From a virus: 64,000 bases of DNA. This document shows, piece after piece, positions 1 through 64,000 of this stretch (positions within the stretch are counted from its first letter, which is position 1; every line of letters begins with the position of its first letter). The DNA lies in the IMG/VR virus record IMGVR_UViG_3300034104_005687, positions 285,370-349,369 of that record. One strand, given 5' to 3'. The position numbers were made by a program, and so were the translations under genes. The notes beneath the pieces are model-generated. The model was not told where the DNA came from, made no database searches, and saw only the letters and a list, made by a program, of their open reading frames with translations.

Positions 1-1
1 C

Positions 2-793
2 GAGCAAGGTGTGGCGGAAGGCGTTCCTCAACCTGGTAAATCATCTGGCAAACCTATATCCTGGATTGATCCTACCAAAGTTGTAACAGAATATCTAACG
101 CTAGATGAGATATTCAAGTCAGTATCAGGCATACCATACTATAACAATGTTGTAACAGATAGAGATAATAAAGACTTTACTTGGGGAGTAACTAAAAGAG
201 TAATTCAATATGCAAAAGAATTAGTCATACGACCCGATGCCTATAAAAACTGGCCTCCTATAATAGTTTTAGATGGCAAATTACAAGACGGGGCACATCG
301 CATATCCACTATATACTTGATGCAACAAAGAGTTCAGCCAAATAACCCAATTTGGAAAAACGCTAAACTAAAAGTAGAATTTGGTACATCAGATAATGTA
401 AAGCAAGGTGTGGCGGAAGGCAACGATGATATCTGGGGACCGCAAGGAAACTTTGCTGGAGATATCAAAATAGATGTTGGCACAGCAAGCATGAAAAAAA
501 TACAAGCTGGTGATACTGTAAAGTATTTTGGAGAAACAGCACAAGTAATTGAACTAGATCCAGACAAAAACTATGCTCGAATCTCAGCCAATGGCAAGAC
601 TCTGAATGTGCGTTTATCTGACTTAAAACAGTTAGGTCGAGGTGTAGGCGAAAACCAAGGTTGGGCTGCTACCTTTACCAACGAAGACGACTACATAGAA
701 GAAAAGTGGAGCAGCAAGTACAAAAACAGCATCAACTGTGCTGCACCACGAGGATTCAGTCAACGTGCTCACTGTGCTGGCCGCAAAAAATAA
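2..793 (+). CDS. Partial modular phage protein with a ParB-like segment and GRKK tail
   Basis: The reading frame is open at the left edge of the window, so the N-terminus is missing and the GTG at 11 is probably not the true start. The visible part opens with EQGVAEG. It continues into an AT-rich segment containing DGKLQDGAHRIS, which resembles the DG-x-HR core of ParB/sulfiredoxin-like folds, then a second QGVAEG. A KOW/SH3-like stretch follows (AGDTVKYFGETAQVIEL). The end is a cysteine- and lysine-rich tail, CAAPRGFSQRAHCAGRKK. The function is unknown. The modular build and the VAE/G sites link it to the cargo-like proteins downstream. The reading frame is secure; the domain assignments are inferences from motifs. 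Confidence 0.8.
   Translation, partial: EQGVAEGVPQPGKSSGKPISWIDPTKVVTEYLTLDEIFKSVSGIPYYNNVVTDRDNKDFTWGVTKRVIQYAKELVIRPDAYKNWPPIIVLDGKLQDGAHRISTIYLMQQRVQPNNPIWKNAKLKVEFGTSDNVKQGVAEGNDDIWGPQGNFAGDIKIDVGTASMKKIQAGDTVKYFGETAQVIELDPDKNYARISANGKTLNVRLSDLKQLGRGVGENQGWAATFTNEDDYIEEKWSSKYKNSINCAAPRGFSQRAHCAGRKK
3..21 (+). repeat. 19-bp dispersed repeat, copy 1
   Basis: The sequence agcaaggtgtggcggaagg occurs identically four times in the window (here and at 402, 8621 and 8975). In every copy it is read in the same frame and encodes QGVAEG. This copy and the one at 402 bracket an AT-rich ParB-like segment. Confidence 0.9.
402..420 (+). repeat. 19-bp dispersed repeat, copy 2
   Basis: This is identical to the copy at 3-21 and encodes KQGVAEG in the same frame. 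It marks the right boundary of the AT-rich ParB-like cassette in the first gene. Confidence 0.9.
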
Positions 794-838
794 TTGATTT
801 TTGTTTCAAAACCACTAGAAAAATTTTGTCAGGCCGTG

Positions 839-871
839 TATAATCTGTAAATATTAGCACATTTTACGGAG
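839..871 (+). promoter_or_regulatory. -10 element and ribosome binding site before the gene at 877
   Basis: TATAAT lies at 839-844 and an ACGGAG ribosome binding site at 866-871, six bases before the ATG. No good -35 is seen at 17 bp spacing, so the promoter call is weak, while the ribosome binding site supports the start. Confidence 0.45.
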
Positions 872-876
872 ATACC

Positions 877-1779
877 ATGGCAGACATTCAACCCACAACC
901 ACCCCACCTAGCAACACTGATCCCGCTCAAGTACAGATTCAAGTTGATCTAGATTACTTGCGCACTACTCGTGTTCATATCTGCATGCCATGCTACGGCG
1001 GCATGATGACTGAACAAACATTCATGAGCTTTATCAAATGGGGCAATACTTGTCGCCAATTGGGCATTGACTGGACTGTGGAAACCATGACCAATGAAAG
1101 CTTAATCAGTCGTGCACGAAACACACTCACAGCCAAGTTCTTGAACACACCCGAAAGCACTCACTTGATGTTTATCGACGCAGACATTGGCTGGGAACCC
1201 TGGCACCTGTTGGTCATGATCAATGCTCGCAAAGACGTGATCGGCGGCTTGTACCCCATGAAGAGTTTGCCTGTGAAATGGTGCGTCAACGGCATCCCGG
1301 GCAAAGAAGAAGGCACACCCGAACAACCACACTTGGTAGAAGTCAGCAAAACTGGCACAGGTTTCTTGTTGATCAAGCGCGATGTGTTTGAAAAGCTGAA
1401 TCAGCACCCTGCTACTCGTCCGTTCAACAACGACATTGGCTTGCCCGAAGAACTCAATCCTTACATGAAAACCTACTTTGACACAGCAGTGCGTGAAAAT
1501 CGTTACTACTCCGAAGACTGGACATTCTGTGAAAACTGGCGTGATCTAGGCGGGGAAGTGTACGTGGACAAACGTGTGCTGTTGCGTCACGTGGGCACCT
1601 ATGTGTTTGACGGTCAAACACAAGACAAACTGTATCAGGACCTTGCTGCTCTGGTCAAAGGTCCCACACATCAGATTCCTAGCCAGTTGCCGCCTGCGGC
1701 TACAGAGGCTGCACCTGCTGCAGAGCCTGAAGTGTTTGCATCTAGCCAAACCCCCGAAACAACTTCTACAGCTCCGTAA
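877..1779 (+). CDS. Glycosyltransferase family 2-like protein
   Basis: This 300-residue protein has a GT-A like fold pattern. An N-terminal motif with MPCYGGMMTEQTF is followed by NESLISRARN and by the metal-binding FIDADIGW, which fits a DxD motif for nucleotide-sugar binding. A later EDWTFCENW matches the acceptor-loop region of GT2 enzymes. The last 60 residues are rich in proline, alanine and threonine and look unstructured. The acceptor is unknown; phage DNA, virion proteins or host glycans are all possible. The start is supported by ACGGAG. It precedes the large multidomain gene by 14 bases. Confidence 0.8.
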   Translation: MADIQPTTTPPSNTDPAQVQIQVDLDYLRTTRVHICMPCYGGMMTEQTFMSFIKWGNTCRQLGIDWTVETMTNESLISRARNTLTAKFLNTPESTHLMFIDADIGWEPWHLLVMINARKDVIGGLYPMKSLPVKWCVNGIPGKEEGTPEQPHLVEVSKTGTGFLLIKRDVFEKLNQHPATRPFNNDIGLPEELNPYMKTYFDTAVRENRYYSEDWTFCENWRDLGGEVYVDKRVLLRHVGTYVFDGQTQDKLYQDLAALVKGPTHQIPSQLPPAATEAAPAAEPEVFASSQTPETTSTAP

Positions 1780-1793
1780 CGGTAAATACACTC

Positions 1794-4700
1794 ATGAACC
1801 TCCATGAGTTAGATTCCTACAACCTTGCAGATGCAGTAAAATTCCACAATCGCCTTAACCCGCGGTTGTGGGACAAAACTGAACATCTGTTGCCCGAAGT
1901 ACACAACAAACTGCTGGAAATAGCAGCCGATTTTCAAGAATTTTTGGGTGTGCCTGATCTAGACGTAGTGGATGTCACAGTGTCAGGATCCAATGCAGCC
2001 TACAGTTATACCCCACACAGTGACATTGACCTGCATCTTGTGGTGCAAATGCCAGAGCAAAACAGCGAAGTATTTCAAGAACTTTTCAACGCCAAAAAAT
2101 ATCAGTACAACGATGAACACGACATACGCATAGGGGGTGCTGATGTTGAACTCTATGTTCAACCTGCGGATCAAAAACATCATAGTCTAGGAATCTACAG
2201 TGTCAAAAACAATGACTGGGTCCAGGTACCACGCAGACGCAAAATAGAACTAGACGACCAGTGCGTGGCTCATAAAACTGAAGATCTGGCAGCCAGGATT
2301 GATCAAGCTGTGGCATCCGGCAGCGAAGAAACCATGCAGCGTTTGTGGGACAAAATTAAGACCATGCGTCAGACTGGGCTAGAGCAAGCCGGCGAGTTTG
2401 GCTGCGATAACTTGGTATTCAAAATGCTGCGTCGTTCTGGACACATCGAACGTTTAACGCAAGCCAAGACACAGGCTCATGATCGTGAGCTCAGTCTCAC
2501 AGAAAAGAAAAAACGCAAGAAGGCCAAAAAGAAATTTACCTATGGTGCGTTTGGTGGCTGGTTCTATCCAGGCTACAACTTTGGCGCAGGCGAAACCGGT
2601 GATGCTGGTGGCGGAGACGGCGGTGGAGAAAGTGTACGCGAAGTTGATTCAGGCATTGCACAAGGCAGCGCCATTGGTGACGCTGGTGCACAAAGCACAT
2701 GGGACGGGGTAAGTCCTGACACTGACGAATATCTCAGTGAAGAAGCCGAAGCCGAAAGCATTGTGCGTGATTTCATTAGAGACACTGCTCGCCGACTGAA
2801 CATTCAGAAACTACCGCGTGTGCGACTACACAATGATGACAGCTGGAGCGAAAATGCCGGCAGCTTTGGCAGATACGTACCTGAAACACACGAACTACAT
2901 GTGAACATGGCCGATCGCCACATCATGGACATATTGCGTACCACTGCACACGAATTGGCACATTGTAGACAGCACGAACTGTCGCCGTTGCCTGCTGATG
3001 CTGGCAACACTGGCAGTCGTTGGGAAAATCAAGCACATGCCACAGCTGGTGTGATCATGCGTGATTATGCTGATGCACATCCAGAAATGTTTGACAAATC
3101 TGCTGTAACTGAAAGCTCAGGTTACATTCCCACTGACGCAGAAAAGAACGATCCACGCTTTGTGATGGCCTTGAGTCCAGATGTTCGTCCAGGCGCAACA
3201 GGCAAGAATGCCAACAAGATGGCGTTGAGGACCAATGCACAAGGTCAGCCACAATTGGCCAAGACCAATGGCCTAGTAGAAAGCCTGCGTCGAGAGTTTG
3301 CTCTCCTAGAGGATGAATTTCTAGGCGAAATCAAAATGACCAGCAAGAATCTGCGAGCTGAAGCCGCCAAGACTGGTGCTATAGCTGGCATGGAATTTGA
3401 AATGATTGTGCCCAACACTGAAGGCAACGATGACGGTGACTTGGAACCCGACTATGACGCAGACCAACGCTGCCGTAGCATAGATGATGCTGTGGAGTTT
3501 TTCTATGACGGCGACTACAATGGCCGTAGAGATGTTGAAAACCTACGTGCAAGAATGAACAACGATTTCCAGGAATGGCGTGATGATAAAATTGGCAATG
3601 ATTGGGATACGGATGGGGATGATTATGTGCGTGAGTGGGTTGCCAACAATGTAGACGAATCAGAATGGAACAACAATGAAGATGATCCTGAAGCTTCGCG
3701 TGAAGAAAAATTAGACAACTTTGCTGCTAATGTTTACAATGATCCCGGCAGTAATTACCATCAACAAGCATTTGATGAGTTCCGAGAAGAAAATCAAGAC
3801 TCATATGACGAAAGTGACTGGTTAGACGCTGAAGACCTAGATCGCATGAGCGGTGTTGAAAACGCCTATGATATTTCTTGGCCGCACTGGACCAGCGGTG
3901 GCGGCGGTGGCGAAGCCAGTATTGAAGATGTAGCACAAGAGTTTGAAAATGCCATAGGCCGTGACGTTCGAGCCAGTGGCAGCTATCATTCAGGACGAGT
4001 ACAAAGACCCAGCCCTACACAACAACACTATGTGGTCGAGCCCGATGGCAGTTTGGAGCCGGATGATACCAATGATCAAGGCCTGGAGTTTGTAAGTCCG
4101 CCCCTGCCCATTGACGATATACTAAGTGACTTGAACAAAGTCAAGGCCTGGGCCAAAGAATATGGCTGCTATACCAACGACTCAACAGGCTTGCACATCA
4201 ACATCTCAGTGCCCAACTACAGCAGAGAAAACTTGGACTTTGTAAAGTTAGCATTGTTAATGGGCGACGAGTATATCCTGGACTTGTTTGGTCGTGTTGG
4301 CAATACCTACGCTAAGTCAGCCATGAAGCTGGTCAAGGAAAAAGTACGTGAAAATCCAGATGCAGCAAAACAGTTGCTGGACAAGATGAAGGGTAACTTG
4401 GATGCACTTGCTACCAAGGCCATCCACTCAGGTATTACCAGCAAGTACACCAGCATCAACACCAAGGACGGACACATTGAATTCCGCTCACCTGGTGGTG
4501 ACTGGCTGGATGACAACTTTGACAAGATTGAAAACACCCTGTTACGATTCACAGTGGCCATGAGTGCGGCACTGAATCCGGATGCTTATCGTCAAGAGTA
4601 TCAAAAGAAACTTTACAAATTGTTGACTGCGGACCAAAAGGATTCAGACACAATCAAGTATTTTGCACAATATGCTGCTGGTGAGCTACCCAAGGCTGCC

Positions 4701-6020
4701 TTGCGTAGTTTTGTTAAGCAAGCACAACTAGAGCGCAAGGTAAAACGCGGCGAAACAATCAATCAAAAAATGTGGTGGAGCGTTACCAATCCCCCGCAAA
4801 GTTCTGCCGGTATAGAAGTTGTTGCTACCTCTAAAGAAGAAGCCATTGCCCAAGCCCTGGGACCAGATGGCTATCCTGGCTGGGCCAACACACGACAATC
4901 AGTTGTGGCCAAGCCTTTGCGTCCATTTGAAGACACCAGTTTGGACAAACCTTTTGTATGGAAAGTTCAAGGCACTGATTCTCCATATCAAAGACAAGGT
5001 ATAGAAGTTGTTGCTTTTAGTGAGCTCGAAGCAATGCAAAAAGCCAGACGACGATGGAATTTAAACATAGGTACAACCCCAGAACAAGAATTCTTTAGAA
5101 CCAACCGTTGGATTGCTACCACTGTTCGTCCTGCTGAAGAACCTGAACAAGATCAAGACAGTGCAACAACTGGCAACTGGGGAGCTTATGTAACGGTGCT
5201 TGATCGGTTTGCAGAATTCAACGACCAAGGTACCACCCGTACTAGGAGATTCAGAGACCAGGCAGCAGCTGAGTCCTGGATACAGAATTATAATATAAGG
5301 TACCCTAGAAATGATCTTGAATTGACTGCTCGAGAGCTTGAACCTTCTGAACAAGCGCCGCAGTCTGGCCGTGCTGCCACAAGCCCAACAGGACAGTGGA
5401 AAATGGTTGATGGTTTAAATCGTGAAGTATATCGTTTCCGTCCTGCAGAGAATACTAGAGCCAAAGCCAATGAGTTAGCCTCACTATGGGCACGGGAAAA
5501 CAACTTTGATGGCAATTATCAAGTTGAACCTGCGGAAGATACTGCACAAACAGATACGAACCCACTAACACCAACAGGCTCTGGACCCTGGGAAGTAGCC
5601 AGCAGAAGCAACAATCAAGTTTATTACAACCCACCAAGCAGTAATCCTATTGAAGCAGAGTCACAATCAAGAACGTGGTTAAGACAAAACGATCACAACG
5701 AATCAGACTTTGAAGTACGAACTCGAGAAGGTGTTGGTGGCACAGACACAGCACAAGGTGGTATCATTGATATTGAACCAGATATATCACAATACAATGC
5801 ACCACAAACACTGACCCGCCCTGGGCAAGATCAGCAGGTGTTTACAGGCCAATGGAAAGTAACACTCGATGGCGAAGAGATTCATCGCTTTGGCGGCATT
5901 GGTAACAATCAAATGGATGCAAATCGTGTTGGCCGTGAATGGGCACGTAATCAAATACGTCAAGGATTATTATATCCTGCGGGCGATATCGAAGTCTTTC
6001 CAGTAATGGGAAATGCCTAA
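1794..6020 (+). CDS. Giant 1408-residue multidomain protein: nucleotidyltransferase, zinc peptidase-like, amidoligase-like, C-terminal repeats
   Basis: Residues about 60-120 carry a polymerase-beta type nucleotidyltransferase signature: GSN at 65-67, DID at 77-79 and a third acidic patch in GADVEL. A lysine-rich linker and a glycine-rich stretch follow. Near residue 386 is HELAHCRQH, an HExxH zinc-peptidase motif. From about 527 to 910 there are segments typical of amidoligase/ATP-grasp-like phage proteins (GMEFEMIVP, GLEFVSPPLP, TGLHINIS, HIEFRSPGGDW). From about 985 to the end, roughly six repeats of about 65 residues share a W-x-V start, a central RF and an A-x-x-W end. No neighbour suggests a cytosolic pathway. 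I infer a virion-associated polyenzyme delivered with the DNA. The motifs are seen; the role is inference. Confidence 0.75.
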   Translation: MNLHELDSYNLADAVKFHNRLNPRLWDKTEHLLPEVHNKLLEIAADFQEFLGVPDLDVVDVTVSGSNAAYSYTPHSDIDLHLVVQMPEQNSEVFQELFNAKKYQYNDEHDIRIGGADVELYVQPADQKHHSLGIYSVKNNDWVQVPRRRKIELDDQCVAHKTEDLAARIDQAVASGSEETMQRLWDKIKTMRQTGLEQAGEFGCDNLVFKMLRRSGHIERLTQAKTQAHDRELSLTEKKKRKKAKKKFTYGAFGGWFYPGYNFGAGETGDAGGGDGGGESVREVDSGIAQGSAIGDAGAQSTWDGVSPDTDEYLSEEAEAESIVRDFIRDTARRLNIQKLPRVRLHNDDSWSENAGSFGRYVPETHELHVNMADRHIMDILRTTAHELAHCRQHELSPLPADAGNTGSRWENQAHATAGVIMRDYADAHPEMFDKSAVTESSGYIPTDAEKNDPRFVMALSPDVRPGATGKNANKMALRTNAQGQPQLAKTNGLVESLRREFALLEDEFLGEIKMTSKNLRAEAAKTGAIAGMEFEMIVPNTEGNDDGDLEPDYDADQRCRSIDDAVEFFYDGDYNGRRDVENLRARMNNDFQEWRDDKIGNDWDTDGDDYVREWVANNVDESEWNNNEDDPEASREEKLDNFAANVYNDPGSNYHQQAFDEFREENQDSYDESDWLDAEDLDRMSGVENAYDISWPHWTSGGGGGEASIEDVAQEFENAIGRDVRASGSYHSGRVQRPSPTQQHYVVEPDGSLEPDDTNDQGLEFVSPPLPIDDILSDLNKVKAWAKEYGCYTNDSTGLHINISVPNYSRENLDFVKLALLMGDEYILDLFGRVGNTYAKSAMKLVKEKVRENPDAAKQLLDKMKGNLDALATKAIHSGITSKYTSINTKDGHIEFRSPGGDWLDDNFDKIENTLLRFTVAMSAALNPDAYRQEYQKKLYKLLTADQKDSDTIKYFAQYAAGELPKAALRSFVKQAQLERKVKRGETINQKMWWSVTNPPQSSAGIEVVATSKEEAIAQALGPDGYPGWANTRQSVVAKPLRPFEDTSLDKPFVWKVQGTDSPYQRQGIEVVAFSELEAMQKARRRWNLNIGTTPEQEFFRTNRWIATTVRPAEEPEQDQDSATTGNWGAYVTVLDRFAEFNDQGTTRTRRFRDQAAAESWIQNYNIRYPRNDLELTARELEPSEQAPQSGRAATSPTGQWKMVDGLNREVYRFRPAENTRAKANELASLWARENNFDGNYQVEPAEDTAQTDTNPLTPTGSGPWEVASRSNNQVYYNPPSSNPIEAESQSRTWLRQNDHNESDFEVRTREGVGGTDTAQGGIIDIEPDISQYNAPQTLTRPGQDQQVFTGQWKVTLDGEEIHRFGGIGNNQMDANRVGREWARNQIRQGLLYPAGDIEVFPVMGNA

Positions 6021-6562
6021 TGCGAGCTAATGAGTTTGTTGTTGAAGCACACGTTCCACCTATACGTGATCAGATTCGTGCTGACGTGAAAAAGAATGGT
6101 CCTGGTGAATATTTTGTGCGTGTAACTGCTGTAGACCAACTGGGATTTAGTGCCAGGCAAAAGTTTGGTCGATCGCCCGACATGGATGATCCCAACTTTG
6201 ATGTAGACTACATTGGTGCAGGCCGAGGACGTCCTGCACTTTGGTTCTACCCAGTTAACGAATATCTCAAAAACAAAGACTTGTACGCAACAGAAAATCC
6301 TTATGTTTGGCTAGTTAAACTAAAAGACACAGCTTGGCTACAACCTGCTCGTCGTGGTGATTCAGGTGTGGCTAATCCGCCGCAGGGTAAACAACGTGTG
6401 GGTATTATGCGTATGAGTAATCCTCCGGCTGCTATATTCTTCCAGCCAGGATTTGATGTTGTAGGACGTTACTATGACTATGCAGGACAACACAAGCGTC
6501 ACGGCGAAGTCAAGGGTCGTCCTGATCCTAGCTGGTTTGATCGTGTTAGAGGTCAATCATGA
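6020..6562 (+). CDS. Putative cargo protein with MRANEF leader
   Basis: This 180-residue protein has no recognised domain. Its start overlaps the preceding stop (TAATG). The first residues, MRANEFVVEAH, resemble the T4 internal-protein targeting peptide (MKTYQEFIAEA), which the T4 prohead protease gp21 cuts after IAE. Here the equivalent cut would follow VVE. The rest is a globular, arginine-rich protein ending in a basic segment. It is followed by two more genes with the same leader and ATGA overlaps, suggesting co-translation. The leader similarity is seen; packaging in the head is inferred. Confidence 0.7.
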   Translation: MRANEFVVEAHVPPIRDQIRADVKKNGPGEYFVRVTAVDQLGFSARQKFGRSPDMDDPNFDVDYIGAGRGRPALWFYPVNEYLKNKDLYATENPYVWLVKLKDTAWLQPARRGDSGVANPPQGKQRVGIMRMSNPPAAIFFQPGFDVVGRYYDYAGQHKRHGEVKGRPDPSWFDRVRGQS

Positions 6563-7041
6563 GAGCACAAGAGTTTGTAGGCGAAAAAGTTTCTCCAGAA
6601 ACTGCACAAGACGGTTTTCTTGATCAGCAGCTGGTCAACAACGGAGAATGGACAATCAAAGCCACGGGCGATACACGACGCTATGGTGACACAGTTGCCA
6701 ATGTGTTGCATGTAAAGGTGTTTGATACCAACACCAATGAAGAACTGGCCTGGGTCGATTTTCTTGTAAAAACTCGTAGAGAAGATGGAGAGCGATACAT
6801 GGAGTCAGCATACACTTATGTAAATCCTCGATACCGCGGCAAGGGACTGGCCAAGTTAATGTATCAGTATGCCAATAGCTTGGGCAACGACATTCAACCA
6901 AGTCAAATGCAAACTGACATGGGCAAAGGTATGTGGAAAGGACTCAACAAGGCTGTGAAACAACCTCCTTTGCTGCCTACTGTGTCTGTGCCCGAGAAAC
7001 CGCCCAGTGTGTGGCAGCGTTTGCGAAAGGCCGTGGTATGA
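6559..7041 (+). CDS. GNAT-family acetyltransferase with MRAQEF leader
   Basis: This 160-residue protein carries the GNAT acetyl-CoA signature in YVNPRYRGKGLAKLMYQYAN, where RGKGLA fits the R/Q-x-x-G-x-G/A loop. The leader MRAQEFVGEKV resembles the leaders of the neighbouring genes, with a possible cleavage after VGE. The C-terminus is a proline-rich tail. The substrate is unknown. The start overlaps the upstream stop by four bases (ATGA), and the stop overlaps the Nudix start. If packaged, it could act on a host target immediately after infection, but that is speculation. Confidence 0.75.
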   Translation: MRAQEFVGEKVSPETAQDGFLDQQLVNNGEWTIKATGDTRRYGDTVANVLHVKVFDTNTNEELAWVDFLVKTRREDGERYMESAYTYVNPRYRGKGLAKLMYQYANSLGNDIQPSQMQTDMGKGMWKGLNKAVKQPPLLPTVSVPEKPPSVWQRLRKAVV

Positions 7042-7586
7042 GAGCAAATGAATTTACACAACCACGGGCTGCTGGCTGTATAATAGTAGCTGAGGACACA
7101 GGTCGTTGGTGTTTACAGCAACGCAGTGACACAGTGAGTGATCCTGGCCTGTGGTCAACCTGGGGTGGCGGCTGTGAACTAGGAGAAACACTGGAACAAT
7201 GTGTGCGTAGAGAGCTGGCAGAAGAAGGTGGATATGTAGGCCCACTCCAGTTGGAACCACTCAGCAGCAACAGTCAGTATGCCACCTTTATTGGTCGTGT
7301 GCCACATGAATTTGAACCCAAAATCAATCGTGAATCAAAAGACTGGTGCTGGTGTGAGTCAGATCAACTGCCTGAACCCATGCATCCAGGACTTGCACAA
7401 GCGTTGAGTGAAAACTTTGCTGACGGCAAAGTAAAAGGAAAAAGCAGACCTGGGCGTGTAAAACGTGCAGGTGCCAGCTGCAATGGAAGTGTAACAGATC
7501 TAAGAGCAAGAGCCAAACGTGCATCAGGAGAAAGAGCCCGTATGTACCACTGGTGTGCCAACATGAAATCAGGACGTAAAAAATAA
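7038..7586 (+). CDS. Nudix hydrolase with MRANEF leader and basic GRKK tail
   Basis: The 182-residue product has a Nudix box spanning GGGCELGETLEQCVRRELAE plus EGG, which fits G-x5-E-x7-RE-x2-EE-x-G. The family hydrolyses nucleoside diphosphates linked to another group. The start at 7038 was chosen because it gives the MRANEFTQP leader shared with neighbours and an ATGA overlap. After the catalytic domain comes a basic module of about 45 residues ending CANMKSGRKK, comparable with the HCAGRKK end of the first gene. A Nudix enzyme fused to such a tail suggests virion association or DNA binding, which is inference. Confidence 0.85.
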   Translation: MRANEFTQPRAAGCIIVAEDTGRWCLQQRSDTVSDPGLWSTWGGGCELGETLEQCVRRELAEEGGYVGPLQLEPLSSNSQYATFIGRVPHEFEPKINRESKDWCWCESDQLPEPMHPGLAQALSENFADGKVKGKSRPGRVKRAGASCNGSVTDLRARAKRASGERARMYHWCANMKSGRKK

Positions 7587-8097
7587 GAGGCGGTCTCCTG
7601 TAACTTAAACTTATTTCAAAAACAAACAGCACAAGGTTGGCGGGCCGAATATAATACCGCTGGTGAATCCGCTCTGATGTGTGGCGGTAGCCAATTCTGT
7701 CCGCTGTTAACAGGCTTCTGTTCTCTACCCCTGTGCCGCAGGGATGCCCAGAGAAAACGTCTGCCCTGTGGCAGTAGCGTTAGAACAGTCGTACGGGTTG
7801 AGCGTAGCGCAAGCTAGCTTATTGTCAGATACTGTCATAGATCCAATTGACACCGAGGGATCTTTAAAAGTCGTAGCAGGTAGGGTAAGGTACAGAGCCC
7901 AGAACAGTAGACAACACAAATACCTGCTGTCATAAGTGTGGCTGAGCAACTCAGCGAATGTCTTGGCGCCCTGTTTCAGGGTGTCGTATGGCGTCACAAT
8001 CTAGCGAAATATCTCTTGTGTATTTGTATAAACAAAGCGAGCTGACAAGCGAAGCTTAGGATTGCGTAGCAATCCGATCAGACTAAATACAAATACT
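7587..8097 (+). other. 511-bp non-coding stretch with many short hairpins
   Basis: No convincing protein is found here; the short frames that cross it lack ribosome binding sites and family resemblance. Several self-complementary segments are visible, such as CTGCCCTGTGGCAG, GCCCTGTTTCAGGG and GGATTGCGTAGCAATCC near 8059-8075. A TATAAT-like box occurs in the first 80 bases. The stretch separates two cargo-type genes and may be a structured RNA or a long leader. I do not recognise a known RNA family. Confidence 0.4.
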
Positions 8098-15911: not shown

Positions 15912-16344
15912 TGATTTAAAAACACTGTTGGCCACCCAATATGCTTATGTGCTCAAGGCACAGTTGTTTCATTGGAACGTTGAAGGCCCAGACTTTGCCC
16001 AACTACACAAATTTTTTGGCAAGATATACGAAGAAGTGTACGAAAATTCTATAGATCAAACCGCAGAATTTATTCGCATACTTGACGACTACACCCCAGG
16101 CAGCTTTGAACGTTTTGCTGAACTCAGTTTGATTCCTGGTCAAACCAAAATCCCGCGTGCTCGACTCATGATTGAAGAACTGTTCAATGACTCAGAGCAA
16201 TTGATTGCATTGTTGAATCAGTGTTTTGATGTGTCTGAAGCCGAAGATCAACAAGGCATTTGTGATTTCCTTGCTGGTCGTATTGATGCCATGGGCAAGC
16301 ACCGTTGGATGCTGAGAAGTTTCTTGAAAGACCAACGAGCATGA
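15901..16344 (+). CDS. dps: Dps/ferritin-like protein
   Basis: The 147-residue protein starts with GTG, has AGGA upstream, and shows the Dps ferroxidase pattern: FHWNVEGPDFAQLHKFF, then EVYENSIDQTAEFIR supplying the D/E ligands. A long helix near the end contains DAMGKHRWMLRSFL. Dps proteins form 12-mer cages that oxidise and store iron and shield DNA from peroxide. It could protect phage DNA from Fenton chemistry, together with the AhpC/AhpD genes at 47.9-50.4 kb. The start overlaps the upstream gene. Confidence 0.85.
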   Translation: MLVDDLKTLLATQYAYVLKAQLFHWNVEGPDFAQLHKFFGKIYEEVYENSIDQTAEFIRILDDYTPGSFERFAELSLIPGQTKIPRARLMIEELFNDSEQLIALLNQCFDVSEAEDQQGICDFLAGRIDAMGKHRWMLRSFLKDQRA

Positions 16345-17090
16345 CCGTAGATATTCGCACCATATTGCAACGCATTACAGCCATTGAAGAAGGTGCAACC
16401 ACACCAGCTGTGGTCAAGCACGGGCTAAATCCTCAACAGAAGTCAGTGCCGCAGTTGCCTGCATTGTTCAAGCCTAGATCTATCAAAGCATTGGGTGCAA
16501 AGACTGATCCGCAGCATCCCATGAAAGGGTATGCTGTGGGTGCAGATGAAAGTGCAGAGTCCAAGAAGTCTGCCTTGGAAGAAGCCATGGCCCAGGTAGA
16601 AGAAGACATGCTGAGCAAAGTCAAAGCTGATCTCAACAGCTACCTAGACAGATTAGAAAACAAATTGGCCGGTGATGATGGCCAGCGCGACAAAGGCACA
16701 CCTGACTTGGATCGTCTAGAAAAGAAAACTCGCATCGACCGAGACCTAATAGACAAGGCTGTGAATGCTATTGAAAAAGGCCAGGCTGAAAGCGACCAAG
16801 CAGTTGCAGAAGATCCCACACAACAAGACTCTATGTCTGCGGCGCCACCTGTGCCTGTTGAAGATCCTGTGTTGCCTGAATCAGCAGGTCCTGTGTTCAC
16901 AGTGGAAATGAGTGACGGATCATGTTTAGAATGTTGGGGCGACGAAGGACGCGGTTTTGAAGTACGCAGACAAGGTCGTTCTATGCCTAGTCGTTTCCCC
17001 AAAGTTGATCATGCTAAGATGGCCATGGACCTGTTTAGGAATCAGTGGGAACGACAAGACCGTGGGCAGGATTACATAGAGGAACACTGA
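16341..17090 (+). CDS. Conserved phage hypothetical with coiled-coil centre
   Basis: The 249-residue product begins MTVDIRTILQRITAIEEG. IEE followed by G is a possible prohead protease site. A segment with NPQQKSVPQLPALFKPR is followed by a long charged helix (residues about 80-150, rich in E, K, D and L) and an acidic proline-rich linker. A small globular C-terminus contains TVEMSDGSCLECWGDEGRGF. The layout resembles scaffold-like or internal head proteins. It overlaps the Dps stop by four bases. The function is unknown. Confidence 0.65.
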   Translation: MTVDIRTILQRITAIEEGATTPAVVKHGLNPQQKSVPQLPALFKPRSIKALGAKTDPQHPMKGYAVGADESAESKKSALEEAMAQVEEDMLSKVKADLNSYLDRLENKLAGDDGQRDKGTPDLDRLEKKTRIDRDLIDKAVNAIEKGQAESDQAVAEDPTQQDSMSAAPPVPVEDPVLPESAGPVFTVEMSDGSCLECWGDEGRGFEVRRQGRSMPSRFPKVDHAKMAMDLFRNQWERQDRGQDYIEEH

Positions 17091-17228
17091 AATACTGCCG
17101 ATGAAATATCAGTAGCAAACAAGAACACCCTTAGGACCGCACTTGTTGCGAGGGCGCCCGGCTGCTGGGCGTGGTAATCCGATTCGCTACCGGAACCCAC
17201 TAAGTGAGCAAATACCCTCAACAGAGGC

Positions 17229-17257
17229 TTGACTTCGGCCGCTGTTTCATTTATACT
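17229..17257 (+). promoter_or_regulatory. Sigma-70 promoter for the dsbA/polymerase block
   Basis: TTGACT (17229-17234) and TATACT (17252-17257) are separated by 17 bp. AGGAG follows before the ATG at 17281. The 138 bases upstream (17091-17228) are non-coding and contain a GCCCGGCTGCTGGGC hairpin. Confidence 0.8.
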
Positions 17258-17280
17258 AGTGTTTTAAACAGGAGTATTGT

Positions 17281-17541
17281 ATGGAACAAAAAACATTCAA
17301 CGGTGAACAAAAGATCAAACTGATTCAAATCATCAACGAAGGTATGCAGGTCACTCAAGAAATTGAAACTCTAACCGGCGGCCTCAATGACACCATCAAG
17401 GCTGTGGCCGAAGAACTGGAAATCAAACCAGGTGTACTGAAAAAAGCCATCAAGCTGGCACACAAGGCCGAATTTGGCAAAGCCAAACAAGACCACGAAC
17501 TGCTGGAAACAATTTTAGAAACTGTTGGCAAGACCTTATAA
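17281..17541 (+). CDS. dsbA: DsbA-like double-stranded DNA-binding protein
   Basis: The 86-residue helical protein contains KAVAEELEIKPGVLKKAIKL, a helix-turn-helix-like segment, then AHKAEFGKAKQDHELLETIL. Size and composition fit T4 DsbA, which binds DNA near late promoters and aids late transcription. It sits directly before DNA polymerase behind a strong promoter. The assignment rests on size, context and the C-terminal pattern. Confidence 0.7.
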   Translation: MEQKTFNGEQKIKLIQIINEGMQVTQEIETLTGGLNDTIKAVAEELEIKPGVLKKAIKLAHKAEFGKAKQDHELLETILETVGKTL

Positions 17542-17544
17542 ATA
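17537..17544 (+). promoter_or_regulatory. T4-like late promoter box
   Basis: TATAAATA overlaps the stop codon of the DsbA-like gene, 70 bases before the polymerase start. It could allow late transcription of the replication genes, or be chance, since the motif is short. Confidence 0.35.
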
Positions 17545-17613
17545 TCTGTTTCAACAGCGAGTCGCTACCGTAAGCAGCATGAATCACGGCCTTCCGGCCA
17601 TAAACGGAGAACA

Positions 17614-20280
17614 ATGAGTTATATTGACGCACTATTTGATCGTGAGCACGATCGCATTCATGTTGTAGAACGCCGCGATGGCATTCGCAAATATCAAGAG
17701 TACCCTGCAAATTACGTTTTTTACTACGACGATGCTCGTGGCAAATTTCGCAGTATCTACGGCAATCCAGTTTCAAGATTCAGTTCCAAAAACAACAAAG
17801 AATTTCGCAAAGAAGTGCGACAGCACAGCCACAAGCAGTTGTATGAAAGCGATATCAACCCAATCTTTCGTTGTCTAGAAGACAACTACAAGGGTCAAGA
17901 TGGTCCCAAGCTACAAACAGCATTTTTTGACATTGAAGTAGCATTTGACAAAGAGCGTGGGTTTTCACCTACCACAGATCCTTTCAATCCTATCACAGCA
18001 ATATCAGTGTACCTGGACTGGCTGGATCAACTGATTACTATGGCAGTGCCGCCGCGAGGGTTGAGTTGGGAAACTGCACAGGAACTGGTAGCAGAGTTTG
18101 ACAACACATTTTTGTTTGAACGTGAAGAAGACATGATCAAGATGTTTCTTGACATCATCGATGATGCTGATGTGTTGAGTGGTTGGAACTCCGAGGGCTA
18201 TGATATACCTTACACAGTAAACCGTACCACACGGGTGCTCAGCAAGGATGACACTCGCAAGTTTTGCTTGTGGGGACAGTTGCCCAAAAAACGCATGTTT
18301 GAACGTTTTGGTGCAGAGAACGAAACATACGACTTGATTGGTCGAGTGCATATGGACTATATGCAACTGTATCGCAAGTACACTTACGAAGAACGTCACA
18401 GTTATAGCCTAGATGCCATTGCTGAATACGAACTAGGCGAACGCAAGACACAGTTCGAAGGCACACTGGATCAGTTGTATAATCAACACTTCAAGAAGTT
18501 TATTGAATACAACCGTCAGGACACTGCACTGATCGGCAGACTGGACAAGAAGCTGAAGTTCTTGGATCTGGCCAACGTGTTGGCACATGAAAACACTGTG
18601 CTGTTGCAGACCACCATGGGTGCTGTGGCAGTGACTGAGCAAGCTATTATTATCGAAGCCCACGAACGTGGAGTTGTTGTTCCTAACCGCAAAGAAAGAC
18701 TCGCAGATGAAGACACACAAGCCGCAGGTGCCTATGTTGCTTACCCCAAAAAAGGCATCCATGAATACATTGGCAGTATTGACATCAACTCGCTCTATCC
18801 CTCGGCTATTCGTGCGCTCAACATGGGGCCAGAAACCATTGTTGGTCAACTCAGACCCACGGCAACTGATAAATTGATTCGTGACAACATGTCTCAAGGG
18901 CAAAGCTTTGCTGCTGCCTGGGAAGGCTTGTTTGCCAGCATAGAGTATACTGCTGTGATGGAACAGAATCGCGGCAGCGAAATCACCATTGACTGGCAAG
19001 ATGGCACAGAAAGCACACACTCAGGTGCTGAAATTTGGCACATGATTTTTGATTCTAACCAGCCCTGGATCATGAGCGCCAATGGCACTATTTTCACTTA
19101 TGAACGTGAAGCAGTGATTCCAGGCCTGCTGAAACGTTGGTATGCTGAACGCAAACAAATGCAGGCCAAACTCAAAGAGTGCATTGACTCAGGAGACAAA
19201 GCTGCCGAAGAGTATTGGGACAAGCGTCAATTGGTCAAGAAGATTAACTTGAACAGCTTGTATGGTGCTATTTTGAATCCAGGATGTAGATTCTTTGACA
19301 AACGTATTGGACAGAGTACCACACTCACAGGCCGTAGTATTGCTAAACACATGGATGCGTATGTCAACGAATGTATCACAGGCAAATATGATCATGTGGG
19401 CGAGACCATCATCTATGGCGACACAGATTCGTGTTATTTCTCGGCCTGGCCAGTGTTGCAGAAGTCTGTGGAAGCTGGCGAAATGGAATGGAACAAAGAA
19501 ATTTGCATTCAGCTGTATGATTCAATTGCTGATCAAGTCAACGAAAGCTTTCCTGGATTTATGGAGCAAGCATTTCATTGTCCCAGGGAAATGGGTTCAG
19601 TGATCAAGGGCGGTCGAGAAGTTGTGGCATCAAAAGGACTGTTTATTACCAAAAAGCGATATGCTGTGATGATTGTGGACAAAGAAGGCAAACGTCAAGA
19701 CATCAATGGCAAGCCGGGCAAGGTCAAAGCCATGGGGCTGGATCTAAAACGCAGCGATACTCCCAAAGTGATTCAAGACTTCTTGAGTGATGTATTGCAC
19801 GATGTGCTAACAGATGCCACACGCGATGCTGTGGTTGAAAAAATACGCACATTCAAATATGTGTTTTCAGAACGTCCAGCCTGGGAAAAAGGTTCACCCA
19901 AGCGTGTCAACAATTTGACCAAGTATGGTGCTGCCGAGGCTGCGCAAGGCAAAGCCAATATGCCAGGACATGTGCGAGCAGCACTGAACTGGAACACACT
20001 GCGTCGCATGAACAGCGACAACTATTCAATGCAGATTGTGGATGGCATGAAAACCATTGTGTGCAAGTTAAAGTCGAATGCATTGGGCTGGACATCAATT
20101 GGTTATCCCACTGACGAGCAGAGACTGCCCGCCTGGTTCACAGAATTGCCTTTTGATGACGGGCTCATGGAAGCCACTGTGGTTGACGGCAAAGTTGACA
20201 ACTTGTTGGGTGTGTTGGACTGGGACTTGGCAGCAGCCACCAACACTGAAAACACATTTACCTCACTGTTTAGCTTCTAA
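17614..20280 (+). CDS. 43: T4-type family B DNA polymerase
   Basis: The 888-residue enzyme has all expected motifs. Exo I is FFDIEVA (D106, E108), Exo II is SGWNSEGYDIPY and Exo III is YNRQDTALIG. Polymerase motif A is DINSLYPSAI near residue 390, motif B is KKINLNSLYGAI and motif C is YGDTDS near 601. Length matches T4 gp43. It replicates phage DNA together with the sliding clamp encoded at 21279. CGGAG precedes the ATG. It ends in a TAATG overlap with a methyltransferase-like gene. No truncation, intron or intein is seen. Confidence 0.97.
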   Translation: MSYIDALFDREHDRIHVVERRDGIRKYQEYPANYVFYYDDARGKFRSIYGNPVSRFSSKNNKEFRKEVRQHSHKQLYESDINPIFRCLEDNYKGQDGPKLQTAFFDIEVAFDKERGFSPTTDPFNPITAISVYLDWLDQLITMAVPPRGLSWETAQELVAEFDNTFLFEREEDMIKMFLDIIDDADVLSGWNSEGYDIPYTVNRTTRVLSKDDTRKFCLWGQLPKKRMFERFGAENETYDLIGRVHMDYMQLYRKYTYEERHSYSLDAIAEYELGERKTQFEGTLDQLYNQHFKKFIEYNRQDTALIGRLDKKLKFLDLANVLAHENTVLLQTTMGAVAVTEQAIIIEAHERGVVVPNRKERLADEDTQAAGAYVAYPKKGIHEYIGSIDINSLYPSAIRALNMGPETIVGQLRPTATDKLIRDNMSQGQSFAAAWEGLFASIEYTAVMEQNRGSEITIDWQDGTESTHSGAEIWHMIFDSNQPWIMSANGTIFTYEREAVIPGLLKRWYAERKQMQAKLKECIDSGDKAAEEYWDKRQLVKKINLNSLYGAILNPGCRFFDKRIGQSTTLTGRSIAKHMDAYVNECITGKYDHVGETIIYGDTDSCYFSAWPVLQKSVEAGEMEWNKEICIQLYDSIADQVNESFPGFMEQAFHCPREMGSVIKGGREVVASKGLFITKKRYAVMIVDKEGKRQDINGKPGKVKAMGLDLKRSDTPKVIQDFLSDVLHDVLTDATRDAVVEKIRTFKYVFSERPAWEKGSPKRVNNLTKYGAAEAAQGKANMPGHVRAALNWNTLRRMNSDNYSMQIVDGMKTIVCKLKSNALGWTSIGYPTDEQRLPAWFTELPFDDGLMEATVVDGKVDNLLGVLDWDLAAATNTENTFTSLFSF

Positions 20281-21221
20281 TGAAACTGAGTGATTTGGTT
20301 GCCTATAGAAACTTGTTGGAAGAATATTCCCTGGCGGATATTCACCAACAGTCTCGCGGTCAGCTCAATGCTGTGATGCATCAAGTGGTCAACCATGGAC
20401 TACAATTCAAACAGTTCAGCAGGGAACTGGGGCAGGATGCTGCCGCAATTGATTCAGCATTTGTCAAATTTGGTACCACTATCAACGACATCAAACAACA
20501 CCTAGATGTGTTGATTGAGCAACAATATCCCGACATGCTTAGAGAAAGCCTGCGTTGGTTTGAACACGAAAGCATATACGAGGCCACTGACTATGTGCTG
20601 AATCGCAAACTGCATCTTGATCCAGCTAGTCAGGAATTGTTGTTGGGTCGAGTATTGAGATACACTGATTGGCGATTGCCTGGGTTGTGTTTTAGACCTG
20701 GATTAGAAAAATGGGTAGAACACTTGGTACCCTTGGATCCGTTGTATCTGGTAGACCACAACACTGAGTTATTGGCACCAGCAGTGGCAGGGTTTCACGA
20801 GCAGTATCAGCGCAGACTGAGATTGTATACCATTAATGATTGCAACAACAATCAGGCTATTTTATCACAACTACCCAACAATCAATTTGGTTATGTGTTT
20901 GCCTACAACTGGTTCAATTTCAAACCATTGCAGGTAATCGAGCAGTACCTACGTGAACTGTGGCACAAGGTACGACCTGGCGGTACAGTGTTGATGACAT
21001 TCAATGACTGCGATTATGCACATGGTGTTGCACTAGCCGAACGCAATTTTATGTGCTTTACCCCGGGCACACGCATCATGAAGGCTGCCGAAACAGTGGG
21101 GTTTGACACCCTGGATCGACATCGCGGGCTAGGTGATGTAGCCTGGTTAGAATTCCAAAAGCCCGGAAAAATTTACAGCCTGCGCGGCGGCCAAACATTG
21201 GCCAAAATAATTGAGAAATAA
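20280..21221 (+). CDS. Methyltransferase-like protein with long helical N-terminus
   Basis: The 313-residue product begins with about 95 residues of predicted helix, followed by a class I methyltransferase-like region. LYLVDHNTELLAP supplies the acidic loop, LPNNQFGYVFAYNWFNF the motif IV region, and LWHKVRPGGTVLMTFNDCDY the PGG strand typical of this fold. The glycine-rich SAM loop is not obvious, so activity is uncertain. It lies between polymerase and clamp, so it may act on DNA or on the modified-base pathway. Confidence 0.6.
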   Translation: MKLSDLVAYRNLLEEYSLADIHQQSRGQLNAVMHQVVNHGLQFKQFSRELGQDAAAIDSAFVKFGTTINDIKQHLDVLIEQQYPDMLRESLRWFEHESIYEATDYVLNRKLHLDPASQELLLGRVLRYTDWRLPGLCFRPGLEKWVEHLVPLDPLYLVDHNTELLAPAVAGFHEQYQRRLRLYTINDCNNNQAILSQLPNNQFGYVFAYNWFNFKPLQVIEQYLRELWHKVRPGGTVLMTFNDCDYAHGVALAERNFMCFTPGTRIMKAAETVGFDTLDRHRGLGDVAWLEFQKPGKIYSLRGGQTLAKIIEK

Positions 21222-21232
21222 TATCAATTTAG

Positions 21233-21261
21233 TTGAAAAATCTAAATATATCCTGTATAAT
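21233..21261 (+). promoter_or_regulatory. Sigma-70 promoter for the sliding clamp
   Basis: TTGAAA (21233-21238), 17 bp, TATAAT (21256-21261). AAAGGAG at 21267-21273 is a strong ribosome binding site for the ATG at 21279. Confidence 0.8.
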
Positions 21262-21278
21262 TGTTTAAAGGAGAAATC

Positions 21279-22001
21279 ATGAGAGACCATTTGTTAGACC
21301 TAGTACAACACAGCATTGACCTTGGCTGTATCGACATGTTGAAAATTGAGGGCACTGAGACCGAGACCAAAATCATTGGTGTAGGCAATGATCAAAGTGT
21401 GGTGATTGATGGTGTATTCCATCATCCAATTGCTGAGTTTGTGGGATCGTTTGGCATGCCTAATCTGCCCAAACTCAAAACTATTTTGAATCTTGATGAG
21501 TACAAACAAGATGCCAACTTGACCATGAGCCGCAACAACAGCGGTGATCTTGACGGCATTGAATTTGCCAACAAGTCTGGAGACTTTCGCAACACCTATC
21601 GATTCATGGTAGCAAATGTTGTGGCCAGCAAAGTGCCCACACCTAAGTTCCGTGGAGCCAACTGGCACGTTGAATTCCAGCCAGCCGCTGCCAACATTCA
21701 ACGCCTGAAATGGCAAATGAGTGCCAATGCTGAAGAACCCAACTTTCAAACCAAAGTTGAAAACGGCGATTTGAAGTTCAGCTTTGGTGCAGCGGCCACA
21801 CACGCTGGCAACTTTGTGTTTCAATCAGCAGTGACAGGAACACTCAAACGCAGTTGGAATTATCCTGCCGCACAGATTGCCAGCATTTTAGGCAGCAGTG
21901 GCGACAAAACCATGAAACTCAGTGACGATGGTGCTATGCAGATCACTGTGGATTCAGGACTGGCTGTTTACAACTACATCATCCCTGCTCAGACCAAGTA
22001 A
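21279..22001 (+). CDS. 45: DNA polymerase sliding clamp (gp45-like)
   Basis: The 240-residue protein has the length and strand-rich pattern of T4 gp45. It includes DLDGIEFANKSGDFRNTYRF in the first half and a closing MQITVDSGLAVYNYIIPAQ, which resembles the C-terminal strand of PCNA-fold clamps. The clamp forms a ring that tethers polymerase, and in T4 also activates late transcription. Its own promoter and strong ribosome binding site suit an abundant protein. It overlaps the DpdA-like gene (TAATG). Confidence 0.85.
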   Translation: MRDHLLDLVQHSIDLGCIDMLKIEGTETETKIIGVGNDQSVVIDGVFHHPIAEFVGSFGMPNLPKLKTILNLDEYKQDANLTMSRNNSGDLDGIEFANKSGDFRNTYRFMVANVVASKVPTPKFRGANWHVEFQPAAANIQRLKWQMSANAEEPNFQTKVENGDLKFSFGAAATHAGNFVFQSAVTGTLKRSWNYPAAQIASILGSSGDKTMKLSDDGAMQITVDSGLAVYNYIIPAQTK

Positions 22002-23635
22002 TGACTGATTCTATTGTTCAAGACAATCTCACAGCCAAGCAGTCAGACTATGCTGTGTTTTTACCAGCTATCTCAGGCTTCTATGCTACCTTTGTAGGAA
22101 AACAAAGGAACGAGCACTATGTGGATCCTGCACGTTTCCCTGCTGGGCTCACAGACATGGAACAGATGAATTGGCTCAACAGCCAAAAAGCCTTGTTTCC
22201 GTATCGTTGGAGTCTGTATTCTGGTGGGCATGCCAACTTGGACTTGAACAAGCAGGACTGGTCAGAGGACATGGTTCGCAACCGAGAGCCCGGCACGTTC
22301 ATCCTAGGCGACTCAGGTGGATTTCAAATTGCCAAAGGCCTGTGGGAAGGCGATTGGAAAGCCAACTCGGGTTGTCCAAAAGCACAAAAGAAACGTGAGT
22401 TGATTCTAAACTGGCTAGACACAGTGGCTGACTACGGAATGATTCTTGATATTCCAACTTGGGTCATTCACGACAAGAAAGCATCAGAAGCCTGTCAGAT
22501 TACCACATTGCAAGAAGCCGTGGATGCCACCAAGTTCAACAACGAATACTTCATGCGTCACCGCAAGGGTGTAAAGAATGGTGGTGCCAAGTTCTTGAAC
22601 GTGTTGCAGGGAGACAACCACACCAGTGCGGATGCATGGTACGAGACCATGAAGGAATATTGTGATCCTGCAAAATATCCAGACACACATTTTGATGGGT
22701 GGTCAATGGGTGGTCAGAACATGTGCGATGTTCATTTGGTGTTGCGACGACTGGTGGCTTTGCGATACGACAACTTGCTGCAACAGGGAGTACATGACTG
22801 GATGCACTTCTTGGGCACATCAAAACTAGAGTGGGCGGTGTTGCTCACTGTTATTCAGAGAGCTGTGAGAAAATATGTCAACCCTGCTTTTACTATCTCT
22901 TTTGATTGTGCTAGTCCATTCCTTGCAACGGCGAACGGGCAAGTCTATTTTGAAAACGTTTTTGAGCACGATTCTAAGTGGTCGTACAGAATGGCGCCGT
23001 CGGCAGACGACAAAAAGTACTCAACAGACACCCGCAAGTGGTCAGACGGAGTAGTACAAGACGGTGTCTATCCACGTTGGGAAGACTCACCAATCAGCAA
23101 CATGCTGAAGATGAAAGACATCTGTATCTACAAGCCAGGTGTGCCCAAAGCAGGTGTTGTTATCACAGAAGAAAACTTCCGTGATCCAGAAATGTATGAT
23201 GTATTGCCTGATGTCAACAAGAACAGCAAGTGGGGTAAGACATCCTGGGACAGTTTCAGTTATGCCTTGCTGATGGGTCACAACGTTTGGATGCATTTGA
23301 CTGCGGTGCAAGAAGCCAACCGACGCTTTGATGCTGGTGAACATCCTGCTATGATGCAACGTTCGGGAGGTGATTACGCCAAGTTTGCGGACATTGTAGA
23401 AGCTATCTTTGCAGCACCAGACCGTGACAGTGCAGAAGCCATAATTGAACACTATGACACATACTGGATGGAGATTGTGGGCACACGCGGATTCAAAGGC
23501 AAAAAGACCAAAAACGCACGTACACAGTTCAACGCATTGTTCAGTTTGGACGAACCCGAGGTTGCACAATCCAATGACGACAGTGTACAATTAGACAACA
23601 ACAAACTCGATCAACTAGAGCAGGATCAACAATGA
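22001..23635 (+). CDS. dpdA: DpdA-like 7-deazaguanine DNA transglycosylase (TGT family)
   Basis: The 544-residue protein has the order of motifs found in tRNA-guanine transglycosylases. These are ILGDSGGFQIAKG (base recognition and general acid), MILDIPTW, AKFLNVLQGDN (the VQGG region), FDGWSMGG (GGLAVGE region), HFLGTSKLEWAVLL, and TISFDCASPF with the nucleophile-type Asp. It is longer than bacterial TGT and lacks the usual zinc-binding C-terminal motif, as in phage DpdA enzymes that insert 7-deazaguanines into DNA. FolE, QueD and QueE in the same window supply the precursor. The family call is strong; DNA as substrate is inferred from context. Confidence 0.85.
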   Translation: MTDSIVQDNLTAKQSDYAVFLPAISGFYATFVGKQRNEHYVDPARFPAGLTDMEQMNWLNSQKALFPYRWSLYSGGHANLDLNKQDWSEDMVRNREPGTFILGDSGGFQIAKGLWEGDWKANSGCPKAQKKRELILNWLDTVADYGMILDIPTWVIHDKKASEACQITTLQEAVDATKFNNEYFMRHRKGVKNGGAKFLNVLQGDNHTSADAWYETMKEYCDPAKYPDTHFDGWSMGGQNMCDVHLVLRRLVALRYDNLLQQGVHDWMHFLGTSKLEWAVLLTVIQRAVRKYVNPAFTISFDCASPFLATANGQVYFENVFEHDSKWSYRMAPSADDKKYSTDTRKWSDGVVQDGVYPRWEDSPISNMLKMKDICIYKPGVPKAGVVITEENFRDPEMYDVLPDVNKNSKWGKTSWDSFSYALLMGHNVWMHLTAVQEANRRFDAGEHPAMMQRSGGDYAKFADIVEAIFAAPDRDSAEAIIEHYDTYWMEIVGTRGFKGKKTKNARTQFNALFSLDEPEVAQSNDDSVQLDNNKLDQLEQDQQ

Positions 23636-24129
23636 ATCGCAAAGGACACGACCATGTGAATTTTTTCACTGGTACAGAAGTAGAAAAAACTCCTGCATTT
23701 GGCAAACAAACACTGTTTGTGGTAGGTGTGCAAAGTGTCGAAAGTGTTGCACTGAATTTACAAGGCTGCGAACATATCTTTTTTGGAGCCAATCACAGCT
23801 TTGATCCCAAAGACAATCTAGAGTGGGCACGTTGGGAAGGCATGATCGGATACTTTCTTGAGCGTGGTTATTTGTGCAGTTTGGATATTCCCACAAGTGC
23901 TGTAGAGCAATTCAATGACTCGGGCTTGTGCGAATATCGCAACTTTGTGCCACAGATTCGTGTGAGCATTCCGTATATTAAATTGTGGAACTACAACACC
24001 ATGATCAAGATTGACGACAACGATTTTGACGCAACCAATCCCGGCGTATGGACGCACAGCTTGCACAGCCTAATGTCAAAGCGAACGTTCACAGACTGGG
24101 ATCAATACAACAAGGACCAACCTATATGA
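23632..24129 (+). CDS. Hypothetical protein coupled to the DpdA-like gene
   Basis: This 165-residue protein starts inside the DpdA-like stop codon (ATGA). It begins MNRKGHDHVNFFTGTEVE and contains LFVVGVQ and HIFFGANHSF, with alternating strands and helices that suggest a compact alpha/beta domain. No catalytic motif is recognised. Its tight coupling to the transglycosylase makes a partner or accessory role in base modification possible. Confidence 0.6.
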   Translation: MNRKGHDHVNFFTGTEVEKTPAFGKQTLFVVGVQSVESVALNLQGCEHIFFGANHSFDPKDNLEWARWEGMIGYFLERGYLCSLDIPTSAVEQFNDSGLCEYRNFVPQIRVSIPYIKLWNYNTMIKIDDNDFDATNPGVWTHSLHSLMSKRTFTDWDQYNKDQPI

Positions 24130-24569
24130 ATCAACAACAAAGAGAAACAGTAGAACGCATTATGACTGCGGCAGAGCGTAAAATTTGGATCACGTTTCGC
24201 AAGGAAGGCATTCACTGCTATCCTGCAGCCGCAACTGATCCTGCACTGGCCACAGGCGACGAGTATGATGTGAGCTTTCTTGGCACACCACACCGTCACA
24301 TCTTTCACTTTCGTGTTTGGATCGACGTGATTCACAATGATCGAGACATTGAGTTCATCCAGTTCAAACGCTGGTTAGAGAATCTTTACAGAGACAGTAT
24401 TCTACAGTTGGATTACAAGAGCTGTGAAATGATGGCAGATGATCTATATCTACAGATTGCTGCAAAGTATCCAGATCGTGCGGTCTGGATTGAGGTTGCC
24501 GAAGATGGTGAAAACGGCGCCCTTATAAAGTACGAAACTTACCGCCCTCAACTCAGTGTTAACATTTAA
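24126..24569 (+). CDS. Hypothetical phage protein
   Basis: The start at 24126 overlaps the previous stop (ATGA) and gives a 147-residue protein. It contains HRHIFHFRVWIDVIHNDRDI, an aromatic and histidine-rich centre, and then a helix with LDYKSCEMMADDLY. It is acidic overall. No family is recognised. It remains in the replication operon. Confidence 0.6.
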   Translation: MNQQQRETVERIMTAAERKIWITFRKEGIHCYPAAATDPALATGDEYDVSFLGTPHRHIFHFRVWIDVIHNDRDIEFIQFKRWLENLYRDSILQLDYKSCEMMADDLYLQIAAKYPDRAVWIEVAEDGENGALIKYETYRPQLSVNI

Positions 24570-24578
24570 GGAAGTATC

Positions 24579-24806
24579 ATGGCCAAGCCTACATTCAAAC
24601 CCAACCAGCGCCTGACTGAGATCTTTGAAGATCTCGAAGTGTTCTTGGAATTCTGCCAAGACTACGGGTATCGTTACAACGAGAGCGATCTCTACAACTT
24701 CAAAAGCTATGCTTGGCAACAGTTTACCAAGTACAGCACCGGCAAGAACGCCAAGAACATGTGGTGGGAAGATGCACGCCGCTTTGCAGGATACCGCCCA
24801 GCATGA
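24579..24806 (+). CDS. Small hypothetical phage protein
   Basis: This 75-residue, helix-rich protein is rich in Phe, Tyr and Trp (LEFCQDYGYRYNESDLYNF). AAGGA lies upstream of the ATG. Its stop overlaps the start of the next gene. The function is unknown. Confidence 0.6.
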   Translation: MAKPTFKPNQRLTEIFEDLEVFLEFCQDYGYRYNESDLYNFKSYAWQQFTKYSTGKNAKNMWWEDARRFAGYRPA

Positions 24807-26017
24807 GAAAGCTGTTCTACATGGGCTTGGAGAGCTACGAAGCCCGTTACACACTACAGCTCACAGAGTGGAACCGGCGTGTTTTTGAACGCCGTGGCTT
24901 AGACGTTGTGTATGTACCCGGCAACACCATTGACAACACACAGGCCATCTCAGTGGGTCAAGTGTTGGATGCACATGGTCGCAGTTACTTTGCCATGAGC
25001 CAGATGATGAATTTGGTTCAGATGATGAAGAACGGTGATGTCACAGGTGACGATGTGATCTACTTTGAAGACATGTTCCAGCCAGGCTTTGAAAGTCTTG
25101 GCTATATCATGAATCAGATTCCACGTGAACAATGTCCCAAAATCTATGTGCGTTGTTTGGCACAGGCCATTGACCCTGATGACTTTGTGCATGTATGGGG
25201 TATGGCAAAGTGGATGAACTTGTATGAACAAATGGTCAATGAAATGGTGGCTTTCTCGGGGGGTGCAGTATTGGCTACCAATGAGGAAATGGTCGCGCAC
25301 ATGCGCATTGCTGGATGGACTGCTCCAATCTACAACATTTCTGGTCTTGCATTTGGAAAGGCGGAAGTACTGGAGCGGATCGGTGGACTGGAAAAAATCC
25401 AACCGTTTAATCAGCGTTCCCGGAGGGTGGGTTTCGCAGCAAGGTTTGACCAAGAAAAGCAACCTGGCTTCTTTATGGATCTCATTGAAATGTATGGCGA
25501 GCTTACCACGGAGCCATGTGAGTTTGCAATTTACAGTGGCGGACCTTTGCGATCCAACAATCCAGAGTATGTTGAACGTGCCCGCCGTATGGAGGCAGAA
25601 GGCAAACTCCAGATCTATGACAACATAAGCAAGAACGAATACTATGCTCACCTTAACAATACTCGTGTGCTGTTTAATTGTGCTCTACAAGACTGGGTCT
25701 CTAACACAGTTTCCGAGGCTGACACTCTTGGCTGCAATGTTCTTTATCCTGCCTATCGCAGTTTCCCCGAAACTTTTGCAAACGATCCAAACAGGCTTTA
25801 TGTCCCTTGGAGTATAGACGATGCCTACCACAAAATGCAACTACTCTTACGAGAACCGCATCACAACATGGGACTTATTAGCGATTGGAACAATGCCACT
25901 GTGGATCGTGTTGTTGATATCGTTACTGGCATGGGTGAGCAGTGGAATCGAGCGGGCAATCGCTATCGTGACCATGCTGCTCACGAAAAATATCAAGTTG
26001 TAAAGATTGAATCATGA
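24803..26017 (+). CDS. GT-B type glycosyltransferase
   Basis: The start at 24803 (ATGA overlap) yields 404 residues, similar in size to T4 DNA alpha-glucosyltransferase. An N-terminal Rossmann-like half is followed by RRVGFAARFDQEKQPGFFMD, the start of the donor half. RVLFNCALQDWVSNTVSEA followed by LGCNVLYPAYRSFPE resembles the E-x7-E donor region of GT4 enzymes. It is followed directly by GalE, DegT and another glycosyltransferase-like gene. Its acceptor could be modified DNA, a virion protein or a glycan. Confidence 0.7.
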   Translation: MRKLFYMGLESYEARYTLQLTEWNRRVFERRGLDVVYVPGNTIDNTQAISVGQVLDAHGRSYFAMSQMMNLVQMMKNGDVTGDDVIYFEDMFQPGFESLGYIMNQIPREQCPKIYVRCLAQAIDPDDFVHVWGMAKWMNLYEQMVNEMVAFSGGAVLATNEEMVAHMRIAGWTAPIYNISGLAFGKAEVLERIGGLEKIQPFNQRSRRVGFAARFDQEKQPGFFMDLIEMYGELTTEPCEFAIYSGGPLRSNNPEYVERARRMEAEGKLQIYDNISKNEYYAHLNNTRVLFNCALQDWVSNTVSEADTLGCNVLYPAYRSFPETFANDPNRLYVPWSIDDAYHKMQLLLREPHHNMGLISDWNNATVDRVVDIVTGMGEQWNRAGNRYRDHAAHEKYQVVKIES

Positions 26018-26958
26018 ATGTTGTAGTAACAGGCGCTGCTGGCTATATTGGCGGCCAAGTGGCATTGCAGTTGCAAGATGCAGGCCACTCTGTAACAGGC
26101 ATTGACCGCAGACCTTTGCCACAACACCTTCGAGGTATAATGAAGTTTGTGCAAGCAGACTTTGACAGCGACGAGTCCTATAAATTGTTGTTGGATGTGC
26201 AGCCCAATGCTATTGTACATTGTGCCGGTACTAGCCTGGTTGGGCCCAGCATTAAAAAACCTTCAGATTACTACAACAACAATGTGGCCAAGACCCTGCA
26301 CCTGCTTAATTTTATAACACAGGCTTTGCCTCGAACTAGATTTATTTTTAGTTCAAGCGCAGCAGTATACGGTGAACCTATTATGACACCATGTCACGAA
26401 GTTGATCCTTTGCAACCTATCAGTCCCTACGGTCAAAGCAAATTGATGACAGAAATGATCTTGGAGAGCTATCATTGTGCTTATGGGCTGGACTATGTGG
26501 CATTCCGCTACTTCAATGCCTGCGGTGCCGACAGCCAAGCTAGGCATGGACAAGAGACAGGTGCCACGCACATCATTGCCAGGGTGCTGGAAAGCATTAG
26601 AGATCAACAAGATTTTGTGCTCAACGGCATTGACTATGCCACCCCCGACGGAACCTGTGTGCGTGACTATGTGCATGTGGAAGACATTGCTAGAGCACAT
26701 GTCATGGCATTGGATCAGACAGTTCCTGCTGGAGTATACAATCTTGGATCCAACACAGGAACCAGCAACAGAGAAATTATTGACACAGCACAACAGGTCA
26801 CTGGCAGTGCTGTGGTAATTCAAGTAGGCAAAAAGCGAGCAGGCGATCCTCCTGTGCTCACAGCCAGCGCCGCTAAGTTTGAATTGGTTGTAGGTAATTG
26901 GAAACAACACAGCTTGACTGACATGATTCGTCATGCATGGGCCTGGTACAATGTTTGA
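26014..26958 (+). CDS. galE: UDP-glucose 4-epimerase-like NAD-dependent epimerase
   Basis: The 314-residue protein starts with MNVVVTGAAGYIGGQVALQL, the G-x2-G-x2-G NAD site. SSSAAVYG supplies the serine and SPYGQSKLM the Y-x3-K catalytic pair of short-chain dehydrogenases. FRYFNACGAD and VRDYVHVEDIARAH are GalE hallmarks. It interconverts UDP-hexose epimers, supplying donors to the adjacent glycosyltransferases. Ends overlap both neighbours. Confidence 0.9.
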   Translation: MNVVVTGAAGYIGGQVALQLQDAGHSVTGIDRRPLPQHLRGIMKFVQADFDSDESYKLLLDVQPNAIVHCAGTSLVGPSIKKPSDYYNNNVAKTLHLLNFITQALPRTRFIFSSSAAVYGEPIMTPCHEVDPLQPISPYGQSKLMTEMILESYHCAYGLDYVAFRYFNACGADSQARHGQETGATHIIARVLESIRDQQDFVLNGIDYATPDGTCVRDYVHVEDIARAHVMALDQTVPAGVYNLGSNTGTSNREIIDTAQQVTGSAVVIQVGKKRAGDPPVLTASAAKFELVVGNWKQHSLTDMIRHAWAWYNV

Positions 26959-27535
26959 TAAGATCTTAAAATTTGAACAAGAGTTGGCCGAGTTTACCGG
27001 CGCACCTTATGCCATCATGACCGACTGTTGCACACATGCTATCGAACTGTGCTTGCGACATGACCGGGTGCGTGAAGTGGTGATGACTCCATATACCTAT
27101 CTCAGCATACCTATGACCATGCACAAGTTGGGCATCAAGTATTACTACAAAGAAGAAGAATGGACGGGCGAATATCGTTTTCACGGTACTAGAATCTGGG
27201 ACTCAGCACGAAGACTTGAAAAAGATATGTATCGTGCTGGATCAATGCAGTGCTTGAGTTTTGGATACACCAAGCCCTTGCACATAGGTCGTGGTGGCGC
27301 TATCTTGTTGGACGATTTAGCCGCATACAAAACTATAATTCGTCAACGCTACGATGGTCGAGATCTTGATATCTCGCCCTGGCAAACTCAAAAAACATTT
27401 CATGTGGGCTATCACTACAAACCCACGCCCGAAGAAGCAGAAATTGGCAGTGCGTTGTTGGTAGGTCTGCGGGAAAGCAAACCCAACCCTGTGCCAGTAC
27501 TTTACCCTGACTTACGCAATATAACTATTGTATGA
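26951..27535 (+). CDS. Compact DegT/DnrJ-like aminotransferase
   Basis: The 194-residue protein is about half the normal length of DegT/StrS aminotransferases. It still shows AIMTDCCTHAIELCL (cofactor phosphate region), TPYTYLSIPMTMHKLG, WDSARRLE in place of the usual D-x-A-H/Q, and SFGYTKPLHIGRGGAILLDD, where the lysine is the expected PLP-binding residue. The C-terminal domain is missing, although the gene is not frameshifted. It may be a minimal enzyme, or a remnant working with another subunit. GalE lies just upstream. Confidence 0.7.
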   Translation: MFDKILKFEQELAEFTGAPYAIMTDCCTHAIELCLRHDRVREVVMTPYTYLSIPMTMHKLGIKYYYKEEEWTGEYRFHGTRIWDSARRLEKDMYRAGSMQCLSFGYTKPLHIGRGGAILLDDLAAYKTIIRQRYDGRDLDISPWQTQKTFHVGYHYKPTPEEAEIGSALLVGLRESKPNPVPVLYPDLRNITIV

Positions 27536-28548
27536 ATTGTATACGTCGACAACATTCAGGGTTGCTGCATTATGGTGCATTGCATCTTGCCCCAGGTCAT
27601 ATTGACACTGTGGAACAAGTTGAATCTATAGTGCTCAGAGATCTCAATGACAGTGGTCTAACCATTGATGATTTAAAATCCAATACTTTGTTGTTGGACT
27701 TTAGGTGCGAAGGACAATGTGACAAACTTGTCAAGAATATAATCACATATTTTCGCAGTGTTCCAGTGATGGATATAGCCGTGATATTCAATGCCAAGGT
27801 CAATGTTGATGAGTTAGATTATCTCGCAGTGTCAGATCCCGAAACTCTGGTAGATCATCAACAATGGTTTACTTTGCTAAAACAACATGCATTGATTCAG
27901 GACACAGACTGTGACTTTTTGTGTCTAATGCGTAGACCCAGTCATACCAGGGCAAAACTGGCCAGTCGACTTTTAAAAGAAGTTGGTAGTTTAAGAATCA
28001 GTTTTGGATCTATGTACCAGTCGCCGGGTTGGCTTGTTGACTATCAACATTATTTTTCTGACCACTCATTGCCGTTGTTGTTGGATGGTATAACTGTTAG
28101 AGATCACCGCAAACTGGAGTATCAAGTTGACAGTGCACTATTTAGAAAGTGTGCTGTAAATATCATTGTTGAAAGTTCCAGTCAGACAGGTACAGATAGT
28201 TGGCACAGTATTTTTGTCACAGAAAAAACGTTCAAGGCTTTTGGAATGCTGCAATTGCCAATTTGGTGGGCAGTACCCGGAGTGGTAGACTGTGTGCGAA
28301 ACATGGGATTTGATGTGTTTGACGACATAATTGATCACAGTTACGACCAAGAACACAATGAAGATCTAAGATTTGAAATGTTGATCAAACAGATCAAACA
28401 GTTGGAATCTAAAAATCTTGCACAACTCAGAACTGAATTGATGCCTCGCCTCATAGCCAATTGGGAAACACTTGATCATAAATGCAATGCTAATTTTGGG
28501 CAATTTCGACGCATATTAAAAGATTTAAATCTTGACACTGCAATCTAA
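27532..28548 (+). CDS. Glycosyltransferase-like protein, window family A (2 of 4)
   Basis: The 338-residue protein has a C-terminal half with TEKTFKAFGMLQLPIWW, then RNMGFDVFDDIIDHSYD. This is the clearest version of the pattern shared with the genes at 11674, 39352 and 42995. It recalls the E-K-x-x-x-A donor motif of GT10-type enzymes. The N-terminal half differs between copies and probably reads the acceptor. The start overlaps the DegT stop (ATGA). Confidence 0.6.
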   Translation: MNCIRRQHSGLLHYGALHLAPGHIDTVEQVESIVLRDLNDSGLTIDDLKSNTLLLDFRCEGQCDKLVKNIITYFRSVPVMDIAVIFNAKVNVDELDYLAVSDPETLVDHQQWFTLLKQHALIQDTDCDFLCLMRRPSHTRAKLASRLLKEVGSLRISFGSMYQSPGWLVDYQHYFSDHSLPLLLDGITVRDHRKLEYQVDSALFRKCAVNIIVESSSQTGTDSWHSIFVTEKTFKAFGMLQLPIWWAVPGVVDCVRNMGFDVFDDIIDHSYDQEHNEDLRFEMLIKQIKQLESKNLAQLRTELMPRLIANWETLDHKCNANFGQFRRILKDLNLDTAI

Positions 28549-28560
28549 ATACATTACAAT
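28532..28560 (+). promoter_or_regulatory. Sigma-70 promoter for folE
   Basis: TTGACA (28532-28537), 17 bp, TACAAT (28555-28560). It overlaps the end of the upstream gene and lies 40 bases before the TTG start of folE. Confidence 0.8.
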
Positions 28561-28599
28561 AGCACAAAGACATCCACGTCATTAACTCGGAGAACTGAA

Positions 28600-29421
28600 T
28601 TGACAAAAAACTTTATCCCGCATCCAATCATCCATGCGGATTCAAAAAACAAATTTATACCCAAAAATTACAACATTCCGCTTGAAGAAACAGGCCTAGA
28701 TGCAATGGCAGGCGATGGTGGATACCGAGAAGAAAAGTATCTTGGAAATTACCTTCGTGCAAAGATGAAGCGTGACGGCAAAAGATTTTGGGCAGGTGAC
28801 AACATCAGTGAGTATGTTAACGAACAAGACAAAGAGCAACTGATCGACGAAGCCACAGAAGCATTTGAACTAGTGCTTGACCGTTTGCTGATTGATCGAG
28901 AAACAGATCCCAACTCAAAAGGCACAGCAAGACGACTGGCCAAAATGTACTTTAACGAAATCATGGAAGGTAGATATGAGCCAGAACCAGACGCAACCGC
29001 TTTTCCCAATGACTCAGCGGATCGATATGAAGGAATGCTTGTGGTGCGCAGTGAGCTTCGCAGTATGTGCAGTCATCACCACCAACCTGTCAGTGGCGTT
29101 GCTTATATCGGGATTATTGCCGCTCAAAAGCTCATTGGTCTTAGCAAGTACACTCGTATTGCTCAGTGGTGTGCTCGTCGTGGCACACTACAGGAAGAAC
29201 TTTGTAATGACATTGCCCGCGAGATTTGCAGGGCCACCGATTCAGAAAGCGTAGCAGTATACATTCAGGCCACACACGGTTGCTGTGAGAATCGCGGCAT
29301 TATGGCTCACAGTAGCCTCACACAAACCACAGTACTAAGAGGCGCCTTCAAACAAGACCAAAGTGTCAAGAAGGAATTCTTTGACAACATCAAACTACAA
29401 CAGGACTTTGCACCACGATGA
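28600..29421 (+). CDS. folE: GTP cyclohydrolase I
   Basis: The 273-residue enzyme converts GTP to dihydroneopterin triphosphate, the first step to 7-deazaguanines. Zinc ligands are visible in RSMCSHHHQPVSG (Cys and His) and in HGCCENRG (second Cys). KLIGLSKYTRIAQ and DIAREIC are family hallmarks. The start is TTG, preceded by CGGAGA. The N-terminal extension of about 75 residues is longer than in the short bacterial forms. Its own promoter and an overlap with the HIT gene indicate a short operon. Confidence 0.93.
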   Translation: MTKNFIPHPIIHADSKNKFIPKNYNIPLEETGLDAMAGDGGYREEKYLGNYLRAKMKRDGKRFWAGDNISEYVNEQDKEQLIDEATEAFELVLDRLLIDRETDPNSKGTARRLAKMYFNEIMEGRYEPEPDATAFPNDSADRYEGMLVVRSELRSMCSHHHQPVSGVAYIGIIAAQKLIGLSKYTRIAQWCARRGTLQEELCNDIAREICRATDSESVAVYIQATHGCCENRGIMAHSSLTQTTVLRGAFKQDQSVKKEFFDNIKLQQDFAPR

Positions 29422-29813
29422 CCGATCTTGAACAAGCACAAGCTGCGGGAATCGCCCCGTGGGATTTAAAAGTTGTCGACCTTAGTGATTTTCATGTGAC
29501 TGTGTTTGAAGATCGATATCCTGTTGCTGTTGGGCATCTACTGTTTGTACCCAACTACAACACTCCTACAGTGATAGTAGATGCGTTTGAATCTGCGTTG
29601 GCTCAGGGTAATCGTATGGTGGCCGCGAGCAAATGCGATGCATTTAACATTGGAATCAACATGGGATCAGCAGCAGGTCAGACTGTGATGTATCCGCATG
29701 TGCACTTGATTCCGCGACGCACCGGAGACTGTGCCGACCCTGTGGGCGGAGTGCGTGGCGTAATTACTGGGCAAGCCAACTACAAGCAATCAGGCTATCG
29801 TCAACCTGGATAA
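29418..29813 (+). CDS. HIT-family nucleotide hydrolase
   Basis: The 131-residue protein has the histidine triad HVHLIPRR near residue 94, and GHLLFVPNYNTPTV upstream, as in HINT/Fhit-like enzymes that cleave nucleotidyl phosphoramidates or dinucleotides. The start overlaps the folE stop. It may salvage or clean up nucleotides during base modification. Confidence 0.88.
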   Translation: MTDLEQAQAAGIAPWDLKVVDLSDFHVTVFEDRYPVAVGHLLFVPNYNTPTVIVDAFESALAQGNRMVAASKCDAFNIGINMGSAAGQTVMYPHVHLIPRRTGDCADPVGGVRGVITGQANYKQSGYRQPG

Positions 29814-29873
29814 GTACTATCTCAGCGGCCTTTCCGGCATTCATCCCGCTATACAAACTCTGCAGGCCTATGC

Positions 29874-29879
29874 TATAAT
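29874..29879 (+). promoter_or_regulatory. Extended -10 promoter for queD
   Basis: TGCTATAAT forms an extended -10 (TG-n-TATAAT). The -35 position is poor. AGGAG follows before the ATG at 29897. Confidence 0.6.
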
Positions 29880-29896
29880 ATACATAGGAGAACACA

Positions 29897-30421
29897 ATGG
29901 CAAAATATCTTTCAACAAAAACTTACGGCAACGACCGCGGACTTTCATGCTGTTTTAGACAGTGGCGCAGTGCTCACAGTCACTGTAGTCTACTGCACGG
30001 ATACTCAATCGGAATCAAGTTGGTGTTTGAATCGGAAACACTAGATGATCGAAACTGGGTCATGGACTTTGGTGGACTCAAGGCATTCAAAGAGTGGAGT
30101 GAATGGCAATTTGATCATACCACTGTGATTGGTCATGATGATCCTCATCTGGCAAAGTTCAAAGAACTGGCTAAGTTGGGCAAGCAGGCAGAAGGCGGTG
30201 TACTAGATCTACGTATTGTAGAAGCAGTAGGTTGCGAAAAGTTTGCCGAACTAGCTTATCGTACAATGGCAGAAATTCTAGAAGCATATCAGCAAGGACA
30301 GGGTTGGACACACCCAGATGGTCGTGTGTTTGAAGCACGTTATCCTGTGGGCGCAGGTGTTAGATTGCGCAGTGTGGAAGTGTTTGAACATGCTGGTAAC
30401 TCAGCAACCTACGAAGGGTGA
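29897..30421 (+). CDS. queD: QueD-like 6-carboxytetrahydropterin synthase with variant zinc site
   Basis: The 174-residue protein converts dihydroneopterin triphosphate to carboxytetrahydropterin. CSLLHGYSIGI corresponds to the C-x3-HGH segment, but the second histidine of HGH is tyrosine. VMDFGGLK, QFDHTTV and VFEHAGNSATY match the remaining conserved blocks. The upstream part, WRSAHSHC, is compressed compared with cellular QueD. Either the zinc is held by other histidines or the substrate differs. FolE and QueE nearby support the pathway role. Confidence 0.88.
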   Translation: MAKYLSTKTYGNDRGLSCCFRQWRSAHSHCSLLHGYSIGIKLVFESETLDDRNWVMDFGGLKAFKEWSEWQFDHTTVIGHDDPHLAKFKELAKLGKQAEGGVLDLRIVEAVGCEKFAELAYRTMAEILEAYQQGQGWTHPDGRVFEARYPVGAGVRLRSVEVFEHAGNSATYEG

Positions 30422-30423
30422 AC

Positions 30424-31260
30424 ATGAAACCTAAATTTGACATAGCCCTTCTACTGCCCACTCGTGGGCGTACTGAAGCATTGATCACCAGTGTGAAAAG
30501 TGTGTTTGAATTGGCAGACATTCCTGATCGCTTACAGATGCTGTTTGCGTTTGATCGAGATGACGAAATTGGTAAAAAGTTTTTCCAAGATGAAATCCAA
30601 CCTTGGCTGGACGAGAAGAAGTATCACTATACAGCCATGTTGTTTGATACCATGGGCTATGTTGGTCTGCATCGTTACAACAACAAACTGGCAGAAAAAA
30701 CAGACGCCCGGTGGTTGGTAATCTGGAACGATGATGCTATCATGGAAACTCAGGGATGGGATACGGAAATCATGAAGCATCAAGGTGATTTCAAACTGCT
30801 GGCATTTCATACACACAATGATCATCCCTACAGCATCTTTCCTATTTTGCCACGAGAGTGGTACGAATTGCTGGGATATATTAGTCCGCATCCCACACAA
30901 GATGGCTGGCTCAGTCAACAGGCATACATGCTAGACATATGGGAGCGTATTCCTGTGTGGGTCACGCACGATCGACACGATCTTACTGGAAACAATCTCG
31001 ACGAAACTTATAAGAATCGTGTGATGTACGAGGGAAAACCCAATGATCCTCGAGATTTCCACAGTGTGGAACAACTGAGCCTACGTCATCAAGACTGCTT
31101 CAAACTTGCTGCGCATCTTAAACAGAACTACAACAAAGACATGACATTTTTTGAAAACGTATTCAAAGGCACACAAGATCCTTGGGAAAAATTAGCACAG
31201 AACGATGTCAATCAACAGATGGTGCAATTTGACAATCCGCACAAACATTTTAGTAAATAA
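30424..31260 (+). CDS. Family 2-like glycosyltransferase
   Basis: The 278-residue protein begins FDIALLLPTRGRTEALITSV, a classic GT2 opening. WLVIWNDDAIMETQGWD holds the acidic metal-binding pair, and DRHDLTGNNLDETYKN lies near the end. ATG at 30424 was preferred over the GTG at 30418. It sits between queD and a radical SAM gene with minimal spacing, so it may glycosylate a product of that pathway. The acceptor is unknown. Confidence 0.75.
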   Translation: MKPKFDIALLLPTRGRTEALITSVKSVFELADIPDRLQMLFAFDRDDEIGKKFFQDEIQPWLDEKKYHYTAMLFDTMGYVGLHRYNNKLAEKTDARWLVIWNDDAIMETQGWDTEIMKHQGDFKLLAFHTHNDHPYSIFPILPREWYELLGYISPHPTQDGWLSQQAYMLDIWERIPVWVTHDRHDLTGNNLDETYKNRVMYEGKPNDPRDFHSVEQLSLRHQDCFKLAAHLKQNYNKDMTFFENVFKGTQDPWEKLAQNDVNQQMVQFDNPHKHFSK

Positions 31261-31263
31261 CGG

Positions 31264-33261
31264 ATGAAAACAAAAATTGCATGGGTTCAACCCAATTTCC
31301 AACAAGGTCCCAAAGAATTCAACGCATACTACCTACCTTATTCAGCAGGTGTAGTATGGAGTTACAGCCTTCATGATTCTGCCATACGCGATCAGTTCGA
31401 AGTTACCGAGTGGATATGGCGTAGAGAAGCCATTGAGGAAACAGCACAGCGTCTAGCAAAAAATGACATTATAGCATCCAGTGTATATGTATGGAATCAT
31501 CGTTATAACTATGCCCTGTGCAAACGAATAAAAGAAATCAATCCCAACGTGTTGATTGTGATCGGCGGGCCCGAGCCAGCAATCACAGACCCTAAATTGT
31601 TTCTTGACAATCCTTGGATGGACCTGGTAGTGTGCTACGAAGGCGAAATAACTTTCAAGCGTTTGCTACAACATTATCATAACAAAGACTGGGAGTCAGT
31701 GCCGGGCTTGTTGATCAACCAGAACGGCGAAGCAGTAAAAACCCAAGACTCTGAACGTATTGAGGAACTAGGAGATGTTCCTAGTCCGTACCTGGCCGGA
31801 ATTTTTGATGACTTGATAGCTAAACATCCTGAGATCACTTGGCAAGGTACACTGGAAACCAATCGTGGTTGTCCATATGCTTGTACATTCTGTGACTGGG
31901 GCAGTTTGACCTATAACAAAGTCAAAAAGTTTGGCCTGGAGCGTGTGTACGCTGAATTAGAGTGGATGGCACGACGCAACTTTGACTGGATCTCAATCAC
32001 CGACGCCAACTTTGGTATGTTTCCCGAGCGCGATGGTTTGATTGCCGACAAGATCATTGAGTGCCAAGAAAAATACGGATCACCACGTACATTCTCTGTG
32101 GCCTGGGCCAAGAATCAAAAGAAAGAAGTAATTGACATTGTCAAAAAGTTGCTGGACAGCAAAGGCTTCAATCAAGGACTTACACTGAGTGTGCAAAGTC
32201 TTGACTTGGATGTATTAGAAAACATCCGACGCAAAAACATGGAAATGAACAAGCTAGAAGAAGTATTCAGCTTGTGTGACCAACGCAACATTCCTGCCTA
32301 TACAGAATTGATCCTTGGGTTGCCTGGGGAGACCATGGAGACTTGGAAGAAAAACTTTTATGCCTTGTATGATCTAAATCAGCACACTGGCATCACTGTT
32401 TTCCAGGCGCAGTTGTTGGAGAATGCTGAAATGAACTTGCTGCAAAAAAAGCTGTTCAAGATCACTAGCCAACCAGTCACTGACTATTTTGCCGGCAGCT
32501 ACAGTGTAGAACACATTGAAGAAAGCATTGACGTAATCACTGGCACCAAAGATATGCCTACTCCAGTCATGCTGGATGCACAAATTTTTAGTTGGTTTCA
32601 GACTACATTTCACATCAATGGGTTTGCTACCTTGATTGCTAGATTTGTAAACAAGCATCTGGGCATCAGCTACAACGACTACTACGAAGATCTGTTTGCA
32701 TACTGCAAATCAAATGCGTGGATTGCCAAAGAAGAGGCTGAAGCTAGGCAGTATTTTGGAAACTGGATGACCACTGGAAAAATTGATCACCCCAAAATTG
32801 GTGTTGAGATACATGGCTGGAACATTATTCATCGTACCAGCATGAACATGCACAGCGAAAACAAAACTGATGAATTGTATGATTTCATTGAAACATTTTT
32901 GCAAAGATACAATTTGCCACAGGATCTGATTGACAGTGTGATGAAACTGCAACGTTCGTACTATATCAAGTACGATGCTCGAAATCACTATCCAATGGTG
33001 TTGGAACTAGACTACAATATTTGGGATTTTCTCAGCTTTGACCAGCCATTGACCAAGGCCAAAACTCAATACAAATTGGATTTTCCTGAAGACAAAACCA
33101 TGAGTTTCAACAGATTTCTAGAGTTGTTTTATTTTGCTCGTCGTCGAAACTTTGGCAAAGCCACTGTGGACCTTGTGGGCACAACAAGTACCAAGGGAGC
33201 ACAACGTGGTGCAGGCGCAGCAAAAGCACAAGGATCATTCTCAATCAAACAACTGTCATGA
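31264..33261 (+). CDS. B12-binding radical SAM protein
   Basis: The 665-residue protein has an N-terminal cobalamin-binding-like Rossmann domain (ALCKRIKEINPNVLIVIGGP), then a radical SAM domain with ETNRGCPYACTFCDWG (C-x3-C-x2-C). TELILGLPGETMETW is the usual late-barrel motif. The C-terminal 200 residues are helical and unassigned. Such enzymes methylate or rearrange unreactive carbons. The conserved DxHxxG of true B12 binders is not seen, so cobalamin dependence is uncertain. It is part of the queD-queE block. Confidence 0.85.
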   Translation: MKTKIAWVQPNFQQGPKEFNAYYLPYSAGVVWSYSLHDSAIRDQFEVTEWIWRREAIEETAQRLAKNDIIASSVYVWNHRYNYALCKRIKEINPNVLIVIGGPEPAITDPKLFLDNPWMDLVVCYEGEITFKRLLQHYHNKDWESVPGLLINQNGEAVKTQDSERIEELGDVPSPYLAGIFDDLIAKHPEITWQGTLETNRGCPYACTFCDWGSLTYNKVKKFGLERVYAELEWMARRNFDWISITDANFGMFPERDGLIADKIIECQEKYGSPRTFSVAWAKNQKKEVIDIVKKLLDSKGFNQGLTLSVQSLDLDVLENIRRKNMEMNKLEEVFSLCDQRNIPAYTELILGLPGETMETWKKNFYALYDLNQHTGITVFQAQLLENAEMNLLQKKLFKITSQPVTDYFAGSYSVEHIEESIDVITGTKDMPTPVMLDAQIFSWFQTTFHINGFATLIARFVNKHLGISYNDYYEDLFAYCKSNAWIAKEEAEARQYFGNWMTTGKIDHPKIGVEIHGWNIIHRTSMNMHSENKTDELYDFIETFLQRYNLPQDLIDSVMKLQRSYYIKYDARNHYPMVLELDYNIWDFLSFDQPLTKAKTQYKLDFPEDKTMSFNRFLELFYFARRRNFGKATVDLVGTTSTKGAQRGAGAAKAQGSFSIKQLS

Positions 33262-33959
33262 CACGACTGTTTACATTTGGATGTAGCTACACTAACTATC
33301 GGTGGAGCACGTGGGCAGACTGCCTTGCCCCAGAATTTGATTACTTTGAGAACTGGGGTCAAGGCGGTGGCGGCAATCATTACATATACAACAGCGTAAT
33401 GGAGGCTGATCAGCGTCATTGTTTTGGTGCAGGCGACACTGTAATTGTATGCTGGTCTACTTTTATGAGAGACGATAGATATGTACAAGGTCGTTGGCAT
33501 ACTCTAGGTGGTATGTTTACTACTCCAATATATCAATCCGAATACTTGAAATCTCATGTAGATGAGCGAGGGTATGTTATACGTGACCTTGCGTTTATTA
33601 AAGGTGTAAAATCATTGTTAGAAACTAAACCTAATCTAACATGGAAATTTCTTAGTCTAGCCAATCTCAAGCTGGGCACTAGGTGCGAGACGGCGCCTGG
33701 CGAACCCAAAGATGTGATGGAAGTGTATGCAAATGTGCTAGATACAATATTGCCCAGCTACCAGGAAACAATATTTAAAAACGGATGGAAACAGGCAGAA
33801 GATCCTCACCCATCTCCCGAAGAACACTTAGCCTATCTGGATACAGTTTTGCCAGGCTGGGTGACAAAACAATCTACTCGTGTTAAAATGTGCGAAGAGA
33901 GTATCAATCTAAATAAAAATCCCCGCAAGCCGGGACTAGCAAAGGTAAAAAGACTATGA
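33258..33959 (+). CDS. SGNH-like hydrolase (second copy)
   Basis: The 233-residue protein begins LFTFGCSYTNYRWSTWADCL, where GCS replaces the GDS block. GQGGGGNHYIYNSV matches the Gly/Asn blocks. EDPHPSPEEHLAYL near the end supplies a D-x-H. A short basic tail follows. It overlaps the genes on both sides (ATGA). The layout resembles the genes at 10870 and 35694. The substrate is unknown. Confidence 0.65.
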   Translation: MTRLFTFGCSYTNYRWSTWADCLAPEFDYFENWGQGGGGNHYIYNSVMEADQRHCFGAGDTVIVCWSTFMRDDRYVQGRWHTLGGMFTTPIYQSEYLKSHVDERGYVIRDLAFIKGVKSLLETKPNLTWKFLSLANLKLGTRCETAPGEPKDVMEVYANVLDTILPSYQETIFKNGWKQAEDPHPSPEEHLAYLDTVLPGWVTKQSTRVKMCEESINLNKNPRKPGLAKVKRL

Positions 33960-34801
33960 AATTCAAAGTTAGTGAATTATTTTATTCAGCGCAGGGCGAA
34001 GGTCGCTATGTGGGAGTGCCCAGTGTGTTCCTTCGCATGTTTGGCTGCAACTTTACCTGTTCGGGATTTGGCTGCAAGCCTGGAGAAAAAAGCACCGAAG
34101 CAGATGAGGTAGCAAAAACTGTTGAACTGTACAAAACGTTTGAAGAACTACCCTTGGTGAACACTGGCTGCGACAGCTATGCCAGCTGGCATCCTGCGTT
34201 CAAGCACTTGAGCCCAACATATACTGCCGAAGAACTTGTGGACAAAATGGCAGCGATATTGCCCAATGGAGTGTGGCAACAACCCAATGGCAATCCTGTG
34301 CACTTGGTAATCACGGGTGGTGAACCCTTGCTGGGTTGGCAACGTGCTTATCCAGAACTGCTGGACCTGTTGCACGAACGTGGTCTGCGCCACATCACAT
34401 TTGAAACCAATGGTACCCAAGAACTTGGTGCAGAATTCAAACAGTACTTGTTGAATTGGTTTGGTGAGATTACATTTAGTGTAAGTCCAAAGTTGAGTGT
34501 GAGTGGCGAAAGCTGGGATGATGCCATCAAGCCTGATATTGTGTGGGACTACGAAACATACGGCATCACCTACATGAAGTTTGTGGTAGAAAAGATTGCA
34601 GACTTTGATGAACTGGATCGTGCAGTACATCAGTATCGACTGCGTGGGTTTGCTGGTCCTGTGTTTGTGATGCCCGTGGGCGGGGTAGTCAGTGTGTACG
34701 ATGGCAACCGTATCAATGTTGCTGACGAAGCACTGCGTCGAGGTTACTGGTACAGTCCAAGATTGCATGTGGATCTTTGGGGCAATGGTTGGGGGAAATA
34801 A
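33956..34801 (+). CDS. queE: QueE-like radical SAM 7-carboxy-7-deazaguanine synthase with split cysteine motif
   Basis: The 281-residue enzyme makes 7-carboxy-7-deazaguanine (CDG). YSAQGEGRYVGVPSVFLRMF is the canonical QueE start. The first two cluster cysteines are in CNFTC, but the CD-x-Y element that normally supplies the third cysteine after two residues comes 36 residues later (TGCDSYASWHP). An extra cysteine (SGFGC) lies between. LVITGGEPLLGWQ and HITFETNGTQ match the SAM and substrate strands. The start overlaps the preceding stop. Confidence 0.9.
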   Translation: MKFKVSELFYSAQGEGRYVGVPSVFLRMFGCNFTCSGFGCKPGEKSTEADEVAKTVELYKTFEELPLVNTGCDSYASWHPAFKHLSPTYTAEELVDKMAAILPNGVWQQPNGNPVHLVITGGEPLLGWQRAYPELLDLLHERGLRHITFETNGTQELGAEFKQYLLNWFGEITFSVSPKLSVSGESWDDAIKPDIVWDYETYGITYMKFVVEKIADFDELDRAVHQYRLRGFAGPVFVMPVGGVVSVYDGNRINVADEALRRGYWYSPRLHVDLWGNGWGK

Positions 34802-35224
34802 ATGTTTGATCAAATCAAAGCATTGTTTGGTGCAAACGCCAACGTAAATCCTAAACCCACTGTACTAAAGCCTGAGCCGCCGCCTGCTCCGCCCAAGAAA
34901 AAAGCACCTGAAAAGTCAGCCAAAGAATTGGCCACCGAAAGTGGCGAACCTTATGTGGCCGTGCTCAGCATGGATGTAGACCCAGACAATCTGCACCAAG
35001 GCGCATTTGAACTAGACTGGAATGACATCTTTGTGGCTCGTCTGGTCAAGGCCGGCTACATGATGAAACCCACAGATACCGATGCTGACATTGTGGATCG
35101 CTGGTTCCAGAATGTGTGTCGTCATGTTGTGATGGAAACTTGGGAACAAGAACAAGCCATCAAACAATCGGGTATCTATGTACAAACCAAACCTCTAGGC
35201 AACGGCAGGAGCGAAGTGTCATGA
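34802..35224 (+). CDS. Hypothetical phage protein with proline/lysine-rich linker
   Basis: The 140-residue protein begins MFDQIKALFG. A proline/lysine-rich linker follows at residues about 20-40, then a globular acidic part containing VAVLSMDVDPDNLHQGAFEL. The aromatic helices near the end resemble short conserved proteins of T4-like phages. It starts one base after the queE stop and overlaps the next gene. No function is recognised. Confidence 0.65.
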   Translation: MFDQIKALFGANANVNPKPTVLKPEPPPAPPKKKAPEKSAKELATESGEPYVAVLSMDVDPDNLHQGAFELDWNDIFVARLVKAGYMMKPTDTDADIVDRWFQNVCRHVVMETWEQEQAIKQSGIYVQTKPLGNGRSEVS

Positions 35225-35697
35225 TTTTTAACCACATCAAAGAACTCAAATCCCAAGGCAAAAAAATTGGCATTACATTCAGCACCTTTGACATGTTGCA
35301 TGCTGGACACATTGCCATGCTGAGCGAAGCTCGAAATTATTGTGATTACCTTATTGCCGGACTTCAAACTGATCCCACTACTGATCGTCCTGACACCAAA
35401 AACAAACCAATTCAAAGTGTAGTCGAACGTCAGATACAGCTGGCCGCTTGTCGTTACGTAGATGAAGTTGTTGTTTATCAAACAGAACAAGATCTTGTTG
35501 ACTTACTGTTGATCTTACCAGTGGACGTTCGTATCCTTGGGGTAGAATACGAAGGCAAAGACTTCAGTGGCCAACACGAATGTTACATGCGAAACATTGA
35601 AATTGTGTTTAACGGCCGAGATCATTCATTTAGTAGCAGTAGTTTGCGCAAGCGAGTTGTTGCCGCAGAAATAGAAAAAGAACTAATCAAAAAATGA
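35221..35697 (+). CDS. Cytidylyltransferase-like nucleotidyltransferase
   Basis: The start at 35221 overlaps the previous stop and yields 158 residues. GITFSTFDMLHAGHIAML contains the HxGH nucleotide-binding motif of glycerol-3-phosphate or phosphocholine cytidylyltransferases. HSFSSSSLRKRV near the end matches the RT-x-x-S/SSS-x-RKR closing motif. The product is probably a CDP-activated alcohol or sugar used by the local glycosyltransferases. The substrate is not resolved. Confidence 0.85.
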   Translation: MIFNHIKELKSQGKKIGITFSTFDMLHAGHIAMLSEARNYCDYLIAGLQTDPTTDRPDTKNKPIQSVVERQIQLAACRYVDEVVVYQTEQDLVDLLLILPVDVRILGVEYEGKDFSGQHECYMRNIEIVFNGRDHSFSSSSLRKRVVAAEIEKELIKK

Positions 35698-36464
35698 TAT
35701 TGTATGTCAACGGCGATAGCCATGCCGCGGCTGCTGAAGCTGTGGTTCCACATGCCTGGGCACAAGACGACGGGCTTCTTTGGGGCATGGGCCAGAAACC
35801 GCATCCCGCCAACGTTCGTGCCAGTTTTGGCTGCGAACTTGCCAATCACTTGTTTGCTATACTAGATCTAGATGCCCAAGCAGGTGGAAGTAACGCCCGT
35901 ATTATGCGCACCACCAGAGATTGGATCAAACGTAATCATGCTGATTTAGATAACACGTTTATGTTGATACAGTGGAGCACCTGGGAACGAGAAGAATGGT
36001 TTTATGACAACGAGTGGTGGCAAGTAAACGCATCCGGTATTGATCATGTGCCTCCGGAACTGGAACAACGTTACAAACAGTTTGTGGTTGATATAGACTG
36101 GCCTGCATGTACTCGAAAAGCACATGAAGAAATCTGGCAGTTTCATTGTGAGTTAGATCAACAAGGTATTAGACATTTGTTTTTTAATGCCAACAGTCAT
36201 TTTGCTATGCCAGTACTAAATGATCAAAATCTTCAAGAACCAGTTATTTTACCACAAGATCAAAAACCATGGGGCGCCAGCTATATTGGCCCATATGACC
36301 CTCAACTGACCTACAACAGTGTGCTAAAAAACAACGGATTTGACTATAAAAATCCTGCAAGTTATCATTTTGGTGCGGATGCCCATTGCTTTTGGGGCGA
36401 ATATCTGTTACAATACATCAAGACCAATCAACTCTTAAGGCCTGATGAAATACCTACTTATTGA
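35694..36464 (+). CDS. SGNH-like hydrolase (third copy)
   Basis: The 256-residue protein starts MILYVNGDSHAAAAEAV with a clear GDS block. AGGSNARIMRTT provides the Gly/Asn block, and FGADAHCFWGEYL at the end gives D-x-H. Tryptophan-rich stretches (QWSTWEREEWFYDNEWW) are unusual. It overlaps the next gene by 20 bases. Possible roles are sugar ester hydrolysis or acyl transfer. Confidence 0.65.
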   Translation: MILYVNGDSHAAAAEAVVPHAWAQDDGLLWGMGQKPHPANVRASFGCELANHLFAILDLDAQAGGSNARIMRTTRDWIKRNHADLDNTFMLIQWSTWEREEWFYDNEWWQVNASGIDHVPPELEQRYKQFVVDIDWPACTRKAHEEIWQFHCELDQQGIRHLFFNANSHFAMPVLNDQNLQEPVILPQDQKPWGASYIGPYDPQLTYNSVLKNNGFDYKNPASYHFGADAHCFWGEYLLQYIKTNQLLRPDEIPTY

Positions 36465-37503
36465 TACCAGCAACATGTTCTTTCGTGCTCGTCATCAAGC
36501 ACACAGAGCAGCAGACACTTGGACCAAGCTGGGCTTTGCATTGCACTTGACCATCATGAGCGCCAACAAAGTAGCACGTGATTTAGGTGCAGACCATGTG
36601 GTATTTGCACTAGAAGGGCGTAGCTGGCGCAAAGATTACTACAAGCCCTACAAGGCCAATCGTGCTGTGGCCCGTGGTGACATGAGCGAAACAGAAGCAG
36701 AAGAAGACAAGCTGTTCTGGGAAACCTATGATGAGCTGACTAAATACTTGTCTACAAAAACCAATTGCAGTGTGATTCGTTGCGCAACAGCCGAAGCGGA
36801 TGATGTGATTGCACGTTGGATAGCTTTACACCCCCAAGATGAACACACTATCGTAAGCACAGATTCTGACTTTGTTCAGCTGGTGGCCCCCAATGTGCGT
36901 CTCTACAACGGCGTCAATGATCACTTGTTTACTGTGGATGGTGTAGCTGATGGCAAAGGTAAAAAATTGGCATTCACTGTTGAAAGCAACTCAAAGATCA
37001 AAGTTGGCAAACCCAATGCCGACTTTGTGCCTCCTGTGGACTATCACAAGTGGGCACTGTTCTTGAAATGTGTTCGCGGCGATCCCGGCGACAATGTGTT
37101 CTCGGCATATCCCGGTGCTCCGGTTAAAGGCACAAAGAATCGTGTGGGCATCACAGAAGCATTTGAAGATCGTGGCCGTCGGGGCTATGCCTGGAACAAC
37201 ATGATGTTGCAACGTTGGGTCGACCACGAAGAGGCCGAACACCGAGTACTGGACGATTATGAACGCAACGTGACCTTGATCGATCTTACCGCACAGCCAC
37301 AGGCCATCAAAGACACAGTAGACACAGCTATCCGCGAACAAGTCAGCCACAGAGACGTGGGCATGGTAGGTGCTCACTTTTTAAAGTTCTGTGGTCGATA
37401 CGAACTGACCAAACTCAGCGACCATGCAGATGCAGTGGGTCGCTGGTTGAACAACACATACAAAGGAGCGTTAGATGATACTAGCCAAACCGGTAATAGC
37501 TAA
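36445..37503 (+). CDS. rnh: RNase H/FEN-type 5'-3' exonuclease (T4 Rnh-like)
   Basis: The 352-residue protein has the acidic signature of the FEN superfamily: LLIDTSNMFFRARH at the N-terminus, ATAEADDVIARW, IVSTDSDFVQL and VRGDPGDNVFSA. These hold the metal-binding aspartates. T4 Rnh removes RNA primers during lagging-strand synthesis. It is slightly longer than T4 Rnh. The stop lies 29 bases inside the next gene. Confidence 0.9.
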   Translation: MKYLLIDTSNMFFRARHQAHRAADTWTKLGFALHLTIMSANKVARDLGADHVVFALEGRSWRKDYYKPYKANRAVARGDMSETEAEEDKLFWETYDELTKYLSTKTNCSVIRCATAEADDVIARWIALHPQDEHTIVSTDSDFVQLVAPNVRLYNGVNDHLFTVDGVADGKGKKLAFTVESNSKIKVGKPNADFVPPVDYHKWALFLKCVRGDPGDNVFSAYPGAPVKGTKNRVGITEAFEDRGRRGYAWNNMMLQRWVDHEEAEHRVLDDYERNVTLIDLTAQPQAIKDTVDTAIREQVSHRDVGMVGAHFLKFCGRYELTKLSDHADAVGRWLNNTYKGALDDTSQTGNS

Positions 37504-37921
37504 TCGTTATTGGATACTGAAAAAAGACGATCAAAAAGTAGGCATCGTTGAAGCAGTAGACGACGGATACGACATCAAACTAGAAGACAAAAAACTCAAC
37601 TACAAAACTATTCCCATGATCAGTCGTAGGGAAAATATTTTGTTTGAGAATCCGATCAAGCCCGCCGAGATACCCAAAAACATTGTACACGGATTTGAAG
37701 TTGCAGGCCGTGTGCATAATCCACTGTGGGACGTCAAACATCGATTGCCGCTGTTTACACGAGATACCAAAAGCAAATCGTGGTACGCCGCCGGATGGTA
37801 TATGGTCAAACAGCACCGCGCTTGGCGAGTTGTACAAAATCCCAAACTTATTACCTTGCAACGTTATGCGTATCAAGGTCCGTTCCATACTCGAGAAGAA
37901 GCAAATGAATCCATTTCGTGA
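37475..37921 (+). CDS. Conserved hypothetical phage protein
   Basis: The 148-residue protein contains VIANRYWILKKDDQKVGIVE, then KSKSWYAAGWYMVKQHRAWR, and ends with a helix having TREEANESI. It is beta-rich and basic. It overlaps genes on both sides, within the nuclease to MazG stretch, suggesting a replication-linked role. No family function is known to me. Confidence 0.65.
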   Translation: MILAKPVIANRYWILKKDDQKVGIVEAVDDGYDIKLEDKKLNYKTIPMISRRENILFENPIKPAEIPKNIVHGFEVAGRVHNPLWDVKHRLPLFTRDTKSKSWYAAGWYMVKQHRAWRVVQNPKLITLQRYAYQGPFHTREEANESIS

Positions 37922-38267
37922 CCAAGAAAAATTTATGCGAGCTTGTGATCAAAGCGTAGATCAGTTCAATGAAAAACAATACTTAATGTATGTCAAACTT
38001 ATCAACGAAGAACATCAAGAATTGTTAGAAGCCACGTTGTCAGAAGATCGAGTAGAACAATTAGATGCGTTGATTGATATATTAGTTGTTACCATTGGAG
38101 CAATACATAGCTTTGGAGCAGATGCCGAGGGTGCCTGGAAAGAAGTTATGCGAACTAACTTTGCCAAGATTGACAAAGAGACGGGCAAGGTTCGCAAGCG
38201 TGAAGATGGCAAAGTTCTCAAGCCAGTGGGCTGGACACCGCCCAATCTTAAACCTTTTGTGAAATGA
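37905..38267 (+). CDS. MazG-like nucleotide pyrophosphohydrolase
   Basis: The start at 37905 gives 120 residues, the usual size of phage MazG-like proteins. LINEEHQELLEA supplies the E-E-x-x-E metal site and LDALIDILVVTIGAI the second acidic helix (E/D-x-x-D). WKEVMRTNFAKID and GKVLKPVGWTPP are hallmarks of this phage group. The enzyme hydrolyses NTPs or (p)ppGpp-like nucleotides and may help reset host metabolism. It overlaps both neighbours. Confidence 0.88.
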   Translation: MNPFRDQEKFMRACDQSVDQFNEKQYLMYVKLINEEHQELLEATLSEDRVEQLDALIDILVVTIGAIHSFGADAEGAWKEVMRTNFAKIDKETGKVRKREDGKVLKPVGWTPPNLKPFVK

Positions 38268-38431
38268 ACAACATGAAACTGATCAACGACCAGTACAATG
38301 ACTGGTGGGTATGGGTAGAAGATCACAACGAAGATCTGGTACTCAGCCCGCATTTTGACTACGAAGAAGATGCTGTTCAGTGGCGTGATAGAATGATCAA
38401 AGAGGTACACAATGTCAAAAATAATGGTTGA
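38264..38431 (+). CDS. Short acidic hypothetical protein
   Basis: This 55-residue frame starts at an ATGA overlap with the MazG-like stop. It is rich in Asp, Glu and Trp (NDWWVWVEDHNEDLVL) and ends with a lysine/asparagine tail. Translational coupling and the absence of any other frame support a real gene. The function is unknown. Confidence 0.55.
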   Translation: MNNMKLINDQYNDWWVWVEDHNEDLVLSPHFDYEEDAVQWRDRMIKEVHNVKNNG

Positions 38432-38464
38432 CATCGATATTGCACCCTACATGGAGTTCAAACA

Positions 38465-38686
38465 ATGAGCCTGCACATACATAGATTTGTTGATGCTGTC
38501 AAAGCTGCCGAGTCTCGTGGTCAACGAGACCTACAAATGACCTTGCGAGACGCCAAAGACCTGCATGCTGACATTACCAAGCTGTTGATTACCCTGGAAC
38601 AGATGCGCAAATTGCCCGAATCAGGCACGGCCGCAGACGATGTTATAACGGTTGAGCTCACTGGCGGAACATTTAAAAACCCCTAG
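38465..38686 (+). CDS. Short helical conserved phage protein
   Basis: The 73-residue protein begins MSLHIHRFVDAVKAAESRGQ and contains DAKDLHADITKLLITLEQM, a leucine-rich helix, followed by a short strand. The pattern recurs in T4-like phages of aquatic bacteria, as I recall. No function is assigned. Confidence 0.65.
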   Translation: MSLHIHRFVDAVKAAESRGQRDLQMTLRDAKDLHADITKLLITLEQMRKLPESGTAADDVITVELTGGTFKNP

Positions 38687-38693
38687 TTATTGA

Positions 38694-38701
38694 CATAAAT
38701 A
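38694..38701 (+). promoter_or_regulatory. T4-like late promoter box
   Basis: CATAAATA lies 15 bases before the ATG at 38717, in a short gap between genes. It is a one-base variant of the T4 late box. Confidence 0.4.
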
Positions 38702-38716
38702 ACAGTGGAGTTTGCA

Positions 38717-39016
38717 ATGTCAAGACCTAAACCACAAGTACTCATAGAACACACTCACCGACAAACCTACAAGACCGAACAAGTGTTGGCATCTGAAGGA
38801 GTGTGGGCAGTGTTTTATGATGGGCAGCCTATCAACCTTAAAACGTTTAATATACTGACACAATATCCAGGACCCAAGTATAAAAAAGTCAGCTTTTCAA
38901 ATCCTGGACATGCCAAGAACTTGGCCAAAAAACTCAACATACAGTTCAAGTCAGACAAATTCACAGTGGTGTTGTTGACACAAGGGGCGCAAGTGTACCC
39001 CAATGAACAGAAGTGA
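38717..39016 (+). CDS. Hypothetical basic phage protein
   Basis: The start at 38717 gives 99 residues, rich in Lys, with YKKVSFSNPGHAKNLAKKLN in the second half. A late-type box precedes it and the stop overlaps the next gene by 14 bases. No motif is recognised. Confidence 0.6.
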   Translation: MSRPKPQVLIEHTHRQTYKTEQVLASEGVWAVFYDGQPINLKTFNILTQYPGPKYKKVSFSNPGHAKNLAKKLNIQFKSDKFTVVLLTQGAQVYPNEQK

Positions 39017-39368
39017 TTTTACTCAACAGTGCTGGCAGCAATTGCCAGAAGCCGTACGTCAAACCCGCACCCTAGATCAAACCACTGTGGACTGGTGGCA
39101 TGATGCCAGAGAAGACGGAGGATGGCGACTCAGTTGGGCTGGCTTGGTTGATCTCACAGACTTGCTGAATCAGGAATCCTGGGACTTTGAATTTGTGAAT
39201 CAAGATATACAGCCCTGGGCCTTGCTGAAGTTGAAAAAACATCTTGTTGTGCCCTACTACATTGTGCAAAATCGCAAGCATACCAAAATCACCGTACTAG
39301 ACAGCAAACATGCCATGATGATTGGGTTGTATGGTCAGGTAGAGAACTGGGTCAAGTCGTTGTGCTGA
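39003..39368 (+). CDS. Hypothetical phage protein
   Basis: The 121-residue protein is rich in tryptophan (VDWWHDAREDGGWRLSWAG) and ends with a beta-rich stretch (HLVVPYYIVQN). It converges on the minus-strand glycosyltransferase-like gene, overlapping it by 17 bases. The function is unknown. Confidence 0.6.
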   Translation: MNRSDFTQQCWQQLPEAVRQTRTLDQTTVDWWHDAREDGGWRLSWAGLVDLTDLLNQESWDFEFVNQDIQPWALLKLKKHLVVPYYIVQNRKHTKITVLDSKHAMMIGLYGQVENWVKSLC

Positions 39369-40308
39369 ACAGTTGACTCGCTCGCTGAACAAAATTGGTT
39401 CTGTACCAATCTGTTAAATTGTTCAACACATAATGACTTTGATCTGCTAAACGTTGCTGCAGATGATCAATGGGTATTTTGCCCATTATGAGATCTTGAT
39501 TTCGCAACAGTGCTTGTTCCACACGTTGGTCGTTGGGCAAAAAGTCGTAGGATGTGTCTACCACGTCGTCGAACACATCTAGCCCCATGTCTTTGCAATC
39601 AGCCACAATGCCCGCAGATCCTATGATGATGGGAATCTGTCCAGCTGCCATTGCAAACAGAGTTTTCTCACATACCAATCCTGGCACATGGTCGTACACA
39701 GTTTCAGTCACAATGTTCACTGCGGCTGACCCATATATTGGCAACAATCTCACAAAGTTTTCATCGTTCTCAGTTCCGCGATAGGTATCGTATGCCCACT
39801 GAGGCAATTTTATTTCGGTGCCGTAACTGAGCCAACCGTTGGGCCATGCCTGCAATATGTCCGCTGCTCGTCTACGATGAGCACACATTCTGCCGTTTAG
39901 GCACTGCCATGCATAGGTACGAGATTGATTCAGTGCAGGCTCACATTCATGCCACCGTGCAGCCAATCTTGCCATTTCTCTGCAGTTGTGATTGCTGTAT
40001 TCAATCAGCTTGATAGGACCATGATAAACTTTTTCCAATCCATGATGCATGTGAGTTACCAAAATTTGATCAGAGTTGCTGCCATAGAATTGTTCTAACC
40101 GCTCTAGCTCTACAATTTTGCCTTGATCAAATGTTACAAAATCTTGAAAGTGCATCACCAGCACAGTCTTTGGCCCAAACTCAACTGTGGGCAATTTAAG
40201 AGGCCATCCCGATCGAGCATTGTAAGGTGGGTCGTATGCATTCCAAACACCGTGTACATCCAGTCCTAGGTTGCTGAGTGTGTGTTGAAAAAATTCAGTA
40301 TATTCCAT
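39352..40308 (-). CDS. Glycosyltransferase-like protein, window family A (3 of 4)
   Basis: The 318-residue protein carries VCEKTLFAMAAGQIPIIIGS, then KDMGLDVFDDVVDTSYDF, matching the donor half seen at 27532. The N-terminal half differs. It is a single minus-strand gene flanked by plus-strand hypotheticals. The donor and acceptor are unknown. Confidence 0.6.
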   Translation of the reverse strand: MEYTEFFQHTLSNLGLDVHGVWNAYDPPYNARSGWPLKLPTVEFGPKTVLVMHFQDFVTFDQGKIVELERLEQFYGSNSDQILVTHMHHGLEKVYHGPIKLIEYSNHNCREMARLAARWHECEPALNQSRTYAWQCLNGRMCAHRRRAADILQAWPNGWLSYGTEIKLPQWAYDTYRGTENDENFVRLLPIYGSAAVNIVTETVYDHVPGLVCEKTLFAMAAGQIPIIIGSAGIVADCKDMGLDVFDDVVDTSYDFLPNDQRVEQALLRNQDLIMGKIPIDHLQQRLADQSHYVLNNLTDWYRTNFVQRASQLFSTTT

Positions 40309-40331
40309 GATTGTATTTACTAAGTAGTTGC

Positions 40332-41036
40332 ATGGAATACTGGAATAATCCCTTGCACACTGTCAGGGTGCGCGACTACAAATATGATCCTGTGATCAGC
40401 AGTTTTCACAATGGACGTCATTGTTTGTTTTGGAATCCTGCCAGCAAGTTCGACAACATTGTTACCAATCAACGGCTAGACGATTTGATCAAGTGGGCCA
40501 ACGAATGGTTAGAGACAGATGGTGTGGATGGGTTCGAAAAAGAGGCACGCAACCATTACGATATAGCAAACTTAACCAAACTCAATATGTGGGTCAATGA
40601 CATTCGGCAGCAAGGTATTGTAAAACCTTGGCTGTTGCAAGATCAAGGCAATGGAACGTTTGTGGCAGGCACTGGTGACAGCCGACTTCGCTGCCTGGAA
40701 GTTATGCCTGAAATTGCCACAGTGCCAACGTTTGTGTCTACCACAACGGATCGTGCACATCTTTACGCAGACTTAGAACCAGTAACTGATTTTGCACACT
40801 TTGCTAAATTATGCAAAGCCGAGCCCGAAGTGGAGTTTATTTTCCGTCTCACTGAACCAACTGCACCGTATGGCATGTACTGGTATGAATACACCACCAA
40901 CCGAACTCGGGCAGTCACTCCTGGTCAAGATCAAGCAGTATGTATGTTTTTGAATTATGCACGTTCAGTGCCAAATTTTCGAGTCAGCAGGGACTGGTTT
41001 ACCAAGCCAATTGTGTGGACCAATTACACACTGTAG
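40332..41036 (+). CDS. ParB-like fold protein
   Basis: ATG at 40332 was chosen over an upstream TTG at 40311. The 234-residue protein contains VKPWLLQDQGNGTFVAGTGD and then SRLRCLEVM, which resembles the G-x-x-R-x-x-A/C core of ParB-type nucleotide-binding folds. A tyrosine-rich part with PYGMYWYEYTTNRTR follows. It is unlike the AT-rich cassettes near 1-9 kb in composition. The role is unknown. Confidence 0.5.
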   Translation: MEYWNNPLHTVRVRDYKYDPVISSFHNGRHCLFWNPASKFDNIVTNQRLDDLIKWANEWLETDGVDGFEKEARNHYDIANLTKLNMWVNDIRQQGIVKPWLLQDQGNGTFVAGTGDSRLRCLEVMPEIATVPTFVSTTTDRAHLYADLEPVTDFAHFAKLCKAEPEVEFIFRLTEPTAPYGMYWYEYTTNRTRAVTPGQDQAVCMFLNYARSVPNFRVSRDWFTKPIVWTNYTL

Positions 41037-41617
41037 GTCCAGTAGTTGATTTGCAATGCACGCCTTACACAATCAAACGTGGTTTTGGGGTAACTGTGCC
41101 AGGTATCAGTGCTGGGCACAAAAAACATACATCTGTTGTCCCGCGCTTCTACCACATGATCGTCTCCGATAGTGGTGCCAGGCCATAAGTGCTCGTGGTC
41201 GGTGTACACCAAAGCAGTAAGACGTTTTTCCAACAGATCGTGATGACGTTCCAGCTCAAACTCGCCAATGTCACTGATTACTTCTATGCGCGGAAACAGT
41301 CCTGAATAGCGTTGTTTGGTGTAGTGTTCAAAGTACTGTTGAGTGGCACCGTTGTGCATATCACGCCACAGTGCATGCAGATGCGGATATTGGTGCTGTA
41401 CGTCATCGTCAATGAACAGTCGACCCTGTCCTACTCTTTTGCCCGCAGTGTTCTGATGACGCTGATGAGGTATAGACTTTACCTCAGCCAGTGTTTGTTC
41501 GTTCAAAAAGTTATCAGCAATCCAGTGCTGCCACGGCTCACGATGCTGCTGTGTAATTACTAAATGTCTGTTGTACAATTTGTTTCCAATCTTGATATCT
41601 GTCGCCAGAGGGCACAA
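41024..41617 (-). CDS. 2-oxoglutarate/Fe(II)-dependent oxygenase-like protein
   Basis: The 197-residue protein contains ELERHHDLLEKRLTALVYTD, where HHD fits the H-x-D metal site. STDTWHSYPKT gives the distal histidine, and RRALQINYW supplies the basic residue for 2-oxoglutarate. It resembles prolyl-hydroxylase-type oxygenases. The start overlaps the asnB-like gene by 80 bases, so an internal non-ATG start is possible. It is the last gene of a minus-strand operon. Confidence 0.75.
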   Translation of the reverse strand: MCPLATDIKIGNKLYNRHLVITQQHREPWQHWIADNFLNEQTLAEVKSIPHQRHQNTAGKRVGQGRLFIDDDVQHQYPHLHALWRDMHNGATQQYFEHYTKQRYSGLFPRIEVISDIGEFELERHHDLLEKRLTALVYTDHEHLWPGTTIGDDHVVEARDNRCMFFVPSTDTWHSYPKTTFDCVRRALQINYWTYSV

Positions 41618-42995
41618 TATTTACGTCAAGCCATGGCAAGCTGTCGTTGGCGTGACCAGCGAACCCCTGTTTGGGCTGAACTGGTTTGTTTATTTTGCGT
41701 TCAAAAAAAGTTCTCAGCAACTGTTTGGGTTGTGCACCCACTCGCAAATGCCACGGCAAGTTCAATGCAAAAGTCATCACAGACTTCAACAAAAACGGAT
41801 TGCGTGTTTCGCGCCCCCATTGTCCGCCCAGTCGGTCCAGTCCGGGTGCATCCACTCCTACGACCTGGTACCAGTAGTCCATCAGCAGTGTTGCAGGCCT
41901 GGGATCGCCGTGATATCGATCCAAACAACGATGCCACAACTGATCGTGATCGTGCTGACTGTAAGGACTGTTACTGCCCAATACATCATAGGTCAGATTC
42001 TGATACAGGTCGTAGCCCCCAAACAATTCATCGGCACCTAGGCCAGTGAATATCACGCGGGTTGCAGCATGTTTGGCTATCAACCATTTGCCCACATAAC
42101 TCCAGGTCTGTGCCGGCATCTTGGTCTGCACTGTGAGATTTTGATAGTGCTGTGCCCATTGTTCAGGGTCTACTTGAATTTTCTTGCAGGTCAATTGGTC
42201 CACAATGGGATCTTTGCCCGTGACATCTATTGCCAACAGTTCAAGATTGGCAATGTATTTGGCAATCAGTTCGCTGTCGATGCCGCCACTGTAGCTCAGG
42301 GTAGCTGGTTGCTCGGGACGAGTGATAGAACATGCTGCGGTCCACACACGATTAAATTCTTCAACGGCTTGGTCCAGGGTCAGTTGCTGCGGTTCAGTGA
42401 TCCAATCAAACACACTGTCCAACTGCTGATCAGGTTTGCCGTCTCGATACAAGCGACCAGGTTCACAGCGAACAATACCTGTCCAAGGTGTCTGACCAAT
42501 CATGGTCCAGCACTTGTTGGCATAAGGCAGTGTAGACCGTGCACAATCAACATAGTGCAGTATGGCAGCAACTTCGCTGGCCACAATCAAGATGTTGTCG
42601 TCCTGATAGTGATACAAACAGCGTTCACCTTGTGGATCACTGGCATACAGCACAGTATCAAAGTTGGTGTATGCCCAAGCCCACGGACCTTCAAAGTAAC
42701 GAATTTTTCTCAGGTCCGACGTCACTGCATGATGCATTGCTTCAGTATCTGAACTGTAGTTGCCAAACCATTTGTAGTTGTAGATTTCACCGTTGTAGCT
42801 CAAAAAATCCTGATGAGGTCTTTGATAGTAGTCATCAGTGCCAGTGATACGCAACACAGTCTGAGCAATAAACGTGTTGCCTTGATGTTGATACCTTGTA
42901 AAATCAGGGCCGCGTGGTTGTAGAATTTTTGTTGCCTGTAGATGTTGTTCCAGAGGTATGGCACTGGTACTACGAACATACAGCACTCCGCACAT
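41538..42995 (-). CDS. asnB: Asparagine synthetase B-like glutamine amidotransferase
   Basis: The start at 42995 gives MCGVLYV, placing the catalytic cysteine at position 2 as needed for an N-terminal glutaminase. LSYNGEIYNYKWFG and SSDTEAMHHAV follow, as in class II amidotransferases. The synthetase half has TLSYSGGIDSELIAKY (ATP PP-loop) and FTGLGADELFGGYDLY. At 485 residues it is near normal size. It could amidate a sugar or base rather than aspartate, since a glycosyltransferase-like gene precedes it (TGATG overlap) and an oxygenase follows. Confidence 0.88.
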   Translation of the reverse strand: MCGVLYVRSTSAIPLEQHLQATKILQPRGPDFTRYQHQGNTFIAQTVLRITGTDDYYQRPHQDFLSYNGEIYNYKWFGNYSSDTEAMHHAVTSDLRKIRYFEGPWAWAYTNFDTVLYASDPQGERCLYHYQDDNILIVASEVAAILHYVDCARSTLPYANKCWTMIGQTPWTGIVRCEPGRLYRDGKPDQQLDSVFDWITEPQQLTLDQAVEEFNRVWTAACSITRPEQPATLSYSGGIDSELIAKYIANLELLAIDVTGKDPIVDQLTCKKIQVDPEQWAQHYQNLTVQTKMPAQTWSYVGKWLIAKHAATRVIFTGLGADELFGGYDLYQNLTYDVLGSNSPYSQHDHDQLWHRCLDRYHGDPRPATLLMDYWYQVVGVDAPGLDRLGGQWGRETRNPFLLKSVMTFALNLPWHLRVGAQPKQLLRTFFERKINKPVQPKQGFAGHANDSLPWLDVNIVPSGDRYQDWKQIVQQTFSNYTAAS

Positions 42996-44056
42996 CAGGC
43001 TATCCGTTGTACTACGCTGGGCCACCATGCAGCAAAATCTGCAGGCCAACTCGATTGCATGCGGGTCAGCACAGATTGATTTGTTGCAGCGGCCTGTGCG
43101 GCACGTTCAGACACAGTGCTGATATCCATGTGTTCAATTGCGTCAGCACCCTCAAACAAGAAGTCCACCATTTTGTCGCCATAGGCCGCAGTTTTATTTT
43201 CAAACATGCCGTCATACCGGTGTTGTACCACATCACTCATGGTGTCAAATCCCATGCTGTTGAGATATGCCACAGTGTGGCGACCACAATAAACCATCCA
43301 GGGCACAGGCAAGCACAAGGCTCTAAACGTTTTTTCGCTTAAGGCCACTGTGGTATCGCTGCTGTAGGTTTCCATAACCACGTTTAAATGTGCTTGAGTA
43401 TGACACTGCTCATGTGTAAGTGTGTGATTGCGAAACGGAACGTTGGGCAACACTCTATGGTATGTGCTATCATACACATCTTGAAATGTTTGTTCCAACT
43501 GTTGAAATTGACGTTGAAAATTTTGCTGCAGGCCTTCGGTGCTGCTGTTGTCACCGTCCCAGCTCCAGCAATTGAAATTCACATAGTCCAGATTGTGTGC
43601 ATTGGGCATGTACTGACAGCGCAGTTGCAGTTCCAAAAACAGCAACAGTCGTTTGGCATCCAATCTGTTGACACTGAAGTTAAAACGTCGATCAGGCTGC
43701 CAGGCAGCATGGTCGGGTCGATGTGCATAGATGCCAAAGAAGCTGTCGGGCAGTTGACACACTTGATATTGTGTGGGCACGTTAACACGATTGTCTGTGA
43801 TTACCACAGTGTGTCGATCAAACAAGTAAGGCAGAGTTTTTGAATAGTCCTCGGCACAGGTGCTGAAATCATCTACCAAACACACAACCACTGTTTGATG
43901 CCCGCGTTGCCAAACTTTATTGTTGGGATTGATACTTTGATATCCCAGTGTAGTTAAATTACTGCGAAAAAAATCCAACAATGTATTTTCATGCCAGATG
44001 CAATTGCTTTTTTTAAAGATTTCGTTTTCGTAAATTGCGTGATATAGGTCAACCAT
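42995..44056 (-). CDS. Glycosyltransferase-like protein, window family A (4 of 4)
   Basis: The start at 44056 (MVDLYHAIYENEIF) gives 353 residues. LSEKTFRALCLPVPWMVYCG, then LNSMGFDTMSDVVQHRYD, follows the family pattern. The middle contains a DGDNSST loop. It heads the minus-strand operon with asnB and the oxygenase. The substrate is unknown. Confidence 0.6.
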   Translation of the reverse strand: MVDLYHAIYENEIFKKSNCIWHENTLLDFFRSNLTTLGYQSINPNNKVWQRGHQTVVVCLVDDFSTCAEDYSKTLPYLFDRHTVVITDNRVNVPTQYQVCQLPDSFFGIYAHRPDHAAWQPDRRFNFSVNRLDAKRLLLFLELQLRCQYMPNAHNLDYVNFNCWSWDGDNSSTEGLQQNFQRQFQQLEQTFQDVYDSTYHRVLPNVPFRNHTLTHEQCHTQAHLNVVMETYSSDTTVALSEKTFRALCLPVPWMVYCGRHTVAYLNSMGFDTMSDVVQHRYDGMFENKTAAYGDKMVDFLFEGADAIEHMDISTVSERAAQAAATNQSVLTRMQSSWPADFAAWWPSVVQRIA

Positions 44057-44175
44057 GCTGTTACTTATAAACAACACTTTTAGTGGGTCAAATATCCCAA
44101 ATTGTTGTGTAAAAACAACACTTTTTGCCCTAAAAAGTAATGCTTTTGTAGTACTATTTTTCATGTGCAAAACGG

Positions 44176-44204
44176 TTGACCAAAAATTGCCAATTTGCTA
44201 TAAT
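44176..44204 (+). promoter_or_regulatory. Consensus sigma-70 promoter with almost no leader
   Basis: TTGACC (44176-44181), 17 bp, TATAAT (44199-44204). The ATG is at 44211, so the predicted transcription start falls on or next to the start codon. Confidence 0.85.
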
Positions 44205-44210
44205 ATACAC

Positions 44211-44549
44211 ATGAACACAAAAACAGTAGCCCGTAAAAAGCGTACCGATCGCACTCATATCATTTACATGATTGAGTCGGGCACAGACTTCTATATTGGC
44301 GTTACTGCCAAGACAGAAAGCACTGTTAAGAAAAGTGTGATTACTCGTTGCCGCAAGCACTTCTATCGTATGCGTTCTGAAGACAAGGGCTGGATGCTGT
44401 ACGACACCATGCGTGAGCGTGGTGTGGAAGAGTTCACTGTGCGAGTGGTCACTGTGGTTCGAGGCAAGAGCGAGGCTCACCGCACGGAACGTACCCTGAT
44501 CCGTGAATTGAAGCCAAATTTAAACACTGACACAAGAGGAGTTTTGTAA
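44211..44549 (+). CDS. GIY-YIG-like small nuclease domain protein
   Basis: The 112-residue protein has IIYMIESGTDFYIGVTAKTE, in which IYMI and YIG occupy the GIY-YIG positions. A conserved-type arginine lies in ITRCRKHFYRM and a late glutamate in RTERTLIRELKPNLN. These fit a minimal GIY-YIG fold. It could be a homing-type nuclease or a structure-specific nuclease. There is no intron beside it. It is transcribed from the strong promoter just upstream, perhaps without a leader. Confidence 0.7.
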   Translation: MNTKTVARKKRTDRTHIIYMIESGTDFYIGVTAKTESTVKKSVITRCRKHFYRMRSEDKGWMLYDTMRERGVEEFTVRVVTVVRGKSEAHRTERTLIRELKPNLNTDTRGVL

Positions 44550-44692
44550 TGCGTGGTTATAATGTTCGAGTATTTCTCAGCGAAAGCCGTTGGACTGATA
44601 CTGTTATCTATGCCGACACTTGGTTCAATGCTCAGAGCCTGGGTCAAGGTCAAAGCCCTATCTCCAAGGCTGTTTTTCTCAGCGAAGCCTGA
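44549..44692 (+). CDS. Short hypothetical protein
   Basis: A 47-residue frame starts at 44549 with AGAGGAG upstream, overlapping the preceding stop (TAATG). It begins MRGYNVRVFLSESRW and ends VFLSEA. The good ribosome binding site supports it. The function is unknown. Confidence 0.55.
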   Translation: MRGYNVRVFLSESRWTDTVIYADTWFNAQSLGQGQSPISKAVFLSEA

Positions 44693-44704
44693 TCAGTAGC
44701 GGTC

Positions 44705-45070
44705 ATGAACGAAACGCTGTGGTTGATCCTGGCATTGGTGACCAAACACTTTGTGGTGGACTTTCCACTGCAGACACAATATCAGTGGAGCAACAAAGGT
44801 ACCTACGGACACCCGGGTGGCATGTTGCATGCGTCACTGCACGGCCTTGGTACATATCTAAGTTTTGCATGGTACGCACCCATGGCCGCGGTTTATTTGT
44901 GTTTAGCCGACACAGTGATTCACTATCACATTGACTGGGCCAAAATGAAACTGAACCGGTGGTTTGGCTGGGCTCCTAACACACACGACCAGTTCTGGTG
45001 GTTGTTGGGACTGGATCAATACCTGCATGTTTTGACCTATATTGTTTTTGTTGCCACAGTGGTTGTATGA
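44705..45070 (+). CDS. DUF3307-type small membrane protein
   Basis: The 121-residue protein has three or four hydrophobic segments with conserved-type polar residues: VTKHFVVDFPLQTQYQWSNK, HASLHGLGTYL, HIDWAKMKLN and LDQYLHVLTYI. This matches DUF3307, found in phages and bacteria, with histidines and aspartates near the membrane. The function is unknown. Confidence 0.8.
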   Translation: MNETLWLILALVTKHFVVDFPLQTQYQWSNKGTYGHPGGMLHASLHGLGTYLSFAWYAPMAAVYLCLADTVIHYHIDWAKMKLNRWFGWAPNTHDQFWWLLGLDQYLHVLTYIVFVATVVV

Positions 45071-45138
45071 ACACAAATTATCAGGCGCAGAAGGCACCAT
45101 GTGCTTGCTGAAAAAAATTGTGGCTAAGTAATCATACA

Positions 45139-47088
45139 ATGGATACACCACGCAAGATAATACCAATACAAACTATACAAGCGCCAAACCCCGAACCACA
45201 AAGTTTAAACCTAGATCCACATGTGGTTCTAGCAGAGATGTACATGGCGGAGAACCGTCCGCGACTTGAAAGTCGTAAACAAAAGAATCTAACAGAAGTT
45301 GTGCAATACACTGATGCCACACGCAAAAATCGTGTGGCCTTGATAGTTGCTCCGGAATGGACGCAATTGGCGCCACCATATGGTATTGCTAGAATGAGTG
45401 CGTTGTCCAAACACGGCGGCTGGCCTACCCGTGTATGGGACATAAACATTCTTACCAAACATGAGGCCGGAGTGCCCGAACTATGGACCGCATACGAAGA
45501 CTGGAAATGGACCGACCCCAACTACAGTAAAAATGTACATCCTGTTATTGAGCCCACTTTGCTCAAGTACATGGCCCAGGTAGTTGAGTGGGGACCTACT
45601 GTTATTGGATTTAGTACATGGTATACCAACGATACTTGTACCATGTGGATGGCCCGAGAATTTAGACGTCTTATACCCGGTGTTAAGATCATCATAGGCG
45701 GTGCCAATGCCACACAGCTAAAAGTCAGCGACCCCGCAGTGGCAGACCATGTGGTGTCAGGCGAAGGCGAACTATGGTTTGTTCGTATACTTGAAAACTT
45801 AGAAAATCCCACAGAAGAAATTCCGCATATTTGCATACAAAGCAAAGACCAAAGAGTAGATCTTGATTCAATGCCTCCGGCTGATTACACAGACATAAAC
45901 ATTAGTTTGTACGACAGCAAAGGCATCAGTTGTGAGTTCAGTCGTGGATGTATTGCCAACTGTGTTTACTGCAACGAAACAGTTTTCTGGAGGTTTAGGG
46001 CCAGGCAGGCAAGTCGTGTACTAGAAGAAATTGAAATAGTATATCGACAACAAAAGATTCAATCTGTATGGTTTATTGATAGCTTGCTCAACGGTAACCT
46101 GCGTGAACTAGAAGCATTTGCGTTAGGACTGATCGACAGGAACATTCGTGTCAATTGGAATGGGTACAGCCGCATCGACGGCAAAATGGACAGAGATTTT
46201 TGGCGGATGTTGAAGCGGTCAGGAGCCAGTGGTTTTGCATTTGGGGTCGAGTCTGGATCACAAAAAGTGCTAAACTTGATGAAGAAGAACTGCAAGACTG
46301 AATGGATTGAACAAAATTTCAAGGATCTTGCTGGGGTTGGTATGACCAATAACTTTGCCACATGGTTTACAGGATTCCCTGGAGAAGAACTAACAGACGT
46401 GGCACAGACATTAACAATGATGTGGCGCTTGCGAGTATCCGGCATGGGCGGGCTGAGTTCGGGAACCTGCGGCCTAGGTCACGGAACACCGTTGGATCTT
46501 GAACGTGGACAATTTGGTGTTGGACAAGACTGGTGCTACGGCTGGGCAACTACTGATGGCAAGAACACTGGCTTCAATAGATTTGTACGGTGGAAGACCA
46601 CAAACATCTTGATAGAACATTTTAGATTGCATAATGTGCCGGATTGGCTGAGTCCAGTGAAGCAGTATCCTACTCTAGAGAATCATTATAGCTTGGAGTA
46701 CGATCCCGCAAACTGGCAAGATCCTATTCCCTGGGAAAAGGATTTTGACTACTACATAATCAAAGAAGATATCAATCCTGTTGCCAACCACTTGGTCAAT
46801 GAGATATGGCCTTTGTTGCGTGTTTTATGGCTAGCAATGGGCCCGTTTAAACTTCATTTAGAGTTTGATCCAGATCGGGATCTGACGGAGTTTGGATATC
46901 TGCGTTATCCAAGAGGCGGTGAACATAGATTGTGGGCACAGTATGATTTTGACATTGCAGCCGACGGCCAATGGAATGCTGATTTTGATATCAAAATGCA
47001 GGGCGAGCCATGGAACGGCAAAGATGTTGATTTTCACCTAGAATGGAAACACTCAGATACCTGGTCCAGGCCTGTCGAACAAGGTTGA
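45139..47088 (+). CDS. B12-binding radical SAM protein (second)
   Basis: The start at 45139 gives 649 residues; no strong ribosome binding site is seen. A cobalamin-binding-like domain contains REFRRLIPGVKIIIGGANAT, with VSGEGELWFV after it. The radical SAM cluster is EFSRGCIANCVYCNETVFW (C-x3-C-x2-C), and ASGFAFGVESGSQKVLNLM is typical of the barrel. It is distinct from the protein at 31264 but of the same architecture. The last 100 residues look like a beta-rich domain. The substrate is unknown. Confidence 0.85.
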   Translation: MDTPRKIIPIQTIQAPNPEPQSLNLDPHVVLAEMYMAENRPRLESRKQKNLTEVVQYTDATRKNRVALIVAPEWTQLAPPYGIARMSALSKHGGWPTRVWDINILTKHEAGVPELWTAYEDWKWTDPNYSKNVHPVIEPTLLKYMAQVVEWGPTVIGFSTWYTNDTCTMWMAREFRRLIPGVKIIIGGANATQLKVSDPAVADHVVSGEGELWFVRILENLENPTEEIPHICIQSKDQRVDLDSMPPADYTDINISLYDSKGISCEFSRGCIANCVYCNETVFWRFRARQASRVLEEIEIVYRQQKIQSVWFIDSLLNGNLRELEAFALGLIDRNIRVNWNGYSRIDGKMDRDFWRMLKRSGASGFAFGVESGSQKVLNLMKKNCKTEWIEQNFKDLAGVGMTNNFATWFTGFPGEELTDVAQTLTMMWRLRVSGMGGLSSGTCGLGHGTPLDLERGQFGVGQDWCYGWATTDGKNTGFNRFVRWKTTNILIEHFRLHNVPDWLSPVKQYPTLENHYSLEYDPANWQDPIPWEKDFDYYIIKEDINPVANHLVNEIWPLLRVLWLAMGPFKLHLEFDPDRDLTEFGYLRYPRGGEHRLWAQYDFDIAADGQWNADFDIKMQGEPWNGKDVDFHLEWKHSDTWSRPVEQG

Positions 47089-47113
47089 CACTATCTGGCA
47101 TAGTTGCTATAAT
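47085..47113 (+). promoter_or_regulatory. Perfect sigma-70 promoter
   Basis: TTGACA (47085-47090), 17 bp, TATAAT (47108-47113), overlapping the stop of the radical SAM gene and 21 bases before the ATG at 47135. Confidence 0.9.
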
Positions 47114-47134
47114 AATTTATCACTAAAGACACAT

Positions 47135-47548
47135 ATGGAATTCTTACCTGTACTTGAACTAATTGATCGACTGTGCATTGCCAGAGTCAAACACGAACGC
47201 ACCAAAGGTGCCAACCAGGACGAATTGGACTGGTACGAAGACAAATACCGTCAGCTGATATTGACTCTCGACCATGATCAACGTGGTACCTTGGATCACA
47301 ATATCTCAGAGATCACTGTGATACATAACCGTATCTGGGATCTAGAATGGCAATTGAAATCTGGCGTAGAGCACTTGTTGACCATGGACGAAATTGGACG
47401 CAGGGCCATTGCTATCCGTGACTGGAACAACCGGCGCATTACCTACAAGAACTCCATTGCTGAACTGTTTGGCCTAAAGATGCGTGAAATCAAAACGGAC
47501 CACCTAAGCGATCCTGAGCAGTTGTTTAAAACTGTTGACACTAAATAA
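47135..47548 (+). CDS. Hypothetical helical protein
   Basis: The 137-residue protein is almost entirely helical, with EFLPVLELIDRLCIARVKHE at the start and a long helix containing IHNRIWDLEWQLKSG. The opening resembles DUF6165-like helical proteins. It has its own strong promoter. A second promoter for tRNA genes overlaps its end. The function is unknown. Confidence 0.65.
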   Translation: MEFLPVLELIDRLCIARVKHERTKGANQDELDWYEDKYRQLILTLDHDQRGTLDHNISEITVIHNRIWDLEWQLKSGVEHLLTMDEIGRRAIAIRDWNNRRITYKNSIAELFGLKMREIKTDHLSDPEQLFKTVDTK

Positions 47549-47563
47549 AAACCCTGTTACAAT
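47535..47563 (+). promoter_or_regulatory. Sigma-70 promoter for tRNA-Met and tRNA-Arg
   Basis: TTGACA (47535-47540), 17 bp, TACAAT (47558-47563), eight bases before the tRNA-Met gene. Confidence 0.8.
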
Positions 47564-47571
47564 GGGGTTAT

Positions 47572-47646
47572 GGGGCTATAGCTTAATGGTAAAGCAGTGA
47601 ACTCATAATTCATTGAGTCTAGGTTCAATTCCTAGTGGCCCTACCA
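47572..47646 (+). tRNA. tRNA-Met (CAT)
   Basis: Acceptor GGGGCTA pairs with TGGCCCT. The anticodon loop is CTCATAA, with the anticodon at 47604-47606. The T loop is TTCAATT and CCA is encoded. Confidence 0.9.
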
Positions 47647-47652
47647 TTTTTA

Positions 47653-47727
47653 CTGGGGTTCGTATAATGGATAATACACGGGTCTTCTAAGCCCTTTATA
47701 GAGGTTCGATTCCTCTACCCCGGACCA
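47653..47727 (+). tRNA. tRNA-Arg (TCT)
   Basis: Acceptor CTGGGGT pairs with ACCCCGG. The loop CTTCTAA carries TCT at 47686-47688, for AGA/AGG codons. CCA is encoded. Confidence 0.9.
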
Positions 47728-47868
47728 CATAGTCATTGATGTTTTCTATGGTCATCATAAAAACAATTTCAGGCAAAAATTATGATTTTTCTTGATTTCA
47801 TTGCTATATACTATTACACTAAACACTCAGTACAAACACTGAGATACTTTTTAACCTAAGGAAATTTT

Positions 47869-48408
47869 ATGAAAACAGTTGGCGACAAAATTGAATCTTT
47901 TACCGTTACCGGTGTCAAACCAGGGCAACCCGATAATGCATTTTTTGACATCACAGCAACCAGCTTTCACGGCAAGTGGAAGGTTATTGTGTACTATCCC
48001 AAGGACTTTACATTTGTTTGTCCTACAGAAATCGTGGCATATGACAAGTTGGCTCAGGATTTCGAAGATCGTGACGCAGTGCTGCTCACAGGATCAACAG
48101 ACAATGAGTTCTGCAAAGTGGCATGGCAAACAGCTCACGCTGATTTGAAACAAATCAAGCACTACCAGTTTGCTGACACACAGCGCGGCGAGAATAGTTT
48201 GATCGAACAGTTGGGTGTGTTCTACGCTCCAGCAGGTGCCGCACTTCGCGCAACATTCATTGTTGACCCGGAAAACGTTATCCAACACGTAACTGTGAAC
48301 AATTTGAACGTTGGTCGTAGCCCCGAAGAAACATTGCGTATTCTTGACGCATTGCAAACTGGCGAACTGTGTGCCTGCAATCGCACCGTTGGTGGTGAGA
48401 CACTGTAA
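47869..48408 (+). CDS. ahpC: 2-Cys peroxiredoxin (AhpC-like)
   Basis: The 179-residue enzyme reduces peroxides. YYPKDFTFVCPTEIVAYDKL contains the peroxidatic cysteine in FVCPTE, GSTDNEFCKVAW follows, and the resolving cysteine is in TGELCACN near the end. AAGGA precedes the ATG. AhpD, its natural reductant in some bacteria, lies 1.5 kb downstream on the same strand with only short or overlapping gaps between genes. A phage copy would sustain peroxide defence during infection. Confidence 0.93.
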   Translation: MKTVGDKIESFTVTGVKPGQPDNAFFDITATSFHGKWKVIVYYPKDFTFVCPTEIVAYDKLAQDFEDRDAVLLTGSTDNEFCKVAWQTAHADLKQIKHYQFADTQRGENSLIEQLGVFYAPAGAALRATFIVDPENVIQHVTVNNLNVGRSPEETLRILDALQTGELCACNRTVGGETL

Positions 48409-48584
48409 TGTTCAAGCTTCAACGAGGTATTGATACATTACGACAACCTGATCGCAATCCCAGATGTTATGAAATGACAGAACAGGAACGATCGGATCGC
48501 GTTCGTGAATGGAATAATCGCAATGTTTGGAACACTCCAGAACTTGCCGATGAAGATGAATTAAATTTCTACCAAGGAGCATGA
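48408..48584 (+). CDS. Short charged hypothetical protein
   Basis: This 58-residue frame starts at the AhpC stop (TAATG). It has many Arg, Asp and Glu residues, with SDRVREWNNRNVWNTPELAD in the second half. Translational coupling on both sides supports a real gene. The function is unknown. Confidence 0.55.
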   Translation: MFKLQRGIDTLRQPDRNPRCYEMTEQERSDRVREWNNRNVWNTPELADEDELNFYQGA

Positions 48585-49276
48585 CTATGTTAGAAACAAC
48601 TTATGAAAGCGGAACATCGTATCGTTCTGCCAGTGAAATCAACTCAGCAATGGGTCGTGTGTATGGACACATGAGTCTTGCTGTACTTGTATCAATGTTT
48701 GTGAGTTACTTTGTGGGCACCAGTCCAGAGTTGCTGGCATTCTTTTTTACAGGCTGGACGAAGTGGATTGTGATCTTTTCACCACTGGTGGCAATTTTTG
48801 GTGTTGCAATGGTACTAGCCAATAACCCAAGTAAAAGTGTAGCACAGTTATGCTTGCATGGCTTTGCGGCCTTGATGGGCTTGAGCTTTGCCACAATCTT
48901 TGCTGTGTTCACCATGGGCAGTATTGTGTCAGCATTCATGGGTGCGGCCATCCTGTTTGGTGTAATGAGTGTATATGGTTACTTTACCAAACAAAGTTTA
49001 GATAGTGTTGGTAAGTTTATGTTTGTGGGACTGATTGCTATCATCATTGCCAGCATTGTGAACATCTTTATTGGATCAACTGTGATGCAGATGGTGATTA
49101 GTGCTTTGGCAATTATTATCTTCCTTGGATTGACTGCTTATGACACACAAAAGATCCGTGAAGAACTCAGCATGGAAACCAGTGACAGCGCAGAAGTCCG
49201 TGGTGCATTGACACTATACATGGACTTCATTAACTTGTTTATTAACCTGTTACAACTGTTTGGTGATAGAAAATAA
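48581..49276 (+). CDS. Bax inhibitor-1/YccA-family membrane protein
   Basis: The 231-residue protein begins TYESGTSYRSASEINSAMGR, then has seven hydrophobic segments. It ends with the family hallmark FLGLTAYDTQKIRE and LYMDFINLFINLLQLFG. Bacterial members sit in the inner membrane and have been linked to calcium leak or proteolysis control. AAGGAG precedes it. It lies between AhpC and AhpD, so a role in stress tolerance during infection is plausible. Confidence 0.92.
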   Translation: MTMLETTYESGTSYRSASEINSAMGRVYGHMSLAVLVSMFVSYFVGTSPELLAFFFTGWTKWIVIFSPLVAIFGVAMVLANNPSKSVAQLCLHGFAALMGLSFATIFAVFTMGSIVSAFMGAAILFGVMSVYGYFTKQSLDSVGKFMFVGLIAIIIASIVNIFIGSTVMQMVISALAIIIFLGLTAYDTQKIREELSMETSDSAEVRGALTLYMDFINLFINLLQLFGDRK

Positions 49277-49908
49277 TGAGTTATATTGTAGGATCGTTAC
49301 CGCCTGTCAAATGTTTTGTCAAACGAGAGTTTCTCTATAACTTTGAAAAGGGTCACGGAGAATTAGAACCTGCAATATGGGTCAGTCTCAAAGCCCTACG
49401 TGGACAAGTGTTTCGTATTGAATCATTACTGCCCAACTACGGAGCACTCTACGACAAACTACCTATTCATGCTTATGTGTGGCAAGAAGACTACTCGGGC
49501 AATTTGCCCGTAGATACACTACAGCTTTGGGACTGCATGGGTTATCGCTTTACTATCATTGAAAAAATAGGCCTGCGTAATCTAGGTGTTAAGTTTCTGG
49601 GCAAAGATCGGGAATGGCATCACGGAACCTATTTGTTTACAGTGGATTTTTGTGCTGACGGCATGGATGTAGACACAGGCTTTACTGAGGTCGCGGAAGA
49701 ACACAAATCGTTTAATTTTATTCGACTGGAAAACGGTCAGTTTGCCTGCCAACCCAACAATCGATGCTTGTGGTACGATCAAAGTTTGATTTCTGGCAAT
49801 GTTAAGTTTCCAGATTTCAAAGCCGCACAGACCATATTCACAGTGGATGGCACACGCAAGTGGTCAGCAGGAGATGATTGGTTTTATTCAATTGAGGAAA
49901 GAAAATGA
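49276..49908 (+). CDS. Hypothetical beta-rich phage protein
   Basis: The 210-residue protein overlaps both neighbours (TAATG and ATGA). It is rich in aromatic residues and strands, with LPIHAYVWQEDYSG and GTYLFTVDFCADGMDVDTGF. The pattern resembles a conserved but unassigned protein of T4-like phages. Position between Bax-inhibitor and AhpD is the only functional hint. Confidence 0.65.
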   Translation: MSYIVGSLPPVKCFVKREFLYNFEKGHGELEPAIWVSLKALRGQVFRIESLLPNYGALYDKLPIHAYVWQEDYSGNLPVDTLQLWDCMGYRFTIIEKIGLRNLGVKFLGKDREWHHGTYLFTVDFCADGMDVDTGFTEVAEEHKSFNFIRLENGQFACQPNNRCLWYDQSLISGNVKFPDFKAAQTIFTVDGTRKWSAGDDWFYSIEERK

Positions 49909-50411
49909 GTTTTATTGAAACAGTAAAAGGCGCATTGCCAGACTATGCCAAAGACACCAAGTTGAATCTTGATGCTGTGCTACTGCGTAGTACTTTAGAT
50001 GCAGATGTGGCCCTGGGCTGTGCTGTGGCTGCACTGGCTGCAACTGGCAACGGAAAGGTACTGGCTGTGTTGTTGGCAGATGCTCCTGAGTTTGCCGACA
50101 GTGCAATGACAGCCGCAAGCATTATGGCTCAGAACAATACCTGGTATCCTTACATTGAAATGGCAGAAGATCCTGCATTAAAAGGGTTGCCGGCACAGTT
50201 GCGTATGAACGCTATTGCCAGCCACGGTGGCACAACCAAGGCCAACTTTGAAGCATTCAGTTTGGCAGCCAGCATTGTGGGCAAGTGCCATTTCTGTGTA
50301 AAAGCACACTATGACACCTTGAAGACAGAAGGCTACACAGTGGAACAACTTCGTGACATTGGACGTATTGCCAGTGTTATGAATGCCGTGGCCAAGGTTC
50401 TCAACAGCTGA
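49905..50411 (+). CDS. ahpD: AhpD-like alkylhydroperoxidase
   Basis: The 168-residue helical protein has the AhpD active site in SIVGKCHFCVKAHYDTLKTE: C-x2-C followed by H three residues later. AhpD reduces AhpC using lipoamide partners in mycobacteria and is paired with AhpC in several proteobacteria. It is the last gene of the ahpC operon and is followed by a strong terminator. Confidence 0.93.
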   Translation: MSFIETVKGALPDYAKDTKLNLDAVLLRSTLDADVALGCAVAALAATGNGKVLAVLLADAPEFADSAMTAASIMAQNNTWYPYIEMAEDPALKGLPAQLRMNAIASHGGTTKANFEAFSLAASIVGKCHFCVKAHYDTLKTEGYTVEQLRDIGRIASVMNAVAKVLNS

Positions 50412-50420
50412 TCAAACAGG

Positions 50421-50469
50421 TTGACTGCTCTACTCAAAGTCCTGTATAATGTGCATACAGGACTTTTTT
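50421..50469 (+). promoter_or_regulatory. Terminator of the ahpC operon with a promoter built into it
   Basis: AGTCCTGTAT (50438-50447) pairs with ATACAGGACT (50455-50464), followed by six T. TTGACT (50421-50426) and TATAAT (50445-50450, 18 bp spacing) place a promoter across the same hairpin, likely driving tRNA-Leu. Confidence 0.75.
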
Positions 50470-50487
50470 ACGATGTAAATAAACAAC

Positions 50488-50571
50488 GCGACTGTGGTGG
50501 AATGGTATACACAGCAGACTTAAAATCTGCCGCCTACGGGATTGAGGGTTCAAGTCCCTCCAGTCGTACCA
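50488..50571 (+). tRNA. tRNA-Leu (TAA)
   Basis: Acceptor GCGACTG pairs with CAGTCGT. The loop CTTAAAA carries TAA, and a long variable arm is present. CCA is encoded. Confidence 0.92.
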
Positions 50572-50582
50572 ACTTGGTATTC

Positions 50583-51149
50583 ATGATGATTAGTTCAAGC
50601 CCCTCCCGTAATACCTTTCAAAAAGAAAAGTATATCGAACGCTGTAAGGAACAAGGCAAAGTGCCCAACAAAGCATATATCAAAATGTACGAACAACACA
50701 ACATTGATAAGTTAGAACGAGAAGAAAATCCAGAATGGCAAAAGAACAATATGGAGTTTGATCTCCGTAGTACCGATTGGATTCTAGCCAAAGTTCGTGC
50801 GTCCGAAGCCTACGCACAGAATCTTTATGCTGCCATGTGCAACCGCGAATTTCAAAAGAATGAAGTATGGCCCTTGTTGAAAAATCAAACCTGGGGTGCC
50901 AGTTGGCGATATGCCGGCGGCATTATCGCCGACATGCGTGGCGAGGGAGACTACATAGACTGGTACTGTTCGGGCATTCAAGGCGGAGTCTCGGAAGCAG
51001 AACTGGCAGAAATGACTGCAGAGCAGCAGGAACGACACCACTGGTATGAAAAAAACTTTGTACCCGAAGGCGTGGTCACTGACGAGATTCGTGCAGACCT
51101 GTTGAAGTTGGGATGGCTAGTAGTGGATGAAAAACAAGACCTTGCGTAA
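50583..51149 (+). CDS. Hypothetical phage protein
   Basis: ATG at 50583 was chosen because the longer frame runs through tRNA-Leu. The 188-residue product has a basic start and GASWRYAGGIIADMRGEGDY in the middle. A C-terminal helix contains EAELAEMTAEQQERHHWYEK. The function is unknown; GASWRYAGG resembles a conserved element of T4-like phage hypotheticals. Confidence 0.65.
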   Translation: MMISSSPSRNTFQKEKYIERCKEQGKVPNKAYIKMYEQHNIDKLEREENPEWQKNNMEFDLRSTDWILAKVRASEAYAQNLYAAMCNREFQKNEVWPLLKNQTWGASWRYAGGIIADMRGEGDYIDWYCSGIQGGVSEAELAEMTAEQQERHHWYEKNFVPEGVVTDEIRADLLKLGWLVVDEKQDLA

Positions 51150-51154
51150 TTTTA

Positions 51155-51162
51155 CATAAATA
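51155..51162 (+). promoter_or_regulatory. Possible late promoter box
   Basis: CATAAATA lies 80 bases before the TctC-like gene at 51243. It is a weak match and no other promoter is evident for that gene. Confidence 0.3.
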
Positions 51163-51242
51163 TTGTTACCATCTGCTCAGATGTGTTATTTTTATTCATC
51201 AGAATAAAATTCATTAACCAAACAAAATTTTCAAGGATATCA

Positions 51243-52151
51243 ATGAAAAAAATTATTTCAGCATTGGCCATTGCTTTGGCATGTTTTTCAGCATCGGCTA
51301 CTCCTACCGCACCGCAAACTGTACAACTAGTTTGGCCTTTTGCTGTTGGGGGTATGGGAGCGATGACCCGAAGTCTTATGGATATTGCCAATCAACAACA
51401 AAGCACATATCAATTTGTGTTTACTCATAAACCAGGTGCCGGCAGCACAGTTGCTGCCAACTATGTGTTGTCTTCAACGTCGTTGACAGTGTTTGCAAAC
51501 TCTGATGGAATGTACACCAGACCACTGATGTACAACGAAAGTCACGATCCGGCTCAATTCCAATTGGTGAGTGCAACGTGCACAAACATTCCATTGGCAA
51601 TCTACAGCCGTCGATACGCATCTGTGGACAACTTAAAAAACAAAGATGTCAGCGTGGGTATTATCCCCGGAACTGCAACTCAATTGTTCACACGCTTGCT
51701 GTCGGCCAACAATCCTGATTTAAAATTCACCGACGTGCCATACAAAGGTATTCCTGAATCAACTGTTGATGTGTTGGGCGGACATGTTGACGCCAATGTT
51801 GCCTTTCTTGGCAAAACAGGCTCTGCGCTGGCTTCAGGAGACGTATCACTTCTTGGTATTTCAGGAACTCGTAGTTTTCCTGGTGCGCCCACTTTTGCAA
51901 GTTTAAAAGTAAAAGGTGTTGAACAATTGACCAATGGTTACTATATCTTTGTTCCACGAACTGTTGATGCAAAAATAGCACAAGACCTCAATAGAATATT
52001 CAACAATGCTGCCAATTCAGATGCTTTCAAAGAAATTTGCACAGGAGAACGCGGGACTGTAGAGTCTGTGACATTTGGACAAACAGAAAAAATGCATCAA
52101 TCCAACATACAGCAATGGACTCGATTCACCCGCGGTATTGCAAAACAGTAA
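51243..52151 (+). CDS. TctC-type periplasmic substrate-binding protein (1)
   Basis: The start at 51243 follows AAGGA and gives a signal peptide (MKKIISALAIALACFSASA). The mature part has VQLVWPFAVGGMGAMTRSL and KPGAGSTVAANYVL, the two ligand-contact loops of tripartite tricarboxylate receptors. LGGHVDANVAFLGKTGS and FPGAPTFASL complete the family pattern. Such receptors are hugely expanded in Burkholderiales and bind carboxylates. No TctA/TctB permease genes are here, so it would feed a host permease or bind a ligand on its own. Confidence 0.85.
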   Translation: MKKIISALAIALACFSASATPTAPQTVQLVWPFAVGGMGAMTRSLMDIANQQQSTYQFVFTHKPGAGSTVAANYVLSSTSLTVFANSDGMYTRPLMYNESHDPAQFQLVSATCTNIPLAIYSRRYASVDNLKNKDVSVGIIPGTATQLFTRLLSANNPDLKFTDVPYKGIPESTVDVLGGHVDANVAFLGKTGSALASGDVSLLGISGTRSFPGAPTFASLKVKGVEQLTNGYYIFVPRTVDAKIAQDLNRIFNNAANSDAFKEICTGERGTVESVTFGQTEKMHQSNIQQWTRFTRGIAKQ

Positions 52152-52205
52152 TTTTGGATAGTTACAGAACTCACCAACAAAAGTACATTTTTATGAATTA
52201 TTTGT

Positions 52206-53477
52206 ATGTACCCACCAGCAGATAAAAATCGTTATGGATACTACACTGTTGGTGATTTCAAAACTTACAGCAAACTGGAAGCCATAGAACTCAGCGGAAA
52301 AATCAAACAACCTCTACAATGGAGATTCAACCAGCCCAAATTTGAGCAGTTTGACTGGACGCACGAACCTCCGGGTAGTTTGGAATTTTGGTACAAACAA
52401 CGGGCACAGCAGCTGAGAGAACAATATGATTATATTGTTATATGGTATTCTGGCGGCGCTGACAGTCACAATGTTCTTATGAGTTTTGTGAGAAACAATA
52501 TTTTTGTCGACGAGATTGCACAATACCACAATCTCAACGGTGACAAAGGCAACAAAAATACATATCTCAACGAAGAAGTATTTGCCACCTCCGCTCCTAT
52601 CACTCAGGATCTAATTGCAAACAATCCACTGTATCGTCATACCAAACACAGATTGGTAGATCTGTCAGACATACAAATGAAGATTCTTAAAGAAGACAGC
52701 AACAAATGGGACTATGTTTACAAAGTAGGAACCCATCCAAGCCCCAATGCACTGGCCAGAAGCTATCTTCGAGAAGTTATACCTGATTATGTTTCTTTAA
52801 TTGAACAAGGCAAACGTGTTTGTTTTTTGTTTGGCGCCGAAAAACCACTGGTACAATATCACAACGCTGATTGGTACGTGGCATTTCAGGACATGCTGGA
52901 CAATGCAGTGAGCCCAAGAACACAGATGTTGAATAGAGCATGGGAACATGACGAACTGTTTTACTGGAGCGATACCATGCCTCAATTGGCTGCAAAACAA
53001 GCTCATGTAGTAAAACGTTTTTTAAGTGGGCTCTCCCCAGAATTAGTTGACAATGTGCATGTTTCTTCTTACAATAAGTTATATGACGAATATGGCAGGA
53101 AAAAAGTAAATTCCTGGTGTGCCAATATTGACGTGAGCGGAATCAAATATCAATTGTTGCCCGATGGCCTTCATCGTTTGATCTACCCTGACTGGAATCC
53201 AATGTCTGTTGTTGCCAATAAGCCTCCGAGTACTTTGTATACTCCAAGAGATACCTGGATGTTTAACTCTGCAGCCCCCGATATTGGACAAAAATACTAT
53301 CATCACGGGTTATTGCATTTGCGACAGTTGGTCAAAAAGGCAGCCCCAGAATATTGGTGGGAATTCAAATATGATCCCGAATCAGGCATGCCATATGTTG
53401 GTGGATTAACGGCATGCTACAATAGGTACTGTCTGACGCCGAAATCAGGAATTGCCCAACCCACAACAATCAAATGA
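52206..53477 (+). CDS. PP-loop ATP pyrophosphatase-like protein (1 of a tandem pair)
   Basis: The 423-residue protein has an N-terminal YGYYTVGDFKTYSKLEAIEL, then QLREQYDYIVIWYSGGADSH with the PP-loop SGGxDS of the adenine-nucleotide alpha hydrolase fold. The remaining 300 residues contain YWSDTMPQLAAKQAHVVKRF and a C-terminal cysteine cluster region. QueC-type zinc cysteines are absent. Such enzymes activate a carboxyl or carbonyl with AMP. The next gene is a diverged copy. The substrate is unknown. Confidence 0.75.
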   Translation: MYPPADKNRYGYYTVGDFKTYSKLEAIELSGKIKQPLQWRFNQPKFEQFDWTHEPPGSLEFWYKQRAQQLREQYDYIVIWYSGGADSHNVLMSFVRNNIFVDEIAQYHNLNGDKGNKNTYLNEEVFATSAPITQDLIANNPLYRHTKHRLVDLSDIQMKILKEDSNKWDYVYKVGTHPSPNALARSYLREVIPDYVSLIEQGKRVCFLFGAEKPLVQYHNADWYVAFQDMLDNAVSPRTQMLNRAWEHDELFYWSDTMPQLAAKQAHVVKRFLSGLSPELVDNVHVSSYNKLYDEYGRKKVNSWCANIDVSGIKYQLLPDGLHRLIYPDWNPMSVVANKPPSTLYTPRDTWMFNSAAPDIGQKYYHHGLLHLRQLVKKAAPEYWWEFKYDPESGMPYVGGLTACYNRYCLTPKSGIAQPTTIK

Positions 53478-54703
53478 ACCATTACAATACTCAATTTTTT
53501 GATGTAACGCTGGAACAAAATTTCAAGTTAGGATATTATCAAGTTGGCAATCAAATTTATGTCAGCAAAGTCCAAGCCTTGATGGAAGCCACCAAAACCA
53601 ACCAGTTTCCACATTGGAATTTCAACAACGAAGTTTTTTCCAAACAGGCCTGGACTGCGGAGCCTGAAGTCAATATAAGAGAACTGTATAGACTGCGAGC
53701 TCAGCAACTGCGTGACAAGTATGACTACATCAGAATTGAATGCAGCGGCGGCGGAGACAGCACACAGGTAGTCTACAATTTTTTGCTCAACAACATTCAT
53801 GTTGACGAAATTTTGGTTCGATATCCCAAGGCCGGCGAACACAACATCAAAAAAGACCCCTTCAACTTCAGAGTAGAAAATCATCTCAGTGAATATGAAT
53901 ATGCTGCTCGACCACTGTTGAACTGGGTCAAAACAAATTTTCCCAAAGTAAAAATCACTGTCCATGACTACAGTGAAGACATGTTGAACGACACAGACCG
54001 TGACGAATCTTGGGTGTATGCTGCCAAGGACTTTTTGCAACCAGCACACGTGACCAAGTTCACCACATATCATACCATGGATCAACGAACCCTGGTGGAC
54101 CAAGGCAAAAAGATTTGCATATTGTACGGTATTGACAAACCCAAAATTTGCCACAAAGACGGCAAATGGTATTTGTATTTTATAGATTTTCAAGCCAACT
54201 ATGCCAATTCGGATGTTGGAGAATACAACAATATCACCAATGAATATTTTTTCTGGACTCCAGATTTCCCTGAGATACTGTTGAAGCAAGCACACATCAT
54301 TGTGAAATGGTTTAATCAACCAGCCAACCGTCATTTACAGTATCTGGCCAGATGGCCTAATCACAGTAATTTACAACGCACAGCATACGAAGCCTGTGTC
54401 AAACCCCTGATTTATGTAGATTACGATCCTGCCACTTTTCAGGTAGCCAAGCCTATTACTAATTTTTACAGTGAAATGGACCATTGGTTCTATACCAATT
54501 TCAAGGATCACAAACTGTACAGTAGTTGGAAAGCAGGCATTGACTTTGTTGAACGCACCATAGACAACAAATATTTCAACAAAGAATTCGGACGCAATAT
54601 CGGATTTATTGGATTCTTGAGTCCCTTCTACTATATCAGAGACGTAGAGCACGGCCAGGATCAACACATCAAGTTAGCAACAAATAACTTTGACAGATTT
54701 TGA
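53474..54703 (+). CDS. PP-loop ATP pyrophosphatase-like protein (2 of a tandem pair)
   Basis: The 409-residue protein shares the layout of the preceding gene: LGYYQVGNQIYVSKVQALM near the start, QLRDKYDYIRIECSGGGDST for the PP-loop, and FFWTPDFPEILLKQAHIIVK in the middle. It overlaps the first copy by four bases. The divergence suggests a heterodimer or two substrates. The pair sits between two TctC genes. Confidence 0.75.
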   Translation: MNHYNTQFFDVTLEQNFKLGYYQVGNQIYVSKVQALMEATKTNQFPHWNFNNEVFSKQAWTAEPEVNIRELYRLRAQQLRDKYDYIRIECSGGGDSTQVVYNFLLNNIHVDEILVRYPKAGEHNIKKDPFNFRVENHLSEYEYAARPLLNWVKTNFPKVKITVHDYSEDMLNDTDRDESWVYAAKDFLQPAHVTKFTTYHTMDQRTLVDQGKKICILYGIDKPKICHKDGKWYLYFIDFQANYANSDVGEYNNITNEYFFWTPDFPEILLKQAHIIVKWFNQPANRHLQYLARWPNHSNLQRTAYEACVKPLIYVDYDPATFQVAKPITNFYSEMDHWFYTNFKDHKLYSSWKAGIDFVERTIDNKYFNKEFGRNIGFIGFLSPFYYIRDVEHGQDQHIKLATNNFDRF

Positions 54704-54759
54704 CTCACTAAGTACAAAGCAACGCCGCACTGCCGACGTCGGACAACATATTGACGCTT

Positions 54760-54778
54760 GAGGTACAAAAACCTCTTT
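54760..54778 (+). terminator. Weak hairpin after the PP-loop genes
   Basis: GAGGT (54760-54764) pairs with ACCTC (54771-54775) across ACAAAA, followed by three T. The T run is short, so termination is uncertain. Confidence 0.4.
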
Positions 54779-54840
54779 ACTGCTGTGATACATGCAGAAC
54801 GCCAATTCCCGTAAGTAGAAAATCTACCAGCCAAACATCA

Positions 54841-54869
54841 TTGACAAATTCACACAGAATTTGTATAAT
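54841..54869 (+). promoter_or_regulatory. Perfect sigma-70 promoter for the second TctC gene
   Basis: TTGACA (54841-54846), 17 bp, TATAAT (54864-54869), followed by TTGGAG before the ATG at 54890. Confidence 0.88.
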
Positions 54870-54889
54870 TTTACATTGGAGAAACAAAC

Positions 54890-55798
54890 ATGAAAAAACT
54901 TTTAACTGCTGTGGTTCTGTCCATGGCCGCACTGAGTGCAAATGCCAAAGAAACCATTCAAATCATCTATGGGTTTGGAGCCGGTGACAACAGCACCAAC
55001 TATGCTCGCAACATGGCCGCAGAAGCCAACAAAATTCAAAACAAATACAATTTTGTGTTTGACGTCAAGTCCGGCGGCGGACAAGTCGTGGCCTTTAACT
55101 ATGTGAAAAATACGTCAGGTGCAATTTTTATGACATCGGGTGCATATTGGCTGCGACCCAATTTCTATCCCACAGCAAGTTATGATGTCAACGAATTTCG
55201 CACCATCATGACACAATGCAGTGTGCCGTTTGCTGTGGCATCCAAGAAGCATGCCAACTGGGCCAGTGTGCCCAAAAATCAGCCAATTACCATTGCCACC
55301 TCGGGGCTGGGAGTGGTCAGTCATTTGACAGCATTGCAAATTCAAAAGATATATCCCAACTCCACTATTGTGCCATACAAGAGCACTTCCGAAGCATTGG
55401 TTGCCACAATGTCAGGACAAGTTGATCTTGTAGTGGGTTTTGTAGGCGACATCGAAAAATACACACAAGAAGGATTTGCTGGAAAACTAACTACCTTGGG
55501 CACCACCGGTCCCAAGTTTGTGGGCAACTATCCTAACTTGACCAGTCAGGGATTCCCTGCACCGCTGGCCAAGATGAATACTCCCTACAACTTGATGGTG
55601 CCACGATCTTTTCCTGAAGACAAAGCCAAAGAAATTCGTGAAATCTTGTTGTCGGTGGAAAACAAAAAATCAGTACGTGATGCATATGCACTGGACCATT
55701 GCCAGCCTTTCCAAGTACCTGCAAAGGATCTTGGCACCTGGTGGAACGAGCAAAATCAATACTGGTCTGGTTTGACTGTTGGCGTCAAGATTGATTAA
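54890..55798 (+). CDS. TctC-type periplasmic substrate-binding protein (2)
   Basis: The 302-residue protein has a signal peptide (MKKLLTAVVLSMAALSANA). Ligand loops are IIYGFGAGDNSTNYARNMA and VKSGGGQVVAFNYVKN, diverged from the first copy. ATMSGQVDLVVGFVGDIEKY corresponds to the conserved GG-H-D segment. A consensus promoter and a good ribosome binding site suggest strong expression. Like the first copy it lacks permease partners. The ligand is unknown. Confidence 0.85.
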   Translation: MKKLLTAVVLSMAALSANAKETIQIIYGFGAGDNSTNYARNMAAEANKIQNKYNFVFDVKSGGGQVVAFNYVKNTSGAIFMTSGAYWLRPNFYPTASYDVNEFRTIMTQCSVPFAVASKKHANWASVPKNQPITIATSGLGVVSHLTALQIQKIYPNSTIVPYKSTSEALVATMSGQVDLVVGFVGDIEKYTQEGFAGKLTTLGTTGPKFVGNYPNLTSQGFPAPLAKMNTPYNLMVPRSFPEDKAKEIREILLSVENKKSVRDAYALDHCQPFQVPAKDLGTWWNEQNQYWSGLTVGVKID

Positions 55799-55804
55799 AT
55801 AAAA

Positions 55805-55871
55805 GTTATTGCTGTATGAAGCAAAGAGAAAAGTGTCTTGGACGGGGGTGCGAATCCCCCCAGGTCCACCA
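55805..55871 (+). ncRNA. ssrA: Permuted tmRNA, acceptor piece
   Basis: This holds the 3' half of a tmRNA upstream of its 5' half. The T arm is GGGGG-TGCGAAT-CCCCC (55844-55860), followed by CAGGTCC, discriminator A and CCA (55869-55871). CAGGTCC pairs over 7 bp with GGGCCTG at 55993. GTGTCTT (55833-55839) can pair with AAGACAT (56151-56157) of the coding piece. The 5' end is approximate. Confidence 0.85.
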
Positions 55872-55883
55872 ATAAGGATGATT

Positions 55884-55991
55884 ATGAACGTTACACAAAC
55901 ATTAAAAGTTACAGGCTATCTAGTAGGTGCATACATTGCTTACAAGTTAGGTCTTGAAGTGTGGTGTGTTGTTTATGGACTGCTTTATTGA
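55884..55991 (+). CDS. Short membrane peptide in the tmRNA intervening segment
   Basis: A 35-residue frame with AAGGA seven bases upstream encodes a peptide with one hydrophobic helix (VTGYLVGAYIAYKLGLEVW). It fills almost the whole spacer between the two tmRNA pieces and stops one base before the coding piece. The hydrophobic design and the ribosome binding site argue for translation, but it is short and could be chance. Confidence 0.45.
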   Translation: MNVTQTLKVTGYLVGAYIAYKLGLEVWCVVYGLLY

Positions 55992-55992
55992 T

Positions 55993-56157
55993 GGGCCTGA
56001 CCTAGATTCGACAGGGCAACAAGTAAATTAGTGGACAGCTCGGCAATGTGAAAGCCGTTAGGGTTGGGAGAACTCGGCCGTAGAAGCAAAAAAAGTAACC
56101 GCAAACGACTCACAGTTCGCATTGGCAGCTTGAACAAGGCTACCTAGGGTAAGACAT
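55993..56157 (+). ncRNA. ssrA: Permuted tmRNA, coding piece
   Basis: It begins GGGCCTGACCTAGATTCGAC, matching the conserved tmRNA 5' end. The tag frame at 56101-56130 encodes ANDSQFALAA and ends in TGA (56131-56133). The ending LAA is the usual protease-recruiting end. Its 5' acceptor strand pairs with the acceptor piece upstream, so the gene is circularly permuted and would mature into a two-piece tmRNA. The exact 3' end is uncertain. Confidence 0.9.
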
Positions 56158-56176
56158 ACCTCGTAACAGAAACTCC

Positions 56177-56203
56177 AAAAAGGCGTCAAAATACGCCTTT
56201 TTT
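56177..56203 (+). terminator. Rho-independent terminator after tmRNA
   Basis: AAAAAGGCGT pairs with ACGCCTTTTT across CAAAAT; a T run follows. Confidence 0.85.
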
Positions 56204-56204
56204 G

Positions 56205-56234
56205 TTGACTTAGTTAGTAAAACCACTATATACT
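56205..56234 (+). promoter_or_regulatory. Sigma-70 promoter for the porin
   Basis: TTGACT (56205-56210), 18 bp, TATACT (56229-56234). AAAGGA precedes the ATG at 56279. Confidence 0.75.
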
Positions 56235-56278
56235 TGTCTATGGTCGACTTTGATCATACTTTCTAAAGGAAAAATCTA

Positions 56279-57160
56279 ATGAAGAAAATTTTAGTTACAG
56301 CCGCTTTGTTGGCTACTTGTGCTCTGGCTTCTGCACAAACTACTGTGTACGGTCGGATGAACGCCACAGTTGACAACACCAAAACAGGTGCCAGCACTGT
56401 CAACAGCATCGCCAACGATATCAGCCACATTGGCTTTCGTGTACAAGAAAATATCGGCAAGGGCTTGACAGCTCGTGCTGTGATCGAAACTGGCATTAAC
56501 AGCCAAGATCCCACCGGTGGTACAGACACACAGCTGGGCAATCGCCACAGCACTGTGGGTCTTGTTGCCAAAGCAGGTAGCCTGGACCTAGGACGTAGAA
56601 CTCACGGCATCTTTACCACTGCTGCCGACAATGATTCTTTTGGCGCACTGTACGGCAGTATTGCTGGTGATGTACACAATCTACGTGGCAATCGACTCAG
56701 CAACGGCGTGTTTGCTCGTGTTACTGCTTTTCCCGGTGTAGCATTGGGTGCTGACCGTACTCATACTGCTGCCGGTCAAGAAGTCACTGTATACAGTGCC
56801 GGCGCCAAGTTTGGCATTGTCAACACCAGTGTTGCTCAATTTGATCAAGGTGCCGAAAAGAGCACAATGCTTGGCGCCAATGCCAAGTTTGGTGCAACCA
56901 CTGTGTTTTACAGCCACAGTGACAATCAAGGCGTTGTTGCCAACAAAGGCAACTTGGTTGGCGCTGCTCAAAAAGTAGGTGCTTACACCCTCAAGGCCAG
57001 CTATGGCAAGACCAACGCCGATGTTGAAGCCTACAATGTTGGTGCTGAGTATGCACTCAGCAAACGTACTGATCTCTTGGTCAGCTATCGCAACGTTGAC
57101 AAAACAGGTTCTGTCAACGACGTCAAACAGGTTGGCGTAGGCGTTACACATCGCTTCTGA
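56279..57160 (+). CDS. Outer-membrane porin (Gram-negative porin family)
   Basis: The 293-residue protein has a signal peptide (MKKILVTAALLATCALASAQ), then TTVYGRMNATVDN, the typical first strand of Burkholderiales trimeric porins. Alternating amphipathic strands follow, with GRRTHGIFTTAADND and SRVTAF-like turns. It closes with QVGVGVTHRF, where the terminal Phe is the signal for BAM-mediated assembly. It is shorter than usual host porins (about 350-400 residues), so a 16-strand barrel would have short loops. It has its own promoter and terminator. A porin in a phage could replace a receptor or raise nutrient entry. Confidence 0.9.
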   Translation: MKKILVTAALLATCALASAQTTVYGRMNATVDNTKTGASTVNSIANDISHIGFRVQENIGKGLTARAVIETGINSQDPTGGTDTQLGNRHSTVGLVAKAGSLDLGRRTHGIFTTAADNDSFGALYGSIAGDVHNLRGNRLSNGVFARVTAFPGVALGADRTHTAAGQEVTVYSAGAKFGIVNTSVAQFDQGAEKSTMLGANAKFGATTVFYSHSDNQGVVANKGNLVGAAQKVGAYTLKASYGKTNADVEAYNVGAEYALSKRTDLLVSYRNVDKTGSVNDVKQVGVGVTHRF

Positions 57161-57178
57161 TTTCAGTAGTGTACTAAC

Positions 57179-57200
57179 AAAACCCGCCGAGGCGGGTTTT
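57179..57200 (+). terminator. Rho-independent terminator after the porin
   Basis: AAAACCCGC pairs with GCGGGTTTT across CGAG, followed by CTTTTT. Confidence 0.85.
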
Positions 57201-57222
57201 CTTTTTGATTAAATTGTCGGGT

Positions 57223-57256
57223 CTGTAACAAAATTGTAACAGTCTTCGTCTTAAAT
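57223..57256 (+). promoter_or_regulatory. Pho box promoter upstream of the PlcP-like gene
   Basis: CTGTAAC-AAAA-TTGTAAC (57223-57240) has two TGTAAC half sites 11 bp apart, the layout of a PhoB box. It is followed by exactly 10 bp and TTAAAT (57251-57256) as -10. The ATG is five bases after the -10, so the message would be leaderless. The pstS promoter has the same layout. Confidence 0.75.
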
Positions 57257-57261
57257 AATAG

Positions 57262-58143
57262 ATGAAGACATATCGCTCAATCTTTGTCAGTGATGTCCAT
57301 CTTGGAACCAAAGATTGTCAAGCCGATCGTCTCAATAACTTTCTCAAACACAACACCTGTGACACACTGTATCTAGTAGGCGATATTATCGATGCCTGGA
57401 AGATACAACAAAACAAATGGCGCTGGAAACAAAGCCATACCAACGTGGTACGCAGAGTACTGGGTCATGCCAAGCGCGGAACCCGTGTAGTATTCATAGC
57501 AGGCAATCACGATGAATTCCTTAGGCCCATGATACCTTATGGTTTCAGTTTTGGTTTAATAGAAATACACAATCAAACGGAACACATAGGCGCAGATGGT
57601 AAGCACTACTTAGTTGTTCACGGTGACTTGTTTGACGGCATCACCCGCCTAGCACCATGGATAGCATTCTTAGGAGATAAAGCATATGATGTTGTTCTTG
57701 CACTCAACAATAAATTTAATTGGATTCGTCGTCGCATGGGTTTTGGGTACTTTAGCCTTAGCCGGTATCTTAAGTACAAAGTTAAAAAAGCAGTAGACTT
57801 TGTGTTCAAGTTTGAAGAGAATTTAGCCAACTACTGCAAAAAGCGTGGCTTTGATGGAGTCATCTGCGGACACATACATCACGCAGAAATAAAAGAAATC
57901 AACGGTGTCGCATACATGAATGATGGCGACTGGGTTGAATCGTGTACAGCACTTGTAGAACATCACGATGGCCGTTGGGAAATCGTAACTTGGACCAAGG
58001 AGAGCGACCATGTGGATACTGATAATACTGGCAGTGCATCTAAACAATCCAAAAGACATTCCAGGACGGGTAATGATAGAATTTCCTACCCTCCAGGACT
58101 GCGAGCGAGCTCGGTCAACAATGACCAGTTGGCTAAAATTTGA
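57262..58143 (+). CDS. PlcP/LpxH-like metallophosphoesterase
   Basis: The 293-residue protein has all calcineurin-type metal motifs: FVSDVHLGT, YLVGDIIDAW, FIAGNHDEF, VVHGDLFDG and CGHIHHAEI. This group includes UDP-2,3-diacylglucosamine hydrolases, and PlcP, a Pho-regulated phospholipase that strips phosphate headgroups from lipids in phosphate-starved bacteria. The Pho box and the downstream glycosyltransferase favour PlcP, but sequence alone does not separate the two. The last 45 residues overlap another gene and look like tail sequence. Confidence 0.85.
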   Translation: MKTYRSIFVSDVHLGTKDCQADRLNNFLKHNTCDTLYLVGDIIDAWKIQQNKWRWKQSHTNVVRRVLGHAKRGTRVVFIAGNHDEFLRPMIPYGFSFGLIEIHNQTEHIGADGKHYLVVHGDLFDGITRLAPWIAFLGDKAYDVVLALNNKFNWIRRRMGFGYFSLSRYLKYKVKKAVDFVFKFEENLANYCKKRGFDGVICGHIHHAEIKEINGVAYMNDGDWVESCTALVEHHDGRWEIVTWTKESDHVDTDNTGSASKQSKRHSRTGNDRISYPPGLRASSVNNDQLAKI

Positions 58144-58183
58144 TAACTTCAAGGTGGTAGCAGAATGCAAGAAACAACTCTAA
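58010..58183 (+). CDS. Small protein overlapping the PlcP-like gene
   Basis: A 57-residue frame in a different reading frame has AAGGAG (57997-58002) seven bases before its ATG. It begins MWILIILAVHLNNPKDIPGR and has a later CERARSTMTSWLKFDNFKVV. It ends 19 bases inside the glycosyltransferase gene. The ribosome binding site and the protein-like pattern support translation. The hydrophobic start could be a membrane anchor. The function is unknown. Confidence 0.65.
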   Translation: MWILIILAVHLNNPKDIPGRVMIEFPTLQDCERARSTMTSWLKFDNFKVVAECKKQL

Positions 58184-58884
58184 GCGACACAATTACCATA
58201 GTGGTACCCTGTAAGAATGAGGAGAACTATATTGCACATTTATTAATGCACCTACGCCAGCAGTCAATAGGTCGTACTAGAATTATCATTGCCGACTGTT
58301 CAACAGACCGCACTCGAGAAGTTATAGAAATAATGAAAGGTGAATTGAATGTTGAAATCATTGAGGGCGGGCCTGTTTCTACTGCCAAGAACCGTGGAGC
58401 ACAACTGGTCACCACTCCCTACATCTTGTTCGTTGACGCTGATGTACGTTTCTTCAAAGACACAGTCATCCGTGATGCTGTTGACCTAATAGAGTCTAAA
58501 AACCTAGATCTTATCGGCCTGAATATCAAATGCTATGACAAGGACCTACGAGCAAAGATTGGATTCACTGCATTTAATTTAATCAATCATGCATTAAAAT
58601 ACTTTTCGCCATTTGCTGTAGGAGCGTTCATGCTGACCCGCAGAGATCGTTTTGAAGAGTATGGCGGCTTTCCTGAACAATTTTCCACCAGCGAAGACTT
58701 CTTCTTGTCAAGAAAGTACAATCCTCGAAAGTTCAAAATTGTAAAACATTACTTTGGACAGGATAGTCGTAGATTTAAGAAGATGGGTTATTTTGGGATG
58801 GGCAAATACCTAATAAAGAACTTTGTTAATCGCAACAACCAGGCATATTGGAACCGTTTGGACGGATCCAAATACTGGTCATAA
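58165..58884 (+). CDS. Family 2 glycosyltransferase
   Basis: The 239-residue protein begins TITIVVPCKNEENYIAHLLM, a typical GT2 start. RIIIADCSTDRTREV and ILFVDADVRFF provide the donor and DxD metal sites, and GGFPEQFSTSEDFFLSRKY the ED acceptor motif. It follows the Pho-controlled PlcP-like gene. In PlcP systems a glycosyltransferase (Agt) converts the released diacylglycerol to glycolipid, and this protein could fill that role. That function is inference. Confidence 0.8.
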   Translation: MQETTLSDTITIVVPCKNEENYIAHLLMHLRQQSIGRTRIIIADCSTDRTREVIEIMKGELNVEIIEGGPVSTAKNRGAQLVTTPYILFVDADVRFFKDTVIRDAVDLIESKNLDLIGLNIKCYDKDLRAKIGFTAFNLINHALKYFSPFAVGAFMLTRRDRFEEYGGFPEQFSTSEDFFLSRKYNPRKFKIVKHYFGQDSRRFKKMGYFGMGKYLIKNFVNRNNQAYWNRLDGSKYWS

Positions 58885-58886
58885 TT

Positions 58887-58920
58887 TTGTAACAAAATTG
58901 TAATATTATTCTACTTAAAT
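58887..58920 (+). promoter_or_regulatory. Pho box promoter upstream of pstS
   Basis: TTGTAAC-AAAA-TTGTAAT (58887-58904), then 10 bp and TTAAAT (58915-58920). Half-site spacing (11 bp), gap and -10 are the same as at 57223. AAGGAG (58935-58940) precedes the GTG start. Confidence 0.8.
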
Positions 58921-58946
58921 AATTTTGTCACAACAAGGAGAACCCA

Positions 58947-59951
58947 GTGAACAAACTACTAGCAATTTTATTAGCCGCAGTAACGGTGTCAGCACAAGCT
59001 GCAGACATCACAGGCGCAGGCGCCACTTTCCCGTTCCCAATCTATGCCAAGTGGGCTGAAGCCTACAAGAAAGAAACAGGCATTGGGCTCAACTATCAAT
59101 CAATTGGATCATCGGGCGGCATTAGACAAATCAATTCCAGGACTGTGACGTTTGGCGCAACAGACGCACCTGTTAAGGGCGAAGATCTTGACAAGAATGG
59201 TCAAGTGCAGTTTCCGGCCATCATTGGTGGTACTGTGCCTATTGTTAACTTAGATGGTTTCAAGCCAGGCGAACTACGCATCACAGGACCTGTTATGGCT
59301 GAAGTGTTCATGGGCAACATCTCTAAATGGAATGACCCTAAACTAACAGCATTGAATCCAGGTAAGAATTTACCTAACGAACCAATCACAGTGGTTCACC
59401 GCGCTGATGGTTCAGGCACAACATTCAACTGGACTGACTATCTAAGCACAGTCAGCAAAGAGTTCAATGATAAAGTAGGAAAAGGTGCCGCAGTTAAATG
59501 GCCGGCTGCCACTTCAATTGGTGGCAAAGGCAATGAAGGTGTTGCTGCCAACGTCAACAGAGTTAAGGGCAGTATTGGTTATGTAGAGTATGCTTATGTT
59601 AAGAAAAACAACATGACGTTCCTACAACTACAAAACAAGTCAGGAAAGTATGTTAGCCCAGATGACTTAACATTTGCCGCAGCCGCAGATGGCGCCGATT
59701 GGTTCTCAGTACCTGGCATGGGATTAAGCATTGTTGATCAACGTAATCCTAATGCTTGGCCAGTGAGTTCAGCCAGTTTCATCATCATGTACAAGACTCC
59801 TGCTAACAAAGCCAATAGCGATGAAGTGTTAAAGTTCTTTGACTGGGCATTCAAGAACGGCAAGAAAGATGCTGTAGATTTAGACTACGTGCCATTGCCT
59901 GATGCTCTAACAAAGCAGATCCGTGAACGTGTTTGGACTCAGATCAAGTAA
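58947..59951 (+). CDS. pstS: Phosphate ABC transporter substrate-binding protein PstS
   Basis: The 334-residue protein starts at GTG, with signal peptide NKLLAILLAAVTVSAQA. GAGATFPFPIYAKW, YQSIGSSGGIRQI and FGATDAPV are PstS phosphate-binding hallmarks, and HRADGSGTTFNW completes the site. It binds phosphate in the periplasm for the host PstCAB transporter. Phage pstS genes controlled by host PhoB are known in cyanophages; here the Pho box is visible. No pstC/A/B genes are in the window. Confidence 0.95.
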   Translation: MNKLLAILLAAVTVSAQAADITGAGATFPFPIYAKWAEAYKKETGIGLNYQSIGSSGGIRQINSRTVTFGATDAPVKGEDLDKNGQVQFPAIIGGTVPIVNLDGFKPGELRITGPVMAEVFMGNISKWNDPKLTALNPGKNLPNEPITVVHRADGSGTTFNWTDYLSTVSKEFNDKVGKGAAVKWPAATSIGGKGNEGVAANVNRVKGSIGYVEYAYVKKNNMTFLQLQNKSGKYVSPDDLTFAAAADGADWFSVPGMGLSIVDQRNPNAWPVSSASFIIMYKTPANKANSDEVLKFFDWAFKNGKKDAVDLDYVPLPDALTKQIRERVWTQIK

Positions 59952-59997
59952 ATCGACCACAACGATAGAGTGGCGCTGGAACTCGTAACCAGCATGC

Positions 59998-60023
59998 AAA
60001 AAGGCTACTTTGATAGCCTTTTT
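59998..60023 (+). terminator. Rho-independent terminator after pstS
   Basis: AAAAAGGCTA pairs with TAGCCTTTTT across CTTTGA. Confidence 0.88.
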
Positions 60024-60025
60024 CT

Positions 60026-60054
60026 TTGACTTTTTTGTTGCAGGCATATATAAT
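60026..60054 (+). promoter_or_regulatory. Sigma-70 promoter, start codon at the predicted transcript start
   Basis: TTGACT (60026-60031), 17 bp, TATAAT (60049-60054). An ATG lies at 60060. Confidence 0.8.
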
Positions 60055-60059
60055 GCACT

Positions 60060-60158
60060 ATGATGACAGCAATCGCATTCACCGTGAAAAACATACCGGC
60101 CATTTGTGAGCAGGCCTATGAGCATGATTACCCGCGAGGTCTTTGTCGTTGTAGTTAA
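60060..60158 (+). CDS. Possible leader peptide
   Basis: A 32-residue frame would be translated from a leaderless message. It overlaps the 5' half of a long RNA stem (GGTCTTTG at about 60138) that competes with the terminator downstream. The peptide has three cysteines at its end (GLCRCS and ICEQ). It may be a regulatory leader rather than a functional protein. Confidence 0.35.
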   Translation: MMTAIAFTVKNIPAICEQAYEHDYPRGLCRCS

Positions 60159-60181
60159 CAAAAGTACTACATTCTGCAAAG

Positions 60182-60206
60182 ACCCGCACACTAGGCGGGT
60201 TTTTTT
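60182..60206 (+). terminator. Rho-independent terminator with possible attenuator
   Basis: ACCCGC pairs with GCGGGT, followed by seven T. CAAAGACC, partly inside the terminator stem, can instead pair with GGTCTTTG about 45 bases upstream, giving two exclusive folds. Confidence 0.75.
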
Positions 60207-60213
60207 ATGGCGG

Positions 60214-60242
60214 TAGACACAATATTCACAATTTGCTACAAT
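60214..60242 (+). promoter_or_regulatory. Sigma-70-like promoter before the non-coding stretch
   Basis: TAGACA (60214-60219), 17 bp, TACAAT (60237-60242). Confidence 0.55.
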
Positions 60243-60704
60243 AGAAACAAGTTAGGAAATACAGCAAAGTTTGCAAAGACCCTACAAATTGAAGGGCTTT
60301 TGCAAAACAAGTTGACCAGTAAAACACAAGATGTTATACTAGAGACTAGTTAGGAAATAGTAGATCGAGACTGTTTTCAAAGTTCGTTAAAAAATTCAAG
60401 TTTGTATAGTGTACTCGGGCTTGCTCGGGCACTATATGTAAACACATTAAGGTTACCTACACTGTTAGGGGTGAACGAAAAGGCGTTGAAGAAGTACTTC
60501 GGTACACGGCCTTGATACCCATGAAGCAGGAAGCCCGAAATAGATACCTGAGCCTATACCAAAGGCAACGAGCGGTTGAAATAGGGAACAACTTCTGGGA
60601 ATGCGACAGGCTAAACAGTAGGCTGTAATGAGAAAAAATGTAAACTAACAGGTGGTGCTGAGTTTATATCCTCCCTTAATGTTTTTTCATATAGTGATTT
60701 TTTT
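60243..60704 (+). ncRNA. Candidate large structured non-coding RNA region
   Basis: No protein frame is credible across 460 bases between promoters and the first array tRNA. TTGCAAAGACCC can pair with GGGCTTTTGCAA, and AGTACTTCGGTAC forms a tetraloop hairpin. GTGTACTCGGGC and GCTCGGGCACTATA suggest further pairing. Position beside a phage tRNA array resembles large ornate RNAs such as GOLLD or ROOL, but I cannot match a family by eye. Confidence 0.45.
60312..60340 (+). promoter_or_regulatory. Sigma-70 promoter inside the non-coding stretch
   Basis: TTGACC (60312-60317), 17 bp, TATACT (60335-60340). It could start the structured RNA or the tRNA array. Confidence 0.7.
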
Positions 60705-60780
60705 GGTCTTAAAGTGTTCATGGACGCACGATGGCTTGTCACGCCATAAGAGTGGGGATCGTTACCCCCTAAGACCGCCA
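60705..60780 (+). tRNA. tRNA-Asp (GTC)
   Basis: Acceptor GGTCTTA pairs with TAAGACC. The stem ATGGC/GCCAT frames loop TTGTCAC. The T loop is atypical (ATCGTTA) and one T-stem pair is mismatched. CCA is encoded. Confidence 0.75.
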
Positions 60781-60786
60781 AGTTTT

Positions 60787-60851
60787 GAGAGCCACATCGC
60801 CCTGATACTTCCCTCGGTAACGAGGCACTAGGTCTTGCAACCGTGGCTCTC
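60787..60851 (+). other. Long-range hairpin between tRNA genes
   Basis: GAGAGCCAC pairs with GTGGCTCTC (9 bp) around an inner CCTCGGTAACGAGG hairpin, followed by CTCTTTTT. It could be a terminator or processing signal. Confidence 0.5.
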
Positions 60852-60859
60852 CTCTTTTT

Positions 60860-60934
60860 GCTGGGTTCGTCTATCGGTTAGGACACAAGCCTTTCACGTT
60901 TGTAAGACGGGTTCGATTCCCGTACCCAGTACCA
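60860..60934 (+). tRNA. tRNA-Glu (TTC)
   Basis: Acceptor GCTGGGT pairs with ACCCAGT. The loop CTTTCAC carries TTC at 60893-60895. CCA is encoded. Confidence 0.9.
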
Positions 60935-60938
60935 TTTT

Positions 60939-61024
60939 GGAGATGTAGGAAAATTGGTAACCCCAGTGGACTGTAAATCCGCCGCCTTACGGCACTACTG
61001 GTTCGACTCCAGTCGTCTCCACCA
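60939..61024 (+). tRNA. tRNA-Tyr (GTA)
   Basis: Acceptor GGAGATG pairs with CGTCTCC. The loop CTGTAAA carries GTA, and a long variable arm suits tRNA-Tyr. CCA is encoded. Confidence 0.92.
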
Positions 61025-61392
61025 ATGAACGTTCCGGGTGTCTCCGGATAGTGTGACCCACACGATGAGAAGTTGAGTGACATCAACGGGTGGTAGTCTT
61101 TGAACCCAAAGGCCGCTGGCAATGCGAGAACGGTCCCTGTCGGGAAGCGGGTGGAAGGTACGTGTGATGGGTACGATAGCGTCGTATCTTGATGTACTAC
61201 AATTACCGCCGGGGGATGCAGAGCATTTTTGTTTTTATAGTCAAGCATCGATACAGGTATCGTGACAGGACGCTGTCACTATTCGGGCCTAACTGTGCGA
61301 GGAACAGGTCCTGACATAACTGCTATTCGCTTGTCAGTGTTAGCTACATTGTTGACAAATCGGCATCTCTCGGTGCTTGACTATAAAAATAT
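61025..61392 (+). other. 368-bp non-coding, hairpin-rich stretch
   Basis: No protein is credible. Clear hairpins include GTGTGACCCACAC, CTTTGAACCCAAAG, GATACAGGTATC and GTGACAGGACGCTGTCAC. The density of perfect stems suggests a structured RNA or several small ones. No family is recognised. Confidence 0.45.
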
Positions 61393-61470
61393 GTAGGGGT
61401 GGCAGAGTGGTCAAATGCAACGGATTGCAAATCCGTAAAGCCGTGAGTTCAAATCTCACTCCCTACTCCA
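61393..61470 (+). tRNA. tRNA-Cys (GCA)
   Basis: Acceptor GTAGGGG pairs with TCCCTAC. The loop TTGCAAA carries GCA at 61427-61429. CCA is encoded. Confidence 0.88.
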
Positions 61471-61557
61471 TTGATAAACACATTCACAGATCCGCCCTGT
61501 TACCTAGGGAGTCAGCGAGTAACCGCTTATGGACTGTTCAAGAGTGTGTTTTTCAAT
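61471..61557 (+). repeat. Inter-tRNA element with AAACACATT/GTGTGTTT terminal stem (copy 1)
   Basis: TTGATAAACACA near the start pairs with TGTGTTTTTCAA at the end, enclosing a GC-rich core. A similar closing stem occurs at 63393-63474 and in part at 62150. Confidence 0.45.
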
Positions 61558-61649
61558 GGGAGTGAGACTTGGTAGTCAGAGAGGTCTTATATACCTTTTA
61601 GCGCCAGATTAGCGTTCTTGAGAGAGTTCGATCCTCTCCACTCCTACCA
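61558..61649 (+). tRNA. tRNA-like gene with TAT anticodon and long variable arm
   Basis: Acceptor GGGAGTG pairs with CACTCCT and CCA is encoded. GAGGT-CTTATAT-ACCTT gives anticodon TAT (61588-61590, Ile ATA codons). An extra arm AGCGC-CAGATTA-GCGTT follows, making 92 bases. The long arm is unexpected for isoleucine. The D arm is also unusual. An alternative reading uses the second hairpin as the anticodon arm (GAT), but it lacks U33. Confidence 0.5.
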
Positions 61650-61659
61650 TAAATAATGG

Positions 61660-61735
61660 CGCAGTGTGTTAGAAGCGGTATCTGGCAAGGCTCATAACCT
61701 TGAGGTCGGGGGTTCGATTCCCTCCACTGCAACCA
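61660..61735 (+). tRNA. tRNA-Met (CAT), initiator-like
   Basis: Acceptor CGCAGTG faces CACTGCA, leaving a C1-A72 mismatch, the hallmark of initiator tRNA. The anticodon stem CAAGG/CCTTG frames CTCATAA. It lacks the full three G-C pairs of canonical initiators. CCA is encoded. Confidence 0.8.
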
Positions 61736-61744
61736 ATTTGAGTC

Positions 61745-61793
61745 GTGTGATATAAATATCACACAAGAGCTTCTTGAGGTCAACCTCAAGAAG
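61745..61793 (+). other. Two perfect hairpins in tandem
   Basis: GTGTGATAT/ATATCACAC (61745-61764) is followed by CTTCTTGAGG/CCTCAAGAAG (61770-61793, loop TCAA). There is no T run, so these may be processing sites or RNA stabilisers rather than terminators. Confidence 0.6.
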
Positions 61794-61815
61794 TAAATAA
61801 AGTACAATAGGACTT

Positions 61816-61956
61816 ATGATGCAAACAATCATTCATTCACAGTTAAAATCCGCAATGTGCCCCCAGACACTGGTCTGGTCACGCGGCTTTACATCTGCGA
61901 ATAGTATTCCAGGGTCACCTGGGTCCTTTGAAGGCGAGAAGATTCTAAAAGTCTAA
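61816..61956 (+). CDS. Possible short protein between tRNA genes
   Basis: A 46-residue frame starts ATGATG, with AGGA eight bases upstream, and contains CPQTLVWSRGFTSANSIPGS. It is followed 20 bases later by a strong terminator. Its own transcription unit shape is suggestive, but the codons show no clear coding bias. Confidence 0.35.
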   Translation: MMQTIIHSQLKSAMCPQTLVWSRGFTSANSIPGSPGSFEGEKILKV

Positions 61957-61975
61957 CTCGCACAAATTCAAAAGG

Positions 61976-62006
61976 ACCCCGGGACTAAAAACCCCGGGGT
62001 TTTTCT
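61976..62006 (+). terminator. Strong Rho-independent terminator
   Basis: ACCCCGGG pairs with CCCGGGGT across a nine-base loop, followed by TTTTCTTTT. Confidence 0.88.
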
Positions 62007-62100
62007 TTTAGTGCAACGGCAACGCGAGCCGGCAACACTCTAAACTGCAAATGGGCGGCCTGTAGGATGGAGCACTTCTTCTAGTGTGAAAAATTACAGC

Positions 62101-62176
62101 GTATTAAAGCATTCTTTAAGAACAGGCAGCCTAAGTATTTTAGAGTGCTTTAATACACACATTCCTAAGAGTGTGT
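62101..62176 (+). repeat. Hairpin element before tRNA-Ala with ACACATT/AGTGTGT (partial copy)
   Basis: GTATTAAAGCA (62101-62111) pairs perfectly with TGCTTTAATAC (62146-62156). ACACATTCCTAAGAGTGTGT follows as a second hairpin that resembles the ends of the elements at 61471 and 63393. Confidence 0.5.
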
Positions 62177-62186
62177 TTGAAAATTT

Positions 62187-62261
62187 GGGCTGATAGTGAT
62201 AATGGGAGCACAGTGGCTTTGCAAGCCTCGGGTCGGGGTTCGATCCCCCGTCGGTCCACCA
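62187..62261 (+). tRNA. tRNA-Ala (TGC)
   Basis: Acceptor GGGCTGA pairs with TCGGTCC and includes the alanine identity pair G3-U70. The loop TTTGCAA carries TGC. One anticodon stem mismatch is present. CCA is encoded. Confidence 0.85.
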
Positions 62262-62266
62262 AATAG

Positions 62267-62340
62267 GTATCCATAGTGTAATGGCAGCATCGCGGTCTCC
62301 AAAACCGTCAGTCTAGGTTCGAGTCCTAGTGGGTACGCCA
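62267..62340 (+). tRNA. tRNA-Trp (CCA)
   Basis: Acceptor GTATCCA pairs with TGGGTAC. The loop CTCCAAA carries CCA. The 3' CCA is encoded. Confidence 0.9.
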
Positions 62341-62348
62341 AGTTTTGT

Positions 62349-62422
62349 TCGGGTATAGTGTAATGGTAACACCACAGACTTTGACTCTGTTATTCTAGGT
62401 TCGAGCCCTAGTACCCGTGCCA
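62349..62422 (+). tRNA. tRNA-Gln (TTG)
   Basis: Acceptor TCGGGTA faces TACCCGT, with an open first pair as common in tRNA-Gln. The loop CTTTGAC carries TTG. CCA is encoded. Confidence 0.88.
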
Positions 62423-62430
62423 GTTTCGTT

Positions 62431-62504
62431 GCTCGGTTAGTTAAATGGTATAACGGACGCTTGATAAGCGTTTATTACAAGTTCAATTCTTGTACTGAGC
62501 ACCA
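62431..62504 (+). tRNA. tRNA-Ile (GAT)
   Basis: Acceptor GCTCGGT pairs with ACTGAGC. The loop TTGATAA carries GAT. CCA is encoded. Confidence 0.9.
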
Positions 62505-62549
62505 ATTTTTGTAGGCGGTCACAGAGCCGTCTATAAGTAAAAAGTTCAT

Positions 62550-62639
62550 GGTGCGGTCCTATAATGGTATTAGAGCGGATTGCTAATCCGTCGCTCGGTG
62601 AAAGCCGGGTTCTGAGTTCGAGTCTCAGTCGCACCGCCA
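62550..62639 (+). tRNA. tRNA-Ser (GCT)
   Basis: Acceptor GGTGCGG pairs with TCGCACC. The loop TTGCTAA carries GCT, and the long variable arm suits serine. CCA is encoded. Confidence 0.92.
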
Positions 62640-62645
62640 GAATAT

Positions 62646-62721
62646 TCCCCAGTAGCACAGCGGTAGTTGCACTTGACTGTTAATCAAGGTGTCCGTGGTT
62701 CGATCCCACGCTGGGGAGCCA
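62646..62721 (+). tRNA. tRNA-Asn (GTT)
   Basis: Acceptor TCCCCAG pairs with CTGGGGA. The loop CTGTTAA carries GTT. CCA is encoded. Confidence 0.92.
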
Positions 62722-62726
62722 AGTTT

Positions 62727-62800
62727 GCCCTATTAGTATAATGGTATTACACCTGTTTTGTAATCAGGTTACGGCAGTTCGATTCTGTCATGGGGCACCA
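62727..62800 (+). tRNA. tRNA-Thr (TGT)
   Basis: Acceptor GCCCTAT pairs with ATGGGGC. The loop TTTGTAA carries TGT. CCA is encoded. Confidence 0.9.
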
Positions 62801-62807
62801 AAACAAC

Positions 62808-62881
62808 GCGGGATTAGTTTAATGGTCAAACGAAACCTTGCCAAGGTTTAGTCAGGAGTTCGATTCTCCTATCCCGCTCCA
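62808..62881 (+). tRNA. tRNA-Gly (GCC)
   Basis: Acceptor GCGGGAT pairs with ATCCCGC. The loop TTGCCAA carries GCC. CCA is encoded. Confidence 0.92.
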
Positions 62882-62885
62882 TCTT

Positions 62886-62959
62886 GCTCCTATAGTATAA
62901 TGGTAATACACGCCCTTGGTAAGGGCGAGCCGCAAGTTCAATTCTCGCTAGGAGCACCA
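62886..62959 (+). tRNA. tRNA-Thr (GGT)
   Basis: Acceptor GCTCCTA pairs with TAGGAGC. The loop TTGGTAA carries GGT. One T-stem mismatch is present. CCA is encoded. Confidence 0.87.
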
Positions 62960-63014
62960 TTTACAAGTCTACACTCTCCCTTGACGAGCTAGGTCCCTGG
63001 ACTTTTGTTTCACT

Positions 63015-63092
63015 GCGTCTCTAGTTCAACTGGATAGAACACCGGCCTACGAAGCCGTGAGGTTGGGGATTCGAATTCCTCGGGACGCACCA
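63015..63092 (+). tRNA. tRNA-Arg (ACG)
   Basis: Acceptor GCGTCTC pairs with GGGACGC. The loop CTACGAA carries ACG, expected to be edited to ICG. CCA is encoded. Confidence 0.9.
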
Positions 63093-63100
63093 AACAGCAG

Positions 63101-63129
63101 TTGACAACATTCTGTGATTGTTGTATAAT
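63101..63129 (+). promoter_or_regulatory. Perfect sigma-70 promoter inside the tRNA array
   Basis: TTGACA (63101-63106), 17 bp, TATAAT (63124-63129). The 110 bases up to the next tRNA contain a six-codon frame after AGAGGT and a stem TGTCATCC/GGATGGCA. Confidence 0.88.
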
Positions 63130-63239
63130 AATATTTTTGACACAAAGAGGTAATGACATGAAACGAGGTAAACTCTAGTGTCATCCTAGACCCCGTATGG
63201 TCCTGGATGGCACGATAAAGACAATTCTTTACGATCCAT

Positions 63240-63314
63240 CCCTTCGAGATGTTATGGTAGCATAGCGGACTCTTAATCCGACAAGCGTCAGTTCGACTCT
63301 GACCGGAGGGACCA
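63240..63314 (+). tRNA. tRNA-Lys (CTT)
   Basis: Acceptor CCCTTCG pairs with CGGAGGG. The loop CTCTTAA carries CTT. CCA is encoded. Confidence 0.87.
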
Positions 63315-63317
63315 TAT

Positions 63318-63392
63318 GGGGGTATAACTTAACGGCTAAAGTAGTAGGCTTTTAACCTATTAATCAGAGTTCGATTCTCTGTGCCCCTACCA
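63318..63392 (+). tRNA. tRNA-Lys (TTT)
   Basis: Acceptor GGGGGTA pairs with TGCCCCT. The loop CTTTTAA carries TTT. CCA is encoded. Confidence 0.9.
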
Positions 63393-63474
63393 TATAAAAA
63401 CACATTACAAGCGGTATCGCTTTTCGGCAAAGCCCGTGCCAAAGTAGTCAGTCTAGGATAGTGTGTTTCTATAT
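63393..63474 (+). repeat. Inter-tRNA element with AAACACATT/AGTGTGTTT terminal stem (copy 2)
   Basis: ATATAAAAACACA pairs with TGTGTTTCTATAT around an inner AAGCGGTATCGCTT hairpin. The closing stem resembles the element at 61471. Confidence 0.5.
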
Positions 63475-63549
63475 GGTGTCCATAGTTTAGTGGTAAAACC
63501 GCGGGTTGTGATTCCGCTATCACGAGTTCGATTCTCGTTGGATACCCCA
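63475..63549 (+). tRNA. tRNA-His (GTG)
   Basis: Acceptor GTGTCCA pairs with TGGATAC. The extra G at 63475 and discriminator C match the histidine identity pair. The loop TTGTGAT carries GTG. CCA is encoded. Confidence 0.9.
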
Positions 63550-63559
63550 AAATATTTTG

Positions 63560-63634
63560 GGTTGTATGACATAGACGGATGTGTACCGGCTTCATAAGCC
63601 GAGGAGGTTGGATCGATACCAACTACAACCACCA
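63560..63634 (+). tRNA. tRNA with CAT anticodon (Met or Ile2)
   Basis: Acceptor GGTTGTA pairs with TACAACC. The loop TTCATAA carries CAT and the T loop is ATCGATA. As the third CAT tRNA it may be the lysidine-modified isoleucine type. CCA is encoded. Confidence 0.8.
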
Positions 63635-63635
63635 A

Positions 63636-63710
63636 GGGCCTTTAGTTCAACGGATAGAATGCCATGCTTCGAACTTGGCGATGTGGGTTCGATTCCTGCA
63701 GGGCCCGCCA
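63636..63710 (+). tRNA. tRNA-Arg (TCG)
   Basis: Acceptor GGGCCTT pairs with AGGGCCC. The loop CTTCGAA carries TCG. One anticodon stem mismatch is present. CCA is encoded. Confidence 0.85.
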
Positions 63711-63711
63711 G

Positions 63712-63882
63712 TTAGATGTTTTCGATAAAATTCAATGCGTCTTCCATGTTGGTAAAATATCGCATGGTCAGGCGTTCGTTGTAAATATCGTTGACAAAGA
63801 TGTAGCACACAGATGCATCGTGGTTGACGGATAGGTGTATATGAGCCCATCCGTTGGCAGCAAAGAAGTCACGTTGTTGCAT
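63712..63882 (-). CDS. Small minus-strand protein inside the tRNA array
   Basis: The 56-residue frame from 63882 contains FFAANGWAHIHLSVNHDASV and a closing RYFTNMEDALNFIENI, which looks like a folded protein. It fills the only gap of this kind in the array. No ribosome binding site is seen. It faces against all nearby tRNA genes. Confidence 0.45.
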   Translation of the reverse strand: MQQRDFFAANGWAHIHLSVNHDASVCYIFVNDIYNERLTMRYFTNMEDALNFIENI

Positions 63883-63894
63883 CAAGTATTTATT

Positions 63895-63968
63895 GCGGGG
63901 TTCGTATAGTGGTAATACCTTAGCCTTCCAAGCTAAAGCGAGGGGTTCGATTCCCCTACCCCGCTCCA
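63895..63968 (+). tRNA. tRNA-Gly (TCC)
   Basis: Acceptor GCGGGGT pairs with ACCCCGC. The loop CTTCCAA carries TCC. CCA is encoded. Confidence 0.92.
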
Positions 63969-63980
63969 AAGGATTATAAC

Positions 63981-64000: not shown

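Follow-up and report, generated by a model that had tools for sequence, protein, structure and literature searches.

A circularly permuted tmRNA gene in a large phage genome whose intervening segment probably doubles as a protein-coding cassette

The permuted tmRNA locus

The stretch of DNA analysed here, referred to below as the window, comprises 64,000 nucleotides and forms the end of a 349,369-base IMG/VR record (IMGVR_UViG_3300034104_005687, positions 285,370 to 349,369). It contains a circularly permuted tmRNA gene, in which the acceptor half, with the T arm and an encoded CCA, lies upstream of the 5' half that encodes the tag ANDSQFALAA. This order, proposed in an initial annotation made from the sequence, is borne out by the sequence and by ARAGORN, which calls a permuted tmRNA (tmRNA*) at 55779-56224 with the same tag. 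The intervening segment (IVS) between the two halves contains an open reading frame (ORF). Compared loci are labelled with L-numbers (for example L115). The features of the locus are as follows.

55807-55871, + strand: tmRNA 3' (acceptor) piece, upstream; 5' border approximate (RF04321 matches from 55810, the fold pairs from 55807, and 95% identity to L115 runs from 55807)
55834-55840, + strand: P2 helix, strand of the 3' piece (covariation above swapped controls; predicted fold)
55844-55860, + strand: T arm with a 5-bp stem and the loop UGCGAAU (sequence, Rfam)
55861-55867, + strand: acceptor stem, 3' strand CAGGUCC (sequence, Rfam, fold)
55868-55871, + strand: discriminator A (55868) and encoded CCA (55869-55871) (sequence)
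55872-55992, + strand: IVS of 121 nt, which, by analogy with known permuted tmRNAs, the mature tmRNA would lack
55870-55877, + strand: IVS closing helix, 5' strand CAAUAAGG, made up of the last two CCA bases and the Shine-Dalgarno AAGG (fold; closing helices covary in relatives)
55874-55878, + strand: Shine-Dalgarno-like AAGGA, 5 nt upstream of the ATG (sequence)
55884-55991, + strand: IVS ORF of 35 aa, MNVTQTLKVTGYLVGAYIAYKLGLEVWCVVYGLLY, with stop UGA at 55989-55991; read from 55878 instead, it would be 37 aa long
55983-55990, + strand: IVS closing helix, 3' strand CUUUAUUG, overlapping the last codons of the ORF and the UG of its UGA (fold)
55989-55992, + strand: UGAU at the IVS end, complementary to ACCA with one C:A mismatch and supplying the stop codon (TGAT ends of relatives; fold)
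55993-55999, + strand: acceptor stem, 5' strand GGGCCUG, with the RNase P cut expected directly upstream (sequence, Rfam, fold)
56012-56018, + strand: P2 helix, strand of the 5' piece (covariation)
56101-56133, + strand: tag frame ANDSQFALAA with stop UGA (ARAGORN)
56180-56204, + strand: terminal stem-loop followed by a T run (sequence; RF01850 terminal helix)

Both Rfam covariance models accept the fold. RF04321 (tmRNA_permuted) scores 112 bits over 55810-56133 (cut-off 47), and RF01850 (beta_tmRNA) scores 91.6 bits over 55759-56203, a margin of only 7.6 bits above its cut-off of 84. Together with the ARAGORN call, the covarying P2 helix and a terminase in the record (8.8e-17), these matches uphold the initial reading of a two-piece permuted tmRNA in a phage-like genome. 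The proposed 7-bp acceptor stem at 55861-55867/55993-55999 is likewise present, with a G:U at its third pair (G55995:U55865, equivalent to G3:U70), which is the alanine identity pair. T-loop position 55 is a G, the T arm is continuous, and no group I intron was found in the T loop. The initial annotation named a second CCA-bearing 3' half downstream as evidence that would count against its reading. No second permuted-tmRNA match was found in the whole record, and ARAGORN makes no other tmRNA call within the window.

The P2 helix (55834-55840/56012-56018) covaries in relatives: 21 of 23 distinct strand pairs form all seven base pairs, and the mean is 6.91, as against 5.45 with swapped partners (maximum 6.13). 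A further pairing of 55833-55839 with 56151-56157, also part of the initial annotation, was abandoned: its seven bases are complementary, yet across 121 distinct relatives the value for the best such pairing is 6.10, versus 6.11 with swapped partners, and the bases belong to P2 with 56012-56018. A generic promoter and terminator scan gave nothing useful, and the stem-loop at 56180-56204 was absent from its output.

In the IVS, a Shine-Dalgarno sequence follows directly after the CCA, and the UGA lies one base before the acceptor stem. The Shine-Dalgarno-led ORF at 55884-55991 covers at least 70% of the IVS; in the 37-codon reading from the upstream ATG, it takes up 0.94 of the segment (p=0.002 against dinucleotide shuffles). 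The predicted microprotein is partly hydrophobic, with a borderline hydropathy of 1.46. No database homologue was found, and among named phages there were no convincing relatives (best E 4). A pattern scan for relatives returned L115 and one unrelated match, L136. The tmRNA gene of L115, which comes from another metagenome, is 95.4% identical to that of the window over 302 nt; the two other matches between the window and L115 are at 72-75%. The two ORFs differ by two synonymous changes and one nonsynonymous change, three differences being too few for a selection test.

In the predicted precursor fold, the acceptor stem extends into A55868-U55992 and the 8-bp helix 55870-55877/55983-55990. The CA of the CCA pairs with the first two bases (UG) of the ORF's stop codon, the Shine-Dalgarno AAGG is buried and the AUG is paired. 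The z-score of this fold is modest (-1.67).

Intervening segments in related loci

A sample blind to the IVS was collected with a 32-base T-arm/acceptor stretch, for which IMG/VR has at least 120 matching stretches. Of 126 loci examined with ARAGORN, 94 receive a permuted-tmRNA call; among the other 32 are five that had been collected on different grounds (L002-L006) and contigs that end within the gene. Among 84,980 species genomes of bacteria and archaea, a slightly looser form of the T-arm pattern had only four matches, all in the Kazan division, and this form of the T arm is therefore mainly viral. With a detector demanding a perfect 7-bp acceptor stem, 178 of 239 loci proved to contain a permuted gene; their IVSs comprise 130 distinct sequences, 25 to 491 nt long. 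Because the same contig recurs in a few loci, IVS counts are mostly given by distinct sequence or cluster; re-assembly of related metagenomes may account for some of the contigs.

ORFs that are 20 codons or longer and span at least 70% of the IVS are present in 24 of 65 clusters (41 of 110 loci) of the IVS-blind sample and absent from the other 41 clusters, in both cases among the matches listed. In an enlarged sample, part of which was selected for CCA, Shine-Dalgarno and ATG, such ORFs occur in 44 of 68 clusters of at least 75 nt, versus a mean of 4.7 and a maximum of 10 in 300 sets with shuffled interiors and preserved ends. The stop codon lies exactly 1 nt before the IVS end in 26 of the 44 clusters and 12 nt before it in eight; four more stop at 9, 11 or 13 nt, and six run into the 5' half. 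RF04321 exceeds its cut-off in 19 of 20 ORF-bearing loci scanned, with L059 falling below it. The 24 clusters that were not counted include several with shorter or paired ORFs, as well as L020, L066, L084 and L121, whose ORFs are long and follow a different leader. In these four, ATAAATACTA or a close variant, which we take to be T4-late-promoter-like, stands directly 5' of the IVS-ORF ATG, and a similar motif is found 4-5 nt upstream of the ATG in a few other genes of the same contigs.

The closing helix has a mean of 9.84 bp in 126 IVSs of at least 50 nt versus 5.51 with swapped partners (maximum 6.03); by the same measure the window's helix is 6, below the average of its relatives. Of the 130 distinct IVS sequences, 115 have TGAT at their end. 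Given these ends and the closing helices, UGAU is best explained as the complement of ACCA, and the IVS ORFs appear to have taken it over as a stop codon. In a single bacterial control, the permuted tmRNA of a Microvirga plasmid, the IVS also ends in TGAT and by eye has no apparent ORF.

Several ORF-less IVSs of 55-174 nt (L017, L105, L133-L135 and others) have a strongly structured look, and no other Rfam family was found inside such segments in the 20 loci scanned. The IVS of L081 bears a likeness to a decayed tRNA T arm. A tree of the tmRNA halves (123 rows) had unsettled bootstrap values, long branches and mosaic genes, and was kept out of the evidence.

Coding evidence in the IVS ORFs

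Nine groups of IVS ORFs have pN/pS values of 0.15-0.32, against 0.71-6.4 in frame-shift controls, one of which is undefined. Summed over pairs, the values are 0.20 for the CxxCxxCC group (6 sequences), 0.29 for MKYTALCP (9), 0.24 for KKxxPISKEEW (4), 0.32 for LxENLAKDL (3), 0.25 for MNDxL (4), 0.28 for MDxxYS (4), 0.15 for a 123-aa ORF (2), 0.20 for the L036/L062 ORF1 group (3) and 0.23 for MDPEV (2). The MFENW and L023 groups contain too few differences for the calculation. Judged by these ratios, the testable sister groups are under purifying selection.

The products are unrelated to one another and include a thioredoxin, a GNAT protein, the CxxCxxCC protein and membrane microproteins. Pfam matches above cut-off were obtained for the thioredoxin (4.1e-21), GNAT (2.1e-6), CxxCxxCC (1e-5) and Oxidored-like (6.7e-12) products; in the last, the start codon is ambiguous and the frame is, by eye, open across the T arm. 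For most of the other IVS products tried, no Pfam family rose above cut-off. Strongly hydrophobic products are found in 15 of the 24 clusters with products of up to 45 aa, versus 2 of the 20 clusters with larger ones.

Capture and exchange of IVS genes

A thioredoxin survey kept 80 viral loci of 203 that passed. Among these 80 of 203 loci, a thioredoxin gene lies within a permuted tmRNA in L270-L272 (by the detector) and L279 (by reading; RF04321, 83.1 bits), and six close relatives of the gene, in L273-L278, are free-standing. The free-standing proteins end in ...KV or ...KA followed by AAA-TAA (lysine and stop). The IVS copy of L270 continues as ...KV-S-L to the UGA of the IVS end, and that of L279 terminates at a TAA of its own, 13 nt short of the IVS end. 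The gene presumably moved from a free-standing position into the IVS. In L271, the 5' half of the thioredoxin-bearing tmRNA apparently lacks the stretch between GACAGGG and the tag.

The CxxCxxCC segments of L099, L231, L233 and L236 are 92-99% identical, with identities of 56-89% in the 3' halves and 41-65% in the 5' halves of the surrounding tmRNA genes, and the 2.5-kb flanks of these loci do not match one another. L011 is more distant, with an IVS identity of 75-76%. In L236 the two acceptor strands, CGGGTCC and GGGCCCG, are compensated, which argues against a chimaeric assembly. The detector places 10 of the 12 viral loci encoding the CxxCxxCC protein in a permuted tmRNA; the remaining two contigs, L235 and L239, end within or just past the ORF. 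No relatives of the protein were found in named phages. The L062 IVS contains two ORFs, one resembling that of L036 and the other that of L027. We read the IVS as an exchangeable protein-gene cassette.

Comparison with known tmRNA systems

Permuted tmRNAs of phages are already published, and the accessible text of PMC9004378 gives two-piece forms for 53 of 133 unique phage tmRNA structures. The window shares gene order, acceptor stem, T arm, TTCGAC, P2 and tag frame with the two-piece tmRNAs of RF04321 and RF01850, but differs from them in the protein ORF borne by its IVS and in the G at T-loop position 55.

The nearest cultured case is Methylophilales phage Melnitz (MZ577097), whose permuted tmRNA is described in the accessible part of PMC9004378 and whose 142-nt IVS was found here to contain a Shine-Dalgarno-led ORF. 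Unlike that of the window, this ORF runs past the IVS end into the 5' half. In the Melnitz record, SsrA is the sole annotation of this stretch, and no mention of the ORF was found in the accessible part of PMC9004378. The ORF is identical in four isolates, and beyond these no relative of the Melnitz tmRNA was found among named phages; compared with L363, the ORF has a pN/pS of 0.38 and an in-frame 8-codon indel. A scan for Melnitz-type genes found two permuted genes in 120 loci. Melnitz is the only one of nine named phages examined (X1, Rb1, QDWS359, Melnitz, HTVC008M, CcrRogue, QDWS595, XacN1 and Bohxovirus) with a Shine-Dalgarno-led IVS ORF; PaBG gave no match. XacN1 (AP018399) has two equal-scoring permuted-tmRNA copies, at 37231 and 356026, possibly in terminal repeats.

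Other cargo has been described in a 2025 tmRNA database paper (PMC11915505), the accessible portion of which reports a tRNA-Ala gene in the permuted-tmRNA IVS of GCA-2688965, a nominally archaeal bin, calls it unique, and notes a repeat element in another IVS. As in the window, a gene lies inside the IVS of GCA-2688965, but it encodes a tRNA and not a protein. The same portion describes an intron-form tmRNA with a homing-endonuclease ORF, which also places a protein ORF in a segment removed from the tmRNA. There the T loop is interrupted by a group I intron that splices itself out, whereas in the present case the ORF lies in a processed IVS and the cargo consists of unrelated proteins. The open-access literature searched contained no report of permuted tmRNAs with protein genes in the IVS, and the protein-coding IVS of a phage permuted tmRNA looks new.

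Genomic context

A phage DNA polymerase is encoded in the window. SmpB (PF01668) had no match in the 349-kb record, which is possibly incomplete; if the record is near complete, the phage would therefore depend on host SmpB. Host-like genes near the tmRNA (window positions 48581-59951) include two TctC receptors, a porin, a phosphate-binding-like protein, Bax inhibitor-1 and a member of the carboxymuconolactone decarboxylase family. The window has 24 tRNA calls (47572-63968), of which 21 form a dense array (60705-63968).

Interpretation

The locus is most likely a large-phage gene for a circularly permuted tmRNA whose IVS serves at the same time as a protein-coding cassette. We are highly confident of the protein-coding IVS group and less so of the window's own ORF, which appears to be a protein gene on weaker evidence, with one relative to compare. 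In the proposed mechanism, the transcript would fold so that the acceptor stem and the adjoining closing helix bracket the IVS, hiding the Shine-Dalgarno sequence of the ORF and base-pairing UGAU to the CCA end. The two-piece tmRNA would then be released by the RNase P and 3'-end processing of the host; cleavage of permuted tmRNA transcripts by tRNA-processing enzymes is described in the accessible part of PMC11915505. The by-product would be a mini-mRNA extending from the Shine-Dalgarno sequence to one base past the stop codon, which in the window would encode a partly hydrophobic microprotein of 35 aa. Sister phages carry other genes in the slot, which seems to have taken up a thioredoxin and is swapped between tmRNA backbones. 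The permuted anatomy, the conserved reading frames of sister families, the two forms of the thioredoxin gene and the exchange of IVSs are seen in the sequences themselves. Excision and translation of the segment, their timing, a function for the microprotein and the use of host SmpB by the tmRNA are all presumed in this scheme.

A more far-reaching version, that the IVS is a dedicated, exchangeable gene-capture slot with expression tied to tmRNA maturation, is tentative. Processing would free an mRNA with a formerly buried Shine-Dalgarno sequence and with the anti-CCA UGAU as stop codon. Where the frame misses the UGA, as in six of the 44 clusters and in Melnitz, a stopless mRNA would result, and its product might be tagged by the tmRNA from which it came, a built-in timer. 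The question raised is whether a tmRNA can police the mRNA from which it is cut.

Among simpler accounts, the window could hold an ordinary phage permuted tmRNA with a frame open by chance in its 121-nt IVS. The three changes in a single relative, the borderline hydropathy and the majority of IVS-blind segments without an ORF, among the matches listed, all suit this account, but it is unlikely given a frame that nearly fills the IVS behind a well-spaced Shine-Dalgarno sequence, a UGA position shared with 26 of the 44 ORF clusters and sister ORFs that are clearly coding. It is also quite unlikely that the RNA is a decoy or an altered rescue RNA, for example one titrating host SmpB or tagging host proteins: the complete tag frame with its LAA end and the presence of all core elements speak against this. 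In its favour are the unusual T loop (G55), whose pattern matched only the four Kazan-division records among the bacterial and archaeal genomes scanned, and a phage RNA barely exceeding the tRNA-like domain, cited in the accessible part of PMC4131195 as similar to a tmRNA inhibitor.

The intact tag frame, G3:U70 and CCA would fit a tmRNA that only keeps ribosome rescue under phage control, the role suggested in the initial annotation, with an IVS that has no role. This is improbable, since SmpB had no match in the record and unrelated protein genes occupy the IVS across the group; a rescue role may exist alongside the IVS cargo. Bacterial contamination or chimaeric assembly might be suspected in a metagenomic record with host-like neighbours such as TctC and porin genes. 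The terminase in the same record, the DNA polymerase in the window, the near-identical gene in the separate metagenome of L115 and the compensated acceptor pair of L236 across an exchanged IVS make such an artefact extremely improbable.

If the cassette reading is correct, a spacer regarded as processing waste would hold a protein gene in many environmental phages, combining RNA maturation and protein expression in a single gene. It would also be a new place for small phage proteins that annotation can miss, as in Melnitz, where only the tmRNA is annotated. The thioredoxin gene provides a case of one gene seen both free-standing and in the slot.

Additional observations on tags

At L014, L053, L044, L054, L069, L083 and L163, ARAGORN predicts conserved tags of 27-31 aa (for example ANVNKTVTVSGKNIKFSARSAKEALAV), versus the usual 10. 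At other loci the tags end in LMAA, MVA or LAV.
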